Below, piece after piece: positions 1 to 64,000 of a DNA stretch of 64,000 nt. How positions within the stretch are numbered: the stretch's first letter is position 1; each line of letters starts with the position of its first letter. The notes below the pieces were generated by a model, which was given only the letters and a program-made list of their open reading frames with translations, did no database searches and was not told the origin of the DNA. The stretch covers positions 2,914,001 through 2,978,000 of the forward strand of contig NZ_CP087879.1 of assembly GCF_021442325.1 (NCBI RefSeq), in the 5' to 3' direction. The translations under genes were made by a program, and so were the position numbers. Source of the DNA: Agromyces marinus. Its GTDB lineage: Bacteria; Actinomycetota; Actinomycetes; Actinomycetales; Microbacteriaceae.

Positions 1-1395
1 CTGAAGCTCGTCGCGAATGCCGATCACGCCGACCGCGGTGCCGTCGACCTCGACGACCACGACCGTCATGCCCTCGGCTTCCATCCCGTGCGCGCGTTCG
101 GACAGGGAGCCCGGGTTCAGCCATCGGGTGCTCCCGACCCGCACGGCGGCGCCGTCGACCGTGCCGCCCAGGCCGTGGCCGGCATCCTCGGTGACCTCCG
201 TCGCGGTCGGGTGGTCGGGTGCGGCGGCCAGGATCGCGGATGCGAGAGGGTGGGTGCTCCCGGCCTCGAGCGACGCGGCTGTCCGGAGGACCAGGTCGCG
301 GTCGATCCCTGCGGTTCCGACGTCGACGACGTCGGGCCGGTTGCGGGTCAGCGTGCCGGTCTTGTCGAACGCGACCGTGCGGATCGAGCCGAGCCGCTCG
401 AATGCCGCACCCGACTTGATGACGACGCCGAAGCGGGTGGCCGCGCCGATCGCCGAGATCACGGTGACGGGCACCGCGATCGCCAGGGCGCACGGTGACG
501 CCGCGACCAGCACGACGAGGGCGCGTTCGGTCCACAGGCCCGGGTCGCCGACCAGGAACCCGAAGCCGACGATCAGCGTCGCCGCGATCAGGACCATCGG
601 GACCAGCGGCCGGGCGATGCGGTCGGCCAGCCGGGCCCGGTCGCCCTGCTTCGCCTGGGCCTGCTCGACGAGACGGACGATGGTCGTCAGCGAGTTGTCC
701 CGGCCGTCCGCGGTCGCCTCGATCCGGATCGACCCGGCCCCGTTGATCGAACCGGCCGGAACCGGGTCGCCGGGGGCGACCTCCACCGGAATCGACTCGC
801 CCGTGACCGCGGAGGTGTCGATGCTGCTGCGGCCGGCCACCACGACCCCGTCGGTGGCGACGCGCTCACCCGCACGGACGACGAGGATGTCGAGTTCGCG
901 GATCTGCGCAGCCGGGATCATGACCTCGCCGGAGCGTCGCGAGACCCGCGCCGTCTCGGGGATCAGCGAGAGCAGCGCACGCAGTCCGTGCCGCGCCCGA
1001 TCCAACGCGCGATCCTCGAGCGCCTCGGCGATCGAGAAGAGGAACGCCAGCGCGGCGGCTTCGCCGACGTGCCCCAGGAGCACCGCACCGACGGCGGCGA
1101 TCGTCATCAGGAGCCCGACGCCGAGCCCGCCCCGCATCAGGCGCCGAACCGCGCCGGGCACGAACGTCGCCGCACCCGCGAGCAGGCTGCCCGCGTGCGC
1201 GACCGTCGCCGGCCACCCGGCGCCCGCCCATTCGAGGCCGAACCCGAGTGCCAGCAGGACGCCCGAGACCATCGGGAGCAGCAGCGCACGATCCCGCCAC
1301 CACGGAACCATCTCGCGCGTCGGTTCGTCGGACGACATCGGTCGCGTGCCGGGGCCGTGCGGCGCCTCGTCGGGGCCGCAGCACTCCCGGCTCAC
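1..1395 (-). CDS. Heavy-metal P1B-type ATPase, C-terminus beyond window edge
   Basis: This is a membrane pump that would export a soft divalent metal using ATP. I see the A-domain TGES near residue 198, the transmembrane motif SPC near 300, the phosphorylation motif DKTGT with Asp near 344, and a His-Pro pair near 380, all marks of P1B pumps. SPC rather than CPC is typical of the P1B-4 group. The first 465 residues are present; the ATP-binding and last membrane segments lie outside. I chose the GTG start at 1395 because it overlaps the cmtR stop (GTGA) and adds a Cys-Cys and His-containing N-terminus that could bind metal; ATG 1338 is the alternative. By context (CmtR-CtpG pairing in mycobacteria) the substrate is probably Cd or Pb, but this is inferred. 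Confidence 0.9.
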   Translation of the reverse strand, partial: MSRECCGPDEAPHGPGTRPMSSDEPTREMVPWWRDRALLLPMVSGVLLALGFGLEWAGAGWPATVAHAGSLLAGAATFVPGAVRRLMRGGLGVGLLMTIAAVGAVLLGHVGEAAALAFLFSIAEALEDRALDRARHGLRALLSLIPETARVSRRSGEVMIPAAQIRELDILVVRAGERVATDGVVVAGRSSIDTSAVTGESIPVEVAPGDPVPAGSINGAGSIRIEATADGRDNSLTTIVRLVEQAQAKQGDRARLADRIARPLVPMVLIAATLIVGFGFLVGDPGLWTERALVVLVAASPCALAIAVPVTVISAIGAATRFGVVIKSGAAFERLGSIRTVAFDKTGTLTRNRPDVVDVGTAGIDRDLVLRTAASLEAGSTHPLASAILAAAPDHPTATEVTEDAGHGLGGTVDGAAVRVGSTRWLNPGSLSERAHGMEAEGMTVVVVEVDGTAVGVIGIRDELQ

Positions 1396-1751
1396 GCAGT
1401 GCCACCGATTCCGCAGCAGAGCGGAACGTCGCAGCCCTCGTCGCCACAGGGCGCGCCCTCATCGACCGCGAGCACGACGTCGAGCAGCGACGTCAACGCA
1501 CGCGTCAGGTGCGGATCGGAGATCTCGTACCGGGTGGCCCGCCCCTCGGGGATCGCGACCACGATCCCGCATCCGCGCAGGCAGCTCAGGTGATTCGACA
1601 CGTTGCTCCGCGAGAGTCCGAGGTCACGCGCCAGCCGGGCCGGATACCCCGGCTCCGCCAACAGGCTCAGCAGGATCCTCGAGCGCGTCGGATCGGCCAT
1701 CGCCCGGCCCAGCCGGTTCATCACGTCGACGCGCGGGGCAATAGTCAGCAT
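1392..1751 (-). CDS. cmtR: CmtR-type ArsR/SmtB metal-sensing repressor
   Basis: This 119-residue winged-helix protein would repress its own operon until Cd(II)/Pb(II) binds. The helix-turn-helix contains SRSNVSNHLSCLRGCG, and the three cysteines fall at residues 57, 61 and 102, the same numbers as the metal ligands of Mycobacterium tuberculosis CmtR. Further cysteines at 107, 112 and 113 extend the tail. The ATG at 1751 was preferred over an upstream in-frame ATG (1850) because a -10 element TATAGT ends 6 nt before it, which gives a leaderless transcript, and because the N-terminus then matches CmtR in length. It overlaps the ATPase start by 4 nt, so the two form one operon. Confidence 0.92.
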   Translation of the reverse strand: MLTIAPRVDVMNRLGRAMADPTRSRILLSLLAEPGYPARLARDLGLSRSNVSNHLSCLRGCGIVVAIPEGRATRYEISDPHLTRALTSLLDVVLAVDEGAPCGDEGCDVPLCCGIGGTA

Positions 1752-1778
1752 CCGATGACTATACAGCGACTGCTGTAC
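1752..1778 (-). promoter_or_regulatory. cmtR promoter with overlapping inverted-repeat operator
   Basis: Reading the minus strand, TATAGT (1758-1763) ends 6 nt before the cmtR ATG. The perfect inverted repeat TACAGC-N4-GCTGTA (1762-1777) overlaps this -10. It is well placed for autorepression by CmtR. The protein-site assignment is inferred from position. Confidence 0.7.
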
Positions 1779-1813
1779 TGATTCGCCGCCGCAGCCGAAA
1801 TGCGCGGATGCCG

Positions 1814-2182
1814 CTACGCCGGCGTCTGCTGGTGCGCCGCCACGTGCCACGCACCGTCGTCGTAGAGGTAGGTCGTCGACATGCGCAGGTCCGCGACCTC
1901 GTCACCACGACGTGCGACCGCACGGTAGGCCAGGATGCCGGCGCGCTCGCCGAGCCGGACGACCGCGGGTTCGTGGATCTCGTACGCGTCCCACGGCGCG
2001 GTCCCGCGGAACGCGGTGAGCACGTCGTCGCGGCCGAGCACGTCACCCTCGACGATCATCAGCGCGTCGCGGGTCATCGTGCGGGCGTAGTGCTCGCCGC
2101 CGCGGCCGGCGAGGATGGCGCGCCATCCGGTGTGCTCCTCGTGGAGGAGCCTGGCGGGAAGATCGTCGGTGATCTCGGTCAT
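1814..2182 (-). CDS. SnoaL/DUF4440-like small protein
   Basis: This 122-residue protein has the cone-shaped NTF2/SnoaL fold signature: an N-terminal helix, then a central segment around GRDDVLTAF and a C-terminal beta run ending in DGAWHVAAHQQ. Such proteins are small enzymes or ligand binders; the substrate cannot be read from sequence. It lies 17 nt downstream of the tetR-family gene on the same strand. It also has its own candidate -10 (TAGCGT, 2189-2194) ending 6 nt before the ATG, so it may be transcribed both with and without the regulator. Confidence 0.8.
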   Translation of the reverse strand: MTEITDDLPARLLHEEHTGWRAILAGRGGEHYARTMTRDALMIVEGDVLGRDDVLTAFRGTAPWDAYEIHEPAVVRLGERAGILAYRAVARRGDEVADLRMSTTYLYDDGAWHVAAHQQTPA

Positions 2183-2199
2183 GCCGACACGCTACGCCC

Positions 2200-2832
2200 T
2201 CAGTGGGCGATGGCCCAGCGACTCTGCTCCGGCGTGGGGCGGACCCGGGCGAGCGTTCCGGGGGCGAGACGGAGTCGGGCTTCGGCGACGCCGAGCGCCA
2301 TCCGATCGGCTTCGGCCTCGTCGATCAGTCCGAGCGCATGATGCTGCACCGCGATGCCGTCGATGACGGCGGTGAGTTCGCGAGCGTCGGCGTCCGGATC
2401 GGCGCTCGTGGCGTGGCCGGCGGCGACGAGCCGGCGGATGATGCCTGCGAGCCGTCCGTACGACTCACGCTGGTGCCGGGCGAGCGCGGCGTGCAGGTCC
2501 GGGTTGCGCGGCGCCTCGCTCCACGCGTCGACCCAGACGAGGTAGTGGTCGCGCGGGGTCGTCGTCAGCCAGTCGGCGAGTGCTGGGATCGGGTCGAGGC
2601 TCGTGGCGAGCTCTTCGTCCTCCTCCTCCTCCGCGATCACGGCCGCCTCGAACGCCTCGGCCACGAGCTGCTCGCGCGTGGAGAAGTAGTGGCGGATGAG
2701 GCCGTGCACGACCCCGACCTCGGCCGCGACGTCGCGGAGCGTGACGCGCGCGAACCCGTCGCGGGCGACCAGGCGCATGGTCGCGGCGATGATCTGCTCG
2801 CGGCGTTCGGCTGGGTCGAGTCGGGTGGCCAT
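2200..2832 (-). CDS. TetR-family transcriptional regulator
   Basis: This is a 210-residue repressor with an N-terminal TetR helix-turn-helix (residues about 10-55, including VTLRDVAAEVGVVHGLIRHYF) and a ligand-binding C-terminal domain of the BetI/TetR_C_6 kind. The ligand is unknown. A leaderless promoter precedes it, with -35 TTGTCC, a 17-nt spacer and -10 TAGCAT ending 6 nt before the ATG. The downstream SnoaL-like gene is the obvious co-transcribed partner and possible target. Confidence 0.9.
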   Translation of the reverse strand: MATRLDPAERREQIIAATMRLVARDGFARVTLRDVAAEVGVVHGLIRHYFSTREQLVAEAFEAAVIAEEEEDEELATSLDPIPALADWLTTTPRDHYLVWVDAWSEAPRNPDLHAALARHQRESYGRLAGIIRRLVAAGHATSADPDADARELTAVIDGIAVQHHALGLIDEAEADRMALGVAEARLRLAPGTLARVRPTPEQSRWAIAH

Positions 2833-2838
2833 CCGGCA

Positions 2839-2867
2839 ATGCTACGGCCTGGTGTCCGGCTGGACAA
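2839..2867 (-). promoter_or_regulatory. tetR-family promoter and self-operator
   Basis: On the minus strand, TTGTCC (2862-2867), 17 nt and TAGCAT (2839-2844) form a good SigA-type promoter. The inverted repeat TGTCC-N4-GGACA (2853-2866) overlaps the -35, the usual position for TetR autorepression. Binding is inferred. Confidence 0.65.
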
Positions 2868-2882
2868 CGGATGGCCCCGCGC

Positions 2883-3566
2883 TCACCCGCGGGCGTGCCG
2901 TCGGGCCCACTCCTGCATGACGATCGCGGCGGCCGCGGCCGCATTGATCGAACGCGTCGATCCGTACTGCGTGATCTCGACGACACGGTCGGCCGCCTCG
3001 AGCGCCTCGGGGCTGAGGCCCGGGCCCTCCTGGCCGAAGAGCAGCACGCAGCGTTCGGGCAGCGCGGCGAGGTCGACCGGCTCGGACCCCTCGACGTTGT
3101 CCACGGCGATCACGGGCAGCCCCTCGGCGCGCGCCCAGCCGACGAAGTCCGCGACGTCGGGATGGTGCATGAGGTGCTGGTACCGGTCCGTGACCATCGC
3201 GCCGCGCTTGTTCCACCTGCGGCGGCCGACGATGTGGACGGTCTGCGCGGCGAACGCGTTCGCGGTCCGGACGATGGAGCCGATGTTCAGGTCGTGCTGC
3301 CAGTTCTCGATCGCGACGTGGAACGGGTGCCGCCGCTCGTCGAGGTCCGCGACGATCGCCTCGAGGCGCCAGTAGCGGTACCGGTCGACGACGTTGCGGC
3401 GGTCGCCGTGCGCGAGCAGGTCCGGGTCCAGGCGCGGGTCGTCGGGCCAGGCCGCGCGACCGCCGGGCCAGGGTCCGACGCCGTGCTCGGGCAGGTGCGG
3501 CTCGTCGTGCGACTCGTGCCCGGGGCGCGGCGCGTCGGGCGCGGCATCCGCTCGGTCGTCGGTCAC
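2883..3566 (-). CDS. SpoU-family RNA 2'-O-methyltransferase
   Basis: This is an SPOUT-class methyltransferase that uses S-adenosylmethionine on a ribose of rRNA or tRNA. The trefoil-knot motifs are visible: an N-terminal substrate motif with NIGSIVRTANAFAA, a central LLFGQEGPGLS, and the C-terminal knot around STRSINAAAAAAIVMQEW. The GTG at 3566 (227 residues) was chosen because TAGCGT ends 7 nt before it. The longer open frame starting at 3719 would overlap the divergent mntH promoter. The exact RNA site cannot be told. Confidence 0.88.
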   Translation of the reverse strand: MTDDRADAAPDAPRPGHESHDEPHLPEHGVGPWPGGRAAWPDDPRLDPDLLAHGDRRNVVDRYRYWRLEAIVADLDERRHPFHVAIENWQHDLNIGSIVRTANAFAAQTVHIVGRRRWNKRGAMVTDRYQHLMHHPDVADFVGWARAEGLPVIAVDNVEGSEPVDLAALPERCVLLFGQEGPGLSPEALEAADRVVEITQYGSTRSINAAAAAAIVMQEWARRHARG

Positions 3567-3649
3567 GCAGGCCACGCTACCCGGCCGAGCCCGGGAGGCT
3601 CGTTCGGGGGCGCCGTGCGAACGCCTGATCCGCGATGCGACCGGGCGGG

Positions 3650-3693
3650 TTTTCGGTGGCCCGAAAACTCTGTACGATTTCGGCATGCCGAAA
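3650..3693 (+). promoter_or_regulatory. Two inverted repeats, candidate MntR boxes at mntH
   Basis: TTTTCGG-N4-CCGAAAA (3650-3667) and the perfect 16-bp palindrome TTTCGGCATGCCGAAA (3678-3693) share the core TTTCGG-N4-CCGAAA, with centres 27 bp apart. The second spans the mntH ATG itself. The -10 TACGAT (3673-3678) lies between them and ends 6 nt before the ATG, so the transcript would be leaderless. Regulation by the neighbouring MntR is inferred. Confidence 0.7.
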
Positions 3694-5013
3694 AGCCCAG
3701 TCGACGCCGAGACCCGCACCGACGACCGCCCCGCCGACGCGCGCCCGGCATCGGTCGCCCGCCTCGCCTGGCTGATCGGCCCCGCCCTCGTGGCCGGCGT
3801 CGCCTACCTCGATCCCGGCAACGTCGCCAGCAACATGACCGCCGGGGCGCTGTACGGCTACCTCCTCGTCTGGGTCGTCGTCATCGGCAACGTCATGGCC
3901 TGGCTCATCCAGTACCTGTCGGCGAAACTCGGCATCGTCACCGGCGAGAGCCTCCCCGAGGTGCTCGGGCGGCGCATCCGCAACCGGTGGGGGCGCCGAG
4001 CCTACTGGCTGCAGGCCGAACTCGTCGCGATGGCCACCGACCTCGCGGAGGTCATCGGCGGCGCCGTCGCCCTGAACCTGCTCTTCGGCATCCCCCTGCT
4101 CTGGGGCGGCCTCATCACGGGAACCGTCTCGCTCGGCCTCCTCGTCCTGCAGAGCAGGCGCGGCCCGCGCACCTTCGAGTTCGTCATCATGGGCCTGCTC
4201 GTGATCATCGCCGTCGGATTCTCCGTCGGCGTCTTCATCGCCCCACCCGACCCCGGCGGGTTCGCCGCCGGACTCGTCCCCCGCTTCGAGGACGCCAACT
4301 CGGTCCTGCTCGCGGCATCCATCCTCGGAGCCACGATCATGCCGCACGCCATCTACGCGCACTCCGCGCTCAGCCGCGACCGCTTCGTCGCCGGGCGCGG
4401 GCCCGGCCGGCACGAGCGCGTCCGGGTCGCCCTCGAGCCCGGCACCGCGACCGACCTCCCCACCGACCGGCTCGTCCGGGCGACCCGATGGGACGTCACC
4501 ATCGCGATGGCCATCGCCGGCACCGTGAACCTCTGCATCCTCCTGCTGGCCGCGGTGAACCTCGCCGGCGTCGACGGCACCGACAGTCTCGAGGGCGCGT
4601 ACGCCGCGCTCGACTCGGCCCTCGGGCCCGTCATCGCCACGCTCTTCGCCGTGGGGCTGCTCGCCTCGGGCCTCGCCTCAACCTCGGTCGGCGCCTACGC
4701 GGGCGCCGAGATCATGCACGGGCTGCTGCACGTGCGCATCCCGATCGTCACGCGCCGGATCATCACCCTCGTCCCGGCCCTCGCGATCCTCGCCCTCGGA
4801 TTCGATCCGACGCTCTCGCTCGTGCTCAGCCAGGTCGTGCTCTCGTTCGGCATCCCGTTCGCGCTCGTGCCGCTCGTCGCACTCACCGCGCGCGCCGGAG
4901 TGCTGGGGCGATGGCGCAACCACTGGGCGACCACGCTCGCGGGCATCGGCGCGTCGATCTTCCTCATCACGCTGAACACCGTACTGCTCTGGCTCGTCTT
5001 CACGGGCGCCTGA
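3685..5013 (+). CDS. mntH: Nramp-family Mn(II)/H+ importer
   Basis: This integral membrane protein of 442 residues would import manganese (or iron) with protons. The family's metal-binding motifs are visible: DPGN in helix 1 (near residue 40) and MPHAIYAHSA in helix 6 (near residue 220). About eleven hydrophobic segments are present, the usual number. A charged insertion with several Arg and His (near 235-270) separates helices 6 and 7. The ATG at 3685 follows -10 TACGAT. The Mn-sensor gene mntR follows after a short gap, which supports manganese as substrate. Confidence 0.93.
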   Translation: MPKSPVDAETRTDDRPADARPASVARLAWLIGPALVAGVAYLDPGNVASNMTAGALYGYLLVWVVVIGNVMAWLIQYLSAKLGIVTGESLPEVLGRRIRNRWGRRAYWLQAELVAMATDLAEVIGGAVALNLLFGIPLLWGGLITGTVSLGLLVLQSRRGPRTFEFVIMGLLVIIAVGFSVGVFIAPPDPGGFAAGLVPRFEDANSVLLAASILGATIMPHAIYAHSALSRDRFVAGRGPGRHERVRVALEPGTATDLPTDRLVRATRWDVTIAMAIAGTVNLCILLLAAVNLAGVDGTDSLEGAYAALDSALGPVIATLFAVGLLASGLASTSVGAYAGAEIMHGLLHVRIPIVTRRIITLVPALAILALGFDPTLSLVLSQVVLSFGIPFALVPLVALTARAGVLGRWRNHWATTLAGIGASIFLITLNTVLLWLVFTGA

Positions 5014-5047
5014 CACGCGACGGGCTCCCGGCGGTATCCTGAGGCCG

Positions 5048-5704
5048 ATGCCCGCCGCACACAGTCCCGCCGTCGAGGACTACCTCAAGACGGTGTACGC
5101 CCACACCGAGTGGCAACCGGAGGCGATCACGCCCTCCGCACTCGCCGCCGCGCTCGGCGTCGCGCCGTCCTCGGTCACCGAGATGGTCAAGAAGATGGCC
5201 GCGCAGGGGCTCGTTCAGCACGTGCCCTACGGTGCGGTGCGCCTCACCGACGACGGTCGGTCCCGCGCCCTGGCCGTGGTGCGCCGGCACCGGCTCATCG
5301 AGACGTGGCTCGTGCGCGAGATGGGCTACGCCTGGGACGAGGTGCACGACGAGGCCGAGATCCTCGAACACGCCCTGTCCGACCGGCTCCTCGAGGCGAT
5401 CGACCACCGGCTCGGCCGGCCCGACCGCGATCCGCACGGCGACGCCATCCCGCGCGCCGACGGCAGCATCGCGACCGAACCGGCCGTCCGCCTCGACGAG
5501 GCGTCCGCGGGGCACGCGGGCCGGGTCATCCGCATCAGCGACCGCGATCCCGCCGTCCTGCGCGACCTCGACGCCGCCGGCGTCGGCCCCGGGAGCGAAG
5601 TGCGGGTGACGGATGCCGCGGGCAGCTCCATCCGCGTCACGGTCGCCGGGTCCGCCCGCGCGATCACCCGCGACGCGGCATCCGGGATCTGGGTGAGCGC
5701 ATGA
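5048..5704 (+). CDS. mntR: DtxR-family manganese regulator MntR
   Basis: This is a 218-residue metal-activated repressor. It has an N-terminal winged helix (SALAAALGVAPSSVTEMVKKM), the metal-binding dimerisation helix containing HDEAEILEHALSD, and a C-terminal SH3/FeoA-like domain (about 145-215). In iron sensors of the family the residue before the EH pair region is Cys (Cys102 of DtxR/IdeR); here it is Glu, as in Mn-specific MntR. A -10 TATCCT ends 7 nt before the ATG. It sits just after mntH and overlaps the next gene by 4 nt. Confidence 0.92.
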   Translation: MPAAHSPAVEDYLKTVYAHTEWQPEAITPSALAAALGVAPSSVTEMVKKMAAQGLVQHVPYGAVRLTDDGRSRALAVVRRHRLIETWLVREMGYAWDEVHDEAEILEHALSDRLLEAIDHRLGRPDRDPHGDAIPRADGSIATEPAVRLDEASAGHAGRVIRISDRDPAVLRDLDAAGVGPGSEVRVTDAAGSSIRVTVAGSARAITRDAASGIWVSA

Positions 5705-6054
5705 CCTCGACGAACGCACCCGTACCCGCCCCGGCGCCGTCCGGCACCGGGTGCCTGGAGTGCATCGCGCACGACGGCTGGTGGTGGCACCTGCGCCGGT
5801 GCGTGACCTGCGGCATGGTCGGATGCTGCGACTCGTCCCCGGCACAGCACGCGAGTCGCCACGCGCGCGAGACGGGCCACGCCGTCGCGGCGTCATTCGA
5901 ACCCGGCGAGGAATGGTGGTGGGACTACGCGGAGGGGCACAGCGCGAAGCGCGGTCCGCTCGAGCCGCCACGGTGGCGACCCGAGGACCAGGCCTCACCC
6001 GGCCCCGAGGGCCGCGTGCCCGAGAACTGGCGGGACCTGCTCAACGAGCCGTGA
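5701..6054 (+). CDS. UBP-type zinc-finger protein
   Basis: This 117-residue protein carries a ZnF-UBP domain: paired cysteines at the start (GCLECIAHDG), then RRCVTCGMVGCCD, then His residues in the segment ASRHARETGHAV. The C-terminal third is acidic and rich in Trp and Pro (EEWWWDYAEG). Bacterial members have no known ubiquitin role and their function is unknown. The start ATG overlaps the mntR stop (ATGA), so it is translated from the same message. No sequence feature links it directly to metal regulation. Confidence 0.88.
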   Translation: MTSTNAPVPAPAPSGTGCLECIAHDGWWWHLRRCVTCGMVGCCDSSPAQHASRHARETGHAVAASFEPGEEWWWDYAEGHSAKRGPLEPPRWRPEDQASPGPEGRVPENWRDLLNEP

Positions 6055-6074
6055 GCCCGCCATAGGCTGGCTGC

Positions 6075-6872
6075 ATGGCGAAGCGCGATGAGGTCGAGGC
6101 CTGGCTGACCGACATGGACGGCGTGCTGGTGCACGAGAACCATCCGCTGCCCGGCGCGGCCGAGCTCCTGCAGCAGTGGGAGGACCAGGGCACGCCCTAC
6201 CTCGTGCTCACGAACAACTCGATCTTCACCGCACGCGACCTGTCCGCCCGGCTGCGGGCTTCCGGGTTGAACGTGCCCGAGGAACGCATCTGGACCTCGG
6301 CGCTCGCGACCGCGGACTTCCTCCAGCAGCAGCTTCCGGGCGGATCGGCCTTCGTGATCGGCGAGGCTGGCATCCTCACCGCACTGCACGACGCGGGCTT
6401 CGTGATGACCGAGACCGACCCGGACTTCGTCGTCGTCGGCGAGACGCGCAACTACTCGTTCGAGGCGATCACGAAGGCGATCCGCCTGATCGGCTCGGGC
6501 GCGCGCTTCATCGTCACCAACCCCGATGCCACCGGGCCGTCGGCGGAGGGGCCGCTGCCCGCGACCGGGGCGATCGCCGCGCTCATCACGAAGGCGACCG
6601 GCAGGGAGCCCTACGTCGTCGGCAAGCCCAACCCGATGATGTTCCGGTCCGCGCTGAACAAGATCGGTGCGCATTCCGAGCACACCGCGATGATCGGCGA
6701 CCGGATGGACACCGACATCGTCGCCGGCATCGAGGCGGGCCTGCACACCGTGCTCGTGCTCACCGGCATCAGCGACGCAGCCGAGATCGAGAAGTACCCG
6801 TTCCGGCCGGACGAGATCCTCGACGGCGTGTCCGAACTCGTCGCGAACGGCCCCCTCGAGACCGAGCTCTGA
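6075..6872 (+). CDS. HAD-IIA family phosphatase (NagD/UmpH-like)
   Basis: This 265-residue cytosolic phosphohydrolase has motif I DMDGVL with both nucleophile-region Asp residues near 14-16, motif II LTNNS, a cap domain, the conserved Lys in VGKPNPMMF near 190, and motif IV IGDRMDTDI near 215. Such enzymes dephosphorylate nucleotides, sugar phosphates or phosphoglycolate; the substrate is not clear. -10 TAGGCT (6063-6068) ends 6 nt before the ATG, so it has its own leaderless promoter although it closely follows the zinc-finger gene. Confidence 0.9.
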   Translation: MAKRDEVEAWLTDMDGVLVHENHPLPGAAELLQQWEDQGTPYLVLTNNSIFTARDLSARLRASGLNVPEERIWTSALATADFLQQQLPGGSAFVIGEAGILTALHDAGFVMTETDPDFVVVGETRNYSFEAITKAIRLIGSGARFIVTNPDATGPSAEGPLPATGAIAALITKATGREPYVVGKPNPMMFRSALNKIGAHSEHTAMIGDRMDTDIVAGIEAGLHTVLVLTGISDAAEIEKYPFRPDEILDGVSELVANGPLETEL

Positions 6873-6904
6873 TCGGGGGCCGTCCCCGGCGACGGGGCGA
6901 TCAG
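6869..6904. terminator. Hairpin between convergent genes
   Basis: CTGATCG (6869-6875) pairs with CGATCAG (6898-6904), and inside it CCGTC pairs with GACGG. The stem includes both stop codons of the HAD gene and of potC. There is no T-run on either strand, so it is only a candidate bidirectional terminator. Confidence 0.5.
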
Positions 6905-7713
6905 TCGCGGTCGCCGACCTCGCGTGACAGCCGCTGCGACGCCCACACCGGCAGCAGCGAGAAGAGGATCACCACGGTCGCCACGACGTTGACCATGCTG
7001 GCCTCGTTCGGGCGTGCCATCTGGTTCATCATCCACAGCGGCAGCGTGTCCACGCCGGGCGGAGCCGTGAAGATGGTCACGACGAGCTCGTCGAAGGAGA
7101 GGGCGAAGGCGAGGATGCCGCCGGCGATGAACGCCGACCGGAACTGCGGGAACGTGATGAGCCGGAAGGTCTGCCACGGAGTCGCCCCGAGATCGCGCGA
7201 GGCCTCCTCGATGTTGGGGCTCATGCGCCGCAGGCGCGCCAGCACGTTGTTGAACACCATGACGATGCAGAAGGTCGCGTGCGCGATGATCATCCCCGCA
7301 TAGCCGACGTGGATGCCGACCGGCTCGAGGAGCTGGTTGTAGGTGTTGTTGAGCGCGACACCGGTCACCACTCCTGGCAGTGCGATGGGGAGCACGACCA
7401 GGAGGTTGACGCTCTGCTTCCCGAAGAACGAGTACCGCTGCAGCGCGAAGGCCACGAGGGTGCCCAGCAGGAGCGCGATCACGGTCGCTCCGAGGCCGAC
7501 CAGCACCGAGTTCAGCAGTGCCGCGCGAATGGGCTCGCTGACGAGCGCCTTGCCCCACCACTCGAGTGAGAAGCCCCGGATGGGCCAGCTGGCGATGCGG
7601 GCCTCGTTGAACGAGTTGAGCATCACGAGCAGGAGCGGCACGTACATGAAGATCAGCACGGCGACGACGATGACGCCGAGGCCGACCTTCGCACCGCGGG
7701 TGAGTCTGAGCAC
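6901..7713 (-). CDS. potC: Polyamine-type ABC transporter permease PotC
   Basis: This is an inner-membrane permease of 270 residues with six hydrophobic segments and the ATPase-contacting EAA loop (EEASRDLGATPWQTFRLITF, about 165-185). It would pair with PotB to move spermidine, putrescine or a similar cation. The GTG start at 7713 has GGAGG 5 nt upstream and comes 9 nt after the potB stop. It is the last gene of the potA-potD-potB-potC operon. Confidence 0.9.
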   Translation of the reverse strand: MLRLTRGAKVGLGVIVVAVLIFMYVPLLLVMLNSFNEARIASWPIRGFSLEWWGKALVSEPIRAALLNSVLVGLGATVIALLLGTLVAFALQRYSFFGKQSVNLLVVLPIALPGVVTGVALNNTYNQLLEPVGIHVGYAGMIIAHATFCIVMVFNNVLARLRRMSPNIEEASRDLGATPWQTFRLITFPQFRSAFIAGGILAFALSFDELVVTIFTAPPGVDTLPLWMMNQMARPNEASMVNVVATVVILFSLLPVWASQRLSREVGDRD

Positions 7714-7722
7714 GATGACCTC

Positions 7723-8550
7723 CTACATCCGCTCGAGCGCGCCGGTGCGCTGCACGCTGAGCAGGTAGATGACGACGAACGCGATCGGCACGACCGAGAA
7801 GGCGGCGGCGATCGGCGGGTTCAGGTTGATGTTGGATGCGATGATGCTGCCGATCATCTGGGTCGAGCCGCCCACGAACTTCGCGGCGATGTAGTCGCCC
7901 AGGCTCAGCGAGAAGGTGAAGACCGAACCCGCGATGATGGCCGGCTTGATGAGCGGCAGGACGACCGTCCGGATGGTGCGGCCGGCGCCCGACCCGAGGT
8001 CGGCGGCGGCGTCGAACAGGTTCGGCGGGAGCTGGCGGATCGCAGCGTACACGGGCACCGCCATGTACGGCAGCCACAGGTAGGTGAGGGTCAGCACGAC
8101 CGTGGTCTGGCTGAACCCGGGCCCGGTCACCCCGAACGGCTCCATCGCCCAGTTGAAGAAGCCGTTGTCGGTGAACGTGACCCGCATCGCGAGGATCTTC
8201 ACGAGGTAGCCGGCCCAGAGGGGCAGCGTGATGGCGACGGCGAGCACGGCCCGCAGCCACGGCCGCGCGATCTTGGCCATGAAGATCCCGAGCGGGATCG
8301 AGATGAGGATGCTGAGCACCGTCACGGCCAGTGCGATGAGCAGCGTTCGCACCGCGGTGGACAGGTAGGCCGGGTTCGTGAGGATCTGTTCGAAGTTGCG
8401 CAGCGTGAACCCGGGTTCGACCTTCGACGTGAACGGGTCGGTCGTCCAGAAGGCCGTGATGAGGAGCATCACGAGCGAGAAGATGTAGATGCCCACGAGC
8501 CAGAGCATCGGCAGGGCGAGCAGCGCTGCGACGTGTCCGCGACGATTCAT
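7723..8550 (-). CDS. potB: Polyamine-type ABC transporter permease PotB
   Basis: This 275-residue permease has six membrane segments and the EAA-type loop (AAADLGSGAGRTIRTVVLPL, about 185-205). I took ATG 8550, preceded by AAGGA at 6 nt; a longer frame open to 8796 runs back into potD and has no support. It forms the transmembrane channel with PotC and is energised by PotA. Gene order potA-potD-potB-potC on one strand with short gaps shows co-transcription. Confidence 0.9.
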   Translation of the reverse strand: MNRRGHVAALLALPMLWLVGIYIFSLVMLLITAFWTTDPFTSKVEPGFTLRNFEQILTNPAYLSTAVRTLLIALAVTVLSILISIPLGIFMAKIARPWLRAVLAVAITLPLWAGYLVKILAMRVTFTDNGFFNWAMEPFGVTGPGFSQTTVVLTLTYLWLPYMAVPVYAAIRQLPPNLFDAAADLGSGAGRTIRTVVLPLIKPAIIAGSVFTFSLSLGDYIAAKFVGGSTQMIGSIIASNINLNPPIAAAFSVVPIAFVVIYLLSVQRTGALERM

Positions 8551-8629
8551 GTGGAGTCCTTCGGGTGGGGAGCCGGTCGGTCCCGGCGTCGGCGGGCGGC
8601 GCCGTGCAGCACCGCCCGCCTCTGCGGGA

Positions 8630-9811
8630 TCAGCCCTTGACCTGCAGCCAGGCGTCGGTCCATTCCTGGAAGTTGGTGCACCGGACGTCGGTGCGGCCGT
8701 CGATGCACTGCTCGATCGGCGTGGTCCAGAACCAGACCTTCGAGAAGTACTCCTCGTCGGTGGCGTTGTAGTAGTCGCAGTGCGCCTGCGCCGCATCGTC
8801 GAGCTCGCAGAACGCGGCGTTCGCCGGGGCCATCCCGAAGTTCATCGCGATCGCGCCGTTGACCTCGGGGGAACTCGTGTAGTCCATCCACGCGTAGGCG
8901 CAGTTCGGGCTGTCCGACTCGGCGGAGAGCATCCAGGCGTCCGACCATCCGGTCGAGCCCTCTTCCGGCAGGACGCTCTTGAACGCGTCGTCCTCGGTGA
9001 GCTTCCGGAGCACCTCCCACGACGTGCCGAGCACGGTGTTCCCTCCGACGAACGAGGTGATCTGGGCCGCGGGGTCGGCCCAGTACTCGGAGACGATGCC
9101 GTTCTGCTGCTTGAGGAGTTCGATCGCGGCGTCCAGCTGCTCCTGGTCGAGCGCGTACGGGTTCTCGATGCCGAGCTCGGGCTCGTGCGCCATGAGGTAC
9201 ACGGCCGCGTCGGCGATGTAGATCGGCGCGTCGTAGGCGATGACCTCGCCCGCGTAGGGGCTGTCGGCCTCCCAGGCGACCGACCAGCTCGTGGGCTCCT
9301 CGGTGACGACCTCGCTGTTGTACTGGAGGATGTTGGCGCCGCGCCCGATCGGCACGCCGTACGACTTGCCGTTGATGGTGTCGTACAGCTGTCCCTTCAT
9401 GCCCTCGACGATGTCGTCGCCGAAGTTCGGGATGAGGTCGAGGTTCAGCGGGGCGACATCGCCGCCCGCGATGAGGCGGAGGCTGGCGTCGCCGGATGCC
9501 GAGACCAGGTCGTAGTCGCCCGTGCGCATCAGCTGGACCATCTCGTCGCTGGTGCCCGCCACGCGCCGGTTCACGACGCAGCCGGTGTCCTCGGTGAAGG
9601 CGTCGGACCAGGCGGGCTCGACGAAGCCGCTCCAGGCGACGATGTCGACCGAGCCCTCGTAGTCGCCGAGTTCCTCGTGCATCGGGACGTCGGGGACGTC
9701 GATGACGAGTTCGCCGCTCGCGCTGCCCTCGTCGCCCGCTGCTGCGCAGCCGGTGAGTGCGAGTACGGCGACGCTGACGGCGGCGGCGCCGACGGTGAGT
9801 CTGCTTCTCAT
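8630..9811 (-). CDS. potD: Lipoprotein substrate-binding protein, PotD-like
   Basis: This is the extracellular binding component of the ABC importer, 393 residues. A lipoprotein signal peptide ends in the lipobox LTGC (Cys near 22), so it would be lipid-anchored on the outer face of the membrane. The body resembles the spermidine/putrescine-binding fold (VDIVAWSGFVEPAWSD, then YDLVSASGDASLRLIAGG). ATG 9811 has AAGGAG at a good distance; an upstream ATG at 9868 lacks this. The gene lies between potA and potB. Ligand specificity is inferred from the operon, not shown. Confidence 0.88.
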   Translation of the reverse strand: MRSRLTVGAAAVSVAVLALTGCAAAGDEGSASGELVIDVPDVPMHEELGDYEGSVDIVAWSGFVEPAWSDAFTEDTGCVVNRRVAGTSDEMVQLMRTGDYDLVSASGDASLRLIAGGDVAPLNLDLIPNFGDDIVEGMKGQLYDTINGKSYGVPIGRGANILQYNSEVVTEEPTSWSVAWEADSPYAGEVIAYDAPIYIADAAVYLMAHEPELGIENPYALDQEQLDAAIELLKQQNGIVSEYWADPAAQITSFVGGNTVLGTSWEVLRKLTEDDAFKSVLPEEGSTGWSDAWMLSAESDSPNCAYAWMDYTSSPEVNGAIAMNFGMAPANAAFCELDDAAQAHCDYYNATDEEYFSKVWFWTTPIEQCIDGRTDVRCTNFQEWTDAWLQVKG

Positions 9812-9875
9812 GATTCGCTCCTTGTTCTTGGTTGTGCGGGGGGGGGTGCGAGGTGCGGGGTGCGGCACTCGAGTC

Positions 9876-10940
9876 CTACGGCAGGGCTGCGGCGTGGTCG
9901 GCGGTCCAGGCGACGCGGACGCGTTCGCCCGGTTCGAAGCCGAGTTCGGCCGAGGGATGGTGGCTGTTCTGGGTCTCGGCGATCAGCCGCACGCCGTCCA
10001 CGGTGTCGACGAGGGTCCGAGTGGTCGGCCCGGTGTACACGCGTGCTGCGATCGTGCCGTCGAGCACGACGCCCTGGTCGTGCACGGCCGCGTCTGGGGC
10101 GAGGAGGCGCACGCGCTCCGGGCGGATGCTGATGATCCGGTCCAGGCCGGTGAGCCGGTTCGCGACCTCGGCCGGGATGATGTTCGACATGCCGAGGAAG
10201 CGCGCCACGAATTCCGTCTCCGGGAACTCGTAGACCTCGCGTGCCGAACCGATCTGCTCGATGCGGCCCTCGTTGAACACCGCGACCCGATCGCTGAGGG
10301 TCAGCGCCTCCTCCTGGTCGTGCGTGACGAAGATGAAGGTGATGCCGACTTCGCGCTGGATGGCCTTGAGCTCGATCTGCATCTCCTCGCGCAACTGCTT
10401 GTCGAGTGCGCCGAGCGGCTCATCGAGCAGCAGGACGCGCGGGCGGAGGATGAGCGCCCGGGCCAACGCGATCCGCTGACGCTGGCCGCCCGACAGTTGG
10501 TGCGGCAGCCGGGAGGCGACGTGGGTCAGGCGGACCTGGGCGAGGGCCGCCGAGACCGCGTCCTCGCGCTCGGCCTTCGACCCTCCCCGCACTCGCAGGC
10601 CGTAGGCGACGTTCTCCGCGATCGTCAGGTGCGGGAACAGCGCGTAGTCCTGGAACACCGTGTTGACCGGTCGACGGTGCGGCGGGATCCGGGTGACGTC
10701 GGTCTCGCCGATCCGGATCGTTCCGTGCGTGACGTCCTCGAACCCGGCGATCATCCGGAGGACGGTCGTCTTGCCGGATCCGGACGGGCCGAGCATCGAC
10801 AGGAACTCGCCCTGGCGCACCTCGAGGTCGAGGTCGCGCACGGCGACCATGTCGCCGAAGGACTTGCCGACGCCGCTCAGCGAGACTCCGCCTGCGACCG
10901 AGACGGGGTCTTCGGCGTCGGTGACAGCGGTGGGGGCCAT
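9876..10940 (-). CDS. potA: Polyamine-type ABC transporter ATPase PotA
   Basis: This ATP-hydrolysing subunit has 354 residues: Walker A GPSGSGKTT near 52, Q-loop, signature LSGGQRQR, Walker B LLLDEPLGALD and the H-loop His in VTHDQ, followed by a C-terminal TOBE-like regulatory domain (about 280-350). The ATG has GGAG upstream. It is the first gene of the operon. The promoter region is shared with the divergent GntR/FCD regulator, which is therefore the likely controller. Confidence 0.92.
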   Translation of the reverse strand: MAPTAVTDAEDPVSVAGGVSLSGVGKSFGDMVAVRDLDLEVRQGEFLSMLGPSGSGKTTVLRMIAGFEDVTHGTIRIGETDVTRIPPHRRPVNTVFQDYALFPHLTIAENVAYGLRVRGGSKAEREDAVSAALAQVRLTHVASRLPHQLSGGQRQRIALARALILRPRVLLLDEPLGALDKQLREEMQIELKAIQREVGITFIFVTHDQEEALTLSDRVAVFNEGRIEQIGSAREVYEFPETEFVARFLGMSNIIPAEVANRLTGLDRIISIRPERVRLLAPDAAVHDQGVVLDGTIAARVYTGPTTRTLVDTVDGVRLIAETQNSHHPSAELGFEPGERVRVAWTADHAAALP

Positions 10941-10970
10941 GCGATCTCCTCGGGTACGACGTTGTGTTCG

Positions 10971-11007
10971 AGAATTAAAACATATAAACGCAGAGGTTAT
11001 AGTTCAA
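10971..11007. promoter_or_regulatory. Overlapping divergent promoters, potA operon and FCD regulator
   Basis: Minus strand: TTGAAC (11002-11007), 17 nt, TATGTT (10979-10984) drives potA. Plus strand: TTAAAA (10975-10980), 17 nt, TATAGT (10998-11003) drives the regulator. The two face each other across the same AT-rich stretch. The partly symmetric core AACGCAGAGGTT between the elements is a candidate FCD-regulator operator. Confidence 0.6.
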
Positions 11008-11051
11008 GTCCCGCATCAGAACCCGATGGGTCGCGGACTCGATGAGAGGAT

Positions 11052-11843
11052 GTGGTGGTGACGAGCGAGCACGCGCCGACAGGTGGGAGCCGACCCCACC
11101 GCATGCACGGCGCGATGTTCATGCCGATCGGCGACGCCGGGCGCGCGGAGCTGGTCGAGAAGCGCCTCGCCGACGCCATCACCGGCGGCCACCTGCGCGC
11201 GGGAGACCGCCTCCCGTCGGAGGCCGAACTCGCACGCACCATGGGCGTGGCGCCCGTGACCGTCCGCGAGGCGCTGATGGCACTCCGCTCCCGCGGACTC
11301 GTCATCACCCGCCGCGGCCGCAACGGCGGCAGCTTCGTCTCGGACGAGGCCGATCCGCTCGCCTTCGCGAGGGAGACGCTCGTCCGCTCGTCGAGCCTCG
11401 CCATCCGCGACCTCGGCGTGCACTATGCGGCCCTGACCAGTGCGGGGGCCCGACTCGCGGCCCGACGTGCCGCCCCGAGCGAGGTCGCCGCGATCCGCGC
11501 TCGGCTGTCCCGGATCGAACCGTCCGGAACGTCGTCGGGCGCCCCGCACGAATCGGGAGCGTGGCGTCAGGCGATGGACGACCTGCACCTCGAACTCGTC
11601 GCGCTGAGCCAATCGGCGCGCCTGACACGCGACCAGATGCGCCTCCAGGCCGAACTCTCGCCCCTGCTCCTGCTGATCGACGTCGACCCCGCCGTCCGAC
11701 ACCGTCAGTGGAAGCAGCTCGACCGCCTGCTGGACGCGGTCGAGGCGGGCGACGAGGATGCCGCCGGCGCAACGGTCGAGTCGCTCGTCTCGGAGGCGAT
11801 CAACGCGATCGACGGACTTCGCCTGAGCCTGCACGGTTCCTGA
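11052..11843 (+). CDS. GntR-family regulator with FCD ligand domain
   Basis: This is a 263-residue regulator. A winged helix-turn-helix (about 30-95, with LPSEAELARTMGVAPVTVREAL) is followed by an all-helical FCD domain (about 115-255) containing the His and Asp positions that often bind metal and an organic acid or amine. GAGGA precedes three tandem GTG codons (11052, 11055, 11058); the first was taken. It is divergent from the pot operon and is followed at 74 nt by a Cache-domain gene, so it probably controls both. Confidence 0.88.
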   Translation: MVVTSEHAPTGGSRPHRMHGAMFMPIGDAGRAELVEKRLADAITGGHLRAGDRLPSEAELARTMGVAPVTVREALMALRSRGLVITRRGRNGGSFVSDEADPLAFARETLVRSSSLAIRDLGVHYAALTSAGARLAARRAAPSEVAAIRARLSRIEPSGTSSGAPHESGAWRQAMDDLHLELVALSQSARLTRDQMRLQAELSPLLLLIDVDPAVRHRQWKQLDRLLDAVEAGDEDAAGATVESLVSEAINAIDGLRLSLHGS

Positions 11844-11917
11844 CGGGGCCGATCGCTGTGTACGATGCCGAAGCACAGCACCGCCGCGGCGACGCGGCTC
11901 AGACCCCTGGAGGCATC

Positions 11918-12631
11918 ATGGCCGCGACGACGCAGACCATCGCCCGCGCGAACGCGTCCACCCTCGCCGCGGACATCGTCACGGGGTACTTCGACGCCCT
12001 GCTGCCGGTGCTCGAGGCCCACGCGTCGCAGCTGGCCGAGGAGATCGGCGGCTTCGAGCCCGACGGCCTCACCGCGTCCCACCTCGACAGCCTGGTCGAA
12101 CCGCATGCGACCGCGATCCTCGACCATCCGACGGAGCCGGTCTACGGCGCCGGCTTCATCGCGTCGGCGGACCTCCTGCTCGACTCCCCCGCCCACCTGG
12201 CCTGGTGGCAGGGAGCCGACCGGCGCAAGCTCGTGTTCGCGCCCCGGTCCGTCAAGAGCGGTATCGACTATCGGGAGCTCGACTGGTTCCGGATCCCCAT
12301 GCTGACGGGCAGGTCCCACGTCGCCGGGCCCTACGTCGACTACCTGTGCAGCGACGAGTACACCCTGACCGCCGCGGTTCCGGTGACGGACGCCGACCGG
12401 TTCCTCGGCGTCGCCGGGCTCGACGTCATGATCGACACGATCGAGCGGCGGCTGACGCCGCCGCTCCGCGAGCTCGGCGAACCGTTGCTGCTCGTCAACG
12501 GGGTGAACCGGGTGCTCGTCTCGACCGACGCCAGGTACGTCGCCGGCGACGTCCTGCGGCCCGAACGCATCGACCTCCGGGACGAGCGCGCGTGCGCCGG
12601 GCTCGACTTCCGAGTCGTCGCCCTCGCCTGA
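11918..12631 (+). CDS. Stand-alone Cache-domain sensor protein
   Basis: This 237-residue protein is made of a Cache-type ligand-binding domain: the core runs from GAGFIASADLL through a WF pair near residue 125, GPYVDYL, and the hydrophobic tail FLGVAGLDVMID. Cache domains normally form the extracellular part of receptors, but here there is no signal peptide or membrane segment, so it should be cytosolic. TGGAGG precedes the ATG by 5 nt. Downstream of the FCD regulator and next to the pot operon, it may bind the transported amine. That role is inferred. Confidence 0.8.
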   Translation: MAATTQTIARANASTLAADIVTGYFDALLPVLEAHASQLAEEIGGFEPDGLTASHLDSLVEPHATAILDHPTEPVYGAGFIASADLLLDSPAHLAWWQGADRRKLVFAPRSVKSGIDYRELDWFRIPMLTGRSHVAGPYVDYLCSDEYTLTAAVPVTDADRFLGVAGLDVMIDTIERRLTPPLRELGEPLLLVNGVNRVLVSTDARYVAGDVLRPERIDLRDERACAGLDFRVVALA

Positions 12632-12643
12632 GCACCCCTCCCG

Positions 12644-13354
12644 CTACGGCGCGAGCTCGATCTCGCGAGACCCGTCCCAGGCCTCGGTCCAGCCGAGGGC
12701 GTCGAACAGGGCGTCCAGGACGAGCGCGGTGAAACCCCAGACGAGCCGGTCCGCACCTGCCGACGCGACGACGAACCCGGGGCCGCGCCACTCCTCCCCG
12801 TCGCGACGCAGCACGGTGGTGCGGCGGTTCGCGGGGTCGAGCAGGTCGGCGACGGGGGTACGGAAGACCGCCGACGACTCGGCCGCGTCGACCGCACGCA
12901 CGGGGCTCGGCGATCGCCACCACCCGAGGACGGGCGTCACGAGGTGCTGCGAGTACGCGAGCGGAACGGGCTCGAGCTCGCCCAGAACCTCGACACCGTC
13001 CGGGTCGAGGCCCGTCTCCTCGCGTGCCTCGCGGAGCGCAGCGGCCACGGCATCGACGTCGTCGGGATCGAGCCGGCCGCCGGGGAACGCGATCTGACCG
13101 GCGTGCGAGCTGAGCGTGTCGGCTCGCGCGAGCAGCAGCACGTCGAGGTCGCTCGAGACGACGCTCGCCTGCGCCCGATGATCGCTCGGCAGGTCGTCAA
13201 GGACGCCGAACAGGATGAGCACGGCCGCCTGCCGGGGCGCGTCGAGTTCGAGCGGGGGTCGAGCCGAACGCCACACGTCGCGGAGCGCGTCGTCTCCGAG
13301 GAGCGCCTCGAGCTGCGCCCGGGCCGAGCCGCGTGCGACCTCGCGTGGCGTCAT
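12644..13354 (-). CDS. NUDIX hydrolase, CoA pyrophosphatase type
   Basis: This 236-residue protein has a NUDIX box running from GGRLDPDD to ALREAREETGL (about 95-115); its spacing, with the preceding FPGG, fits the coenzyme A diphosphatase group (NudL/YeaB-like). It would split CoA or related dinucleotides to 4'-phosphopantetheine and 3',5'-ADP. The ATG overlaps the end of the small upstream gene, but TACGCT (13361-13366) lies 6 nt before it, so it may also be transcribed alone as a leaderless message. Confidence 0.87.
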   Translation of the reverse strand: MTPREVARGSARAQLEALLGDDALRDVWRSARPPLELDAPRQAAVLILFGVLDDLPSDHRAQASVVSSDLDVLLLARADTLSSHAGQIAFPGGRLDPDDVDAVAAALREAREETGLDPDGVEVLGELEPVPLAYSQHLVTPVLGWWRSPSPVRAVDAAESSAVFRTPVADLLDPANRRTTVLRRDGEEWRGPGFVVASAGADRLVWGFTALVLDALFDALGWTEAWDGSREIELAP

Positions 13355-13545
13355 CCGTCGAGCGTATCCCGACGGTCCCGGTCCGGCCCGTCATGACCCC
13401 GGTCGTCCGTGCGTCGCTCCTCGCCGGGCTCCCCCACCCACTTGCCCCGTCGCCGGCGCGACCACCGGCTCTCGTGCAGGAAGACCTGCGATGCGATCAC
13501 GAGGATGAGGATGACGGCACCCCCGACCCAGAACGTCCAGTCCAT
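13351..13545 (-). CDS. Small single-pass membrane protein of unknown function
   Basis: This 64-residue protein has one N-terminal membrane helix (WVGGAVILILVIASQVF) followed by a highly charged Arg/Asp-rich tail. It lies 3 nt after the nucleoside hydrolase stop and overlaps the NUDIX start by 4 nt, which supports real translation. I do not recognise a family. Confidence 0.65.
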   Translation of the reverse strand: MDWTFWVGGAVILILVIASQVFLHESRWSRRRRGKWVGEPGEERRTDDRGHDGPDRDRRDTLDG

Positions 13546-13548
13546 GCG

Positions 13549-14511
13549 TCAGGCCAGCCTCTCGATCGCCTCGGCGACACCGGCCCAGAACCGGTCGACG
13601 TCGAGCCCGACGGCGACGAACGCGTTGGGTTCCCGGCTCAGCATCCCGTCGAGGTCGACGCTCGTTGCCCCGACGGTCTCGGTGCCCGCGAGCTCCACGT
13701 CGAGCCGAGTCCGCACGACCTCGAGCGCGCCCGGATCCGCGAGCACCGCGACCGCGACCGGGTCGTGCAGCGGGCCGTCGGGCATGCCGAACACCTCGTC
13801 GTTGGTGCGGCAGAAGAACTCGAGCAGTTCGTCGCCGAACGCCGCGGTGCGCGTCCCGAGCGCGGCGAGCCGAGCCCGCACCGCGGGCGTGACGAGCGCC
13901 CGATGCGTGACGTTCAGCCCGACCATGGTGAACCGGATGCCGCTGCCGAGCACGGCGTCGAGCGCCTCGGGGTCGACCAGGGCGTTGAACTCCGCGTAGG
14001 GCGTCGCATTGCCCCGGTCGGTCGAGCCGCCCATCCACACGACCTCGCGGATGCGCGGCACGAGGTCGGGCCGTTCGCGCAGCAGGAGGGCGACGTTCGT
14101 GAGCGGGCCGGTCGCGACGATCGCGACGGAGGCGGATGCCGCGACGAGCGTGTCCGCCATGAGGTCGGTCGCGCGCCGCGGGTCGAGCGGGACCGGGGTG
14201 CGGCCGGTGACGGGGTCGGGCCGGTCCGGGTCCGGCAGCTCGGGCCCGCCGAGGCCGTTCTCGCCGTGGATCCACTCCGCGGTCTGGAGTTCGCGCACGA
14301 GCGGCCCGGCTGCGCCCGCCGCGACCGGAACCCCGACCACGCCCGCGACGGAGAGTGCCACTCGCGCGTTCCGGCTCGTGTGCTCGATCGGGACGTTGCC
14401 GCCGACGGTCGTGACCGCGAGCAGGTCGATCGCCGGGTGGCCTGCGGCCAGCCACAGCGCGAAGACGTCGTCATGGCCGGGATCGCAGTCCAGGATCACC
14501 GGAACGCTCAT
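13549..14511 (-). CDS. Inosine/uridine-preferring nucleoside hydrolase
   Basis: This 320-residue enzyme cleaves the N-glycosidic bond of ribonucleosides to base and ribose. The calcium- and ribose-binding motif CDPGHDD is at residues 9-15, and the later motifs ATGPLTNVA and the distal catalytic region (GPLHDPVAVA, with His-Asp near 250) are present. The ATG at 14511 overlaps the ribokinase stop by 4 nt. Ribose released by this enzyme would be the direct substrate of that kinase, so the pair forms a nucleoside salvage step. Confidence 0.92.
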   Translation of the reverse strand: MSVPVILDCDPGHDDVFALWLAAGHPAIDLLAVTTVGGNVPIEHTSRNARVALSVAGVVGVPVAAGAAGPLVRELQTAEWIHGENGLGGPELPDPDRPDPVTGRTPVPLDPRRATDLMADTLVAASASVAIVATGPLTNVALLLRERPDLVPRIREVVWMGGSTDRGNATPYAEFNALVDPEALDAVLGSGIRFTMVGLNVTHRALVTPAVRARLAALGTRTAAFGDELLEFFCRTNDEVFGMPDGPLHDPVAVAVLADPGALEVVRTRLDVELAGTETVGATSVDLDGMLSREPNAFVAVGLDVDRFWAGVAEAIERLA

Positions 14512-15449
14512 CGAGGCTCCTCCGAAGCCGCGGCGAGTGCCAGCACGTCGTCGCGGCCCGCGTACGAATCGACGGTGCCGCGGGACTGCACCGCCAGCGC
14601 CCCGGCCGCGACCGCGATGCGGACGGCCTCGGGAAGCGCTCGCCCCTCGGCGAGCATCGCGGCGAGCGCGCCGGTCGCGGCATCCCCCGCCCCGGTCGTG
14701 TCGACGACCGCGACGCGCGGCGCGGCGACGACCCACGCACCCGCCGCGTCCGCGGCGACCGCGCCGCGCCCGCCGAGCGTCACGACGATCGAGCGCGCGA
14801 TCCGGCCGACGGCGGATGCCGCGGCATCCCGCCAGCGCTCGGCCGCGACGTCGTCGACCAGTTCGGCGCCGATGCCGAGGGCACGAGCCTCGTGCTCGTT
14901 GACCACGAGCGGGTCGGCGATCGCTACGCTCGCGGGCGCGACCGCGACCGGCGGAGCGAGGTTGACGATGAACCGGGTCCCGGTGCGCGCGCACACGCGC
15001 GCGACGGCCTCGATGGTCGGCACCGGAAGCTCGCCCTGCGTGAGCACGACGTCCGCTTCCGCGACGCGGGCGGACTCGGCCTCGACGGCGTCCGCGTCCA
15101 TCGCCGCGTTCGCGCCCGAGGACACGACGATGGTGTTCTCACCCGAGTCGGCGACGGTGATCTGGGCCACACCCGTCGACCGGCTCGGCACGGTCGCGAC
15201 GGCGTCCGCAGCGAGTCCGAAGCGCGCGATGTCCGAACGCACCAGCTCGGCCGCCGGGTCGTCGCCGACCCGCGCGACGAGGTCGACGCCTGCGCCCGCG
15301 AGGCGCGCTGCGATCGCCTGGTTCGCACCCTTGCCGCCGAGCGCGACCCGGTACCCGACGGAGTGGATCGTCTCGCCCGGCTCCGGGAACGCCGCGACGT
15401 AGCTCGTCAGGTCGAGGTTCACCGACCCGAACACGACGACCCCGCTCAC
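14508..15449 (-). CDS. rbsK: Ribokinase
   Basis: This 313-residue PfkB-family kinase would phosphorylate D-ribose to ribose 5-phosphate. It shows the N-terminal GSVNLDL, the sugar-binding GGKGANQA near 40, and the C-terminal anion hole and catalytic base DTTGAGDAATG near 250. The GTG at 15449 overlaps the preceding stop (GTGA). Translational coupling to nucleoside hydrolase supports ribose rather than another sugar as substrate. Confidence 0.9.
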   Translation of the reverse strand: MSGVVVFGSVNLDLTSYVAAFPEPGETIHSVGYRVALGGKGANQAIAARLAGAGVDLVARVGDDPAAELVRSDIARFGLAADAVATVPSRSTGVAQITVADSGENTIVVSSGANAAMDADAVEAESARVAEADVVLTQGELPVPTIEAVARVCARTGTRFIVNLAPPVAVAPASVAIADPLVVNEHEARALGIGAELVDDVAAERWRDAAASAVGRIARSIVVTLGGRGAVAADAAGAWVVAAPRVAVVDTTGAGDAATGALAAMLAEGRALPEAVRIAVAAGALAVQSRGTVDSYAGRDDVLALAAASEEPR

Positions 15450-18178
15450 CCGGCGGCCGGCCCCGCGCCCGCGACGCTCACGGCGAGGGCTTCCCCGCTC
15501 GACCGGTCCACGAAGCAGTAGACGTCGCGCACGCCGGCATCCCACTGCTCGGAGGTCACCGGATAGGCGGCGCTCATCTGCAGGTCCGTCACGTCGCCGA
15601 CGGCCGCGGGATCGATCAGGCCCTCGGCCGCGCACGCCTGCGTCGCGAGCCCGGCGACCGCCTCCTCGCCCGGGAACTCGGCCGTCTCGTCTCCGGCGAG
15701 CGCGCCCCGGTGGACGAGTTGCGCCTCGTGCGGCTGCGCGCAGTCGACGACCGTGAACTCCTCGGCCCACGCGGACTCGAACGGCTGGATGCACTCGCTG
15801 CCGTAGAGGGTGTCCCAGGCGTGGACGCCCGCGGGCTGGGGTGCCGTCGGTGCCGGTGCCGGTGCTGCGACCTCGGCCGGGGCCGCAACGGGTTCGGCCG
15901 GTGCGAGGAATCGCGTCCCGAAGGCCACCGCGGCCACGACCAGCAGCACCGCCGCGACGCCGCCGGCGACCCACGCGAGGACCTTGACCGCTCCGCCGCC
16001 CGCACGATCGCCAGTGCTGGGCGCCGACGCTCGCGGTGCCCGCGGCGCCCGCGGCGCCCGCGGTTCACGGTCGGTCGTCGCCGGTCGCGCGGCGTGCGCG
16101 TCGGCACCGAACACGGCGAAGGGGTCGTCGGAATCGGGCCGCACCGGCGGCGCCTGCCCGGTGCGAGCCTCGGCTGACGGGGTCGCGCCCTGCGCGACGA
16201 CCGCCATCGGACCGGTGACACCGAACCCGGCGCCTCCGAAGAGGGCGGAGAGGCCGTCGTCGCCGCGCGACGCATCGGCCCCGTCGCGGCCTCCGGGCTC
16301 GGCGACGCGGTCGGCGATCGGCGGATCGGCGGCGAACCGGTCGGCCGGCTCGACCTCGAACTCGTCGTACGCGAAGGGGCCGGCGTCGGCCGCGCCGCCC
16401 GCGGGCGTCGGGGATGCGTCGCCGCGAGCCCCGCCGAGGGGGGCGTCGGTCGCGTCGTCGCCGATCCGCGGGTCCCGGCCCTCGGGGTCGGGGGTCAGGT
16501 TCCAGAGGAACCCCGCCTCGGCGAACTCGCGGGCGCGCGGCGACTCCGGCTCGTCGTCCCCGGCATCCGCTCGGCCCCGGTCGTCGTCGACCAGGGCGTC
16601 GGCGTACCACTGGACGTGATCCTGGCCGGGGGACTCCGGGTCTTCGAGGGCGTCCCGCCAGTCGTCGGAGCCGTCGGACCAGGCCTGGTCGGCCGGGTCA
16701 TCGGATCCGCCCGCGGGAACGTCGTCGCGCCAGAGCTCGCGCGGGTCGAGCGACCCGTCGTACGCGGCGGGGGCCTCGGCCGTTCCGAATGCGTCGTCGA
16801 AGGGTTCGGTGTCGGCGTATGCCTCCGGACCGAATCCGCCCTCGTCGCCCGCGCCCGGAGCGTCGTCGAAGGAACGGTCGAAGCGGCGACGCGGGTCGTC
16901 GAGTTGCCCGTCCCCGTAGCCGTCGTGCCCGGCTGCGGTCTCGAACTCGGCGCCGTACCCGGCGTAGCCGTGGGGAGCGACGTAGCCCTCATGGTCGCCG
17001 TGCGACGCGACGAACTCGGGCCGAGCGGATGCCGCGTACTCTTCGTGCCGGACGCCCGGGTGGGCCTCCGCGTACTGGTCGTGGTGCGCGGCGGCCGCGT
17101 AGTCCTGCTCGGCGTACGGCTGCTCGGCGTATGGCTGCTCGACGTACGGCTGCTCGGCGTACGGCTGCTCGGCGTACGGCTGCTCGGCGTACCCCGAGGG
17201 CTCGGCATACCCCTGCTCGACGTACGGCTGTTCGGTGTAGCCGGCTGGCTCGGCGTAGCCGGCGGGCTCGGCGTAGGACTCGGTCGCCCCGTACTCCTCG
17301 ACCCCTCCCTGGCCCTGGGGGGCGGCGTCCTCGTGCAACGCGGACCACAGCTCCTCGACGTAGTCGGCGTCGGCGCTGCTCGCCCCGGCGGCCTGCACGG
17401 GCGTGAACGAACTCCGCGCGACCGGCGGCGGCGCGTACCCGGCGAACGGGGACGTCGGCTCGGCGCCGGCCTGCTCGTCGCCGGCGTGCTCGGCGGGCGC
17501 GACGGCCGAGGGCTCGTCGATCCGACGGGGCGGCGCTGCCATGGCGTCGGGCTCCGACAGTCGCCGGAACGCGGCCCGGAGGCCCGCCTCGGTGTCGAGC
17601 GGCTGGGAGGTCGGACCCTCGTGGGACTCGCCCCAGGTCAGCGCCATGCTCGAGGGCGGCGTCGCCGGGCCGGGCGGCGAACCGGCCGGGGGCAGGGCCG
17701 CGGTCAGGCGCGGATCGACGCCGGGCGGCGCGGGAACCGTGCCCGACTCGGGACCGGGCACGCCCTCCCACGCGGGGCGGTTCCAGTCCGGCTGGTTCCA
17801 GGTCGGCTGCCCGACCGGCGGGAGCGGTGCCGCCGGCGGCGCCGAGGGGATCGCCTGCGACGGCGCGATGGGCTCGCCGACGATCGGCAGCGCGCGCGTC
17901 GGCGACTCGTCGAGCTGCTGGGGCTCGGCGACGGAGAACCAGTCGAGGGATTCCTCGGAGCGACGGCGCGGGCGCTGCATGGGCTGCTCGGACGCGGCGT
18001 CGCCGACCGGCGGCGGCACGATCGGCGCCGGCGGCGCGACGGGCGGCTGCGCGACGGGAGGCTCCGTGCGGTCGCGACCCTCGAGGTCGGGGCGCCGCCC
18101 GCTGCCGAGCTGGCTCATCAGCCAGTCGGTGTCGTCGTCGAATCCGCCCGAGCCGAAGCCGCCGTCGCGTGCACTCAT
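15446..18178 (-). CDS. Long acidic repeat protein with C-terminal septum-formation domain
   Basis: This 910-residue protein has three parts: a disordered, Pro/Asp/Glu-rich N-terminal region of roughly 730 residues; one membrane helix (VLAWVAGGVAAVLLVVAAVAF); and an extracytoplasmic C-terminal domain of about 120 residues with four Cys and the motif DCAQPHEAQLVHRG, the hallmark of the septum formation family (Septum_form). Near residues 300-360 there is a tandem run of the pentapeptide Y-A/V-E-Q-P. It overlaps pyrE and ribokinase by 4 nt each. The family link to cell division is weak, and the role is unknown. Confidence 0.85.
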   Translation of the reverse strand: MSARDGGFGSGGFDDDTDWLMSQLGSGRRPDLEGRDRTEPPVAQPPVAPPAPIVPPPVGDAASEQPMQRPRRRSEESLDWFSVAEPQQLDESPTRALPIVGEPIAPSQAIPSAPPAAPLPPVGQPTWNQPDWNRPAWEGVPGPESGTVPAPPGVDPRLTAALPPAGSPPGPATPPSSMALTWGESHEGPTSQPLDTEAGLRAAFRRLSEPDAMAAPPRRIDEPSAVAPAEHAGDEQAGAEPTSPFAGYAPPPVARSSFTPVQAAGASSADADYVEELWSALHEDAAPQGQGGVEEYGATESYAEPAGYAEPAGYTEQPYVEQGYAEPSGYAEQPYAEQPYAEQPYVEQPYAEQPYAEQDYAAAAHHDQYAEAHPGVRHEEYAASARPEFVASHGDHEGYVAPHGYAGYGAEFETAAGHDGYGDGQLDDPRRRFDRSFDDAPGAGDEGGFGPEAYADTEPFDDAFGTAEAPAAYDGSLDPRELWRDDVPAGGSDDPADQAWSDGSDDWRDALEDPESPGQDHVQWYADALVDDDRGRADAGDDEPESPRAREFAEAGFLWNLTPDPEGRDPRIGDDATDAPLGGARGDASPTPAGGAADAGPFAYDEFEVEPADRFAADPPIADRVAEPGGRDGADASRGDDGLSALFGGAGFGVTGPMAVVAQGATPSAEARTGQAPPVRPDSDDPFAVFGADAHAARPATTDREPRAPRAPRAPRASAPSTGDRAGGGAVKVLAWVAGGVAAVLLVVAAVAFGTRFLAPAEPVAAPAEVAAPAPAPTAPQPAGVHAWDTLYGSECIQPFESAWAEEFTVVDCAQPHEAQLVHRGALAGDETAEFPGEEAVAGLATQACAAEGLIDPAAVGDVTDLQMSAAYPVTSEQWDAGVRDVYCFVDRSSGEALAVSVAGAGPAAG
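17105..17275. repeat. 15-bp coding tandem repeat (YAEQP units)
   Basis: The unit CTGCTCGGCGTACGG on the plus strand repeats about six times between 17105 and 17195, then degenerates up to about 17275. It stays in frame and encodes the YAEQP pentapeptides of the septum-domain protein. A 15-bp array of this purity can change length by slippage without breaking the frame. Confidence 0.85.
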
Positions 18179-18744
18179 TCCAGTCCCAGGTCCTTCAATC
18201 CGATGGCCGCGAGGTACGGCACGCCGGCGGCTTCGATGACCTCGCGCGCGCCCGTGTCGCGGTCGACGACGACCGCGACCGCGGCGACCTCCGCACCCGC
18301 GGCACGGAGCGCCTCGATGGCCTTGAGGGGCGAACCGCCCGTGGTCGAGGTGTCCTCCAGGACGATGACGCGACGGCCCGCGACATCCGGCCCTTCGACC
18401 TGCTTGCCGCGACCGTGGTCCTTCGGCTCCTTGCGCACCACGAAGGCGTCGTACGAGGCTCCGCGCGCAGCGCCCTGGTGCAGGACCGCGGTCGCGATCG
18501 GGTCGGCGCCCATGGTCATGCCGCCGACGGCGGCCACATCGGGCACATCCGCGATGAGGTCGAGCATCACCCGGCCGATGAGCGGGGCGACCCGGTGGTC
18601 GAGGCTCACCCTGCGGAGGTCGACGTAGTAGGAGGCCTGCTTGCCGCTGGTCAGCGTGAAGTCGCCGTGGAACACCGCGTCGCTCGAGATGTACTCGATG
18701 AGCTGGCGACGGTCGTCGGCGGTCTGGGCGTTGCGGGAAGTCAC
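18175..18744 (-). CDS. pyrE: Orotate phosphoribosyltransferase
   Basis: This cytosolic enzyme of 189 residues joins orotate and PRPP to give orotidine 5'-phosphate in de novo pyrimidine synthesis. The PRPP-binding motif VIVLEDTSTTGGSP is near residue 125, the flexible Lys-rich loop RKEPKDHGRGKQ precedes it, and GMTMGADPIA is present. GTG 18744 lies 6 nt after TAGAGT (18751-18756), so translation is leaderless. The first base of this -10 belongs to the thrE stop codon. Nucleoside salvage genes lie further along the same strand. Confidence 0.95.
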   Translation of the reverse strand: MTSRNAQTADDRRQLIEYISSDAVFHGDFTLTSGKQASYYVDLRRVSLDHRVAPLIGRVMLDLIADVPDVAAVGGMTMGADPIATAVLHQGAARGASYDAFVVRKEPKDHGRGKQVEGPDVAGRRVIVLEDTSTTGGSPLKAIEALRAAGAEVAAVAVVVDRDTGAREVIEAAGVPYLAAIGLKDLGLE

Positions 18745-18753
18745 CCGAATACT

Positions 18754-20160
18754 CTAAGTCTCCGTCGCCTGAGAGGAAGGTCCGGATCCTCCGCCGGCCC
18801 GTCGATCGACCGGTCGGTCGGCTTCACGGCTGCGCCGACCGCCCCAGAACGAGCGCGGGGTGCCCGGCACGAGCCGCGCCCACAGCGGCGGATCGTCGCC
18901 GCCGGTGAGCGCAGCGGGCATCTCGATGTGGAACTGGGCGATCTCCGCGGCGCCGTGGTGGACGACGCGGTACAGCGCGGTGCCGATGAGCACGCCGAGC
19001 GCGATGGACATGACCGCGGTGAGCGAGGTCGCGAAGTCCTCGAGGCCCGACTGCGCGCCGACCGCCTCGGTGATGCCCACGAGGCCGGCCGCTCCCGGCA
19101 CCAGCAGCCAGAACGCCGGGAGGAAGGTCAGCTGCGACGGCGCGCCGTTGCGCAGGCTCGCGATCCAGAGCACCACCGGGGTCATCGCCAGCGCTCCGAT
19201 GAACCCGCTCACGGTCGCGCCGACGAACACCGCGCCCGCGGCCTGGCCGGCGTAAGCGGTGGCGATCGCGAGCAGGACCCAGCCGAACGTCGCGGGCGGC
19301 GCGGAGAAGTGCAGGTAGTTGCCGACGGCGAACAGGACCACCCCGAGCGGAGCGATCCAGATCGGGAGCCCCGCGGCCTGGTCCAGCGCCCGGTAGTCCG
19401 AGTCGGCGACGCCGACGATCGTCCCGGCGGCGAGGATCCCGAACGCGAGCATGCCGAGCTGCACGAGCCCGAGCACGAGGCGCGACGCGCCCGCGAGCAT
19501 CTGACCTGCGGCGAGCTCCATGGTCCCGGTGGTGAGCGCACCTCCGGGCAGGAACGTCGCGAGCGGGGCGATGAGCAGGCGGACCGGGTCGCCGATGTCG
19601 ACGTAGGGGGCGATGAGGAACACCGCGAGGGCGCTCGCGAACGCCGCGAACACCGGGAAGACCAGCTGCAGGGTGGGCGAGCGGACGAGCTTGGCGAGGC
19701 CGATCAGCGCGCCGAGGACGAAGGCGAGGGCCGCCCCCTCCGCGGTCGGCGCGAGCAGGAGTGCGAGCCCGGTCGTGAGCACGGCATGGCCGAAGGTCCG
19801 GACGAGCCATCCGTGCCTGGGGCGCATCCCGCCGATCGCGTTGAGGCGTCGGATGCCGTCGGCGGGATCGACCTCGCCGCGACGGGCGTGCTCGATCAGC
19901 CGATACAGGGCTGCGATCTGGTCGAACCTGAAGGAGGCCCGCACGGTGCGGATGGCGACCCTGCCCTCCTCGCCCGAACCGGTCTGGACGATGATCACGG
20001 TCGGCAGGACGATGAACTCGGTGTCGTCGCGGTCGTACGCGCGCGCGACGGCCTCCATCGTCTCCTCGATGCGATCCACCGACTCGGCGGCAGCGTTCAT
20101 CCCCTCCGCGAGGCCGAGGAGGAACCTGCGCAGCACGGCCTGGTCGTCGACGTGAGCCAT
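18754..20160 (-). CDS. thrE: ThrE-type threonine/serine exporter
   Basis: This is a 468-residue membrane protein with an N-terminal cytosolic ThrE domain (about 10-150, including HGWLVRTFGHAV at its end) and about ten membrane helices. Both halves of the family (the DUF1212-type part and the later DUF3815-like part) are present in one chain, as in Corynebacterium ThrE. The ATG at 20160 has a GGTGG-like site upstream; a longer frame begins at 20367 but crosses a strong hairpin. Amino-acid export is a family-based assignment. Confidence 0.85.
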   Translation of the reverse strand: MAHVDDQAVLRRFLLGLAEGMNAAAESVDRIEETMEAVARAYDRDDTEFIVLPTVIIVQTGSGEEGRVAIRTVRASFRFDQIAALYRLIEHARRGEVDPADGIRRLNAIGGMRPRHGWLVRTFGHAVLTTGLALLLAPTAEGAALAFVLGALIGLAKLVRSPTLQLVFPVFAAFASALAVFLIAPYVDIGDPVRLLIAPLATFLPGGALTTGTMELAAGQMLAGASRLVLGLVQLGMLAFGILAAGTIVGVADSDYRALDQAAGLPIWIAPLGVVLFAVGNYLHFSAPPATFGWVLLAIATAYAGQAAGAVFVGATVSGFIGALAMTPVVLWIASLRNGAPSQLTFLPAFWLLVPGAAGLVGITEAVGAQSGLEDFATSLTAVMSIALGVLIGTALYRVVHHGAAEIAQFHIEMPAALTGGDDPPLWARLVPGTPRSFWGGRRSREADRPVDRRAGGGSGPSSQATET

Positions 20161-20192
20161 GCGACCACCTTCGCATGCGACGCGAACGAGGA

Positions 20193-20234
20193 AGGGCCGT
20201 CCTGCGGGGTGTCCCTCCCCCGCACGACGGCCCT
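20193..20234. terminator. Strong GC hairpin upstream of thrE
   Basis: AGGGCCGTC (20193-20201) pairs with GACGGCCCT (20226-20234), and inside it GCGGGG pairs with CCCCGC. It follows the stop of the small 40-residue gene and precedes the thrE start by about 30 nt on the minus strand. It could terminate the small transcript or attenuate thrE. No T-run is present. Confidence 0.65.
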
Positions 20235-20269
20235 GCTGGAGCTCCCCCGAGCTCCGCGTGGCGCGCGAC

Positions 20270-20392
20270 CTAGACGGTGCGCGCGAACGTCTCGCGCGGC
20301 ATGCGACGGTATCCGTCGCGCGCGACGAGCGCGATCGAGCCGACGACGCCGGCGATCGAGGCGGCAAAGAGGATGGCGTAGAGCGTGAACAC
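20270..20392 (-). CDS. 40-residue membrane peptide upstream of thrE
   Basis: Starting at GTG 20392, this short protein has a single hydrophobic helix (LYAILFAASIAGVVGSIAL) and a basic tail. GAAGGG lies about 6 nt upstream of the GTG, while the longer frame starting at 20509 has no such site and extends into the LysR promoter. It could be a small membrane protein or a leader peptide for thrE. It has no run of Thr or Ser codons, which argues against classical attenuation. Confidence 0.6.
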   Translation of the reverse strand: MFTLYAILFAASIAGVVGSIALVARDGYRRMPRETFARTV

Positions 20393-20513
20393 GGCGGTTC
20401 CCTTCGTGGAATCGTTGGAGAGTCGGGCGACTGGGGTGCGCCCTTGCACGTGTCCGACTCCTCTATTGTGCACCTCGAAACCGTTCAGCACAATCGTACA
20501 AAACTTCATGAAT

Positions 20514-20532
20514 CATGTAGCCTTGCTACATG
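20514..20532 (+). promoter_or_regulatory. Inverted repeat over the LysR-gene start
   Basis: CATGTAG (20514-20520), 5 nt and CTACATG (20526-20532) form a perfect inverted repeat that contains both the -10 TAGCCT and the ATG of the LysR gene. It is a candidate autoregulatory site. Confidence 0.55.
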
Positions 20533-21465
20533 GATGCGACCCGCCTCGACCTGCTGCGCGAACTCTCCGAGCGCGGAAGCGTCACCGCGGTCGCCGAGGC
20601 GACCGGCCGGACCCCGTCGGCCGTCTCGCAGCAGCTCAAGGTGCTCGAACGCGAGGCCGGCATGCCGCTGACCGAACGGAGCGGGCGCGGCATCGCCCTC
20701 ACGAGCGCCGGGCACGCACTCGCGCGCAGCGCGCTCGAGGTCGCGATCGCGCTCGAGCGCGCGACCGCGCTGTGGGACGAGTTCCGCAACCACCCGAGCG
20801 GCGAGGTCTCGCTGCTGACCTTCCCCACGATCGGAGCCGCACTGCTCCCCCAGGTGCTGGCCGACCTGCGCTCGGTCGCCGGGCTCGTCGTCCGCGCCAC
20901 CGACCTCGACCCCCAACTGGCCGAGTTCCCCGACCTCACGAGCGACTACGACATCGTCCTCGCCCACACGATGCCCGGCGAACTGCCCTGGGGCGGCCGC
21001 GACCTCCGCGCGCTCCCGCTGCTCACCGAACCGCTCGACATCGGGCTGCCCGTCGATCACCGACTCGCCTCGCGTGCTCACGTGACGCCCGCCGACCTGG
21101 TCGACGAGGTCTGGCTGGGCGTCCCCGCCGGATTCCCGTTCGAGCGCATCCTCCACGCGATCGAGCAGATCGGCGGTCGGCGGGTCGAGGTGAGCCAGCG
21201 CTTCAGCGACATGCGCATCGTCGAGGCCTTCATCGGCGCCGGGCTCGGGATCGCCTTCGTGCCCCGCTACACCTCGGGCGTCGTCCCCGAGGACGTGGTG
21301 CTCAAGCCGCTGCGCGGGGTGGCATCGGTTCGGCAGATCTTCGCCCTCGTGAGACCGGACGTCGCGGAGCGCCTCGCCGTCCGCACCGTCCTCGACGTCC
21401 TCGTCGACCGCGCAGCACGGCTCGAGCGCGCCTACGATCACCCGTCGCGGCACGTCCGGGGGTAG
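20530..21465 (+). CDS. LysR-family transcriptional regulator
   Basis: This 311-residue regulator has an N-terminal winged helix (VTAVAEATGRTPSAVSQQLKVLEREAG) and a type-2 periplasmic-binding-like effector domain (about 90-300). The effector is unknown. -10 TAGCCT (20518-20523) ends 6 nt before the ATG, giving a leaderless message. It is divergent from the small peptide/thrE unit and followed 10 nt later by the enoyl-CoA hydratase gene. Either side could be its target. Confidence 0.9.
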   Translation: MDATRLDLLRELSERGSVTAVAEATGRTPSAVSQQLKVLEREAGMPLTERSGRGIALTSAGHALARSALEVAIALERATALWDEFRNHPSGEVSLLTFPTIGAALLPQVLADLRSVAGLVVRATDLDPQLAEFPDLTSDYDIVLAHTMPGELPWGGRDLRALPLLTEPLDIGLPVDHRLASRAHVTPADLVDEVWLGVPAGFPFERILHAIEQIGGRRVEVSQRFSDMRIVEAFIGAGLGIAFVPRYTSGVVPEDVVLKPLRGVASVRQIFALVRPDVAERLAVRTVLDVLVDRAARLERAYDHPSRHVRG

Positions 21466-21475
21466 CATCCGGAGC

Positions 21476-22267
21476 ATGCCCGACGACGTGATCCGATTCG
21501 AGGTGCGCGACGGACTCGCGCACCTGACGCTCGATCGCCCGCACCGGCTCAACGCCGTCGATCCCGCGGCGATCGAGCGCTGGCAGCACCTCGCCCACGA
21601 GATCGCCGAACGCGACGACATCGGCGCCGTCCTGTTCGATGCGGCGGGCCGGGCGTTCTGCGCCGGAGGCGACGTCGTCGCGATGGCCGAGCTGGCCGAG
21701 GCATCCGCTGCCGGCAGCCGACCGGCCGACATCGTCCGCGGGCTCGCCGACCGCATCCACGACGGCCACCGCACCCTGCGCGAGAGCACCAAGCCCATCG
21801 TCGCCGCCGTCCAGGGCCCGGTCGCGGGCGGCGGGCTCGGGTTCATGCTCGTGGCCGACATCGTCATCGCGTCGGAGCGCGCGAGCTTCGCGAGCCGGTA
21901 CAGCGACGTGGGGCTGACGCCCGACTGCGGGGTCAGCACGCTCCTGCCCGAGGCGATCGGGGCCCGCCGGGCGCTCGAGCTCACCCTCACCTCGCGCACC
22001 CTCACGGCTGCGGAGGCGCTCGACTGGGGGCTCGTCGCCGAGGTCGTCGCGCCCGACGCGCTCGATGCCCGGGCCCGCGAGATCGCGGACGGATGGCTCT
22101 CCGGGGCGACGCACGCGTTCGGCCAGACGAAGCGCCTCATGCACGCGGGGCTGGGCCGCCCGTTCCAGGAGGCGCTCGACGACGAGGCGGCCACGATCGG
22201 GCGATCGATCGAGACCCCCGACGCGCGCGCCGCGATCGCACGCTTCGCCGCGGCATCCGGCCGCTGA
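21476..22267 (+). CDS. Enoyl-CoA hydratase/isomerase family protein
   Basis: This is a 263-residue crotonase-fold protein. The oxyanion-hole segments FCAGGDVV (near 60) and GPVAGGGLGF (near 115) are clear. In the active-site segment FASRYSDVGLTPDCG, the first catalytic Glu of true hydratases is missing while the second acidic position (Asp in PDCG) is kept, as in PaaG-type isomerases. It may therefore be an isomerase rather than a hydratase. -10 TAGCAT (21463-21468), which overlaps the lysR stop, ends 7 nt before the ATG. Confidence 0.88.
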   Translation: MPDDVIRFEVRDGLAHLTLDRPHRLNAVDPAAIERWQHLAHEIAERDDIGAVLFDAAGRAFCAGGDVVAMAELAEASAAGSRPADIVRGLADRIHDGHRTLRESTKPIVAAVQGPVAGGGLGFMLVADIVIASERASFASRYSDVGLTPDCGVSTLLPEAIGARRALELTLTSRTLTAAEALDWGLVAEVVAPDALDARAREIADGWLSGATHAFGQTKRLMHAGLGRPFQEALDDEAATIGRSIETPDARAAIARFAAASGR

Positions 22268-22295
22268 GTTCCCGCTCACGCCGGGCGCCGCACGA

Positions 22296-22333
22296 CCGAC
22301 GCCCCGCGCGATCGGGTTCGCGCGGGGCGTCGG
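22296..22333. terminator. Bidirectional terminator hairpin
   Basis: A 15-bp perfect stem with GACGCCCCGCGCG (22298-22310) pairing to CGCGCGGGGCGTC (22319-22331) and an 8-nt loop separates two convergent genes, the crotonase and the GH5 enzyme. It lacks a T-tract, which is common in GC-rich actinobacteria. Confidence 0.75.
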
Positions 22334-22348
22334 GGATTCTGCGGGGCG

Positions 22349-23770
22349 TCAGCGCGTGAGCACGACCGACACCGCGGTGCCGGGCTTCGCGGTCACGCGG
22401 AGCGTCTGGGCTCGCGCGTCGTAGTGCGCCTTCCCGCCCGTGACCTGCACGACCGGCCGGTCGCCGTAGACGGATGCGGGGACCCGGATCTCGGTCGCAC
22501 CGGCGCCCGCCGTGTAGGTCATCGTGTACTCGCCGGTGGCGGACTCGAAGTGCTCGGTGCCGGGGATGCCGGCGGTGGCACGCGCGTACGGCCCGAACGC
22601 GGGCTCGTTGCCCGGTGCCGCGAGGCCCTGCCCGTCGAGCGCGCAGTAGCCGCCGCGGTCGCTGCGGCACCAGTAGAACATCGCCCAGCCGGTCGCGAAG
22701 CGCTCCATCGACTCGACCTGGGCCGCCACGAGTGCGGCGTTGCCCGGAGTCCGCGAGTTGGGCACGCCCCACTCGCCGACGATGAGCGGCATGCCGTGCT
22801 CGACGGCGTAGGCCGAGATCGCGGCCTCGTAGTTCTCGACGAAGCCGTCGTCGCCGGGCCAGTCGCCGCCGTCCTCGACGCCGGTGTTGTAGAAGTGCGG
22901 AGCGTAGGCGACCTTGGGGTCGTCGAAGCTGCGCAGTTGCGTGGGCACGCCGTAGCCGACGAGCACGGTCGGCTCGACGAAGACCCACGAGTCGTCGTCG
23001 ACGGTGCGGATGGCAGCGATGACGCGGTCGTACATGTCGCTGAGCTGCGTGGCCTCGATGCGGGCGGATGCCGCGATCAGGTCCTCGCCCTCCCGGAACT
23101 CGCCGAACGGCTCGTTGAAGAGGTCGTACCCGAGCAGGCTCCGATGCCCGCCGAAGCGCTCGGCGACCGTGACCCAGAGGCGCTCCTGCGCCTCGCGCAG
23201 GTCGGCGTCCTCGTACAGGTGGGTGAAGGCGCGCATCACGCCGGGCTGGAAGTACCCGTTGAACCAGTTGCCCGGTTCGCGCACGAACGGGAGGCCGTCG
23301 GTGCGCGTGGCCCATTCGGGGATGCCGTTGTGGCCGAACGCGGGGCCGTACACGTCCTGGTGCATGTCGATCATGACGTGCACGCCCTCGCGGTCGGCGG
23401 CGGCGAGCACGGAGTCGACGTAGTCGAAGTAGGCCTCGTCGTACTCCCCTTGCTCGGGTTCGAACTTCTCCCACTGCACGATGAGCCTGAGGAAGTTGAA
23501 GCCCTGGTCGGCCATGTCGGCGACATCCGCTGCGGTCAATCGGTCGTCGTTCCACTTGCCGGCGTTGAAGCCGCGCAGCTGCAGTGCGCGACCCTGCCGG
23601 TCGGTGATGAACGTGCGGCCGTCTGCGGTCGTGACCGAGTCGGCGTGAGCGGATGCCGCGGCGGCCGTCGGCGCGGGCGCGGCGGTCGCGGCAGCGGTGG
23701 GGATGAGTGCGAGCGCGGCGGCCGTCGCGAGAGCGAGGCCGGCGGCGGCACGGTTGGGGAATGAAGGCAT
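22349..23770 (-). CDS. Secreted GH5 glycosidase, endoglycoceramidase-like
   Basis: This 473-residue protein has a Sec signal peptide rich in Ala (cleavage near residue 30). The GH5 barrel shows GFNAGKW, MIDMHQDVYG, the acid/base Glu in YDLFNEPFGE (near 225) and the nucleophile Glu in VGEWGVPN (near 330). MHQDVYG and the LFNEPF form are typical of endoglycoceramidase-related GH5 members, which cleave the bond between oligosaccharide and ceramide. A C-terminal beta domain (about 405-473) follows. Other beta-glycoside substrates are possible. GGAGGG precedes the ATG. Confidence 0.85.
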   Translation of the reverse strand: MPSFPNRAAAGLALATAAALALIPTAAATAAPAPTAAAASAHADSVTTADGRTFITDRQGRALQLRGFNAGKWNDDRLTAADVADMADQGFNFLRLIVQWEKFEPEQGEYDEAYFDYVDSVLAAADREGVHVMIDMHQDVYGPAFGHNGIPEWATRTDGLPFVREPGNWFNGYFQPGVMRAFTHLYEDADLREAQERLWVTVAERFGGHRSLLGYDLFNEPFGEFREGEDLIAASARIEATQLSDMYDRVIAAIRTVDDDSWVFVEPTVLVGYGVPTQLRSFDDPKVAYAPHFYNTGVEDGGDWPGDDGFVENYEAAISAYAVEHGMPLIVGEWGVPNSRTPGNAALVAAQVESMERFATGWAMFYWCRSDRGGYCALDGQGLAAPGNEPAFGPYARATAGIPGTEHFESATGEYTMTYTAGAGATEIRVPASVYGDRPVVQVTGGKAHYDARAQTLRVTAKPGTAVSVVLTR

Positions 23771-23813
23771 CGGCCCTCCAAGGGGACGCGTCGTTGCGGT
23801 CGGGGGTGGTCAG

Positions 23814-23842
23814 AGCCTAGACGAAGTGGGACACTTGTCCAA
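23814..23842 (-). promoter_or_regulatory. GH5-gene promoter with operator
   Basis: On the minus strand TTGGAC (23837-23842), 17 nt and TAGGCT (23814-23819) form a promoter. The inverted repeat GGACACTTGTCC (23829-23840, half-sites GGACA/TGTCC) overlaps the -35 and would suit a repressor. No cognate regulator gene is adjacent. Confidence 0.65.
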
Positions 23843-23880
23843 GTCTTTTCCCCGAACGCGACCGGTCCCGCGCCCCGGCG

Positions 23881-25419
23881 TCACTCGTGCTGGGGGAAGC
23901 CCAGGTTCAGCCCTCCGTGACTCGGGTCGAGCCAGCGACTCGTGACCGCCTTCTCCTGCGTGTAGAAATCGAAGCCGCGCGGCCCGTACGCCTTCGCGTT
24001 GCCGAACAGCGAGTCCTTCCACCCGCCGAACGAGTGGTACGCGACCGGGACCGGAATCGGCACGTTGATGCCGACCATGCCGACCGTCACCTCCCGCTGG
24101 AAGCGTCGCGCCGCCCCGCCGTCGTTCGTGAAGATCGCCGTGCCGTTGCCGTACCGCGACGCGTTGATCAGGTCGACCCCGTCCTGGTACCCCTCGACGC
24201 GCACGACCGAGAGCACCGGCCCGAAGATCTCGTCGCGGTACACCGACGACGAGGTCGGCACCCGATCGATGAGCGTCGGCCCCATCCAGAACCCGTCCGG
24301 CTCGCCGTTCACCTCAGGGTCGCGCCCGTCCACCACGACCGAGGCCCCGTCGTCACCGGCCACGTCGACGTACCCGGCGACCTTGTCGCGGTGCTCGCGC
24401 GTGATGAGCGGCCCCATGTCGCAGCCGCGCGTGCCGTCGCCGGTCGTGAGCCGCGACATCCGCTCGCTGATCTTGCCGACCAGCTCGTCGGCGATCGAAT
24501 CGACCGCGACGACCGCCGAGATCGCCATGCAGCGCTCGCCCGCCGAGCCGAACCCCGCGTTCACCGCCGCATCGGCCGCGAGGTCGAGGTCGGCGTCGGG
24601 CAGCACGAGCATGTGGTTCTTCGCCCCGCCGAGCGCCTGGACGCGCTTGCCGTGCGACGTCGCCGTCGAGTAGATGTGCTGCGCGATCGGCGTCGAGCCG
24701 ACGAACGAGATCGCTCGCACCGTCGGATGCACCAGCAGCGCGTCGACCGCGATCCGGTCGCCGTGCACGACGTTCAGCACGCCGTCGGGCAGCCCCGCCT
24801 CCTGCAGGAGCCGAGCCAACCAGATCGCCGCCGACGGGTCCTTCTCGGACGGCTTCAGCACGACCGTGTTGCCCGTCGCGATCGCGAGCGGGAAGAACCA
24901 CAGCGGCACCATCGCCGGGAAGTTGAACGGGCTGATGATGCCGACCACGCCGAGCGGCTGGCGCACCGTGTAGACGTCGACGCCGGTCGAGGCGTTCTCG
25001 GAGTACTCGCCCTTCGTGTACCCGGGCATCGCGCACGCGAGCTCGACGACCTCGAGCCCGCGCGCGATCTCGCCGAGCGCATCGCCGGTCACCTTGCCGT
25101 GCTCGCTCGTGAGGATCGCCGCGAGCTCGTCGGTCCGCGACGCGAGCAGTTCCCGGAATCGGAACATGATCTGCTGGCGCTTCGCGATCGACGCCTCGCG
25201 CCAGGCCGGGAACGCGCGCGCCGCGGCGTGCACCGCGGTGTCCACGTCCTCGCTCGTCGCGAACCGCACGCGACGCTGCACGACGCCGAGCGCGGGGTCG
25301 TAGACGGGCCCGGTGCGCTCGGAGTAGCCCGCGACGAGCCGTCCGTCGATCCAATGCTCGATGGTCTCGCCGGTCGCGGCGCCCGCGGCGCCGGAGGCGG
25401 TCTGCGTGTCGGTCATCAT
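23881..25419 (-). CDS. mmsA: CoA-acylating (methyl)malonate-semialdehyde dehydrogenase
   Basis: This 512-residue NAD-dependent dehydrogenase turns malonate or methylmalonate semialdehyde plus CoA into acetyl- or propionyl-CoA and CO2. It has the family's SPFNFPAMVPLWFFP segment (near 165), the NAD-binding LKPSEKDPS and GSTPIAQHIY, and catalytic Cys in GSAGERCMA (near 295). ATG 25419 has GAGGA upstream; a second ATG follows at once. It lies 11 nt after the aminotransferase whose product from beta-alanine would be malonate semialdehyde. It is the last step and last gene of the operon. Confidence 0.92.
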   Translation of the reverse strand: MMTDTQTASGAAGAATGETIEHWIDGRLVAGYSERTGPVYDPALGVVQRRVRFATSEDVDTAVHAAARAFPAWREASIAKRQQIMFRFRELLASRTDELAAILTSEHGKVTGDALGEIARGLEVVELACAMPGYTKGEYSENASTGVDVYTVRQPLGVVGIISPFNFPAMVPLWFFPLAIATGNTVVLKPSEKDPSAAIWLARLLQEAGLPDGVLNVVHGDRIAVDALLVHPTVRAISFVGSTPIAQHIYSTATSHGKRVQALGGAKNHMLVLPDADLDLAADAAVNAGFGSAGERCMAISAVVAVDSIADELVGKISERMSRLTTGDGTRGCDMGPLITREHRDKVAGYVDVAGDDGASVVVDGRDPEVNGEPDGFWMGPTLIDRVPTSSSVYRDEIFGPVLSVVRVEGYQDGVDLINASRYGNGTAIFTNDGGAARRFQREVTVGMVGINVPIPVPVAYHSFGGWKDSLFGNAKAYGPRGFDFYTQEKAVTSRWLDPSHGGLNLGFPQHE

Positions 25420-25430
25420 CTGTTCCTCTC

Positions 25431-26750
25431 TCAAGCGGCGACGGTGCCGAGCACCTCGTCGTAGATCTCGGTCGCGCGCACGACCTCTTCCGCCGTGACC
25501 ACGCAGGGCGGCACGACGTGGATGCGGTTCTCCGCGACGAACGGGAGCAGCCCGCGCTCGATGAGCGCACCCTTGATGCGGCCCATCTCGGCGGCGGGGA
25601 GCGGTTCGCGCGTGTCGGCGTCGGCGACGAGGTCGAGCGCCCAGAACACGCCCTCGCCGCGCACCTCGCCGATGACGGCGTGCTTCTCGGCGAGCTCGGC
25701 GAGCGCGGGCGCGATCGCCTCCGCACCCACGCGACGCGCATGCTCGACGATGCCCTCCGACTCCATGGCGTCGAGCGCAGCGACGATGGACGCCATCGCG
25801 AGCGGATGACCGGAGTAGGTCAGTCCGCCCGGGAACACGCGCTCGTCGAAGGTCGCCGCGATCCGGTCGTCGATGACGACCCCGCCGACCGGGACGTAGC
25901 CGGAGTTCACGCCCTTCGCGAAGGAGACGAGGTCCGGTCGCACGTCGTGGCCGTCGAACGCGAACCACCGCCCCGTGCGGCCGAACCCGCACATGACCTC
26001 GTCGAGGATGAGCAGGATGCCGTGCCGGTCGCACAGCTCTCGCACGCCGGCGAGGTACCCCGGTGGCGGCACGAGCACCCCCGCGGTCCCGGGGACGCTC
26101 TCGAGCAGCACGGCCGCGATCGAACTCGGCCCCTCCGACTCGATGACGCGGCGCAGGTGCCGCAGGGCTCGCTCGCACTCCTCCTCGGGCGTGGCGGCCC
26201 AGAACTCCGACCGGTACAGGAACGGGCCGAAGAAGTGCACGTGCCCCCGGGCGAACTCGTTCGGCACCCGCCGCCAGTCACCGGTCGAGACGATCGCGGC
26301 ACCCGTGTTGCCGTGGTACGAGCGGTAGGTCGAGAGCACCTTGTCGCGGCCGGTGTGCAGGCGCGCCATCCGGATCGCGTTCTCGTTCGCGTCGGCGCCG
26401 CCGTTGGTGAAGAACACCTTCGACATGCCCTCGGGGGCGCGCGCGACGATCCGCTTCGCGGCTTCGCCGCGGGCGAGATTGACCATCGGCGGGCCGATCG
26501 TGGTCAGCAGTTCGGCCTGCTCCCGGATCGCCGAGACGACGGCAGGGTGCTGGTGGCCGATGTTGACGTTGACGAGCTGGCTGGAGAAGTCGAGGTACTC
26601 GCGCCCGGAGTGGTCCCAGACGCGCGTGCCGCGCCCCGAGGCGACGACCAGCCCGGGCGGGCTCGCCTGCGCCGACCAGGAGTGGAAGACGTGTGCGGCG
26701 TCGAGCTCGCGCGCGAGCGCGTCGAGGTCGGCGGTGAGGTTCTCGGTCAT
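25431..26750 (-). CDS. Class III omega-aminotransferase (beta-alanine:pyruvate type)
   Basis: This is a 439-residue PLP enzyme. It has the cofactor phosphate site FFTNGGADANENAIR (near 110), the Asp in ILLILDEVMCGFGRTG (near 240) and the Schiff-base Lys in VSFAKGVNSGYVP (near 270). Class III members of this kind move the amino group of omega-amino acids such as beta-alanine or 4-aminobutyrate to pyruvate or 2-oxoglutarate. Placed between the pyrimidine genes and mmsA, it most likely acts on beta-alanine. A strong hairpin separates it from the upstream binding-protein gene. Confidence 0.9.
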   Translation of the reverse strand: MTENLTADLDALARELDAAHVFHSWSAQASPPGLVVASGRGTRVWDHSGREYLDFSSQLVNVNIGHQHPAVVSAIREQAELLTTIGPPMVNLARGEAAKRIVARAPEGMSKVFFTNGGADANENAIRMARLHTGRDKVLSTYRSYHGNTGAAIVSTGDWRRVPNEFARGHVHFFGPFLYRSEFWAATPEEECERALRHLRRVIESEGPSSIAAVLLESVPGTAGVLVPPPGYLAGVRELCDRHGILLILDEVMCGFGRTGRWFAFDGHDVRPDLVSFAKGVNSGYVPVGGVVIDDRIAATFDERVFPGGLTYSGHPLAMASIVAALDAMESEGIVEHARRVGAEAIAPALAELAEKHAVIGEVRGEGVFWALDLVADADTREPLPAAEMGRIKGALIERGLLPFVAENRIHVVPPCVVTAEEVVRATEIYDEVLGTVAA

Positions 26751-26773
26751 CAGCGTCGTCGCCTTTCTCGGGG

Positions 26774-26818
26774 CGGATGCCGCGGGGCCGGCCGTGCGGG
26801 TCGGCCCCGCGGCATCCG
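26774..26818. terminator. Perfect hairpin inside the pyrimidine operon
   Basis: The 16-mer GGATGCCGCGGGGCCG (26775-26790) pairs with its exact complement at 26802-26817, plus one flanking pair, around an 11-nt loop. It lies between the binding-protein stop and the aminotransferase start. It may end part of the transcripts or protect upstream mRNA. Confidence 0.7.
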
Positions 26819-26823
26819 TTCTG

Positions 26824-27975
26824 CTAGTTGCCGCCCTCCGCGAGGGTGACGTCGATGGGTTCGAAGGACTCGCCGGTCGTGTCGACCTCGTCGCCCAGCT
26901 CCTCGATGGCCTGCTCGATGTACTCGTTCGTCCACGCGGAGGCCGGCGGTTCCTGGGTGATCGGGCTCGCGCCCGACTCGTTCACGGCCGACAGCGCTCC
27001 CTCGACGGTCTGGTTCCAGGCCGCCTCGTCGATGACGCCGATGCCGTCAGGCGCCGGCCAGATGAGCTTGTTGGTCTCGTTGACCATCCACAGCTCGTGG
27101 CTCGGGCCCCAGCCGGAACCGGCCGCGATCGTGATCTCGGACGCCTCCTCGGCGTTGTCGCGGGCGAACGCCCAGCCCTTGATGACGGCCTTGAGGAACG
27201 CGACCGTCGTCTCCTGGTACTCCTCGTCGCTCTCGAGGCGCTCCGTGTCGGCCCAGATCGCGTCCTGCAGCATGGCGCCCACGGTGTCCTGGTAGCTGAT
27301 GACGTTGAAGTCGTCCTCGGTGTAGAGCTCGCCCGTGTCGGGGTCGACCGTCTCGAGCAGCTGCGCGTATTCGTTGTAGGTCATGGCCTGGGCCGCGTCG
27401 ATGTCGCCCTGCAGGAAGGCGTTCATGTTGAAGTCCTGCGTGATGATCTCGACGGTCGACGAGTCGAGGCCCTCGGCGGCCATGGCCGCGAAGATCTCCC
27501 ACTCGTTGCCGAAGCCCCACGAGCCGATCTTCTTGCCCTCGAAGTCGGCCACCGACGAGATGTCGGAGTCGGCCCACGACACCTGCAGGGTGCCCGAACG
27601 CTGGAAGATCTGCGCGATGTTCGTCAGGTTCGCGCCCTGCTCGATCGAGCCGAGCACCTTCGGGACCCACGCGATCGCGTAGTCGACGTCGCCGTTGGCG
27701 AGCGCGTCCTGCGGCACGATGTCGCCGCCGGACGGGATGATCTCGACCTCCAGGCCCTCCTCCTCGAAGAATCCGTTCTCGACGGCCGCGAAGTAGCCGG
27801 CGAACTGGCCCTGCGGGAGCCACTGGAGCTGGAGCTTGACGGGCGTGAGGTCGCCGTCGGAACCCGCGTCGCCGCCGTCGCCGGAGTCGCCGCCGGCCGA
27901 GCAGGCCGCGAGGAGCATGGCCGCCGAGACGGCGAGCGCTCCGGCCGCGAATCCGCGGCGTGTGCTGTGCTTCAT
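26824..27975 (-). CDS. NMT1/THI5-type lipoprotein binding protein of ABC importer
   Basis: This 383-residue protein has a lipoprotein signal ending in LLAACSAG, a Gly/Asp-rich linker, then the NMT1/THI5-like fold: KLQLQWLPQGQFAGYFAAVENGFF, typical of proteins that bind pyrimidine-like ligands (HMP precursors, riboflavin, pyrimidines), and IGSWGFGNEWE. GAAGGA precedes the ATG. It is the binding component for the two permeases and ATPase upstream. A pyrimidine, dihydropyrimidine or hydantoin ligand is inferred from the operon. Confidence 0.9.
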   Translation of the reverse strand: MKHSTRRGFAAGALAVSAAMLLAACSAGGDSGDGGDAGSDGDLTPVKLQLQWLPQGQFAGYFAAVENGFFEEEGLEVEIIPSGGDIVPQDALANGDVDYAIAWVPKVLGSIEQGANLTNIAQIFQRSGTLQVSWADSDISSVADFEGKKIGSWGFGNEWEIFAAMAAEGLDSSTVEIITQDFNMNAFLQGDIDAAQAMTYNEYAQLLETVDPDTGELYTEDDFNVISYQDTVGAMLQDAIWADTERLESDEEYQETTVAFLKAVIKGWAFARDNAEEASEITIAAGSGWGPSHELWMVNETNKLIWPAPDGIGVIDEAAWNQTVEGALSAVNESGASPITQEPPASAWTNEYIEQAIEELGDEVDTTGESFEPIDVTLAEGGN

Positions 27976-28002
27976 GTCAGTCCTTCCGTGTTCTCGGTGC
28001 GT

Positions 28003-28055
28003 GCGGTGGTGCTGGGTGGTGCTGGTGGTGCCGGATGGTGCGGTGGTGCGATCCC
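28003..28055. repeat. GGTGGTGC low-complexity stretch between permease and binding protein
   Basis: The 158-nt gap between two operon genes contains irregular repeats of GGTGCTGGTGGTGC on the plus strand (CACCACC on the sense strand). No open frame or clear hairpin is seen in it. It may lower coupling between the permease and the binding-protein gene. Confidence 0.5.
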
Positions 28056-28133
28056 CGGTGCGGGGACGTCGGTGCCCGGCCGCGCCGTGCGCAGGTCGGT
28101 CGAGCGGATGCCGCGTGGCCGGCCGGTCGCGCG

Positions 28134-28945
28134 TCATCGCGCACCTCCGCCGGGTCCGCGGCGCAGCACGAGTCGTTCGAGTCCGAGGGTGACGAGGTAG
28201 AAGACGAGTCCGAGCACGATCGATGCGAGCACGTACGCCCACGCCCGCGCGTAGGCGCTCGAGGCGGCCGACGTCGAGATGAGCGAGCCGAGCCCGCCGC
28301 GCGGGCCGCCGAAGTACTCGGCGACGAGCGCCGAGATCACCGCGAGCGACGAGGCGATGCGGATGCCCGTGAGCATGAACGGCACGGCGGTCGGGAGCGT
28401 GAGCGTGCGCAGCACCTGCTGCGGGCTCGCCGCGTACGCCTTCATCAGGTCGCGGTGCACGGGCGTCGTCTGCCGGAAGCCTCGGAGCGTGTTGATGAAG
28501 ACGGGGACGAACGATGCGAGCGCGGCGATCGCCTGGCGGCCGAACTGGCTGTCGGCGCCGAACATCGAGTTGAGCACGGGGGCCAGGGCGACGATCGGCA
28601 CGACGGCGAGCGCCGCGACGATCGGGGCGCTCATGCGGTCGGCGACCCTCCACCGCGCGGCGAGCGCCGCGAGAGTGATGCCGAGCAGCGTGCCGACGAC
28701 GAGGCCGATGAGCGCGTTGGTCCCGGTGATGAGCGTCGCCGAGACGATCGACGGGAAGAACGCGACGAACTCCTCGATGATCGACGCCGGGCTCGGCAGC
28801 AGGTAGTCGGAGACGCCGGCGACCGTGACGAGGAACTGCCAGATGCCGAGCACGAACAGCCCGACCGCGATGGGCGCGACGACGCGCAGCGTCGCCTCGG
28901 TGCGCGGGCTCATGCGGCTCGCGCGTCCTGCGGTCGTGGCGCTCA

Positions 28946-28946
<1 letters not shown>
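28134..28946 (-). CDS. ABC importer permease (pyrimidine cluster, second)
   Basis: This 270-residue permease of the nitrate/sulfonate/taurine type has six membrane segments and the EAA loop (KAYAASPQQVLRTLTLPTA, about 155-175). The ATG shares a base with the ATPase stop (TGATG), so translation is coupled. With the permease at 29800 it would form a heterodimeric channel for the ligand of the NMT1/THI5-like protein. Confidence 0.9.
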
Positions 28947-29799
<853 letters not shown>

Positions 29800-29803
<4 letters not shown>

Positions 29804-30795
29804 GCGGACTCCTCCGTTCGTCGGTAGTTCTTGAGGATGACGCCGAGCAGGGCGACCGAGCCCGCGGCGACGAGGCCGAGCACGATCGCGCCGAAGATCG
29901 GACCCCACGCCTTGGCGGGGTCGCCCGACGCCTGCCCGGCGAACTGGATGAGGATGCGGCCGATGCCGCCCTGCAGGCCCGTCGACACCTCGGCGACGAC
30001 GGCGCCGATCACGGCGTTCGCCGCGCCGAGGCGCAGCGCGGGCAGCAGGTAGGGCACCGCGGCGGGGAAGCGCAGCTTGGCGAGGGTCTGCCAGTAGCCG
30101 GCCGCGTAGGTCTGCATGAGCTCGGTGTGGATGCGGTCGGGCGACTGCAGTCCCTTGAGCGCGCCGACCGCGATCGGGAAGAACGCGAGGTAGCTCGCGA
30201 TCAGCGCGACCGACATCCAGTCCTGCCACTCGAACGAGCCGATCTCGACGCGCGAGCCCCAGCTCTTCACGACGGGCGCGAAGGCGATGAGCGGCACCGT
30301 CTGGCTGAGCACGATCCACGGCAGCAGGCCCCACTCGGCGATCCGCCACCGCTGCATGACGAGGGCGAGGCCGATGCCGACGACGACGCCCACGAGCCAT
30401 CCGGCCGCCGCGATGCCGAGCGTCGTGAGCGCGGCGAGCAGCACGACGAGCCAGAGGGCCTGCGCCGTCGGCGCGCTCGTGACCGGCTCGGCGAGGCGCG
30501 CGAACATGTCCCAGACGTGCGGCATCGCGAGGTCGGTGCTGCGCGGCAGCACGCGCGTGTCGCCGATCACCACGCCGTCGTCGGGTGCGAGCGCCTTGTA
30601 GCCCTCCCAGAGCAGTGCGATGGCGACGATGCCCGCGAGTCCCCAGGCCCACGCGGCCGCCGTGCGGCCCGCGCGGCCCGAGCGGCCGGTGCGACCCGCG
30701 CGGGCGGCGCGGCCGGGTTGGCGGATGCCGCCGGGAACACCCCCGGGCGCGGCTTCCGCCGCCGGCTCGATCTCGCGCTCGCGCAGGTCGGTCAT
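29800..30795 (-). CDS. ABC importer permease (pyrimidine cluster, first)
   Basis: This 331-residue permease has a longer, Arg/Gly-rich cytosolic N-terminus (about 45 residues) before the first helix, then six membrane segments with the EAA loop near 215-235 (MQTYAAGYWQTLAKLRFPAA). The start overlaps the LLM stop (ATGA) and the end overlaps the ATPase start. It is the partner of the permease at 28134. Confidence 0.9.
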
Positions 30796-31808
30796 CGCTT
30801 CGCCGTGATGTGCTCGGAGAGCGCCGGGATGACGGTCTCGCCGTAGACCCGAAGCGTCTCCTCCTTGCTGTCGTGCTGGAGGTAGCCCGCGAACTGGTCG
30901 ACGCCGAGCTCGGCGAGCGCCTTCAGCTTCTGGATGTGCTGGTCGGCCGACCCGAGGATGCAGAATCGCTCGACGATCTCGTCGGGCACGAACGCGGTGT
31001 GGGTGTTGCCGGCCCGGCCGTGCTCGTTGTAGTCGTAGTCCTGCCGGCCGCGGATGTAGTCGGTGAGCGCGTCCGGCACGGTGCCGTGCATGCCGTACTT
31101 GGCGACGATGTCGGCGACGTGGTTGCCGACCATCCCGCCGAACCAGCGGCACTGGTCGCGCATGTGCGCCCAGTCGTCGCCGACGTACATGGGCGCGGCG
31201 ACGCAGAACTTCACCGACGCGGGGTCGCGCCCCGCCTTCTCGGCGGCGTTCCGCACCGTCGTGATCATCCACTCCGCGATGTCGAGGTCGGCCAGTTGCA
31301 GGATGAAGCCGTCGCCCACCTCGCCCGCGACGCGCAGCGCCATGGGGCCGTACGCCGCGACCCACACCTCGAGCTCGGATCCCCGGCTCCAGGGGAACCG
31401 GATCTCCGAGCCGTGGTACTCGACCGACCGCGAGTTGCCGAGCTCGCGGATCACGTGGATCGACTCGCGCAGCTCGGTCATCGTCACGGGCTTGCCGTTG
31501 GTCACGCGCACCGCGGAGTCGCCGCGCCCGATGCCGCAGACCGTGCGGTTGCCGAACATCTCGTTGAGCGTCGCGAAGACGGATGCCGTGACCGTCCAGT
31601 CGCGAGTGGCGGGGTTGGTCACGAACGGGCCGACCTTGATGCGCTGGGTCTGCGCGAGGATCTGGCTGTAGATGACGTAGGGCTCCTGCCAGAGGATGTG
31701 CGAGTCGAACGTCCACACGTGGCTGAAGCCGTGCACCTCGGCGAGCTGCGCGAGCTGGATCGTGCGCGATGCCGGGGGGTTGGTCTGGAGGACCGCTCCG
31801 AATTCCAT
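30792..31808 (-). CDS. LLM-class flavin/F420 oxidoreductase in pyrimidine cluster
   Basis: This 338-residue TIM-barrel protein of the luciferase-like superfamily begins EFGAVLQTNPPASRTIQLAQ and contains GIGRGDSAV and SVEYHGSEI. It resembles the F420-dependent methylene-tetrahydromethanopterin-reductase-like subgroup more than RutA-type monooxygenases, by my reading of the motifs. It lies 9 nt after dihydropyrimidinase in the operon. In this place it could act on the pyrimidine ring before hydrolysis, as a reductase supplying the dihydropyrimidine. This is a hypothesis; the cofactor (FMN or F420) is not certain. Confidence 0.82.
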   Translation of the reverse strand: MEFGAVLQTNPPASRTIQLAQLAEVHGFSHVWTFDSHILWQEPYVIYSQILAQTQRIKVGPFVTNPATRDWTVTASVFATLNEMFGNRTVCGIGRGDSAVRVTNGKPVTMTELRESIHVIRELGNSRSVEYHGSEIRFPWSRGSELEVWVAAYGPMALRVAGEVGDGFILQLADLDIAEWMITTVRNAAEKAGRDPASVKFCVAAPMYVGDDWAHMRDQCRWFGGMVGNHVADIVAKYGMHGTVPDALTDYIRGRQDYDYNEHGRAGNTHTAFVPDEIVERFCILGSADQHIQKLKALAELGVDQFAGYLQHDSKEETLRVYGETVIPALSEHITAKR

Positions 31809-31817
31809 CCGTGCTCC

Positions 31818-33254
31818 TTAGATGAGGTACTGGCTGAGGCCGCGCTTGAGGTAGCGCCCGTCGCCCTTGGCGCCGACGTACGCGTCGTCCTCGACGACGA
31901 CCTTGCCGCGGCTCATGACCGTGTCGACCTTCCCGTCGATCTCGTAGCCCTCCCACGCGGAGTAGTCCATGTTCATGTGGTGGGCCTTCTCCAGACCGAT
32001 CGAGGTGTGCCCGTTCGGGTCGTAGACGACGATGTCGGCGTCGGCGCCGGGCTGGATGACGCCCTTGGTGCCGTACAGGCCGAACATGCGCGCGGGCGTC
32101 GTGCTCGTGAGCTCCACCCAGCGCTCGAGCGTGATCTCGCCGGTCACGACGCCCTGGTACATGAGGTCCATGCGGTGCTCGATCGAGCCGATGCCGTTCG
32201 GGATCTTCCGGAAGTCGCCGAGGCCGAGCTCCTTCTGGTCCTTCATGCAGAACGGGCAGTGGTCGGTCGAGACCATCTGCAGGTCGTTCGTGCGCAGGGC
32301 CTGCCACATCGAGTCCTGATGGCCCTCTGCGCGGGAGCGGAGCGGCGTCGAGCAGACCCACTTCGCGCCCTCGAAGGCGCCCCACTGGTCGCTCTTCGCG
32401 CCGAGCTGGTCTTCGAGCGAGAGGTAGAGGTACTGCGGGCACGTCTCGCCGTAGACGTTCTGGCCCTTGTCGCGCGCCCAGGCGAGTTGCTCGACGGCCT
32501 GCTTGGCCGAGACGTGCACGACGTAGAGCGGCGCGCCCGTGACCTTCGCGAGCATGATCGCGCGGTGCGTGGCCTCCTCCTCCATCTCCCAGGCCCGGGC
32601 GATGCCGTGGTAGTACGGGTCGGTCTTGCCCTGATCGATGAGCTGCTGCGCGAGCACGTCGATCGCGGGGCCGTTCTCGGCGTGCATCATCGTGAGCATG
32701 CCGGTGTCGCGTGAGACCTGCATGGCGCGCAGCACCTGTGCGTCGTCGGAGTAGAAGACGCCGGGGTAGGCCATGAAGAGCTTGAAGCTCGACACGCCCT
32801 CGTTCGGAAGGCGCTTCATCGCCTCGAGGGACGCCTCGTTGACATCGCCGACGATCTGGTGGAACCCGTAGTCGATCGCACAGTTGCCCGCGGCCTTCTC
32901 GTGCCACGCGGCGAGGCCGTCCTCGATGCGCTGGCCGTAGGTCTGCACGGCGAAGTCGATGATCGAGGTCGTGCCGCCGTGCGCTGCGGCACGCGTCCCG
33001 GTCTCGAAGGTGTCGGAGGCCTCGGTGCCGCCGAACGGCAGCTGCATGTGGGTGTGGGCGTCGATGCCGCCCGGGATCACGTACTTGCCGGTCGCGTCGA
33101 CGACGCGATCGACGGATGCCGCGACATCCGTGCCCAGCAGTTCGCTGCCGGGTTGCAGGACGGCGACGATCTTCTCGCCGTCGACGAGCACGTCGGCCGC
33201 GGCGCGGCCGGTGGCGCTGACGACGGTGCCGCCGGAGATGAGGGTGGTGGCCAT
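31818..33254 (-). CDS. hydA: Dihydropyrimidinase / D-hydantoinase
   Basis: This 478-residue zinc amidohydrolase opens dihydrouracil, dihydrothymine or hydantoins to N-carbamoyl amino acids. The metal ligands are visible: His-x-His in GGIDAHTHMQ (near 60), the carbamylated Lys in SSFKLFMAYP (near 150), His in MMHAENG and VVHVS, and Asp in STDHCPF (near 315). GGA-rich spacing to the nitrilase-type gene is 28 nt. Length and motifs are normal for the family. Its product is the substrate of the adjacent carbamoyl-amidohydrolase. Confidence 0.95.
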   Translation of the reverse strand: MATTLISGGTVVSATGRAAADVLVDGEKIVAVLQPGSELLGTDVAASVDRVVDATGKYVIPGGIDAHTHMQLPFGGTEASDTFETGTRAAAHGGTTSIIDFAVQTYGQRIEDGLAAWHEKAAGNCAIDYGFHQIVGDVNEASLEAMKRLPNEGVSSFKLFMAYPGVFYSDDAQVLRAMQVSRDTGMLTMMHAENGPAIDVLAQQLIDQGKTDPYYHGIARAWEMEEEATHRAIMLAKVTGAPLYVVHVSAKQAVEQLAWARDKGQNVYGETCPQYLYLSLEDQLGAKSDQWGAFEGAKWVCSTPLRSRAEGHQDSMWQALRTNDLQMVSTDHCPFCMKDQKELGLGDFRKIPNGIGSIEHRMDLMYQGVVTGEITLERWVELTSTTPARMFGLYGTKGVIQPGADADIVVYDPNGHTSIGLEKAHHMNMDYSAWEGYEIDGKVDTVMSRGKVVVEDDAYVGAKGDGRYLKRGLSQYLI

Positions 33255-33282
33255 GCGCTTGGCTCCTTCGGGTCTCGTCGGG

Positions 33283-34131
33283 TTACGGCTTCGCGATCCG
33301 GGTGTAGGAGTCGGGCCGGCGATCGCGGTAGAACTGCCAGTCGTCGCGCATCTGCTGCACCATGTCGAGGTCGAGGTCGCGCACGAGCAGTTCCTCGTGC
33401 TCGCTCGAGCCCCGCTCGCCGACGAAGTTGCCGCGCGGGTCGATCACCTGGCTCGTGCCGTAGAAGTCGACGGCGAGGTCGCCGTACTCGTTGTCCTCAC
33501 GGCCGACGCGGTTGGGCTGGAGCACGAAGTAGCCGTTCGCGACGGCGGCGCACGGGCCCTCGACCTCCCACAGGCGGTTGCTGAGGCCGGGCTTCGTCGC
33601 GTTCGGGTTGAAGACCATGTGCGCGTCGTTCAGGCCGAGCTCGCGCCATCCCTCGGGGAAGTGGCGGTCATAGCAGATGTACATGCCGACGCGGCCGACG
33701 GCGGTGTCGAACACGGGGTAGCCCATGTTGCCCGGGCGGAAGTAGAACTTCTCCCAGAACCGGTCGAGATGCGGCAGGTGGTGCTTGCGGTACTTGCCGA
33801 GGATCGTGCCGTCGGCGTCGACGAGCACCGAGGTGTTGTAGTAGACGCCGGTCTGCGCCTCCTCGTAGATCGGCAGCACCATGACGGTGCCGAGCTCCTT
33901 CGCGAGGTCGGCGAAGCGCTGCACGATCGGCCCCTCGGACGACTCGGCGAAGCGGTAGTACTTCTGGTCCTGGGTGATGCCGAAGTACGGGCCGTAGAAC
34001 AGCTCCTGGAAGCAGACCACCTGCGCGCCGGCCGCCTTCGCATCGCGCGCGAACTGCTCGTGCCGGTCGAGCATCGAGTCCTTGTCGCCCGTCCACGTGG
34101 TCTGCGTGATGGCCGCTCTGACGATCGTCAT
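33283..34131 (-). CDS. Nitrilase-superfamily beta-ureidopropionase-like amidohydrolase
   Basis: This 282-residue enzyme has the Glu-Lys-Cys triad: Glu in VVCFQELFYGPYFG (near 42), Lys in KYRKHHLPH (near 115) and Cys in MYICYDRHFPEGWR (near 150). It would hydrolyse N-carbamoyl-beta-alanine to beta-alanine, CO2 and ammonia. Family neighbours include N-carbamoylputrescine amidase, but the dihydropyrimidinase next door favours the first reaction. AGGAG lies 6 nt before the ATG. It is the first gene of the operon, divergent from the MocR regulator. Confidence 0.92.
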   Translation of the reverse strand: MTIVRAAITQTTWTGDKDSMLDRHEQFARDAKAAGAQVVCFQELFYGPYFGITQDQKYYRFAESSEGPIVQRFADLAKELGTVMVLPIYEEAQTGVYYNTSVLVDADGTILGKYRKHHLPHLDRFWEKFYFRPGNMGYPVFDTAVGRVGMYICYDRHFPEGWRELGLNDAHMVFNPNATKPGLSNRLWEVEGPCAAVANGYFVLQPNRVGREDNEYGDLAVDFYGTSQVIDPRGNFVGERGSSEHEELLVRDLDLDMVQQMRDDWQFYRDRRPDSYTRIAKP

Positions 34132-34240
34132 GAATGTCTCCTGAGTCGGGCGGCGTCGTTGCCGTTGCCTCGAGGATCGCCTGGCGTGGTGCTCGTGTCA
34201 GGTGTTCGTCGGGTGCTGCTGCGACGCCGAAATGTACCGA

Positions 34241-34319
34241 TGGAACTGCCGGTGGAACTGCCGAACGAATAGCCGAAGACGGGGCTTGTGGCCCGTTCTG
34301 TTATTGTTCGGCTTGAACA
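34241..34319. promoter_or_regulatory. Direct and inverted repeats between nitrilase operon and MocR gene
   Basis: TGGAACTGCCG occurs twice in tandem (34241-34251 and 34253-34263), and TGTTC-N5-GAACA (34305-34319) lies further along. MocR-type regulators such as GabR and PdxR bind direct repeats, so these are candidate sites for the neighbouring regulator. I could not assign convincing -35/-10 elements in the 257-nt gap. Confidence 0.5.
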
Positions 34320-34388
34320 TTTCTCTTCTGTTTCACTCTGTGACGCTGTGGTTAAACATCCTGTCCCTTGCACCGTATGGAGGCAATG

Positions 34389-35804
34389 GTGGTGTCAGGT
34401 ATTCGTGTGGATGCCACGCGACTGATCGACCTCGCACGGTTCGCCGACGCGTCGCCGCGCAGCATCGCCGCAGAGGTCGCACGCCTCGTGAACAGCGGCG
34501 AACTCGCCCCCGGCGAGCGCCTGCCCACCGTGCGCGAACTCGCGTCCGCACTCGGCGTCAGCCCCGCGACCGTCAGCCAGGCCTGGCAGGCGCTCGCCCG
34601 CGCCGGCCTCATCGAGAGCCGCGGTCGCGCCGGAAGCTTCGTGCGGAGCGCGGCATCCGCTCGCCTCGCGCCCCGCATGCGCGGCATGGCCGCCCCCGAG
34701 GACCCGGTCCGCCTCGACCTCTCGCGCGGAACCCCCGACCCGCTGCTCCTGCCCGCGCTCGGCCCGGCCCTCTCGCGCGTGTCGGCCAGGGCAGAGACCG
34801 GAAGCTACCAGGCCGAACCCGTGATCCCGGCGCTCGCGCGCGTGCTGCGCGACTCCTGGCCGAACGACGCCGAGGCGATCATGGTCGTCGACGGCGCCCT
34901 CGACGCCGTCTCGCGCACCCTCGAGCAGGTCGTGCGCTTCGGCGACCGCGTCGTCGTCGAGAGCCCCGGGTTCCCGCCGTTCCTCGACCTGCTCGAGGTG
35001 CTCGGCGGCGTTGCCGTGCCCGTGCCGCTCGACGAGCACGGCATGCGCCCCGACGCGCTCGCGGCCGCCCTGCGCAAGCGCCCCGTCGCCGTGCTGCTCC
35101 AGCCCCGCGCGCAGAACCCGACCGGCGCGTCGATGACCGCCGAACGTGCCGAGGCGCTCGCGCGCGTCATCCGCACCGCCGAACGCGTCGACGACCTGAT
35201 CGTCATCGAGGACGACCACTCCGGACTCATCTCGATCGAGGGCGACGTGACCCTCGGCACCTGGCTGCCCGACCGCGTGGTGCACGTGCGCAGCTTCTCG
35301 AAGTCGCACGGCCCCGACCTGCGCATCGCCGCCCTCGGCGGACCGCGCGAGCTCGTCGAGCACATCGCCGGCCGCCGCATGCTCGGCCCCGGCTGGACCT
35401 CGCGCATGCTCCAGACGATCCTGCTCGACCTGCTCACCGACGGCCGCTCGATCGACGCCGTCGCCGAGGCGCGTCGCGCCTACTACACGCGCCAACGCGC
35501 GCTCGGCGACGCGCTCCGCGCCCGCGGGGTCGCCGTCGCGCACGCCGACGGCATCAACCTCTGGATGCCCGTCGTCTCGGAACGGTCGACGCTCGTGCTG
35601 CTCGCGGCATCCGGCATCCGGGTCGCCGGCGGCACGCCGTTCCTCGCCGCGGCGAACGGATCGCCGACCGCCGGGCTCGCTCGCCGGCCCCCGCACGAAC
35701 GCGACTTCGTGCGGGTCACCGTCGGCGCGGTGCGCGAGGATGCGGCATCCGTCGCCGACGCGTTGGCGGTCGCGGCGCAGCATGTCGCGGCCGGGGGGTA
35801 CTAG
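34389..35804 (+). CDS. MocR-type GntR/aminotransferase transcriptional regulator
   Basis: This is a regulator of about 471 residues. An N-terminal GntR winged helix (about 15-80, with LPTVRELASALGVSPATVSQAW) is joined to a fold-type I aminotransferase domain (about 105-465), with the PLP Lys in VRSFSKSHGPDLR and Asn in QPRAQNPTGAS. The domain senses PLP or an amino compound rather than catalysing. I took GTG 34389, spaced from GGAGG; ATG 34377, ATG 34386 and GTG 34392 are alternatives. Divergent position makes it the likely regulator of the pyrimidine operon, perhaps sensing beta-alanine or its aldimine. Confidence 0.9.
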   Translation: MVSGIRVDATRLIDLARFADASPRSIAAEVARLVNSGELAPGERLPTVRELASALGVSPATVSQAWQALARAGLIESRGRAGSFVRSAASARLAPRMRGMAAPEDPVRLDLSRGTPDPLLLPALGPALSRVSARAETGSYQAEPVIPALARVLRDSWPNDAEAIMVVDGALDAVSRTLEQVVRFGDRVVVESPGFPPFLDLLEVLGGVAVPVPLDEHGMRPDALAAALRKRPVAVLLQPRAQNPTGASMTAERAEALARVIRTAERVDDLIVIEDDHSGLISIEGDVTLGTWLPDRVVHVRSFSKSHGPDLRIAALGGPRELVEHIAGRRMLGPGWTSRMLQTILLDLLTDGRSIDAVAEARRAYYTRQRALGDALRARGVAVAHADGINLWMPVVSERSTLVLLAASGIRVAGGTPFLAAANGSPTAGLARRPPHERDFVRVTVGAVREDAASVADALAVAAQHVAAGGY

Positions 35805-35997
35805 GCGGTGTCTCCAGAGCACCTTGCGGTGTCGAGTCGGTTCGCCGGAGCGGGATGTCCCGGACTCCTTCGCCCCTTGGAAGGCGCTTCGTCGTGTTGA
35901 TCGGACCGGGCCGAGCTGGCTACGTCGAGCCGGCGACCACCTACCGTGGCGGCGCCGTCCCACGAGCCATCACGCCGTGGCTGCGCGACGCCACGGG
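35805..35997. other. Intergenic stretch without recognisable gene
   Basis: These 193 nt follow the MocR gene and precede the stop of the small PLDc_N protein. A plus-strand frame stays open to 36001 but has no start, ribosome site or recognisable domain. It could be the 3' remnant of a lost gene; nothing firmer can be said. Confidence 0.4.
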
Positions 35998-36219
35998 CTA
36001 GAACTGCTGACGCTGAATCCGGAGGCCGAAGGGATGCGGGCCGGCGGCGAACCACACGATCGCTCCCGCAAGCGGGAAGCACAGCACCGCTGCGATCCAT
36101 GCCACCTTCTCGATCGAGTTCAGCGACTCGTTTCGAACGATCTGGACGATCGCGAAGACGAACGCCGCCAGAACAACCGCCGCGACCATCGTCACGACGA
36201 GCCCGCTGACCAAGTCCAT
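35998..36219 (-). CDS. Small two-helix membrane protein, PLDc_N type
   Basis: This 73-residue protein has two membrane helices (residues about 6-27 and 39-60) joined by a short loop with NSIEKVAWIAAVLCFPLAGAI, the pattern of the phospholipase D nuclease N-terminal (PLDc_N) domain found alone in many actinobacteria. Its role is unknown. TAGGAC (36226-36231) ends 6 nt before the ATG, a weak leaderless -10. Confidence 0.8.
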   Translation of the reverse strand: MDLVSGLVVTMVAAVVLAAFVFAIVQIVRNESLNSIEKVAWIAAVLCFPLAGAIVWFAAGPHPFGLRIQRQQF

Positions 36220-36503
36220 CTCTACGTCCTACCGCCATCGACCGAGTGACCCCAAGCTACGGCATCCGCTCGACCGGCCGCCAGCCCACGACCCCCAACC
36301 CAGCGCCGCATCGGATCGAGGGTCACGGCCCAGGCGGGCGGGCGCGAGCGAGGCGGCATGCCGACCGGAGGCGGGTTCTGCCGAAGGCTCAGGACTCGTC
36401 CTCCACACGTCGGCGGCGAGCCGATCTTTCCACAGGAAAAACGCAGGTCCGGACGAATATCCGGGCCGATTCGAGTGTCGGTGGGTGGGTGCAGGATGGA
36501 AGC

Positions 36504-38066
36504 ATGGACGAGCCGCTGACGCCCCTCGAGCGAGAGCTCGACGCGCTGCGCGATGCGTGGAGCGCGGCGATGCCGGCGTTCGGCCCGCTTCCCGGCGGTG
36601 CGCAGGTCGAGCCCGAGCAGATGAGCGATGCCGGGCTCGTGCGCGTGACCGATGCGCTCGCCGAACTGCGTCGCGGCGTCGATGCGCTCCTGGCCCGTAC
36701 GGCTGCCGAAGTCGCCAGGCGGTCCGGGCCCGAGTTCGGCGACGTCGGACTTGCGAAGGCGCAGGGGTTCCACAACGCGACCCGTCTCGTCGCCGCGTCG
36801 ACCGGGGCGTCACGCAGCGACGCCGCGCGCCTCATCTCCGTCGGGTCGGCGACTGCGGCGCGCGCGTCGATCTCCGGTGAGCGGATGCCACCCCGGCGGG
36901 CGCACGTCGCGCAGGCGCTCGATCGGGCCGCGATCAGCCTCGAGGCGGCTTCGGCGATCAGCACGATGCTCGACCGGGTGGCGCTGCGCGCCGACCCCGC
37001 CCTCGTCGAGGTCGCGGAGGCGGCGCTCACCGAACTTGCGGAGCGGGCTCCCCTCGAGATCGTGATCCGCGGTGTGCGCGAGGCCGAAGCCAGGCTCGAT
37101 GCCGACGGCGTGGAGCCACGCGAAGAACAGCTTCGCGAGCAACGCTCGCTCACGATGCGCGAAGACCGGCACGGCGTCGTGCACCTCAACGCGCGGCTCG
37201 ACCCCGAGACGGCTGCACCGATCAGGGCCGCCGTCGAGGCGTTCGTGACCGATGCGCTCCGGCGGCGCGATGCACTCGGGCAGCGCGAGGCGCACCCGAG
37301 CGCGTCATCGGTTCCGGGCGTGCGCCCGGTGCTCGACGACCGCCGATCGATTCCGCAGCTCCAGGCCGATGGGCTCGCTGCGATCGCGCGCCACGCCCTC
37401 GGCTGCGAGCAGACGCTGACGCCGCTCGCGAAGACCACGGTCGTCGTTCGGGTCGACCTCGACGCGCTCGTCTCCGGGCTGGGTGACGCTCGGATCGACG
37501 GGTACGACCAGCCGATCTCGGCGGGCACCGCGCGACGGCTCGCGGCCGACGCAGAGCTGATCCCCGCAGTTCTCGGCACGCCGAGCCTCCCGCTCGACCT
37601 CGGTCGGGCCGCACGCCTCTTCACGCGAGCGCAGCGGATCGCCCTCGGCGAGCGCGACGGCGGCTGCGCGAGCTGCGGGCAGAACATCGGCTACGTCGAA
37701 GCGCATCACATCCGCTGGTGGGAACGCGACGCCGGGCCGACCGACCTCGCCAACGGCGTGCTCCTGTGCAGCTTCTGCCACCACCAGGTCCACCGCGACG
37801 GGTGGGAGATCCGCGCGCAGTCCGACGCGATCTGGTTCATCCCTCCCCCGCACGTCGATCCCGACCGCATGCCTCGGCGGGCGGGCACGCTTCGACCTGC
37901 AGGTGACGGATGCCGCGGCGTGAGCCTGCCGACTGCCGGTGCGGTCCGGCGCGCTCCGGCGCGGTCGGGAGTGCTCGGGTGCGATCGGGAGTGCTCGGGT
38001 GCGATCGGGTGCAGTCGGGCCTGCTCGGGCGTGCTCGGGCCTGCTCGGGCGTGCCCGCGGTCGGGC
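36504..38066 (+). CDS. 13E12/DUF222 protein with HNH domain, stop codon lost
   Basis: A DUF222 region (about 1-330) is followed by a C-terminal HNH nuclease-like domain: CASCG, then VEAHHIRWW, then CSFCHHQVHRDGWEI. These multi-copy actinobacterial proteins have no settled function. The domain ends near 37870, but the frame has no stop until 40646, reading through a repeat and the whole antisense EF-G-like gene. TGA codons at 37904 and 37919 lie in one shifted frame, so a single deletion near 37870-37900 would explain the loss. The end given is where it meets the convergent gene. The 284 nt upstream hold no other gene; the start ATG 36504 lacks a strong ribosome site. Confidence 0.75.
37930..38050. 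repeat. Degenerate 10-bp GC repeat between convergent genes
   Basis: Units of the type TGCTCGGGCG and TGCGATCGGG recur about ten times in tandem between the HNH domain and the end of the EF-G-like gene. The array lacks conserved spacers, so it is not CRISPR. It may be a slippage product that replaced the original 3' end and terminator of the HNH gene. Confidence 0.7.
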
Positions 38067-40127
38067 TCAGGTCCGAACCCCGCCCGGCGCTTTCGCGTAG
38101 TGGTCCGGCGCGATCGTCAGCTCCGCCTGGCCGGCCGTGATCGAGCGCAGGTCGAGCACGTACCGCGCGAGCTCCGCCTCGGGCACGTGCGCGACCACGC
38201 GCGCACGCCCCGCGCCCGCGGCCTCGGTCGCGCTCACGCGACCGCGCCGCCCCGAGAGGTCGGTGAGCACCGCCCCCTGGAGCTCGCTCGGCACGGTCAC
38301 GGTCACGCTCGACACGGGTTCGAGCAGCACCGTGCCCGCGTCGGCGAGCGCCGCCTTGACGCCGATCGACGCCGCCGTGCGGAACGCCATGTCCGACGAG
38401 TCCACCGAGTGCGTCTTGCCGTCGGTGAGCTCGACGCGCACGTCGACGACGGGGTGGCCCTGCGGCCCGCCCGACGCGAGCGCGTCCCGCGCGCCCTTCT
38501 CGACCGCGCTGATGTAGTGCTTGGGCACCGCGCCGCCCGTGACGGAATCGACGAACTCGAACCCGTCGCCGGGCCGCAGCGGCGACACGTTGAGCTGGAC
38601 CACCGCGAACTGACCGTGCCCGCCGGACTGCTTCTTGAGCTTGCCCTCGACCGTGGCCGTGCCGGCGATCGTCTCCCGGTAGGCGACCGGTGCCGGTGCG
38701 GTGCCGACGCGCACCCCGAACACCCGCGCGAGCCGCTCGACGGCGACCGCGATGTGCGTGTCGCCGAGCCCGCGCAGCACGGTCGCGTCGCCGGCGCGGT
38801 CGATCACGAGCGTCGGATCCTCCGCCACGAGCCGCGCGAGCGCGGCGGGCAGCTTCTCGTCGTCGGACTGCGACGCGGGTTCGAGCGCCACGGCGTAGAC
38901 GGGCGGACGCTCGGGCGTCGGGACGGGGCGTGCGGTGCCGCTCGAACGGGTCCACAGGAGCGAACCCGACGGCGACCCGGTGAGCTTCGCGACCGCGCCG
39001 ACCTCGCCCGCCGCGAGGGTTCCGGCCGTGAGGTGCTCGGACCCGCGCAACCTGAACAGGCCGTGCACGCGCTCGTCGGTGCCCGTCGTCGCGTTGCGCA
39101 GCTTGTCGCCCGTGCGGAGCGTGCCCGAGAGCACCTTCAGCATCGAGACCTGCCCGACGAAGGGGTCCGCGACGGTCCGGAAGACGTGCACGAGCGTGTC
39201 GCCGGCATCGTTCGGGGCGACGCGGAGCTCGGTCCCGCCGGTGCCCTCTCCGACGAGCACGCGGCCGTCGTGCTCGGTCGCGTCCGGGGTCAGCTCGCAC
39301 ACGAGGTCGAGGACCCGGTCGACCCCGGTCCCGCTGAGCCCGGAGCACACGAGCACGGGAACGGCCTCGCCCTCGGCGACCTCTCGCCGGAACGTGCGTT
39401 CGAGCTCGGGCGCCGACGGTTCGTCGCCGTCGAGGTACGCCTCGAGCTGCGCATCGTCGTGCGAGACGATGTCCTCGGTCACCTCGACGTGCAGCGCATG
39501 CTCCTCGGCCTCGACCTCCGGCGGGAGGTCCTCGTCGTGACCGGCACCGTCGCCGTCGTAGACGCGGGCGCGTTCGCTCAGCACGTCGGCGACCGCGCGG
39601 AACCCCGCCTCCTCCCCGATCGGCAGCTCGAGCGCCCACAGGTGCTCGCCGAACGCGGCTCGCAGCGATGCGAGCACCCCGCGGAAGTCCGCGCGCGCCT
39701 TGTCCTCCTGGGTGACGACGACCACGCGCGGGACCCCGGCGGCGCCCGCCGCCTCCCACGCCGCGACGGTCCCGCCGACGACGCCGTCGACCGCGCTCAC
39801 CGCGACGAGCGCGACGTCCGCCACCGAGAGCGCCGCATCGACGGCGCCGACGAAGTCGGGATGCCCCGGGGTGTCGGCGAGCGTGAGCGCGTAGGGCGTG
39901 CCGTCCGGTCCGGCCCAGTCGAAGTGGGCGAGCGAGAGCCCGAGGCTCGTGTGCCGGGCGATCTCCTCGGGCTCGTGGTCGCAGACGGTGCTGCCCTGCT
40001 CGACCGATCCCGCTCGGGGGATCGCTCCCGCCCGGTGCAGCATCGCCTCGGCGAGCGTGGTCTTGCCGGACCCCGATGCGCCCACGAGCGCGAGCGTCCG
40101 ATGGGTCTGGGGCGATGCCTGGTTCAT
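38067..40127 (-). CDS. EF-G-like translation GTPase (EF-G2 type)
   Basis: This 686-residue protein has the layout of EF-G: a GTPase domain with G1 GASGSGKTT and G3 DTPGHPDFV, then domains II-V with HGQFAVVQL and GRRGRV. The usual NKxD base-recognition motif reads TQED, so guanine specificity may be altered. Such EF-G2-like paralogues occur beside a normal EF-G in actinobacteria and appear not to replace it. ATG 40127 follows GGAGGG; ATG 40163 is possible. It is convergent with the HNH gene. Confidence 0.88.
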   Translation of the reverse strand: MNQASPQTHRTLALVGASGSGKTTLAEAMLHRAGAIPRAGSVEQGSTVCDHEPEEIARHTSLGLSLAHFDWAGPDGTPYALTLADTPGHPDFVGAVDAALSVADVALVAVSAVDGVVGGTVAAWEAAGAAGVPRVVVVTQEDKARADFRGVLASLRAAFGEHLWALELPIGEEAGFRAVADVLSERARVYDGDGAGHDEDLPPEVEAEEHALHVEVTEDIVSHDDAQLEAYLDGDEPSAPELERTFRREVAEGEAVPVLVCSGLSGTGVDRVLDLVCELTPDATEHDGRVLVGEGTGGTELRVAPNDAGDTLVHVFRTVADPFVGQVSMLKVLSGTLRTGDKLRNATTGTDERVHGLFRLRGSEHLTAGTLAAGEVGAVAKLTGSPSGSLLWTRSSGTARPVPTPERPPVYAVALEPASQSDDEKLPAALARLVAEDPTLVIDRAGDATVLRGLGDTHIAVAVERLARVFGVRVGTAPAPVAYRETIAGTATVEGKLKKQSGGHGQFAVVQLNVSPLRPGDGFEFVDSVTGGAVPKHYISAVEKGARDALASGGPQGHPVVDVRVELTDGKTHSVDSSDMAFRTAASIGVKAALADAGTVLLEPVSSVTVTVPSELQGAVLTDLSGRRGRVSATEAAGAGRARVVAHVPEAELARYVLDLRSITAGQAELTIAPDHYAKAPGGVRT

Positions 40128-40225
40128 GGGGCCCTCCGCGCCGGTGCGGTTGCGTGCGTCCATCGTCGCGCGCGCGGGCCGCGAGGTCCAGAGGCGGATG
40201 CCACGGGCCGCCGTTCGGGCCCGCC

Positions 40226-41107
40226 TCAGCCGGCCCGCACGCCCCGCTGCGCGCGCCGCTCTGCGACGATCGCGCGCACCTCGGGCGCGATGCGCTCGCC
40301 CAGTTCGGCGAGCAGGCCCTCGTCGTCGCCGACGACCACGAACGTGTCGACGCCGTGCTCGGTCGCGAGGTCGGCGAGCGTGTCCGGGCGCGCGTCGCGC
40401 GGACCGACGTTCAGGAGCCGGCGGATGTCACGGGGCTCGCGTCCGACCGCACGGGCGGCATCGTCGACGACGGCGTGCCCCGCATCGAGCGAGTCCGCAC
40501 CGTGCTCGAGGCGCCCGAACGACGGCAGCCAGCCGTCGGCGGCACTCCCGACCAGGCGGAGACCCTTCGGTTTCAGCACCCCGAGCCAGATCGGCATGGG
40601 CCGCTGCACGGGCGCGGGGCCGCGCTTGGCGCCGCGCACGGGGTAGTGCTCGTGGTGGAGGAACACGCCGCCCGCGGCATCCGTGTCGTGCAGTTCGCGG
40701 ATGACCGCGATCGCCTCGGCGAGCGCGTCGCCCTGCTCGGCTGGGGTGCGGTTCGGCGCACCCATCGCCACCGCGGCCGGGGCGAATCCGCCCGCGCCGA
40801 TCCCGAGGACGACGCGCCCGCCCGTGAGCAGGTCGAGGGATGCCGCTGCACGGGCCAGTACGGCGGGCGGGCGCAGCAGCAGGTTGTGGACGTTCGCGGA
40901 GATGCGGATGCGCTCGGTGCGCGCGCCGACCCAGCTCATGAGGGTCCACGTGTCGAGGAACCTGGGCTGATAGGGGTGGTCCTGGAAGGTGGCGTACTCC
41001 AGCCCCGCGTGTTCGCTCGCGACCGCGAGCTCGACCGTGCGCTGCGGATCGAGCGCCGACGGCGTGATGAACGAACCGAACTCGATGGGGCGGCCGTAGT
41101 CGGGCAT
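40226..41107 (-). CDS. LLM-class, probably F420-dependent oxidoreductase
   Basis: This 293-residue luciferase-like protein has EFGSFITPSALDP at the start and RVVLGIGAGGFAPAAVAMGAP in the cofactor region. The substrate is unknown. TAGCGT (41114-41119) ends 6 nt before the ATG, so it forms its own leaderless unit. The nearby cofD gene, needed to make F420, makes F420 the more likely cofactor, though FMN cannot be excluded. Confidence 0.87.
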   Translation of the reverse strand: MPDYGRPIEFGSFITPSALDPQRTVELAVASEHAGLEYATFQDHPYQPRFLDTWTLMSWVGARTERIRISANVHNLLLRPPAVLARAAASLDLLTGGRVVLGIGAGGFAPAAVAMGAPNRTPAEQGDALAEAIAVIRELHDTDAAGGVFLHHEHYPVRGAKRGPAPVQRPMPIWLGVLKPKGLRLVGSAADGWLPSFGRLEHGADSLDAGHAVVDDAARAVGREPRDIRRLLNVGPRDARPDTLADLATEHGVDTFVVVGDDEGLLAELGERIAPEVRAIVAERRAQRGVRAG

Positions 41108-41145
41108 GGTGTCACGCTACGCGAACCCGGTGCCGAGCCGTCGCC

Positions 41146-41802
41146 TCACCCCGGTGCCGACGCGTCGTCGTCCGTGCAGCGCGCAGCCTCGAGCAGTGCG
41201 AGCACCTCGGCGTCGTCCACCTGCCGGAAATCGGCGTACGCCTGGCCGACCGCCATGAACCAATCGGGGACCTCCGCCGCGACGACCTCGTCGGCTGCCG
41301 GCACCCGAACCGCGGCGTCCTTCGGCGCGACGGGGACGGCCAGGACCACGCGGTGCGCTCCGCGCGCCCGTGCGACGCGGCACGCGGCCTCGGCGGTCGC
41401 CCCGGTGGCGATGCCGTCGTCGACGACGAGCGCCGTTCGGTCGCGGAGCGGCACGGGAGCGCGTCCGGCCCTGAGCCCGGCGATGCGGCGTTCGAGCGTC
41501 TCCAGCTCGCGGCGTTCGACCTCGTCGAACCGGTCGCCGCCCACCCGTGCGCGCCGCACGATCTCGTCGTCGACGACGCGCACGCCGCCCTCGCCGATCG
41601 CCCCCATCGCGACCTCGGGCTGACCGGGGAGCCCGAGCTTGCGCACGACGACGACGTCGAGCGGCGCCCCGAGCCCGTCGGCGATGACCGCTGCGACGGG
41701 CACGCCGCCGCGCGGCAGCCCGAGCACGACGACCTCGTCGCCACGGTACGCCTGCAGCCGCGCGAGCAGTTCCCGCCCGGCGTCGGTGCGGTCGCGGAAC
41801 AC
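41146..41802 (-). CDS. Phosphoribosyltransferase-domain protein
   Basis: This 218-residue protein is of the type I PRTase fold: VVVLGLPRGGVPVAAVIAD near 25 and the PRPP loop TALVVDDGIATGATAEAA near 120. It contains a Glu/Arg-rich helical insert (VERRELETLERRIAGLR) common in stand-alone PRTase-like proteins of unknown substrate. GTG 41802 was taken; GGAAGG abuts it without the usual spacing, so the start is uncertain. It is divergent from cofD. Confidence 0.82.
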   Translation of the reverse strand: MFRDRTDAGRELLARLQAYRGDEVVVLGLPRGGVPVAAVIADGLGAPLDVVVVRKLGLPGQPEVAMGAIGEGGVRVVDDEIVRRARVGGDRFDEVERRELETLERRIAGLRAGRAPVPLRDRTALVVDDGIATGATAEAACRVARARGAHRVVLAVPVAPKDAAVRVPAADEVVAAEVPDWFMAVGQAYADFRQVDDAEVLALLEAARCTDDDASAPG

Positions 41803-41847
41803 CCTTCCAGTGTCCGTCGCCCCCGCGCGCACCGCTAGCGTGGAACG

Positions 41848-42897
41848 GTGAAGATCACGGTGCTCGCAGGCGGGGTGGGTGGTTCGCGGTTCGTCCGCGG
41901 CGTGCGCGAGGAGTGCGCCCGGCGATGGCCGGCGGGCCCCGCGGGCACCGACGCTGCGCCGGCCGCCGACGGCACGCCCGCGACGACCGCGGAGATCACC
42001 GTCGTCGTGAACTCGGGCGACGACCTCTGGCTCTCGGGCGTGCGGTTGTGGCCCGACTTCGACTCGCTGCTGTACGCGCTCGCGGGCGTGAACGACACCG
42101 AGCGCGGCTGGGGCCGCGCGGGCGAGTCCGAGCGGGTCTCGTCCGAGCTCCGGGAGTGGGGTGCCGGCTGGCCGTGGTTCACGCTCGGCGACCTCGACCT
42201 CGGCACCCACCTGGCGCGAACGGGCTGGCTCGGCGAGGGCCGCACCCCGTCCGAGGTCGCCGAGCGGCTGCAGGGTCGCTGGCGACTCGGGGTGCGCCTC
42301 GTCCCCGCGACCGACCGGGAGGTCGACACCCACGTCCGGGTCGACCCGGCCCACCCCGACGTCGAGGGCCGCGACGAGCTGCACTTCCAGGAGTGGTGGA
42401 CCCGGCACCGGGCGTCGATCCCCGCGCTCGGATTCGTCCAGCGGGGGCTCGACGACGCACGCCCCGCGCCCGCCGTCGCCTCGGCGCTCACGGACGCCGA
42501 CGTCGTGCTCGTCGCGCCGTCGAATCCCGTCGTCTCGATCGGCACGATCCTCGCGATCCCGGGCGTGCGCGACCTGCTCGCCGCGACCGGGGCGCCCGTC
42601 GTCGGCGTCTCGCCGATCATCGGCGGCGCGGTCGTGCGCGGCATGGCCGACGCGTGCCTGTCCGCGATCGGGGTCGAGACGGATGCCGCGGCCGTCGCGC
42701 GCCACTACGGCGCGCGTGCCGCGGGCGGCCTGCTCGACGGCTGGCTCGTGGACGAGGCGGATGCCGCGGCGGTCGCCGCACTCGACGACGACGGCTTCAC
42801 GGCGGCATCCGCCCCGCTCTGGATGCACGACCTCGACACGTCGGCCGCCCTCGCGGGGGCCGCGCTCGACCTGGCCGCGCGCGTGCCGCGCCGCTGA
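41848..42897 (+). CDS. cofD: 2-phospho-L-lactate transferase, coenzyme F420 biosynthesis
   Basis: This 349-residue CofD/FbiA protein joins the 2-phospholactyl (or phosphoenolpyruvyl) unit to the deazaflavin Fo, giving F420-0 or its dehydro form. The N-terminal nucleotide site ITVLAGGVGGSRFVRGV, then VVNSGDDLWLSGVRLWPDFDS and VLVAPSNPVVSIGTILAIPG are conserved. TAGCGT (41836-41841) ends 6 nt before GTG 41848. A hydrophilic insert of about 20 residues follows residue 30. No cofE/fbiB or cofC lies nearby. Confidence 0.93.
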   Translation: MKITVLAGGVGGSRFVRGVREECARRWPAGPAGTDAAPAADGTPATTAEITVVVNSGDDLWLSGVRLWPDFDSLLYALAGVNDTERGWGRAGESERVSSELREWGAGWPWFTLGDLDLGTHLARTGWLGEGRTPSEVAERLQGRWRLGVRLVPATDREVDTHVRVDPAHPDVEGRDELHFQEWWTRHRASIPALGFVQRGLDDARPAPAVASALTDADVVLVAPSNPVVSIGTILAIPGVRDLLAATGAPVVGVSPIIGGAVVRGMADACLSAIGVETDAAAVARHYGARAAGGLLDGWLVDEADAAAVAALDDDGFTAASAPLWMHDLDTSAALAGAALDLAARVPRR

Positions 42898-42930
42898 TCG
42901 CCCGCGGCGGTCAGCCTCCGATCGGCCGGC

Positions 42931-43281
42931 TCACGGGATGTAGTCGACCAGCCCCTGCGGCGCGACGGCGGCACGGTAGCGCTCGACGAGCTCGCGCCAT
43001 CCGAAGCCCTCGGTGTACTCGTGCTCGTAGACGGCCTCGATGAAGTGCCACAGCAGGTACGGGTGCGCGCCGAGCGCGTACAGGGCGCCGAAGTCGCGCG
43101 CGCCGAACGCGGCCTGCTCCGCCTCGGTCAGCACCCGGTCGTCGGTCGGCCCGGTCGCGTCGCCGCCGCCGCCGGCGAGCCAGCGCTCGACGAACGCGGG
43201 CGGGTCGGCGACGTACTCGGCGACGGTCGCGTCGCCGAGCTCGACCGCCCGGATGAACTTGTCGACCATGTACTTGCTCAT
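42931..43281 (-). CDS. ligA: Extradiol dioxygenase small subunit, LigA-like
   Basis: This 116-residue all-helical protein matches the LigA alpha subunit of protocatechuate 4,5-dioxygenase-type enzymes: MSKYMVDKFIRAVE at the start, then LTEAEQAAFGARDFGALYALGAHPYLLW. The ATG shares one base with the ligB-type stop (TGATG), so the two subunits are made together. It closes the active site of the catalytic subunit. It is the last gene of the operon running from 47797. Confidence 0.88.
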   Translation of the reverse strand: MSKYMVDKFIRAVELGDATVAEYVADPPAFVERWLAGGGGDATGPTDDRVLTEAEQAAFGARDFGALYALGAHPYLLWHFIEAVYEHEYTEGFGWRELVERYRAAVAPQGLVDYIP

Positions 43282-44120
43282 CAGCGGGTCCTCCAGAGGA
43301 AGAACGGGCTCGTGGAGAAACGCGACTCGGGCACGTCGACGTGGTCGGCGGGCCGTCCCATCGCCGCGAGCGCGGCGACCGCGTTCAGGTACTGGTAGGT
43401 CATGCAGCCGGCCTCGGTCAGGCGGTCGAAGTCGCTGCAGACCCGGATGGCGCCCTCGAGGTCGCCGTCGCGCATCCACCCGGCCGCCGCGGCATCGAAC
43501 TCCGGGTCGGGCGACCCGGCGAAGGTGCGGGGCCCGCCGACGTCGTTGGCCATGTGCCCCGACGTGAGGATCCCGACGCGCGCATCGGAGTCCCAGGCCT
43601 CGATCGAGCGACGCAGGTGCTCGCCGAGCGCGACGAACCGGCGCACCGAGGGCACCGGCGGCATCGACGCGTTCGCGTGGATCGGCACGACGGGGATGTC
43701 GAGCTCGGGCCGCACGTACTGCAGCGGGATGACGAACGCGTGGTCGAGGCGCCACTCGAGGCTCACCGAGAAGTCGATCGCGTCGGGCTGCACGCTGCGG
43801 CCGGCGATCTGGTCGGCGAGTTCGCGATGCCCGGTGAGTTCGGCATACTCCATGCCGAAGGTGCGCACCTCGTTCTCCCACGTGCCGTGGTACGTGTCGG
43901 CCTTGCCGATCGCGAACGCGGGCGAATTGTCGTAGAAGAACTGCCGCACGTGGTCGGTGCCGATCACGACGAGCACGTCGATCTCATGCGAGGCGACCGC
44001 TTCGCGGATCCGGGCGAAGTTCGCCTGGATCGGCTTCAGGTCGTCGGGGACGGGGTCGGAGATCGCCCGCCACAGCAGCGGGTTGTGCGGCGTGACCGCC
44101 GCGAGCACGAGTTCAGCCAT
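43281..44120 (-). CDS. ligB: Extradiol ring-cleavage dioxygenase catalytic subunit, LigB-like
   Basis: This 279-residue type II extradiol dioxygenase would use non-haem Fe(II) to open a dihydroxylated aromatic or heteroaromatic ring. Probable iron ligands are His in TPHNPLLW (residue 12) and in GTDHVRQFFYD (near 56); the catalytic His is in TSGHMANDVGGP (near 185). The true substrate may be protocatechuate-like, gallate-like or a dihydroxypyridine and is not evident. It lies between an amidohydrolase and the LigA-like subunit. Confidence 0.9.
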   Translation of the reverse strand: MAELVLAAVTPHNPLLWRAISDPVPDDLKPIQANFARIREAVASHEIDVLVVIGTDHVRQFFYDNSPAFAIGKADTYHGTWENEVRTFGMEYAELTGHRELADQIAGRSVQPDAIDFSVSLEWRLDHAFVIPLQYVRPELDIPVVPIHANASMPPVPSVRRFVALGEHLRRSIEAWDSDARVGILTSGHMANDVGGPRTFAGSPDPEFDAAAAGWMRDGDLEGAIRVCSDFDRLTEAGCMTYQYLNAVAALAAMGRPADHVDVPESRFSTSPFFLWRTR

Positions 44121-44132
44121 CGAGTCCCCTCC

Positions 44133-44996
44133 TCAGATCCCGAACAGCCCGCGGGCGTTCTCGAGCAGGATCTTCCGCCGCGACTCGGGCTTGAAGGGCA
44201 GCTCGGCGAACTCGTCCATCCACCGGTCGGCGCTCATGACGGGCCAGTCGGAACCGAACAGGACCCGGTCGGTGATGAGCGAGTCGGCGTAGCGCACGAC
44301 CTCGGGCGGCAGGTACTTCGGCGCCCACCCGGACAGGTCGAGGTAGACGTTGGACTTGTGCCACACCATCGCGAGGTTCTCGAGATGCCACGGCCATGCC
44401 GGGTGCGCGCTGATGATCTTCAGCTCGGGCAGTTCCGCGGCGACGTCGTCGAGGTAGGGCACCGGCTTGGCGTACTCGAGCCGGTAGCCGCCGCCGCCGG
44501 GCGTGCCGGCGCCCGCGCCGGGGAAGCCCGCGTGGAACATGACGACCAGGCCGAGTTCCGCGCAGGTCTCCCAGATCGGCATGAACTTGCGGTCGTTGGC
44601 GAGGAACTTCTGTCGTGCGGGGTTCAGCTCGCCGACGCCCTTGATGCCGTACTCGCCGTGCATGCGGCGGATCTCCTCGATCGCCGCCTCGCCCTTCCAC
44701 GGGTCGATGCCCGCGAAGGGGATGAACACGTCGGGGTGGTCGACGGCCGCCTTGCCGATCAGGTCGTTCGGCGCGCCCTTGATGCCCGAGGTCGTCTCGG
44801 AGTCGGAGTTGACGATGACGGCCATCATCTTCCGGTCGCGGTACTGGTCGGCCTGCTCGGCGAAGCTCACCACCGGACGCTCGCGTCCGAAGTGCTTGGC
44901 CATCTGCTGGTGGCGCTTGCCCATCGCCGCGAGGAACTCCTCGGTCTGCGGGTGGGTGTGCACGTCGATCGCGACGAGGTCGTCGATGCGGCTCAT
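44133..44996 (-). CDS. Amidohydrolase-2 family protein (decarboxylase/hydrolase)
   Basis: This 287-residue TIM-barrel metal enzyme has His-x-His in AIDVHTHPQ (near 12), His in MFHAGFPG (near 160), ISAHPAWPW (near 205) and Asp in LFGSDWPVM (near 255). The family includes aromatic decarboxylases such as gamma-resorcylate decarboxylase and ring or lactone hydrolases. In this operon it could decarboxylate the aromatic ring before LigAB or hydrolyse the ring-opened product. The start overlaps the CoA-transferase stop by 4 nt. Confidence 0.87.
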   Translation of the reverse strand: MSRIDDLVAIDVHTHPQTEEFLAAMGKRHQQMAKHFGRERPVVSFAEQADQYRDRKMMAVIVNSDSETTSGIKGAPNDLIGKAAVDHPDVFIPFAGIDPWKGEAAIEEIRRMHGEYGIKGVGELNPARQKFLANDRKFMPIWETCAELGLVVMFHAGFPGAGAGTPGGGGYRLEYAKPVPYLDDVAAELPELKIISAHPAWPWHLENLAMVWHKSNVYLDLSGWAPKYLPPEVVRYADSLITDRVLFGSDWPVMSADRWMDEFAELPFKPESRRKILLENARGLFGI

Positions 44997-46207
44997 GCGC
45001 GGCTCCCTTCGGGTTCGGTGACGGATGCCGCGAGCGCGGCGAGCACGTCGGCGTCGGCTTCGCCGAGCAGCGGGGCGGCCCGCAGGGCCGGGCGGCCGCT
45101 GCCGTGGAACACGGTGCTGGGCGCGGGCACGCGCAGGGGTGCGCCGTCGGGCCCGGCGATCTCCTCGACGAGGCCCATCGAGGCGACCTGGGGGTCGTCG
45201 AACAGGTCGGCGACGGTGTTGAGCGGTCCGTGCGGGATGTCGTGCGCGACGAGCCGGTCGAGCCAGTGCTGCCGCGGCATCCGCTCGGTGGTCGCCTTGA
45301 GCTCGGCGTCGAGGTCGTCGTAGTTGCGCACGCGCGCCTCGCGCGTGGCGAAGCGGGGGTCGTCGGCGAGTTCGGGGCGTTCGAGCACGTCGAGCAGGCC
45401 GGTCCAGAACTTCTCGGGGACCGACATGTGCACGACGAACGCCTTGCCGTCGGAGCCGACGCACGCGTATGCCTGTGCGCGCCGCGGGCGCGAGTCGGGC
45501 CCGGCGACCTGCCCCGTCTCGAGGTAGGTCGATGCGGCCTCGGTGAGGAAGTCGATGAGCGAGCCGACCATCGAGACCTCGAGGTGCTCGCCCTCGCCGC
45601 CGCGCCCGGCGCGGGCGTGCAACGCGGCGAGGATCGCCTGGGCCGCCGACATGCCCGAGAGCAGGTCGGAGAACGCGGGCCCGAGCGGGCGGAGCGTGTC
45701 GGCGGGGACGACCTGGCTGTACATCGCGCCGACCGCGGAGATGACGGTGTCGTAGGCCGGGCGCGCGGCGTACGGCCCGGTCGCGCCGAAGCCCGTGATC
45801 GAGCAGCTGATGATGCGCGGGTTCAGCTCGCGGAGCGCGTCGGGCCCGAAGCCGAGTCGGGTCGCGACGCCGGGCCGGAAGTTCTCGATGAGCACGTCGG
45901 CGTCGCGTGCGAGCGCGTGCAGGGCGGCGAGCCCGTCGACGCTCTTGAGGTCGAGGGTGACGGCCCGCTTGCCGCGGTTGTACGCGGCGAACTGCGGGCT
46001 CATGGTGCCGCTGCCCTCCCACCGGCGCATGGGATCGCCGTCGGGCGACTCGACCTTGATCACCTCGGCGCCGAGGTCGGCGAGCAGCTTCGCCGCGTAC
46101 GGACCCGAGATGTACTGGCCGAGTTCGACGACGCGGATGCCCGCGAGCGGGCCCGCCGGTCCTGTTCCGGCCTGTGCACCCGCGTCGGGCGTGGGCTCCT
46201 GGTTCAT
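44993..46207 (-). CDS. CaiB/BaiF-type CoA-transferase
   Basis: This is a 404-residue class III CoA-transferase. The N-terminal VELGQYISGPYAAKLLADLGAEVIKVE, the catalytic Asp in PAFSDLLSG (near 170) and the GNP-like AYACVGSDGKAFVVH are typical. It would move CoA between carboxylic acids, making a CoA thioester of a pathway acid. It overlaps the OsmC-like gene upstream and the amidohydrolase downstream by 4 nt each. Confidence 0.9.
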   Translation of the reverse strand: MNQEPTPDAGAQAGTGPAGPLAGIRVVELGQYISGPYAAKLLADLGAEVIKVESPDGDPMRRWEGSGTMSPQFAAYNRGKRAVTLDLKSVDGLAALHALARDADVLIENFRPGVATRLGFGPDALRELNPRIISCSITGFGATGPYAARPAYDTVISAVGAMYSQVVPADTLRPLGPAFSDLLSGMSAAQAILAALHARAGRGGEGEHLEVSMVGSLIDFLTEAASTYLETGQVAGPDSRPRRAQAYACVGSDGKAFVVHMSVPEKFWTGLLDVLERPELADDPRFATREARVRNYDDLDAELKATTERMPRQHWLDRLVAHDIPHGPLNTVADLFDDPQVASMGLVEEIAGPDGAPLRVPAPSTVFHGSGRPALRAAPLLGEADADVLAALAASVTEPEGSRA

Positions 46208-46800
46208 CGGGTCTGCTCCTCTCGGTGCTCGTTCCTCAGATCGTCGGGCCGCGTGTCGAGCACCGTCCAGCCGCGCTGGACGAGCACGAGGTGCACGGGC
46301 ACGGCCCGGGCCACGAGCGCGCTCGTCGGGCATCGGCGGGCGGCCTCGTGCAGCAGCGTCACGGCCTGCTCCGGGGTCGCGTCGTCGTCGATGCGGACCT
46401 CGATCACGAACCACAGCGGGTGCGCGGGGGCGCCGTCGACGAGGTGCTCGCCGCGCAGGTCGAGGCACGTGCGGACCTCGGCGTCGAGCTCGCGCACGGC
46501 GACATCCGCCGCCGACCAGGTCTTGGCGACCCAGCCGAGCATGCAGAACGCGATCGAGCTGAGCAGGTACCGCATCGGGCTCGGGGCGGAATCGTGCCCG
46601 CCGCGTTCGGTCGACTCGTCGGAGCGGAACGCGTAGCTCGTGCCGTACTGCTCGAACTCCGACACGGAGGCGACGTCGCCCTCGAGTCTGGCCGCGACCC
46701 AGGGGCGCATGCGGGCGGATGCCGCATCCGCCCGGGTTCGCTCGGAGATGCGCTGCAGCGAGGCGCGCAGCCGCGGTCGGTCGATGAGGTCAGCGGACAT
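46204..46800 (-). CDS. OsmC-like family protein
   Basis: This 198-residue protein has the OsmC fold: SPMRYLLSSIAFCMLGW (first Cys on the long central helix, near 85) and RRCPTSALV (second Cys near 160), the pair used as peroxidatic and resolving cysteines in thiol-dependent hydroperoxide reductases. Inside a catabolic operon it may deal with peroxide or a reactive ring intermediate. It overlaps the alcohol dehydrogenase by 11 nt and the CoA-transferase by 4 nt. Confidence 0.82.
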   Translation of the reverse strand: MSADLIDRPRLRASLQRISERTRADAASARMRPWVAARLEGDVASVSEFEQYGTSYAFRSDESTERGGHDSAPSPMRYLLSSIAFCMLGWVAKTWSAADVAVRELDAEVRTCLDLRGEHLVDGAPAHPLWFVIEVRIDDDATPEQAVTLLHEAARRCPTSALVARAVPVHLVLVQRGWTVLDTRPDDLRNEHREEQTR

Positions 46801-47797
46801 CGATGATCACCTTCCCGGGTGTCGTCGTCGGGAACTCGCGGTACGCCCGGTGGACGGCGTCGAGCGGGTAGCGTGCGCCGATGCGCGGCACGACCACGCC
46901 CGCCCGCACGAGGTCGATCGCGCGGCGCACCTGGGCCAGGTCGGCGCTCGCGACGCCGATCAGGCGCTTGCGCGAGAGGTAGAAGTCGCGGGCGTCGATG
47001 GTCAGGCGCGTGTCGACGGATGCCGAGCAGAACGCTGCCCGGCCGCCCCAGTCGAGTGCCGCGACCGCCTGGCCGAGGAGGGCCGCGCTGCCCGACACGT
47101 CGACGGCGGCGTCGAACCGGTCACCCGCGTCGAGCGCGGCGGCGAGGTCGGCCGAGGGCCCGGTCACGACGACGCGGACCCCGTCGGGTGCGTCGGCGAG
47201 CGGATGCCGCGTCGCGGCGGTCACCTCGGCGCCGAGGTGCACGGCGTACTCGATCGCGGCGCGCCCCAGCACGCCGCCCGCGCCGGTGACCAGGAGGCGA
47301 TCACCGGCGCGGACGCCGGCGGCGTCGATCGCGTTGACGACGATGGGGAGGCTGTGCACCGCGGCGGTGGCGGTCGCAGCGGTGAGCCCGGAGCGTTCGA
47401 AGGCGACGACTGCCGGGACCGTGACGTACTCGGCGGCGCCGCCGTCGCGGTGGACGCCGACGACGCGCTGGCTCGGGCAGGTCGACTCGCGCCCTGCAGC
47501 GCAGGCGTCGCAACGGCCGCAGGGGATGTTCGGCTTGACCACGACGTGCTGGCCGATGCGCGCGGCGTCGACGCCCTCGCCGACGCCGACGATCTCGCCG
47601 GCCGGGTCGATGCCGAGCACGCGGGGCAGCTTGGCCGCGGCCCCGGGCCCGTGCCCGGCGATGACGTTGAGGTCGAGCTGGTTGACGCCGACGGTCTCGA
47701 CGCGGATGACCACCTCGCCCGCGGCAGGTTCGGGGGCGTCGACGTGCGCGAGCTCGAGTCCGTCGAGGCCGTGGGCCTGGAGGAGGGCTGCGCGCAC
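46790..47797 (-). CDS. Zinc-dependent medium-chain alcohol dehydrogenase
   Basis: This 335-residue NAD(P)-dependent MDR enzyme has the structural zinc lobe CGRCDACAAGRESTC (near 93-107), the Rossmann motif VTGAGGVLGRAA (near 155) and the ending GKVIIDVR. The catalytic zinc site is atypical: the usual first Cys at about residue 40 appears as Asn-Gln (VGVNQLDLNV), as in quinone-oxidoreductase-like members. GTG 47797 is the first start of the operon, about 41 nt from an operator/promoter. Confidence 0.86.
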   Translation of the reverse strand: MRAALLQAHGLDGLELAHVDAPEPAAGEVVIRVETVGVNQLDLNVIAGHGPGAAAKLPRVLGIDPAGEIVGVGEGVDAARIGQHVVVKPNIPCGRCDACAAGRESTCPSQRVVGVHRDGGAAEYVTVPAVVAFERSGLTAATATAAVHSLPIVVNAIDAAGVRAGDRLLVTGAGGVLGRAAIEYAVHLGAEVTAATRHPLADAPDGVRVVVTGPSADLAAALDAGDRFDAAVDVSGSAALLGQAVAALDWGGRAAFCSASVDTRLTIDARDFYLSRKRLIGVASADLAQVRRAIDLVRAGVVVPRIGARYPLDAVHRAYREFPTTTPGKVIIDVR

Positions 47798-47837
47798 GGT
47801 TCGTCTCGCTTCCGGTCAGGGCGGCATCCGTTGCCGC

Positions 47838-47856
47838 TTTGGATACCGTATCCAAA
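47838..47856. promoter_or_regulatory. Operator 1, palindrome over the minus-strand -10
   Basis: TTTGGATACCGTATCCAAA is a perfect 9-1-9 palindrome. On the minus strand its centre contains -10 TACGGT (47845-47850) with a -35-like TGGACG 18 nt upstream (47869-47874). It would control the alcohol dehydrogenase to ligA operon. The regulator is not in this gap. Confidence 0.8.
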
Positions 47857-47955
47857 AATCACCCGGTTCGTCCAGATGCGATCAGGACTTCATGGACTCC
47901 ATGGTGCCCCTGTTCGAGCCCGATCCTCCGGAAACCCATGGACAGCGGCATCCAT

Positions 47956-47974
47956 ATTGGATACGGTATCCACC
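47956..47974. promoter_or_regulatory. Operator 2, palindrome over the plus-strand -10
   Basis: ATTGGATACGGTATCCACC carries the same core GGATAC-N-GTATCC. On the plus strand it contains -10 TACGGT (47962-47967) with -35 TGGACA (47939-47944) exactly 17 nt upstream, driving the binding-protein gene at 48043. It matches operator 1 at 15 of 19 positions. Confidence 0.78.
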
Positions 47975-48042
47975 AATTCGCGAGAGGCTCCGCTCATCGC
48001 GGGGCGCCGATCGCGAGTCAACCCGCTGAGAAATGGAGAGTC

Positions 48043-49122
48043 ATGCGCAGATCCATCCCCCGCTCCGGCCTCACCGTCGCGGCCGGCCTCGCAGTGTTCG
48101 CACTGCTGACCGGTTGTGCCGCGAGTGACCCCGCAGCAGAGACAGGCCCCGTCGAGATCGCCGACGGCGAACCCGGCGACGCCGAGGACTCCGAGATCAC
48201 CGTCGCGATCCCCTTCCCCGACGTCACGATGTACTCGATGTACGTCCTCGCCACCGACCTCGGCTACTACGAGGAGGAGGGACTCACCGTCGAGGTGATC
48301 ACCGCCGACAACGTGACCGCGGCCGTGGCATCCGGCAGCGCCGACGTCGGCGTCGAATCGACCGGCACCGTCATCGAGGCGGTCCGCGGCGGCGTCGAGG
48401 TCGACCTCATCTCCGGCCACTACTGCCGGCAGAACTTCGACTTCGCCGTCCAGCCGGACATCGAGTCCGTCGAAGACCTCGCAGGCAGCTCGATCGTGCT
48501 CGCCGGAACCCCCGGCGACCCGGCCGAGTTCCAGCGGGCCCGCGTGCTCGCCGAGGAGGGCTGGGACCTCGAGGGCGTCGACGTCGAGATCGTCTACCCC
48601 GGCCCCGGCTCCGAATCCTGGACCGAGTTCTTCGTGAACGACCGCATCACGCTGCAGCCCTTCTACGGCGACGACCGCCCCGCGCTCGAGGAGCACGGAG
48701 CCGAGATCCCCGTCGAGGCGCTGCGGAACTGGGCCAACGACGTCATGGTCGCGGGCAGCGGCTACGTGCAGGAGAACCCGAACACCCTCGTCCGGTTCCT
48801 GCGCGCGACGCTCAAGGCCGTCGACTTCATGACCGCACCCGCACCCGGCGAGTTCCCCGAGAACGCCGACGAGGTGCTCGACATCTACGAGGCGAACGAT
48901 TTCGACGTCGAAGCGCTCCGCGGCTCCGACAGCCCGTGGGTGCTCGACGGTCACCTCGCGTGCCAGAACCTCTACTTCGACACCGAGGCCTGGGACACGA
49001 CGGTCGAGACGCAGAGCCTCGAGCCCATCGAGTTCGACGAGTCGCAGCTGGTCTACCTCGAGAAGGCCCAGGAGCTCCTCGGCCTCGACAACGCCGGACC
49101 GGAGACGCTCCCCTACCCCTGA
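48043..49122 (+). CDS. NMT1/SsuA-type lipoprotein binding protein
   Basis: This 359-residue extracellular binding protein has a signal with lipobox LLTGCAAS (Cys near 26) and an NMT1-like fold: ITVAIPFPDVTMYSMYVLATDLGYYEEEGL. GGAGA precedes ATG 48043; longer frames start inside the operator. No permease follows on this strand, but two permeases and an ATPase of the matching family lie at 50129-52631 and share its operator type, so it very likely feeds that importer. The ligand is unknown. Confidence 0.88.
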   Translation: MRRSIPRSGLTVAAGLAVFALLTGCAASDPAAETGPVEIADGEPGDAEDSEITVAIPFPDVTMYSMYVLATDLGYYEEEGLTVEVITADNVTAAVASGSADVGVESTGTVIEAVRGGVEVDLISGHYCRQNFDFAVQPDIESVEDLAGSSIVLAGTPGDPAEFQRARVLAEEGWDLEGVDVEIVYPGPGSESWTEFFVNDRITLQPFYGDDRPALEEHGAEIPVEALRNWANDVMVAGSGYVQENPNTLVRFLRATLKAVDFMTAPAPGEFPENADEVLDIYEANDFDVEALRGSDSPWVLDGHLACQNLYFDTEAWDTTVETQSLEPIEFDESQLVYLEKAQELLGLDNAGPETLPYP

Positions 49123-49140
49123 TGGGCGTAGCCTGAACAG

Positions 49141-49186
49141 CACGAAGGGCCCCCGCCGCAGCGCATGACGGCGGGGGCCCTTCGTG
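49141..49186. terminator. Terminator after binding-protein gene
   Basis: CACGAAGGGCCCCCGCCG (49141-49158) pairs perfectly with 49169-49186 around a 10-nt loop. It begins 18 nt after the stop codon. The 18-bp stem is one of the strongest in the window; a T-run is absent. Confidence 0.8.
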
Positions 49187-49271
49187 TGCCGGCGTGAGCG
49201 GCGGACGCGAGCGGGTACCAGCACCGGGACCCATCCATCCCTGGGCCCTGCGGGGCTGCTAGGTTCCGACC

Positions 49272-49595
49272 ATGGCGGACTCGGAAGTGGCGCAGGCGAA
49301 GGCCTCGCGAAGCATCATGTGGCTGGGCATCGTGCTCGGCCTCGCCCCGGTGTGGTTGTTCGCGATCGCCGCGTTCGCGGGCCCTGGGCCGGCCAGCGCG
49401 GTGCTGACGTTCGCCGTCCCGGTACTGGCCGCCACCGCCGGAACGGTGTGGGCGTGGGTCCGGCTGCGCCGCGCCGGCGCGACCGGGCGCGCCCGGACCG
49501 TCGCGATCGTCGGGATCGTCGCCGGGCTGCTCGGATACGCGGCGTGGGGGTACCTGGTCAGCCTCGGCATCCGATTCGGCGACGGCCCCCTCTGA
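49272..49595 (+). CDS. Small membrane protein of unknown function
   Basis: This 107-residue protein has about three membrane helices (residues about 14-35, 41-62 and 77-97) with a basic loop RLRRAGATGRAR. I recognise no family beyond a DUF4190-like look. TAGGTT (49260-49265) ends 6 nt before the ATG, so it is a separate leaderless unit sitting between the two arms of the catabolic cluster. Confidence 0.75.
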   Translation: MADSEVAQAKASRSIMWLGIVLGLAPVWLFAIAAFAGPGPASAVLTFAVPVLAATAGTVWAWVRLRRAGATGRARTVAIVGIVAGLLGYAAWGYLVSLGIRFGDGPL

Positions 49596-49621
49596 CCCCG
49601 CGGCCGCGCCGGCACGCGGAA

Positions 49622-49658
49622 GCCGGCCCCCGTCATCGCGCATGAGACGGGGGCCGGC
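49622..49658. terminator. Bidirectional terminator hairpin
   Basis: GCCGGCCCCCGTC (49622-49634) pairs with GACGGGGGCCGGC (49646-49658). It lies between the convergent membrane-protein gene and the ridA-like gene and can end both. Confidence 0.75.
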
Positions 49659-49684
49659 GGTCTGTTGGACGAGCGGATGCCGCG

Positions 49685-50119
49685 TCAGCCGCTGCGCGCC
49701 GCGGCAGGCTCCGCGGCATCCGTTCGCGACGGCACCGCGGCGATCGCCTCGATCTCGAACCGGTACTCGGGGCCGGCGAAGCCGGCCACCTGAACGAGGG
49801 TCGACACCGGGAAGTCGTGCGTGAAGTAGCGCCCGCGGATCTCGCGGATGTCGTCGCGCACGAGCCGGAAGTCGTCGCGGACGAACACGTTCACCTTGAC
49901 GACGTCCGCGGGCGTGGCGCCCGCGGCCTCCAGCACCCGCGCCAGGTTCGCGAACGCGAGTTCGACCTGTTCGCGCGTGTCCGTCGGCATCGAGCCGTCG
50001 GGGCGCATGCCGATGATCCCGCTGACGAACACGAGGTCGCCGCCCGAGACCCGGATGGCCTGGCTGAAGTCCGCCGTCGGCGGATACACCCCGACGGGCT
50101 CCACGATCTGCTTGTGCAT
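49685..50119 (-). CDS. RidA/YjgF-family protein
   Basis: This 144-residue trimeric-type protein has SQAIRVSGGDLVFVSG, VVKVNVFVRDDF and, near the end, EYRFEIEAIAAV, where many RidA proteins keep a Glu. The catalytic Arg of imine deaminases (RxxVxV) is here VVKVNVFVRD, with Lys at that place, so it may not be a classical enamine deaminase. RutC of the uracil Rut pathway is from this family. It is the last gene of the operon running from 56040. Confidence 0.88.
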   Translation of the reverse strand: MHKQIVEPVGVYPPTADFSQAIRVSGGDLVFVSGIIGMRPDGSMPTDTREQVELAFANLARVLEAAGATPADVVKVNVFVRDDFRLVRDDIREIRGRYFTHDFPVSTLVQVAGFAGPEYRFEIEAIAAVPSRTDAAEPAAARSG

Positions 50120-50128
50120 GCCGACCCC

Positions 50129-50968
50129 CTACGACGCCCCGGCGATCTTGCGATCGTCGTACCAGGGTGCGAGCCGGCGCCGCAGCGCGGAGATCAGCCA
50201 CAGCGTCAGGTTCGCGATGATCACCATGACGATCACCATGGCGATCGCCTCGGCCATCATGAACTGGTACGCCGCGAACTCCAGCAGGTGCCCGAGGCCG
50301 CCCGTGCCGCCCAGGAACTCGCCGAGCACCTCGCCCGTGAACCCCAGCGCTGCGCCGCGCTGGATGCCGGAGAGGCTGTACGGCAGGGTCGCCGGGAAGA
50401 TGACCTTCCAGCCGAGCGCGATCCCGTTCACGCCGAACACGCGGCCGGCGTTGACGAGCGACGGGCTGACCGTCACCGCGCCCTCCATCGTGTTCAGGAT
50501 GATCGGGAACACCGCGAGCAGGAACACGAGCGCGATCTTCGACTCGTTGCCGAGCCCGAGGACGAGGATGAACAGCGGCGCGAGCGCGACCTTCGGCGTC
50601 GAGTACAGCAGCCACAGGAACGGCGCGACCGTGAAGCGCAGCACGGGCGACCAGCCGACAGCGAGGCCGACGACCACGCCGACGACGATCGCCATCGAGA
50701 GTCCGACGAGCACGTTGCCCATGCTGAACGCGAACGCGGCCCAGAACTCCGGCTCGACGATGAGCCGGACGAACGCCACGATGATCTCGGTCGGCGGCGG
50801 AAGGAACGCGGCGGGCACCAGTTCCAGCCAGCTGACCGCCGCCTCCCAGATGAGGAGGATTCCGAGGACCACGGCCAGGAGGAGCCAGCCCCACTTGGCC
50901 TCGTCCGAGCGGACGACGCGGCGCGGGCGGACGATGCGATTCGTCCCGGTTGCAGAGGTGACGCTCAT
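50129..50968 (-). CDS. ABC importer permease (second catabolic cluster)
   Basis: This 279-residue permease of the nitrate/sulfonate/taurine type has six membrane helices and the EAA loop (NAGRVFGVNGIALGWKVIFP, about 165-185). The ATG overlaps the upstream permease stop by 4 nt. It works with the permease at 50965, the ATPase at 51795 and most likely the binding protein at 48043. Confidence 0.9.
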   Translation of the reverse strand: MSVTSATGTNRIVRPRRVVRSDEAKWGWLLLAVVLGILLIWEAAVSWLELVPAAFLPPPTEIIVAFVRLIVEPEFWAAFAFSMGNVLVGLSMAIVVGVVVGLAVGWSPVLRFTVAPFLWLLYSTPKVALAPLFILVLGLGNESKIALVFLLAVFPIILNTMEGAVTVSPSLVNAGRVFGVNGIALGWKVIFPATLPYSLSGIQRGAALGFTGEVLGEFLGGTGGLGHLLEFAAYQFMMAEAIAMVIVMVIIANLTLWLISALRRRLAPWYDDRKIAGAS

Positions 50969-51798
50969 CGGCGGCCCTTCCTCGTCCACGGTGCGACCCA
51001 TCGCTCGACGAGGGTCACGACCTGGGTCATCCCGACGCTCCAGACGACCACGACCGCGATCGCGGCGAACGCCTGGTCGGTCTGGTAGGTGTTGGCGGCC
51101 CTGATGATCAGGGCGCCCATTCCGGACGACGATCCGGCGAGTTCGGCGACGACCATGCCGATCGTGGCGAGCACGACCGCCTGTCGAAGTCCGGCGAACA
51201 GGAACGGAACGGTCGAGGGCAGGTACACCGAGCTGTACAGCTGCATGCGGTTCGCGCCGTAGACCCGTCCCGCGCGGATGATCGACGGGTTCGCCGTGCG
51301 CATCCCGGCCGCGACGTTGAGCAGGATCGGGAAGATCGCGCTGATCGTCACGAGGAAGATGACCGGTCCGATGCCGAACCCGAACCACGCCTTCGCGAGC
51401 GGCTGGTAGGCGATGGCGGGCGTGGCGTAGATCGTCCAGGCGATCGGGCCGACGATGCGGTCCACCGCGAGCACGCTGCCCATCAGCAGTCCGACGGGGA
51501 TGCCGACCACGACCGCGATCGAGAAGCCCGTCAGCCACGCCTGGATCGAGATGCCCAGGTTGGCGGCGAGCGCGCCCGACTGCACGAGTTCGACGAACCC
51601 CTGCGCGATCGCCGACGGCGGCGGGAAGAACACGGGGTTGATCCAGCCCAGCACCCCGACGATCAGCTGCCACAGTGCGAGCATCACGACGACCTCGCCG
51701 GCCAGGACGAGCGCCTTGCCGCGGGCGCTCAGCCCGGCCAGCCACGCCCCGATGCCGGTGCGGCCGAGGTTCGGCCCCGAGGCGAGGAAGGCACTCAC
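50965..51798 (-). CDS. ABC importer permease (second catabolic cluster)
   Basis: This 277-residue permease has six membrane segments and the EAA loop RAGRVYGANRMQLYSSVYLP (about 175-195). The GTG start overlaps the ATPase stop (GTGA), and the end overlaps the next permease. The short loops and the FFPPPSAIAQGF segment after the first helix are usual for this family. Confidence 0.9.
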   Translation of the reverse strand: MSAFLASGPNLGRTGIGAWLAGLSARGKALVLAGEVVVMLALWQLIVGVLGWINPVFFPPPSAIAQGFVELVQSGALAANLGISIQAWLTGFSIAVVVGIPVGLLMGSVLAVDRIVGPIAWTIYATPAIAYQPLAKAWFGFGIGPVIFLVTISAIFPILLNVAAGMRTANPSIIRAGRVYGANRMQLYSSVYLPSTVPFLFAGLRQAVVLATIGMVVAELAGSSSGMGALIIRAANTYQTDQAFAAIAVVVVWSVGMTQVVTLVERWVAPWTRKGRR

Positions 51799-52631
51799 TT
51801 CGACACCGCCGCCGCGGTCGCCTCACCCTGCAGCGCATCCCAGAGGTGGTCGCGCAGTTCGAGGAAGCGGGGGTCGCTCTGCACGCTGCGCTCGGAGCGC
51901 GGGCGCTCGAGGCCGGTCTCGATGACCTCCTTGATCGCGCCCGGGTGGCTCTTGAACACGACGATGCGGTCGCCGAGCAGGATGGCCTCCTCGATCGAGT
52001 GCGTGATGAAGAGCACCGTCTTGCCGGTCGCGGCGATGAGCTTCTCGATCTCCTCGCGCATGACCTCGCGCGTGAGCGCGTCGACGGCGCCCAGCGGCTC
52101 GTCCATGAGGAGGATCTGCGGCTTCGCGACGATCGCTCGCGCGAGCCCGACGCGCTGCTGCATTCCGCCGGACAGCTCGCGCGGGTAGGAGTTCTCGAAT
52201 CCGCTGAGGCCGACGAGGTCGACGGCCTCCTGGACCCGGTCGCGCCAGCCGGCGCCCTTGAGGCCCTTCTGCATCTCGAGTCCGAACTTGACGTTGTCGA
52301 ACACGGTCCGCCAGGGCAGCAGGGCGTAGTCCTGGAACACGACCGCCCGGTCGGGGCCGGGGCCCGTGACCGGTTCCCCGGCCACGAGCACCTGCCCCGT
52401 ACTGGGCTTGACGAGCCCCGCGATCACGTTCATGAACGTCGTCTTGCCGCACCCCGACGGGCCCAGCACGGTCACGAACTCGCCCTCGCGGACGTCGAGG
52501 TCGACGCCCTCGATCGCGAGCAGCTTCGATCCCGTGCGAGCGACGTCGTAGCTCACGCTGAGGTCGCGGACCGAGATCAGCGGCGAAGCGGATGCCTCGC
52601 CCTCGGCCGGCTCAGTGGTGGTGTTCGTCAT
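51795..52631 (-). CDS. ABC importer ATPase (second catabolic cluster)
   Basis: This 278-residue ATPase is of the SsuB/TauB group: Walker A GPSGCGKTT near 60, FQDYALLPWRTV, signature LSGGMQQR, Walker B LLMDEPLGAVD and switch His in ITHSIEEA. ATG 52631 is preferred; GTG 52655 is an in-frame alternative. It energises the two downstream permeases and follows the LLM gene by 39 nt. Confidence 0.92.
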   Translation of the reverse strand: MTNTTTEPAEGEASASPLISVRDLSVSYDVARTGSKLLAIEGVDLDVREGEFVTVLGPSGCGKTTFMNVIAGLVKPSTGQVLVAGEPVTGPGPDRAVVFQDYALLPWRTVFDNVKFGLEMQKGLKGAGWRDRVQEAVDLVGLSGFENSYPRELSGGMQQRVGLARAIVAKPQILLMDEPLGAVDALTREVMREEIEKLIAATGKTVLFITHSIEEAILLGDRIVVFKSHPGAIKEVIETGLERPRSERSVQSDPRFLELRDHLWDALQGEATAAAVSK

Positions 52632-52670
52632 GGCGATACTCTCTTCCACGGTCACGGGGGGCTCCGTCGC

Positions 52671-53678
52671 TCAGGTCAGAGCCGGTTCGGCGGCGTGCTC
52701 CCGCATCTTGGGCAGCACTTCGGTGCCCAAGAGCTCGATCTGCTCGAAGAAGCGGTCGAACTTGAAGCGGAAGTCGAAGACGAGGTGCTCGGTTCCGATC
52801 GCCTCGAACTTCTTGAGTTCCTCGACGGCCTCGTCGGGGTTGCCGACGATGAGCTGGCCCTCGAGGTCCTCGACGGTCTCGAACCGGCCCGAGGGCGGCT
52901 TGACCGCGAACTTGGCCTTGTTCGCCCAGGCGAGCAGGCCCGGGATGTTGACGTGCTTGAGCGCCTCCTCGCGGGTCTCCTCGATCGAGGTCGGGGGGAT
53001 CACCGAGATGGTGGGCATCGGGCGGCCGGAGGCATCCGTCAGTTCGCGCATGTTCGCGATGCGCTTCTCCATGGTCGCGAGCGAGATGCGGCCCGGCATC
53101 CAGCCGTCGGCGTACTCGGCGGCCAGGCGCGCCGAGCGCGGCGTCGCGCCGCAGTACCAGAACGGCACGCGGCCGCCGACCGGCTTCGGCTCGATGGTCA
53201 CGTTCTCGAACGAGAAGATGCCGTCATCGTAGGTGACGTCGTTCTCGGTGAAGACGCGCTTCAGGATCTCGGCGTTCGAGCGGACGGCCTCGACGCGGTC
53301 CATGTCGCCCCAGCCGATCGCCTCGAACTCGTGGTCGAAGGTTCCGGCGCCGAACCCGAGGATGAGTCGCGGCCCGAGCAGCTGGGTCATCGTGCCGGCC
53401 ATGAGCGCGGTCACGAGCGGGTGGCGGAAGGGGATGAGCGAGCCGGTGCCGAGTTCGAGCTTCTCGGTCACGGCGCCGATCGCGGTGAGCGTCGTGAGCG
53501 CGTCGTAGAACGTGCGGTTCGGCTTCTCCATCTCGCCGTGCGGTTCGAAGACGAGGTGGTCGCGCACCCACACCGAGTCGAAGCCCATCTTCTCGGCGAG
53601 CTTGGAGCCCTCGAGCAGCTTCTCGCGGCTCGCCTCCTCGCCGAAGTGGGGCAGCAGCAGTCCGAACTTCATGGCCAT
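52671..53678 (-). CDS. LLM-class flavin-dependent monooxygenase
   Basis: This 335-residue luciferase-like protein has MKFGLLLPHFGEEASREKLL, FDSVWVRDHLVF, GTGSLIPFRHPLVTA and ILGFGAGTFDHEFEAIG. The arrangement is closer to FMN-dependent monooxygenases of the SsuD/RutA superfamily than to the LLM at 30792, though this is a visual judgement. With a RidA, an alpha/beta hydrolase and a cyclic amidohydrolase in the same operon it may oxygenate a heterocycle. GGAAGGA lies 8 nt before the first ATG. Confidence 0.86.
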   Translation of the reverse strand: MAMKFGLLLPHFGEEASREKLLEGSKLAEKMGFDSVWVRDHLVFEPHGEMEKPNRTFYDALTTLTAIGAVTEKLELGTGSLIPFRHPLVTALMAGTMTQLLGPRLILGFGAGTFDHEFEAIGWGDMDRVEAVRSNAEILKRVFTENDVTYDDGIFSFENVTIEPKPVGGRVPFWYCGATPRSARLAAEYADGWMPGRISLATMEKRIANMRELTDASGRPMPTISVIPPTSIEETREEALKHVNIPGLLAWANKAKFAVKPPSGRFETVEDLEGQLIVGNPDEAVEELKKFEAIGTEHLVFDFRFKFDRFFEQIELLGTEVLPKMREHAAEPALT

Positions 53679-53680
53679 GG

Positions 53681-55093
53681 TCAGTTTCCTTCCGTTGCGG
53701 CCAGTTCGGCCGTCCGTGCGGCCGGAGCGGCCGCGAGCTTTCCGTATCCGGGCTCGCCGACGACCTCGCCGTCGGCGTAGACGTCGCGTCCGCGGACGAG
53801 CGTGCGCTCGATCCGGGTGCTGATGGTGCGGCCGTTGTACGGGGTCCAGCCGATCTTCGACAGCACGTCGTCGTCGGTGATGGTCCATTCGTGTGCCATG
53901 TCGGCGATCACGATGTCGGCGTCGGCGCCGACCTCGAGGGCGCCCTTGATCCCCGCGAGGCCGAACTTGCCTGCGGGCACCTCGGCGACCATCTCGACGA
54001 CGCGCTCGAGCGTGAGCTCGCCGCGGTTGACGGCGTCGAGCATGAGCTCGTAGTAGTACTGGATGCCGGGAGTGCCGGTGTGGGCGCTCCACATCTGGGT
54101 CCAGCCGATCTCCTTCTCCTCGCGCGTGTGCGGGGCGTGGTCGGAGCTGGCGACGTCGATGGTGCCGTCGCGCATGCCCTCCCAGATGGCGGCGCGGTTG
54201 TCGTCGGGCACCCAGTACGAGAGGGCGTACGGCCCGAGGGTCTGCACGTCGTCCCAGGTGGAGAGGAACGGCGCCCAGTGGTTGACCTCGCAGGTCACGT
54301 CGATGCCATTGGCCTTCGCACGGCGCACGGCCTCGATCGAGCGGCGCGTCTGGATGTGCGCGATGTGCACGGGGCATCCGGATGCCTCGGACAGGCGCAG
54401 CACGACGTCGATCGCCGTGTCCCAGATGACGCCCTCGCGGGCCGCGTACGCCGAGGCGTACCCTTCGGGCGTGTTGTCGCCGCTGGCGAGCACGGCGCCC
54501 TCGATGTAGTCCATGAGCGCCTGGTCGTGCGGGTGCACGATGAAGCGCTTCCCGGTCGGGGCGATCTGGTCCATGATCTGCAGCAGGTGGCCGTGGTCGT
54601 GGATGCCCGTGCCCGACGGGTGGGGGTAGTCGCGCCCCGTGTCGACGACCATGTAGATCTTGTACGCGTTGATGCCCATCTCGGCCATCGGCACGATGTC
54701 GTCGAACTTCGTCGGCGCCGGGTTGTGGTTCCAGTCGACGATCGACGAGTCCGTGTAGCGCTGGAAGACGTCGGTGAGGGTCTCGACGTCGACCGTCGGC
54801 GGCTTCAGGTTCGGCATGCCGAAGATGGTCGTCACGCCGCCGGCCGCGGCCTGGCGGGTGGTCGTGAGGATGTCGTCCTTGTGCTCGTAGCCGGGCTCGC
54901 GCGTGTGCACGTGCACGTCGACCATGCCGGGCAGCACGAGGCGGCCGGTGGCGTCGATGGTGCGTTCCGCGTCGACGGCGACGTCGCGTGCGACGACTCC
55001 GGCGACTTTCCCGTCGTCGACGAGCAGGTCGCCGGCGACGGGCCCGCTCGGGGTGACGACGGTGCCGCCGGTGATTCTCAGGTCGATGCTCAC
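53681..55093 (-). CDS. Cyclic amidohydrolase, dihydroorotase/allantoinase-like
   Basis: This 470-residue zinc enzyme has His-x-His in GMVDVHVHTREPG (near 60), Lys in INAYKIYMVV (near 150, the carbamylated position), His in VHPHDQ and HIAHIQT, and Asp in SSDHAPHTREEK (near 310). It would open a cyclic amide or imide ring. It is not a clear D-hydantoinase or pyrC; the closest look is allantoinase/dihydroorotase-like. The GTG start overlaps the hydrolase stop by 4 nt and has GGAGG upstream; two bases separate its stop from the LLM start. Confidence 0.88.
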   Translation of the reverse strand: MSIDLRITGGTVVTPSGPVAGDLLVDDGKVAGVVARDVAVDAERTIDATGRLVLPGMVDVHVHTREPGYEHKDDILTTTRQAAAGGVTTIFGMPNLKPPTVDVETLTDVFQRYTDSSIVDWNHNPAPTKFDDIVPMAEMGINAYKIYMVVDTGRDYPHPSGTGIHDHGHLLQIMDQIAPTGKRFIVHPHDQALMDYIEGAVLASGDNTPEGYASAYAAREGVIWDTAIDVVLRLSEASGCPVHIAHIQTRRSIEAVRRAKANGIDVTCEVNHWAPFLSTWDDVQTLGPYALSYWVPDDNRAAIWEGMRDGTIDVASSDHAPHTREEKEIGWTQMWSAHTGTPGIQYYYELMLDAVNRGELTLERVVEMVAEVPAGKFGLAGIKGALEVGADADIVIADMAHEWTITDDDVLSKIGWTPYNGRTISTRIERTLVRGRDVYADGEVVGEPGYGKLAAAPAARTAELAATEGN

Positions 55094-56040
55094 TGGGGGG
55101 CCTCCGTGTTCTGGATGGTCTCGCCCGATTCGGGCGAGAGGGTGGTGCGGATGACGACATCGCTCGGGCGCACGTAGCGGTCGAGCCATTCGACGATCAG
55201 CGGGGTGGTCTGCTCCCAGTAGCGGTCGTAGGCCGCGTAGTGGGTGGTGTGCCGTTGCATGATGAGCTGCTTCGGGCCCTTCGCGGCGGCGTACAGCGCC
55301 TCCGCGTGGTCGGTGGGCGTCGTCGCGTCGCCTTCGACGCCGATGACGAGCAACGGCGTCTCGAGGCGCTCGGCGGCGGCGAGGGGACGGTAGGTGAGGA
55401 TCTCTTCAGCGCACGAGAGCGGGATGGCGCTCGGGATGCGGTCGTCGACGTCGGCCTTGATCTTGGTGGCGCGGCGCTCGGGCGTCGGCACCATGATCTC
55501 CTCGCGCGGGTGCACGAGCCGGCCGGAGCCGGTCGCGGCGCGCAGCTTGCGGTCCTCGTCGAGGCTGGCGAGGAACGAGAGCCACTCGTGCTCCTGGCGC
55601 ATGCGGTGCAGCCAGTCGGTGCCGTCTGCGACGGGCACCTGGCTGACGGCGGCCTTGACCCGCGGGTCGGCGTCGGCGAGGAGCACGGCGTTGCCGCCGC
55701 CCGTGCCGCCGGTGCCGAAGACGCCGATGGCGTCGGCGTTCACGTCGTCACGGGTCGTGAGGTAGGTGACCGCGTTGACGAGGTCCTGGAGCTGGCGAGC
55801 GGGCGAGAGGATGCCGCGGTCGCCCGCCGAGTCCCCGAATCCGCGGTAGTCGAACACGAGCACGGCGAACCCTGCGGCGACGAGTGCCTCGTGGTAGCGC
55901 ACGTAGAGCTTGGCGTCTTTGAGGCCGAGCCATCCGGGGCCCTGGACGATCGCCCGGTACGGCCCGGGGCCCTCCGGGGTGCGCCAGAGGCCTGCGAGGC
56001 GATCGCCCTCGCTGTAGAACTCGACCGGTGTCGTCTGCAT
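55090..56040 (-). CDS. Alpha/beta hydrolase
   Basis: This 316-residue hydrolase has the pre-strand motif VFDYRGFGDSAGDRG (near 65) and a nucleophile-elbow region IGVFGTGGTGGGNAVL (near 110), where the usual Ser is replaced by Thr or displaced (GTGGTGGG). The catalytic Asp is likely in GVEGDATTP (near 250) and His in HTTHYAAYD (near 280). The missing GxSxG Ser is odd and may mean a non-standard mechanism. First gene of the operon; operator 3 lies 81 nt upstream. Confidence 0.83.
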   Translation of the reverse strand: MQTTPVEFYSEGDRLAGLWRTPEGPGPYRAIVQGPGWLGLKDAKLYVRYHEALVAAGFAVLVFDYRGFGDSAGDRGILSPARQLQDLVNAVTYLTTRDDVNADAIGVFGTGGTGGGNAVLLADADPRVKAAVSQVPVADGTDWLHRMRQEHEWLSFLASLDEDRKLRAATGSGRLVHPREEIMVPTPERRATKIKADVDDRIPSAIPLSCAEEILTYRPLAAAERLETPLLVIGVEGDATTPTDHAEALYAAAKGPKQLIMQRHTTHYAAYDRYWEQTTPLIVEWLDRYVRPSDVVIRTTLSPESGETIQNTEAPQ

Positions 56041-56120
56041 GGATGCGACGTCCTTCCGTTGAACGCTGCGACGCGTTGGGTTGGGGCGATTCCTGCGCCC
56101 GTGTGATGATGATGCCGCAT

Positions 56121-56139
56121 TTTGGATCCAGAATCCAGT
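56121..56139. promoter_or_regulatory. Operator 3, upstream of the alpha/beta hydrolase operon
   Basis: TTTGGATCCAGAATCCAGT matches operator 1 at 14 of 19 positions and keeps both half-sites (TTTGGAT and ATCCA) at the same spacing. It is less symmetric than operators 1 and 2, and a good -10 could not be fixed inside it. Confidence 0.6.
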
Positions 56140-56181
56140 ATTGATTTCCTCGGAGCCCGCATGCGAGGATGACGACGACCG

Positions 56182-56199
56182 CCGGTAGGGATTTACCGG
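56182..56199. promoter_or_regulatory. Inverted repeat between divergent operons
   Basis: CCGGTA-N6-TACCGG is a perfect 6-6-6 inverted repeat, about 75 nt before the F420-0-type binding protein start. It could be an operator or a short hairpin. The rest of the 234-nt gap holds operator 3 and nothing else that I recognise. Confidence 0.45.
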
Positions 56200-56274
56200 T
56201 CGGGCCGGCCCGGGTTGGGCCGCGAGTCGCCGACGCACGTCGGACCACGTACACGCACACCTCCCGGAGGCCCC

Positions 56275-57291
56275 ATGTCCACGCTCACCCGAACCCCACG
56301 CCCCCGCGCAGCGCGCCTGCTGGCGCCGCTCGCCGCCGCGGCATCCGTCGCCCTGCTCGCCGGCTGCGCCGGCACCGCGTCCGCGACGGGCGTCGACGCC
56401 GCAGCCCCGGCCGCCGAGTCCGGCCACCCCGTCACGATCGACAACTGCGGCACCGAGGTGACCTTCGAGTCGGCCCCGGAACGCGTCGTCGCGATCAAGT
56501 CGTCCACCCTCGAACTCATGCTCGCGCTCGGGATCGGCGACCGCGTCGCCGCCGTCGCGTTCACCGACGGGCCGCCGCCCGCCGAGTACGCGGGCGCCGC
56601 CGAGGGCATCGCCACCCTCTCGGACAAGGTCCCCTCGCAGGAGGTCGTCCTCGAGGCCGAACCCGACCTCGTGTTCGCCGGATGGGAGTCCAACCTCACT
56701 GCCGAGGGCGCCGGCGAACGCGACACGCTCGAACAGCTCGGCGTGCGCACCTACGTCGCCCCGGCCGCGTGCAAGGGCGACGGGTACATGCCCGACCCGC
56801 TCACCTTCGAGCACGTCTTCGCCTCGTTCGAGGAGGCCGGCGACATCTTCGGCGTGCCCGAGGCCGCCGACGGCCTCGTCGCCGACCAGCGCGCCGCCCT
56901 CGCCGCGATCACCCCCGACGACGAGGGCCTCACCGCCCTCTGGTACTCCTCGGGCGGCGACCAGCCCTTCGTCGGCGCCGGCATCGGCGCACCGCAGATG
57001 ATCATGGATGCCGCCGGGCTCGACAACGTCGCCGCAGACGTGCGCGACACCTGGACCTCGCTGTCCTGGGAGGCCGTCGTCGAGGCGAACCCCGACGTCA
57101 TCGTGCTCGTCGACGCCGCCTGGAACACCGCGGCGGCCAAGATCGAACGACTCGAGGCGAACCCCGCGACCGCGGCGATGCCGGCCGTGCAGAACCGCCG
57201 CTACGTCGTCGTCGACTTCCCGGCGACCGAGGCCGGCGTGCGCAACGTCGACGCCGTGGCCTCGATCGTGGAGCAGCTCGGGGCCCTCTGA
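56275..57291 (+). CDS. Putative F420-0 ABC importer, lipoprotein binding protein
   Basis: This 338-residue Fe-siderophore/B12-type (class III) binding protein has lipobox LLAGCAGT (Cys near 25). It opens with VTIDNCGTEVTFESAPERVVAIKSS cut by family-typical residues, and contains the Cys in PAACKGDG. This pattern agrees with the group proposed, from genome co-occurrence, to bind the F420 precursor F420-0. Transport of F420-0 has not been shown biochemically to my knowledge. GGAGG lies 5 nt before the ATG. It is the first gene of a three-gene operon. Confidence 0.82.
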   Translation: MSTLTRTPRPRAARLLAPLAAAASVALLAGCAGTASATGVDAAAPAAESGHPVTIDNCGTEVTFESAPERVVAIKSSTLELMLALGIGDRVAAVAFTDGPPPAEYAGAAEGIATLSDKVPSQEVVLEAEPDLVFAGWESNLTAEGAGERDTLEQLGVRTYVAPAACKGDGYMPDPLTFEHVFASFEEAGDIFGVPEAADGLVADQRAALAAITPDDEGLTALWYSSGGDQPFVGAGIGAPQMIMDAAGLDNVAADVRDTWTSLSWEAVVEANPDVIVLVDAAWNTAAAKIERLEANPATAAMPAVQNRRYVVVDFPATEAGVRNVDAVASIVEQLGAL

Positions 57292-58361
57292 TGAGCCTGC
57301 CGACGACTGAGGCGCCCGTCGCCCGAGGAGGCCGCACCGCGGCCCCCTCGAGGCCGGCGGCGGCCGCGTTCGGCGTCGGCATCGCGCTGGCGGCCGGGCT
57401 CGCGGCATCCGTGGTGCTCGCCGTGACCATCGGCCCGGCCGGCCTCGCACCGACCGACGTGCTCGCCTCGGTCGCGGCGCACCTCGGGCTCGGCGAGCCC
57501 ACGCTCGCCCCCCTGCGCGACGCGATCGTGTGGGAACTGCGCATGCCGCGCGTGCTGACCGCCGCCGCCGTCGGCGCGGGCCTCGCGATCTGCGGCGTCG
57601 TCATGCAGGCACTCACCCGCAACCCGCTCGCCGACCCGTACCTGCTGGGCCTGTCCTCGGGCGCGTCCGTCGGCGCGGTCGTCGTGCTCGTGCTCGGGCT
57701 CGCCGTCGCACTGCCGATCGCCGCGTTCGCGGGCGCACTCGCCGCCCTCGCCGCGACCCTCGGGCTGGCCCGCGCCGCAGGCGGGCTCAGCCCCACCACG
57801 ACCGTGCTCGCCGGTCTCGCGGTCTCAGCCGTGTTCGGCGCGATCACGAGCCTCGTCATCTTCTGGAGCGCGACGACCGACAGCTACCGCGAGATCCTCA
57901 ACTGGCTCCTCGGCTCCCTCTCGGGCGCCGACTGGCCCGCGGTGGCGCTCGCCGGCGGCGCACTGCTCCTCGTGGGGATCCCGCTGCTCGCGACCGGGCG
58001 AACCCTCGACGCATTCGCATTCGGCGACACCGCGGCATCCGCCCTCGGGGTGCACGTGCCCCGCACCCGGACGCTGCTGCTCGTCGCGACCGCGCTGCTC
58101 ACGGGCGCGCTCGTCTCCGTGAGCGGCGCGATCGGCTTCGTCGGGCTGATCCTGCCGCACGCCGTACGGCTCGTCATCGGCGCCCGCCACCGGGCACTGC
58201 TGCCGCTGTCGGCGCTCGCGGGCGCGGTGTTCCTCGTCTGGGTGGACACGGGCGCGCGCACGCTGTTCGATCCACGGGAACTGCCCGTGGGCATCCTGAC
58301 CGCCCTCGTCGGCGGCCCGGTGTTCGCAGCGCTCCTGCTCCGCAGCCGGAGGGCGTCATGA
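57291..58361 (+). CDS. Putative F420-0 ABC importer, permease
   Basis: This 356-residue FecCD/BtuC-type permease has about ten membrane helices, the motif LRMPRVLTAAAVGAGLAICGVVMQ (split by family variants), NPLADPYLLGLSSGASVGA and, near the end, the ATPase contact GAIGFVGLILPHAVRLVIG. It shares a base with the preceding stop (TGATG). It forms the channel for the binding protein upstream. Confidence 0.9.
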   Translation: MSLPTTEAPVARGGRTAAPSRPAAAAFGVGIALAAGLAASVVLAVTIGPAGLAPTDVLASVAAHLGLGEPTLAPLRDAIVWELRMPRVLTAAAVGAGLAICGVVMQALTRNPLADPYLLGLSSGASVGAVVVLVLGLAVALPIAAFAGALAALAATLGLARAAGGLSPTTTVLAGLAVSAVFGAITSLVIFWSATTDSYREILNWLLGSLSGADWPAVALAGGALLLVGIPLLATGRTLDAFAFGDTAASALGVHVPRTRTLLLVATALLTGALVSVSGAIGFVGLILPHAVRLVIGARHRALLPLSALAGAVFLVWVDTGARTLFDPRELPVGILTALVGGPVFAALLLRSRRAS

Positions 58362-59242
58362 CCGCGCGGGCCCGGCCGGGCGCAGGACTCGAGGGGTCGC
58401 GCGTCTCGTTCGCGCGCGGCGACCGGCTCGTCGTCGACGGCGTCGACATCACCGTCCCGCGCGGGGCGGTCGGAGCGCTCCTCGGGCCGAACGGGGCCGG
58501 CAAGTCGACCCTGCTGCACCTGGTCGCGGGCGTCGAACCGTCGTCGTCGACCTCGCTCACGCTCGACGGCGACGACCTCGTCTCGCTGCGCAGGCGCGAA
58601 CGCGCCCGGCGAATCGCGCTCGTCGAACAGGACGCCCAGGCGCCCGACGGCCTCGGCGTCGAGCACGTGGTCGGACTCGGTCGCATCCCGCACCAGTCGG
58701 CGTTCGGCGGCGACTCGGCCCGCGACCGGGAGCTCGTCGCCCGCGCGCTGGCCGCCGCGGATGCGTCGGCGTTCGCCGGCCGTCGGTACGACGAGCTCTC
58801 GGGCGGCGAGCGCCAGCGGGTCAACCTCGCTCGCGCCCTCGCCCAGGAGCCCGACCTGCTGCTGCTGGACGAACCCACGAACCACCTCGACATCCGCTCG
58901 CAGCTGGCGACGCTCGGGCTGCTGCGCCGTCTCGCGTCGGACGGCCTCAGCGTGCTCGCCGCGCTGCACGACCTCTCGCTGGCCGCCGCGTACGCCGACC
59001 ACGTGGTCGTGCTCGCGGACGGACGCGTGGTCGCCGCCGGCGACCCGACCGACGTGCTCGTGCCCGCGCTCATCCGGGCGGTCTGGGGCGTCGAGGCGGC
59101 CGTGCTGCGGCATCCGTCGACGGGCCGGCCGCTGATCGCGTTCGCGCCGGTCGAAGCGGATGCCGCGGCTGCCGTCGACCTGCCGTCGGCCACCGCCGCG
59201 CCGTCCGGGAACCTCGCCGGGGCGGCCGGCCGGTCGCGCTGA
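58358..59242 (+). CDS. Putative F420-0 ABC importer, ATPase
   Basis: This 294-residue ATPase of the FecE/BtuD group has Walker A GPNGAGKST near 43, signature LSGGERQR, Walker B LLLLDEPTNHLD and switch His in ALHDLSLA. The Ala-rich tail of about 30 residues is not conserved in the family. GGAGG precedes the ATG, which overlaps the permease stop by 4 nt. The substrate assignment rests on the operon as a whole. Confidence 0.9.
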   Translation: MTARARPGAGLEGSRVSFARGDRLVVDGVDITVPRGAVGALLGPNGAGKSTLLHLVAGVEPSSSTSLTLDGDDLVSLRRRERARRIALVEQDAQAPDGLGVEHVVGLGRIPHQSAFGGDSARDRELVARALAAADASAFAGRRYDELSGGERQRVNLARALAQEPDLLLLDEPTNHLDIRSQLATLGLLRRLASDGLSVLAALHDLSLAAAYADHVVVLADGRVVAAGDPTDVLVPALIRAVWGVEAAVLRHPSTGRPLIAFAPVEADAAAAVDLPSATAAPSGNLAGAAGRSR

Positions 59243-59272
59243 CCGGGGGCGTGGATGCCGAGCCGCGCTCGG

Positions 59273-60130
59273 CTACGACAGGATGTCGCGCGTCGCGAAC
59301 CGCCAGGCCGCGAGCCCGCCGAACACGGCGATCCATGCGGCCTGCAGCAGCGCGTTGTCGGCGAACGACGCCCACGACGGCGGTGAACGCAGCAGGTCGG
59401 CGAAGTCGAACCAGCGATCGGTGAAGAGCATCGGGTGCACCCACTCGAGCTGGGGGATCGCGCCGACGATCTGCGCCACCACCGCGAGGATGGCCGTTGC
59501 GGCCATCGCGCCGACCGGCACGACCGTGAGCGTCGAGGCGAAGAGGCCGATCGCCGACAGGCCGAGCATCGAGATCGCGACGTACGCGCCGATCGCGAGC
59601 AGTCGGGCGAGGCCCTCGGCGACCGGGATCTCGACGCCCGAGAGCAGCGTCAGCGGCCCGACCGGGAACAGCGCCCACCCGGCGAACGTGCCCGTCACGA
59701 CCACCGTGAACACCGCGGCGACGCAGAACGCGGCCGCGACCGCATACTTGACTGCGAGCAGGCGGAGTCGGCCCGCGGGAGCGATCACGAGGTACCGCAG
59801 GGTTCCGTGCCCGGCCTCGCCCGCGATCGTGTCGCCCGAGACGACCGCGACCGTGAGCGGGAGGAACAGGGGGGTCGCCACGACCAGCGCGGTCACGCCG
59901 ACGAAGAGCCCGTTGCCGGCGACCTGGTCGAGGAACGCCGGCCCGCGACCGGGGCCCGACGGGCCCGCGAGCCGGATCGCGATCGCGATGAGGATCGGGA
60001 TGAGCGCGAGGGCCGCGAGCATCGCCCACGTCCGCCACCTGCGGAACAGCGTCGCGGTGTCGGATGCGAGGAACGACACGAGGCCGCCCCGGCGTGCGCG
60101 CGCGGCGGCGGGTGCCTCAGGCGACGACAT
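59273..60130 (-). CDS. ABC-2 type transporter permease
   Basis: This 285-residue membrane protein has about six helices, with the ABC-2 segment VSGDTIAGEAGHGTLRYLV (near 100) that follows the second helix and contacts the ATPase. It would export a compound of unknown nature. The ATG overlaps the end of the upstream ATPase gene by 14 nt, so both are made from one message. Confidence 0.88.
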   Translation of the reverse strand: MSSPEAPAAARARRGGLVSFLASDTATLFRRWRTWAMLAALALIPILIAIAIRLAGPSGPGRGPAFLDQVAGNGLFVGVTALVVATPLFLPLTVAVVSGDTIAGEAGHGTLRYLVIAPAGRLRLLAVKYAVAAAFCVAAVFTVVVTGTFAGWALFPVGPLTLLSGVEIPVAEGLARLLAIGAYVAISMLGLSAIGLFASTLTVVPVGAMAATAILAVVAQIVGAIPQLEWVHPMLFTDRWFDFADLLRSPPSWASFADNALLQAAWIAVFGGLAAWRFATRDILS

Positions 60131-61070
60131 CGAACCCCTCCCCCGTCAGCTCGACGAATCGCTGCTCGAGGCTCGTGCGACGTATCGTGAAGCCGCGCAC
60201 GCGCACGCCGTCGCGCACGAGCGCGGCGACGATGGCGTCCGCGGCGGGCGCGTCCGTCTCGAGTTCCGCCGTGACGAGCGCGTCGCCCGGTGCGGCGGAT
60301 GCCACGGCATCCGCCCGCAGCCCCATCCGGGCCAGCACGGCGCCGGCCGTCTCGGGATCGGGCGTGAGCACCTCGACCCGCGCCCGCCCCGACCGGCGGA
60401 ACTCCTCGAGCGTGCCCTGGGCGACGAGGCGCCCGGCGCTCATCACGCCGACGTGCGTGCAGAGCTGCTCGACCTCGGCGAGCAGGTGGCTGGAGACGAA
60501 CACGGTGGTTCCGTCTGCCGCGAACGAGCGGATCAGCGAGCGCACCTCGCGCGTGCCCTGCGGGTCGAGGCCGTTCGTCGGCTCGTCGAGCACGAGCAGG
60601 TCGCGCGGCATGAGCAGGGCGTTCGCGAGGCCGAGTCGCTGCTTCATGCCGAGCGAGTACGCGCCGGCCTTCTTTCTGGCGGCGTGCGAGAGGCCGACCC
60701 GCTCGAGGGCGTCGGCCACGCGCCGCGCCCGGGTCGAGGGTGCGGCGTGCCGGTCGGCGGCGTCGAACCGGGCGAGGTTCGCCGCCCCCGAGAGGAACGG
60801 CGCGAACGCGGGGCCCTCGACGAGCGCCCCGACCCGCGGCAGCACGTCGTCGAGCCCCTTCGGCATGTCGGTGCCGAGCACGCGCGCGGTGCCGGACGTC
60901 GCGCCCACGAGCCCGAGCAGCATGCGGATGGTCGTGGTCTTGCCCGACCCGTTCGGCCCGAGGAACCCGAACACCGACCCCCGCGGGACCGCGAGGTCGA
61001 TGCCGTCGACCGCGACCTGCGCGCGGAAGCGCTTGGTGAGCCCGTCGGTCCGGATGGCGAGGTCGCTCAC
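60117..61070 (-). CDS. ABC exporter ATPase (DrrA/CcmA-like)
   Basis: This 317-residue ATPase has Walker A GPNGSGKTT near 38, Q-loop region VGALVEGPAFAPFL, signature YSLGMKQRLGLA and Walker B LLVLDEPTNGLDPQG, followed by a C-terminal domain (about 215-317). It drives the ABC-2 permease downstream. GTG 61070 is 10 nt after the stop of the LolA-fold gene. The pair resembles drug or bacitracin-type exporters. Confidence 0.9.
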   Translation of the reverse strand: MSDLAIRTDGLTKRFRAQVAVDGIDLAVPRGSVFGFLGPNGSGKTTTIRMLLGLVGATSGTARVLGTDMPKGLDDVLPRVGALVEGPAFAPFLSGAANLARFDAADRHAAPSTRARRVADALERVGLSHAARKKAGAYSLGMKQRLGLANALLMPRDLLVLDEPTNGLDPQGTREVRSLIRSFAADGTTVFVSSHLLAEVEQLCTHVGVMSAGRLVAQGTLEEFRRSGRARVEVLTPDPETAGAVLARMGLRADAVASAAPGDALVTAELETDAPAADAIVAALVRDGVRVRGFTIRRTSLEQRFVELTGEGFDVVA

Positions 61071-61080
61071 CGGCGGCCCG

Positions 61081-62361
61081 TCAGCGACCCGACTCGGCGA
61101 ACTCGACGAGGGCGTCGACCGGGACCGATCCGGCCAGCACCCGGCCGTCGTCGGTGAACAGCACCGACAGCAGCGAGGTCTGGAGCGCACGTCCGCCCTC
61201 GACGGGGGTCGTGAGCGTGTCGAGCAGGTCGAGCGCCTCGCCCTCGGTGAACGGCGGCTCGGTGGCGGGTGCGACCGGGTGGTCCGACATGTCGGCGACC
61301 GTCGCGGCATCGAGCTCGACCACCGTCGCCCAACCCTCGCCGTGCACGATCGGTCGCGGCCGGTCGGTCGCGGCATCCGCCTCGGACTCGGCCCGCGCCT
61401 GCGCGTCGGCGAGCCACTGCCGGAGTTCCTCGACCGTCGGCAGCGGCAGCTCCTCCTCGGCGACGACGTAGGCGTCGCTCGGCTCGAACGCGAACACCGA
61501 CGCATCGGGCGCCGCGAAGGAGACGTCGGTGAAGCCGGTCTCGAACGCGGGTGCCTCGGCACCGCGTGCGGTGACGGATGCCGCGAGCGCCGCCCCGTTC
61601 TCGCCGTCGATCGCGACGCGGATCTCGCCGACGAGCGTCTGGTCGGTTCGCGGCTCGAGCACGAGTTCGTACGCCTCACGGCCCGCGACGCGCCCGTCGG
61701 TCCCGACGGAGACCGCCGTGGTCTCGTCGAGCCGATCGAGCGCGCGGTCGAGCAGCTGCTGGGGGGTGGGCAGCTGCTCGCCGTCGGGAAGTTCCGCCTC
61801 GGCCTTCGCGGCCGCCTCGGCCTTCGCCTCGTCGGCGAGTCGGGCGAGCTCGGCCTTCAGCCCGTCGACGTCGGCGTCGGGGTCCACTCCCAGCCGGGTC
61901 GCCGTCTGCGCTTCGGAGTCGACGAACCACGCCTCGCCAGGGCTCAGGTACACGTTCCGCTCGGCCATCCGGTCGAGCACCTGGAGCCTGGCGTGATCGC
62001 CGTCGAGGTACACGTTCGCGTCGAAGCTCCCGGTCGCGAGCGAGACGAGGTCGCCGAAGGCATCGGATGCCGCGGCATCCGTCTCGGACCCGCCGGCCCC
62101 GCTCATGCCGCCGCCGCCCATGACCGCGCCGAGGTCGGGCAGCCCGAGCTCGGAGCGCTGCTCGATCGTGCCGGACAGCGCCTCGACCTCGCCCGCCTTC
62201 GCGAAGGCGACGAGCTCTTCAGGAGTCATGTCGGGCAGGTCGACCGACGCGTTCGCCTGAATCGGCACCAGGACGGCCACCGCGATCGCGACGGGCACGC
62301 CGACGGCGGGAACGACGGTGCGGGCTCGGAACCGGGACGGCCCCGTGCGACGTGGGCTCAT
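61081..62361 (-). CDS. LolA-fold secreted/membrane-anchored protein
   Basis: This is a 426-residue protein. An N-terminal hydrophobic segment (VPAVGVPVAIAVAVLV) is followed by an extracytoplasmic region of the LolA/DUF2092 type: MAERNVYLSPGEAWFVDSEAQTATR and EAYELVLEPR. A long Ala/Glu-rich helix (about 160-195) and a Gly/Met-rich loop are present. Such proteins bind lipid-like ligands at the cell surface; the exact role is unknown. TAGCCT (62369-62374) ends 7 nt before the ATG. The ABC-2 exporter genes follow on the same strand. Confidence 0.82.
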   Translation of the reverse strand: MSPRRTGPSRFRARTVVPAVGVPVAIAVAVLVPIQANASVDLPDMTPEELVAFAKAGEVEALSGTIEQRSELGLPDLGAVMGGGGMSGAGGSETDAAASDAFGDLVSLATGSFDANVYLDGDHARLQVLDRMAERNVYLSPGEAWFVDSEAQTATRLGVDPDADVDGLKAELARLADEAKAEAAAKAEAELPDGEQLPTPQQLLDRALDRLDETTAVSVGTDGRVAGREAYELVLEPRTDQTLVGEIRVAIDGENGAALAASVTARGAEAPAFETGFTDVSFAAPDASVFAFEPSDAYVVAEEELPLPTVEELRQWLADAQARAESEADAATDRPRPIVHGEGWATVVELDAATVADMSDHPVAPATEPPFTEGEALDLLDTLTTPVEGGRALQTSLLSVLFTDDGRVLAGSVPVDALVEFAESGR

Positions 62362-62451
62362 GCCTCTCAGGCTACGCCCGCCCGGATCGGTCGGGCCCGC
62401 TCCGGGGCGAATTCGCAGCCTGGGCGAGCGCACGCGCGCATCGCAACCCCA

Positions 62452-62480
62452 TTGCCCGGTGTCACGTCCGGGGCTAGCGT
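62452..62480 (+). promoter_or_regulatory. Promoter of the gamma-glutamyltransferase gene
   Basis: TTGCCC (62452-62457), 17 nt and TAGCGT (62475-62480) precede the ATG by about 38 nt, with GGGGGG as ribosome site. This is a conventional leadered promoter, unlike the many leaderless ones in the window. Confidence 0.6.
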
Positions 62481-62518
62481 GGGCGGCATCCGCATGTAAC
62501 CATTTCGGGGGGTTCTCC

Positions 62519-64000
62519 ATGGTCGACACCGCTGTCCGCCCTCGCTCCGCGCTTCGGCGCGCGGGCATCATCGCCGCCACCGCACTCGCGGCAGGGGGCC
62601 TCGTCGCAGCCGCCCCGGCGGTTGCGCTGCCGAGCGCCGCCCCACCCGGAGCGAGCACCACCGCGGGCAGACCCGCCCCGCCGGCACTCGCGACCTCGAC
62701 CGGGTACGGCGGCGCCGTGACCTCCGTCGACGCCGAGGCCAGCCGGATCGGACTCGAGGTGCTCCGCAAGGGCGGCAACGCGGCCGACGCCGCGGTCGCG
62801 ACGGCCGCGGCGCTCGGCGTCACCGAGCCGTACAGCGCCGGCATCGGCGGTGGCGGGTACTTCGTGCACTTCGACGCCGCCACCGGCGAGGTGACCACGA
62901 TCGACGGTCGCGAGACGGCTCCGGCCGCCATGGAGAGCGACGCCTTCATCGACCCGGCGACGGGCACGCCGTACGCCTTCGCGAACGCCGTGTCGTCCGG
63001 CCTCTCGGTCGGCGTGCCCGGCACGCTCGCGACGTGGGAGACCGCGCTCGACGAGTTCGGCACCGAATCGCTGAAGGAGATGCTCAAGCCGTCCATCCTG
63101 CTCGCGACACGCGGGTTCGCCGTCGACGAGACGTTCCGGGCCCAGACGGCCGCGAACGAGGCGCGCTTCGCGCAGTTCCCGGCCACGGCCGAACTCTTCC
63201 TGCCCGGTGGCGAGCTCCCGGTCGTCGGCTCGACGTTCCGGAACCCCGACCTCGCGAAGACGCTCCGCGAGATCGCGCTCGAGGGCACCGACGCGTTCTA
63301 CGACGGCGCGATCGCCGACGAGATCGCCGCGCTCGTGCAGGACCCGGTCACCACCGAGGGCGCGACGCTGCCCGCCTACCCGGGCTCCATCACCACGGCC
63401 GACCTCGCCGGCTACGAGACGCTGATGCAGGACCCGACGCACGTCGAGTACCGGGGCCTCGACGTGTACGGCATGGCTCCCTCGTCGTCGGGCGGCACGA
63501 CCGTGGGCGAGTCGCTGAACATCCTCGAGAACTTCGAGCCGACGGCGGATGACCCGGGGCAGGCGCTCCACCTGTACCTCGAGTCGACCGCGCACGCGTT
63601 CGCCGACCGCAACGCCTACGTCGGCGACCCGGCGTTCGTCGATGTGCCGACCGAGACCCTGCTCAGCCAGGAGTTCGCGGACGCTCGCGCGTGCGCCATC
63701 GATCCTGGCGCGGCATCCGTCAAGCCCGTCGCACCCGGAGCGCTCGACGCGACGGGATGCGCCACCGCCGCCTCGGCCGAGCGCGCGGACACCGAGAACA
63801 TCTCGACCACGCACCTCTCGGTCGTCGACCGGTGGGGCGACGCCGTCGCGTACACGCTCACGATCGAGCAGACCGGCGGGTCTGGCATGACCGTGCCCGG
63901 GCGCGGGTTCCTGCTCAACAACGAGCTGACCGACTTCAGCTTCGTGCCGAACCCCGACGACCCGAACATCGTCGAACCCGGCAAGCGCCCGCGCTCGTCG
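62519..64000 (+). CDS. ggt: Gamma-glutamyltransferase precursor, C-terminus beyond window edge
   Basis: This secreted N-terminal nucleophile hydrolase would cleave or transfer the gamma-glutamyl group of glutathione-like compounds. A signal peptide (about residues 1-38) leads to GYGGAVTSVDAEASRIG, VLRKGGNAADAAVA, GGGGYFVHFD and DGRETAP of the large subunit. The autocleavage site with nucleophile Thr is in ENISTTHLSVVD (near 427), and GSGMTVPGRGFLLNN follows. The frame is open to the last base, so the last part of the small subunit is missing. Confidence 0.93.
   Translation, partial: MVDTAVRPRSALRRAGIIAATALAAGGLVAAAPAVALPSAAPPGASTTAGRPAPPALATSTGYGGAVTSVDAEASRIGLEVLRKGGNAADAAVATAAALGVTEPYSAGIGGGGYFVHFDAATGEVTTIDGRETAPAAMESDAFIDPATGTPYAFANAVSSGLSVGVPGTLATWETALDEFGTESLKEMLKPSILLATRGFAVDETFRAQTAANEARFAQFPATAELFLPGGELPVVGSTFRNPDLAKTLREIALEGTDAFYDGAIADEIAALVQDPVTTEGATLPAYPGSITTADLAGYETLMQDPTHVEYRGLDVYGMAPSSSGGTTVGESLNILENFEPTADDPGQALHLYLESTAHAFADRNAYVGDPAFVDVPTETLLSQEFADARACAIDPGAASVKPVAPGALDATGCATAASAERADTENISTTHLSVVDRWGDAVAYTLTIEQTGGSGMTVPGRGFLLNNELTDFSFVPNPDDPNIVEPGKRPRSS

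Follow-up and report, generated by a model that had tools for sequence, protein, structure and literature searches.

The 64,000-nucleotide stretch of the Agromyces marinus genome analysed here (the window) contains several transcription units preceded by copies of one palindrome, which raises two questions: whether these units are controlled jointly, and what kind of compound they serve to degrade. The first-pass annotation had proposed joint regulation of three catabolic units for the uptake and opening of an aromatic or N-heteroaromatic ring. Joint control of the units and their catabolic role are well supported by the analysis below, and the compound taken up and opened is presumably a ring. 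The reading that we favor, with a probability of roughly 0.55, is a catabolic regulon under a GntR/FCD-family regulator, in which an N-heteroaromatic carboxylate would be opened reductively, an arene would be cleaved by LigAB, and the supply of cofactor F420 would be regulated together with the pathway.

The candidate operator is the palindrome TTGGATAC-N-GTATCCAA. Scanning of the window with the 19-mer revealed an exact palindrome at 47838-47856 (operator 1), 40 nt before the GTG start of a dehydrogenase gene, and a copy with three mismatches at 47956-47974 (operator 2), 68 nt before the ATG of a binding-protein gene, the mean for 100 shuffles of the sequence being 0.00 sites. By direct reading, a third copy with variant half-sites GGATCC/GAATCC lies at 56121-56139 (operator 3), 80 nt before the ATG of a hydrolase gene; it has four mismatches to the 19-mer, and its inner 17-mer (56122-56138) has three. 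A weight matrix was derived from 72 sites in the loci of 26 relatives, which were picked by lineage out of 79, with the window left out. The three top scores in the window are those of operators 1-3 (37.1, 34.3, and 33.0 bits, respectively); the next non-overlapping position scores 4.4 bits, and the best of five mononucleotide shuffles 6.7 bits. The mismatch scans and the weight matrix thus confirm that the palindrome precedes all three units of the window, the third copy being less perfect. Nor is the motif frequent elsewhere in the genome, as the 17-mer with at most three mismatches has four matches in 3.2 Mb, all inside 20.4 kb, and the reversed pattern has none in the whole genome. The fourth match, at contig position 2982199, is 4.2 kb beyond the window end, so that operators precede four units, namely the dehydrogenase-ligAB operon, the binding-protein gene, the hydrolase-RidA operon, and an F420-supply operon. 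A simple scan detected promoter-like pairs near operator 1 (TGGACG-18-TACGGT, for the dehydrogenase) and operator 2 (TGGACA-17-TACGGT, for the binding protein), and no such pair at the operators of the hydrolase and F420-LLM genes. TACNGT is inherent in any operator copy with TAC-N-GTA.

The operators are conserved in relatives. In the loci of the best 79 of 231 confirmed relatives we found 106 operator sites, versus 0-3 for each of 30 palindromes with shuffled half-sites. Where the dehydrogenase and binding-protein genes are divergent and 60-420 nt apart, the binding-protein-side operator is kept in all 23 comparable spacers (168-416 nt), and the dehydrogenase-side operator, and hence both sites, in 21 of them; spacer lengths vary and the operators stay near the same genes. 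The GGATCC/GAATCC variant recurs upstream of the hydrolase gene in many Agromyces and Microbacterium loci. When 32 further loci were scored by the weight matrix, the best site reached at least 20 bits in 15 and was below 13 bits in nine. Among 11 distinct pathway genomes, seven of the 40 operator sites with at most three mismatches are located outside the cluster; with the reversed pattern, four matches were obtained in 14 genome handles. A 15-mer core with at most one mismatch occurs in 17 of the 199 genomes of the family (13 for the reversed control), and only four of these 17 carry the LLM gene, which at an E-value of 1e-90 is present in five of the 199; since most core matches are thus in genomes without the LLM gene, the motif alone is not to be relied on.

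The fourth operator extends the joint regulation proposed earlier beyond the window. The operon that it precedes encodes an LLM protein of the F420-G6PDH family, CofE, CofC, and F420-glucose-6-phosphate dehydrogenase. Beside this operon, just outside the window, is the gene of a GntR/FCD protein (PF00392, 63.5 bits; PF07729, 66.6 bits; both over cut-off), which is likely the operator-binding regulator of the regulon; the site upstream of gntR is weak (18.5 bits by the weight matrix). A gntR homologue and operators are present in 12 of 14 genome handles, that is, in 11 distinct pathway genomes, as G182 and G210, whose coordinates are the same, were taken as one. Two congeners without the pathway possess F420 gene clusters, so F420 genes are by themselves no sign of the pathway; a genome scan revealed neither a gntR homologue nor the operator in these two. 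In the window's genome and in loci L116 and L118, gntR is located between a cofE and an LLM gene, and another cofE follows downstream, while in the congener locus L115 the F420 genes are consecutive, without gntR. Tentatively, a catabolic regulator may have been inserted into a host F420 operon, with cofactor supply co-induced with an aerobic, F420H2-driven pathway whose substrate would be a natural N-heteroaromatic carboxylate linked to an arene. One more F420 biosynthesis gene, cofD (41848-42897, plus strand; TIGR01819, 303.8 bits, cut-off 257.45), adjoins ligA; the 17-mer genome scan found no operator upstream of it, and we therefore place it outside the regulon.

The proposed consumer of F420H2 is the LLM-family enzyme (52671-53678, minus strand), a candidate ring reductase. 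Its best NCBIfam match is the F420 family TIGR03619 (151.8 bits, below the 166.9 cut-off), and four of its five best NCBIfam matches are F420-labelled families. Of the 50 genomes with the LLM gene that were tested (50 of the 79 loci were used), 49 have CofE over cut-off, compared with 110 among the 199 genomes of the family; given that CofE is common in actinobacteria, the 49 of 50 are in part to be expected. This co-occurrence favors a reductase using F420H2 over a monooxygenase; of the earlier description as an LLM monooxygenase, the family holds, and the activity is, in view of the F420-labelled matches as well, the less likely one. Under the converse assignment, the protein would be a monooxygenase dependent on FMN, with oxidative ring opening like that of uracil by RutA, and the F420 genes would be co-regulated for some other reason. 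The LLM superfamily does include such enzymes, the weaker matches of the protein include some FMN families, and RidA and the alpha/beta hydrolase resemble RutC and RutD. We consider this unlikely, since both the best matches and the CofE distribution speak against it, RutA is absent among the best 25 of the 32 families matching the LLM protein, no gene identified in the cluster encodes a flavin reductase, and the LLM gene lies near F420 genes in two metagenome-assembled loci labelled Proteobacteria. The Rut pathway itself was ruled out on scores, by the same absence of RutA and by the 38.5 bits of TIGR03610 (RutC) versus 169.1. No plasmid-borne relatives of the LLM protein were found at E-values up to 1e-40.

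The reductive reading is continued by the neighboring cyclic amidohydrolase (53681-55093, minus strand), which combines dihydroorotase-like R65, N95, and H322 with a hydantoinase-like K145. The former three are invariant in 23 of 23 sequences, and the residues aligned to them in human dihydroorotase bind ligands; possession of these Arg, Asn, and His residues suggests that the substrate ring is carboxylated. The protein scores below the cut-offs for dihydroorotase (TIGR00857, 262.0 vs 279.05 bits) and allantoinase/hydantoinase (TIGR03178, 275.4 vs 357.85; TIGR02033, 223.3 vs 393.25), and its best solved match overall is an L-hydantoinase. Next to it is the gene of a UilS-like alpha/beta hydrolase (55090-56040, minus strand; NF047920, 154.6 bits, cut-off 400), an adjacency kept in most relatives' loci. 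An accessory RidA-family protein (49685-50119, minus strand; PF01042, 86 bits) is missing from most Microbacterium loci. The dihydroorotase-like residues could also be explained if these enzymes formed a reductive pathway for orotate or a close pyrimidine, with orotate reduced by F420H2, a catabolic dihydroorotase, and hydrolysis to aspartate. In agreement with such a route, an aspartase-like gene is present in seven loci and immediately follows the LLM gene in L051, L064, and L065, and the binding protein of the importer is weakly related to a pyrimidine binder (E-value 3.8e-5). Yet it leaves LigAB, the CoA-transferase, and the Amidohydro_2 enzyme described below unexplained, and the L-hydantoinase match argues against it, so that we regard it as distinctly improbable.

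The importer consists of an NMT1/SsuA-type binding protein (48043-49122, plus strand; PF09084, 73.1 bits), whose N-terminus on reading is lipoprotein-like, and, on the minus strand, two permeases (50129-50968 and 50965-51798; PF00528) and an ATPase (51795-52631; PF00005). The dehydrogenase-ligAB operon, entirely on the minus strand, begins with a zinc-type alcohol dehydrogenase (46790-47797; PF08240 and PF00107) and continues with an accessory OsmC-like protein (46204-46800; PF02566, 46 bits) that is missing from many relatives' loci, a family III CoA-transferase (44993-46207; PF02515, 345.4 bits) whose nearest solved relatives are formyl-CoA transferase, CaiB/BaiF, and succinate-hydroxymethylglutarate CoA-transferase, and an Amidohydro_2 enzyme (44133-44996; PF04909). 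The latter is CouO-like by the context of its relatives and is therefore proposed to be a beta-ketoacyl-CoA hydrolase: of 41 plasmid records with a relative, the gene context was examined in four, where two relatives (Rhodococcus, Phaeobacter) adjoin feruloyl-CoA synthase or AMP-binding genes, and the Thermomicrobium and Pseudomonas contexts were uninformative. The operon ends with a LigB-type class III extradiol ring-cleaving dioxygenase (43281-44120; PF02900, 86.4 bits, cut-off 26.3) and a weak LigA-like small subunit (42931-43281; PF07746, 18.0 bits, below the 25.3 cut-off), whose start overlaps the ligB end and which also accompanies ligB in relatives. The solved chain nearest to LigB is the beta subunit of protocatechuate 4,5-dioxygenase (E-value 2.7e-16), and its scores fall below the cut-offs of curated equivalogs (PRK13372, 86.9 vs 837; gallate dioxygenase, 93.4 vs 412). 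The first-pass gene list thus stands, except that it omitted the OsmC-like and Amidohydro_2 genes and that PF07746 gives its LigA weak support.

Whether the two gene sets act on one compound depends on how they are distributed. Of 60 Agromyces genomes, 23 carry the LLM gene and exactly these 23 carry ligB, and the placement of the hydrolase-amidohydrolase-LLM trio with the LigAB module is shared by Microbacterium, Ruania, Actinomadura, and others. The joint presence of the three units expected earlier therefore holds in Agromyces and is not general, as the trio often has no LigAB module within reach in organisms other than Agromyces, Microbacterium, and some further actinobacteria. The trio is complete in 74 of the 79 loci, with dehydrogenase and CoA-transferase genes within reach in only 30, some of the loci ending at contig ends; XDH-like molybdenum hydroxylase genes are found in 19 loci and TctA genes in seven, all such neighbor counts resting on a GC-based gene caller that is poor on low-GC loci such as L084. 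With so few loci combining them, the trio and the aromatic module may serve different substrates: one regulator would then control two pathways, the trio for an N-heterocycle and the LigAB module for an unrelated aromatic acid from a common source. Pairing of the trio in other loci with molybdenum hydroxylase, TPP-enzyme, or aspartase-like genes is in line with this. The identical Agromyces genomes, the placement common to several genera, and the single importer of the cluster weigh against it, and we hold it doubtful. A molybdenum hydroxylase (PF02738, E-value 1e-10) was not found in seven of the 11 distinct pathway genomes, and the only one in the window's genome is distant from the cluster; with none nearby, either the ring already carries oxygen on arrival here or the pathway takes another course than in other lineages.

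Under the favored reading, the regulon would comprise the NMT1-type importer, the trio with RidA, the aromatic module (dehydrogenase, CoA-transferase, CouO-like amidohydrolase, LigAB), as well as the distal portion of the cellular F420-supply operon. An N-heteroaromatic carboxylate would be imported and dearomatised by the LLM enzyme with F420H2; the reduced cyclic amide would be opened by the dihydroorotase-like amidohydrolase, and the nitrogen-bearing fragment completed by the alpha/beta hydrolase and RidA. The carbocyclic part would undergo CoA activation, oxidation, and trimming before opening by LigAB. The GntR regulator is probably a repressor until an intermediate binds.

Parts of this scheme have precedents. 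In the reductive uric acid and pyrimidine (Pyd) pathways an N-heterocycle is dearomatised reductively and then processed by a PydB-related amidohydrolase, with XDH homologues in the cluster; the enzymes characterised there, YgfK/UacX as reductases and SsnA as the amidohydrolase, are different ones, and the available text describes no LigAB, CoA-transferase, NMT1 importer, or F420-supply operon (PMC12507026). Rhodococcus, Nocardia, and Nocardioides degrade picrate aerobically, beginning with a luciferase-like (LLHT) superfamily enzyme that transfers hydride from F420H2 to an aromatic ring, but the substrate is nitroaromatic, and the account as available mentions neither a cyclic amidohydrolase nor LigAB nor a shared GntR operator (PMC8498797). 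The lumichrome (lum) cluster of Nocardioides simplex shares hydrolytic N-heterocycle opening and extradiol cleavage in an actinobacterium, but involves a P450, a thiamin-dependent decarboxylase, a xanthine oxidase, and a Rieske dioxygenase; we identified no counterpart of these four in the Agromyces cluster, and the accessible account does not mention F420 (PMC12746152). Riboflavin/lumichrome catabolism was ruled out, as the P450, Rieske, and thiamin enzymes described there were not identified here. The cou catabolism of p-hydroxycinnamates in Rhodococcus jostii RHA1 also has a CoA thioester, side-chain beta-oxidation, and, as the last step, the amidohydrolase-superfamily CouO, to which the Amidohydro_2 enzyme is likened by gene context; judged by the available text, Agromyces differs in having a CoA-transferase, no identified hydratase, GntR instead of MarR, and the linkage to an N-heterocycle (PMC4737184). 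Among the matches listed, open-access titles and abstract openings gave no F420 pathway for hydroxynicotinate, orotate, or isonicotinic acid, and no pathway with this gene combination.

According to the available text of a review, little is known of F420 roles beyond nitroaromatic remediation in Rhodococcus, Nocardia, and Nocardioides (PMC8498797). The regulon would link the supply of F420 to a particular set of catabolic genes that is widespread, and would indicate its substrate class, and the operator allows further members to be found. If true, capture of the F420 operon would be a clear case of a pathway placing its own cofactor supply under its switch.

The genome of A. marinus is a single contig of 3.2 Mb (window C1:2914001-2978000), and its candidate catabolic genes form three units, with starts placed by start codons and upstream sequence. 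The minus-strand dehydrogenase unit (47797 to 42931) encodes a zinc-type alcohol dehydrogenase, an OsmC-like protein, a family III CoA-transferase, an Amidohydro_2 enzyme, LigB and a small LigA-like protein. An NMT1-type binding protein is encoded on the plus strand (48043-49122), and the minus-strand hydrolase unit (56040 to 49685) comprises genes for an alpha/beta hydrolase, a cyclic amidohydrolase, an LLM enzyme, an ABC ATPase, two permeases and RidA. The closest named relatives of the LLM protein, in a listing that may omit the genome itself, belong to Agromyces luteolus and A. bracchium (97%). Just past the ligA end lies a gene for a further F420-family-type LLM enzyme (40226-41107, minus strand), near CofD. 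A second LLM and Amidohydro_1 gene pair (30792-33443, minus, and 34356-35804, plus), with a MocR-type regulator nearby, has just 21% and 27% identity to the first pair and possibly belongs to another N-heterocycle pathway.

The palindromic operator that the first-pass annotation placed before the three units is borne out, as a weight matrix derived from relatives (72 sites in 26 loci; near-invariant core GGATNC-N-GNATCC) recovers exactly those three sites in the window. Across the genome, the 17-mer TTGGATACNGTATCCAA with at most three mismatches yields four sites, at window positions 47839, 47957 and 56122 and at C1:2982199 in the stretch past the window end (L005), all inside 20.4 kb; the reversed pattern yields no sites in the same scan. 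The 79 relatives' loci retained out of 231 confirmed LLM relatives (1.51 Mb) contain 106 operator sites, which are not independent events since the loci are related; 30 control palindromes made by shuffling a half-site find 0 to 3 sites each in the same loci. Many of the 106 precede binding-protein, dehydrogenase, hydrolase and F420-LLM or FGD genes, and some have no recognised adjoining gene. In the comparable binding-protein/dehydrogenase spacers (168-416 nt), the binding-protein-side site is kept in 23 of 23 and both sites in 21. The operator fades with distance: among 32 further loci, the best matrix score is at least 20 bits in 15, several of them with the site immediately 5' of the hydrolase gene, and below 13 bits in nine. 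Perfect cores also occur in two genomes that belong to another genus and lack the LLM gene (G078 C16:136315 and G193 C27:114077); in each, cofE is on that contig too, roughly 12 and 7 kb off.

The gene set is a unit in Agromyces, where the LLM gene (E <=1e-120) and ligB (E <=1e-80) occur in the same 23 of 60 genomes. Of 199 genomes in the family sample, 5 have the LLM gene (E <=1e-90) and 12 have ligB (E <=1e-20); the ligB matches are at 57% or more in three, all of which belong to the five with the LLM gene, and at 35-37% in the others. Microbacterium, Ruania, Actinomadura and some other groups also have the full set. Joint presence of the three units in relatives thus holds in Agromyces but not throughout: 74 of the 79 loci have the complete hydrolase-amidohydrolase-LLM trio, and 30 also have dehydrogenase and CoA-transferase genes within reach, in loci that extend at most 10 kb per side and in some cases stop where the contig does. 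The trio is therefore a wider module. Its neighbours elsewhere, in counts that depend on a GC-based gene caller, include XDH-like molybdenum hydroxylases (19 loci), TPP enzymes (12), TctA (7) and aspartase-like lyases (7).

The LLM enzyme had been annotated as a monooxygenase, and the comparisons point elsewhere. F420 labels are attached to four of its five top curated matches, all under cut-off. CofE scores above cut-off in 49 of 50 LLM-bearing genomes tested (50 of the 79 loci), the exception being a marine MAG of 1.7 Mb, versus 110 of 199 genomes in the family. In two Proteobacteria-labelled loci the LLM gene lies near CofD, CofE or FGD relatives, and no flavin reductase is found among the identified cluster genes. 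Together these observations favour, and do not prove, F420H2-dependent reduction by the cluster LLM.

The cyclic amidohydrolase falls under every cut-off of the allantoinase, hydantoinase and dihydroorotase models shown. Its residues R65 (HxHxREPG), N95 (MPN) and H322 (DHAPH) align with dihydroorotase and with none of the allantoinases or the L-hydantoinase shown, and K145 aligns with the hydantoinase lysine; none of the four varies across 23 orthologues. A scripted alignment of 69 sequences shows the Arg in every one, the Asn in each of the 64 rows listed for it and the His in each of its 65. In human dihydroorotase, R1475, N1505 and H1690 hold the carboxylate of dihydroorotate. In the excerpt cited for this enzyme, all three touch bound malate, and the residues said to bind substrate include R1475 and N1505 (PMC9856072). 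The dihydroorotase-like residues suggest that the substrate may be a reduced cyclic amide bearing a carboxylate.

The Amidohydro_2 enzyme has plasmid-encoded relatives at 39-50% (25 of 41 records listed). Among four plasmid contexts examined, the Phaeobacter relative adjoins a feruloyl-CoA synthase gene and the Rhodococcus relative adjoins AMP-binding, SDR and MaoC genes; the other two were uninformative. By superfamily and by this gene context, it can be likened to CouO of R. jostii, described in the excerpt cited as an amidohydrolase-superfamily enzyme performing the last side-chain step (PMC4737184). With the CoA-transferase and dehydrogenase, a CouO-like enzyme suggests side-chain trimming before ring cleavage by LigAB; this order is tentative, because no hydratase was identified in the cluster.

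The fourth operator separates a GntR/FCD gene (L005:7269-8039, minus strand) from an F420-supply operon encoding an LLM protein (F420-G6PDH family), CofE, CofC and F420-glucose-6-phosphate dehydrogenase (TIGR03554, 589.9 bits, cut-off 420); a weaker site (18.5 bits) is found 5' of gntR. FCD domains usually carry an FH metal motif; in this protein F161-Y162 stands at its position, with conservation of H204 and H226. A comparison of 14 genome handles, representing 13 distinct genomes, shows a gntR homologue together with operators in the 12 pathway handles (11 distinct genomes), the match in G009 being split into two pieces (41-54%), and neither in the two congeners without the pathway. Of the 40 sites in the 11 pathway genomes, 7 lie outside the cluster (G202 accounts for three), and the reversed pattern gives 4 matches across the 14 handles. 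Both pathway-less congeners have F420 gene clusters. The order in one (L115) is cofE, LLM, cofC, fgd, where 54 bases separate the cofE stop from the start of the LLM gene and there is no operator. In A. marinus and in two other loci (L116, L118), gntR sits between one cofE and the LLM gene, with a further cofE downstream; the first cofE of A. marinus matches that of L115 at 80%, and the downstream copy matches the first at 70%. Our reading is that the catabolic regulator was inserted into the F420 operon, by which the distal part would have come under the operator, an order of events that we infer; the ancestral arrangement is not certain, because the other congener (L117) has cofE after its LLM gene. 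In Leifsonia sp. Root4 (L049), and similarly in L009, the catabolic operon ends with a CofE gene directly 3' of ligA, which ties a second CofE copy to the pathway. An open frame 5' of one cofE (L005:8919-9671, minus strand), with a 56% relative at the same place in L118 and no Pfam match, may not be a gene.

Reductive uric acid degradation offers a precedent for the proposed logic: according to the excerpt cited, a reductase works there with a PydB-like amidohydrolase, and Chloroflexota are noted to have a putative F420-dependent reductase (PMC12507026). A PF02738 molybdenum hydroxylase is absent from 7 of the 11 distinct pathway genomes, so the ring would either arrive pre-oxygenated or take a route different from that in trio-only lineages. 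A possible lead on the substrate is isonicotinate breakdown in a Mycobacterium, which reportedly proceeds via a reduced citrazinate derivative isosteric with dihydroorotate. The best reading is that an N-heteroaromatic carboxylate would be opened reductively, joined to meta-cleavage of an arene, with one GntR operator controlling both ring modules and the supply of F420.
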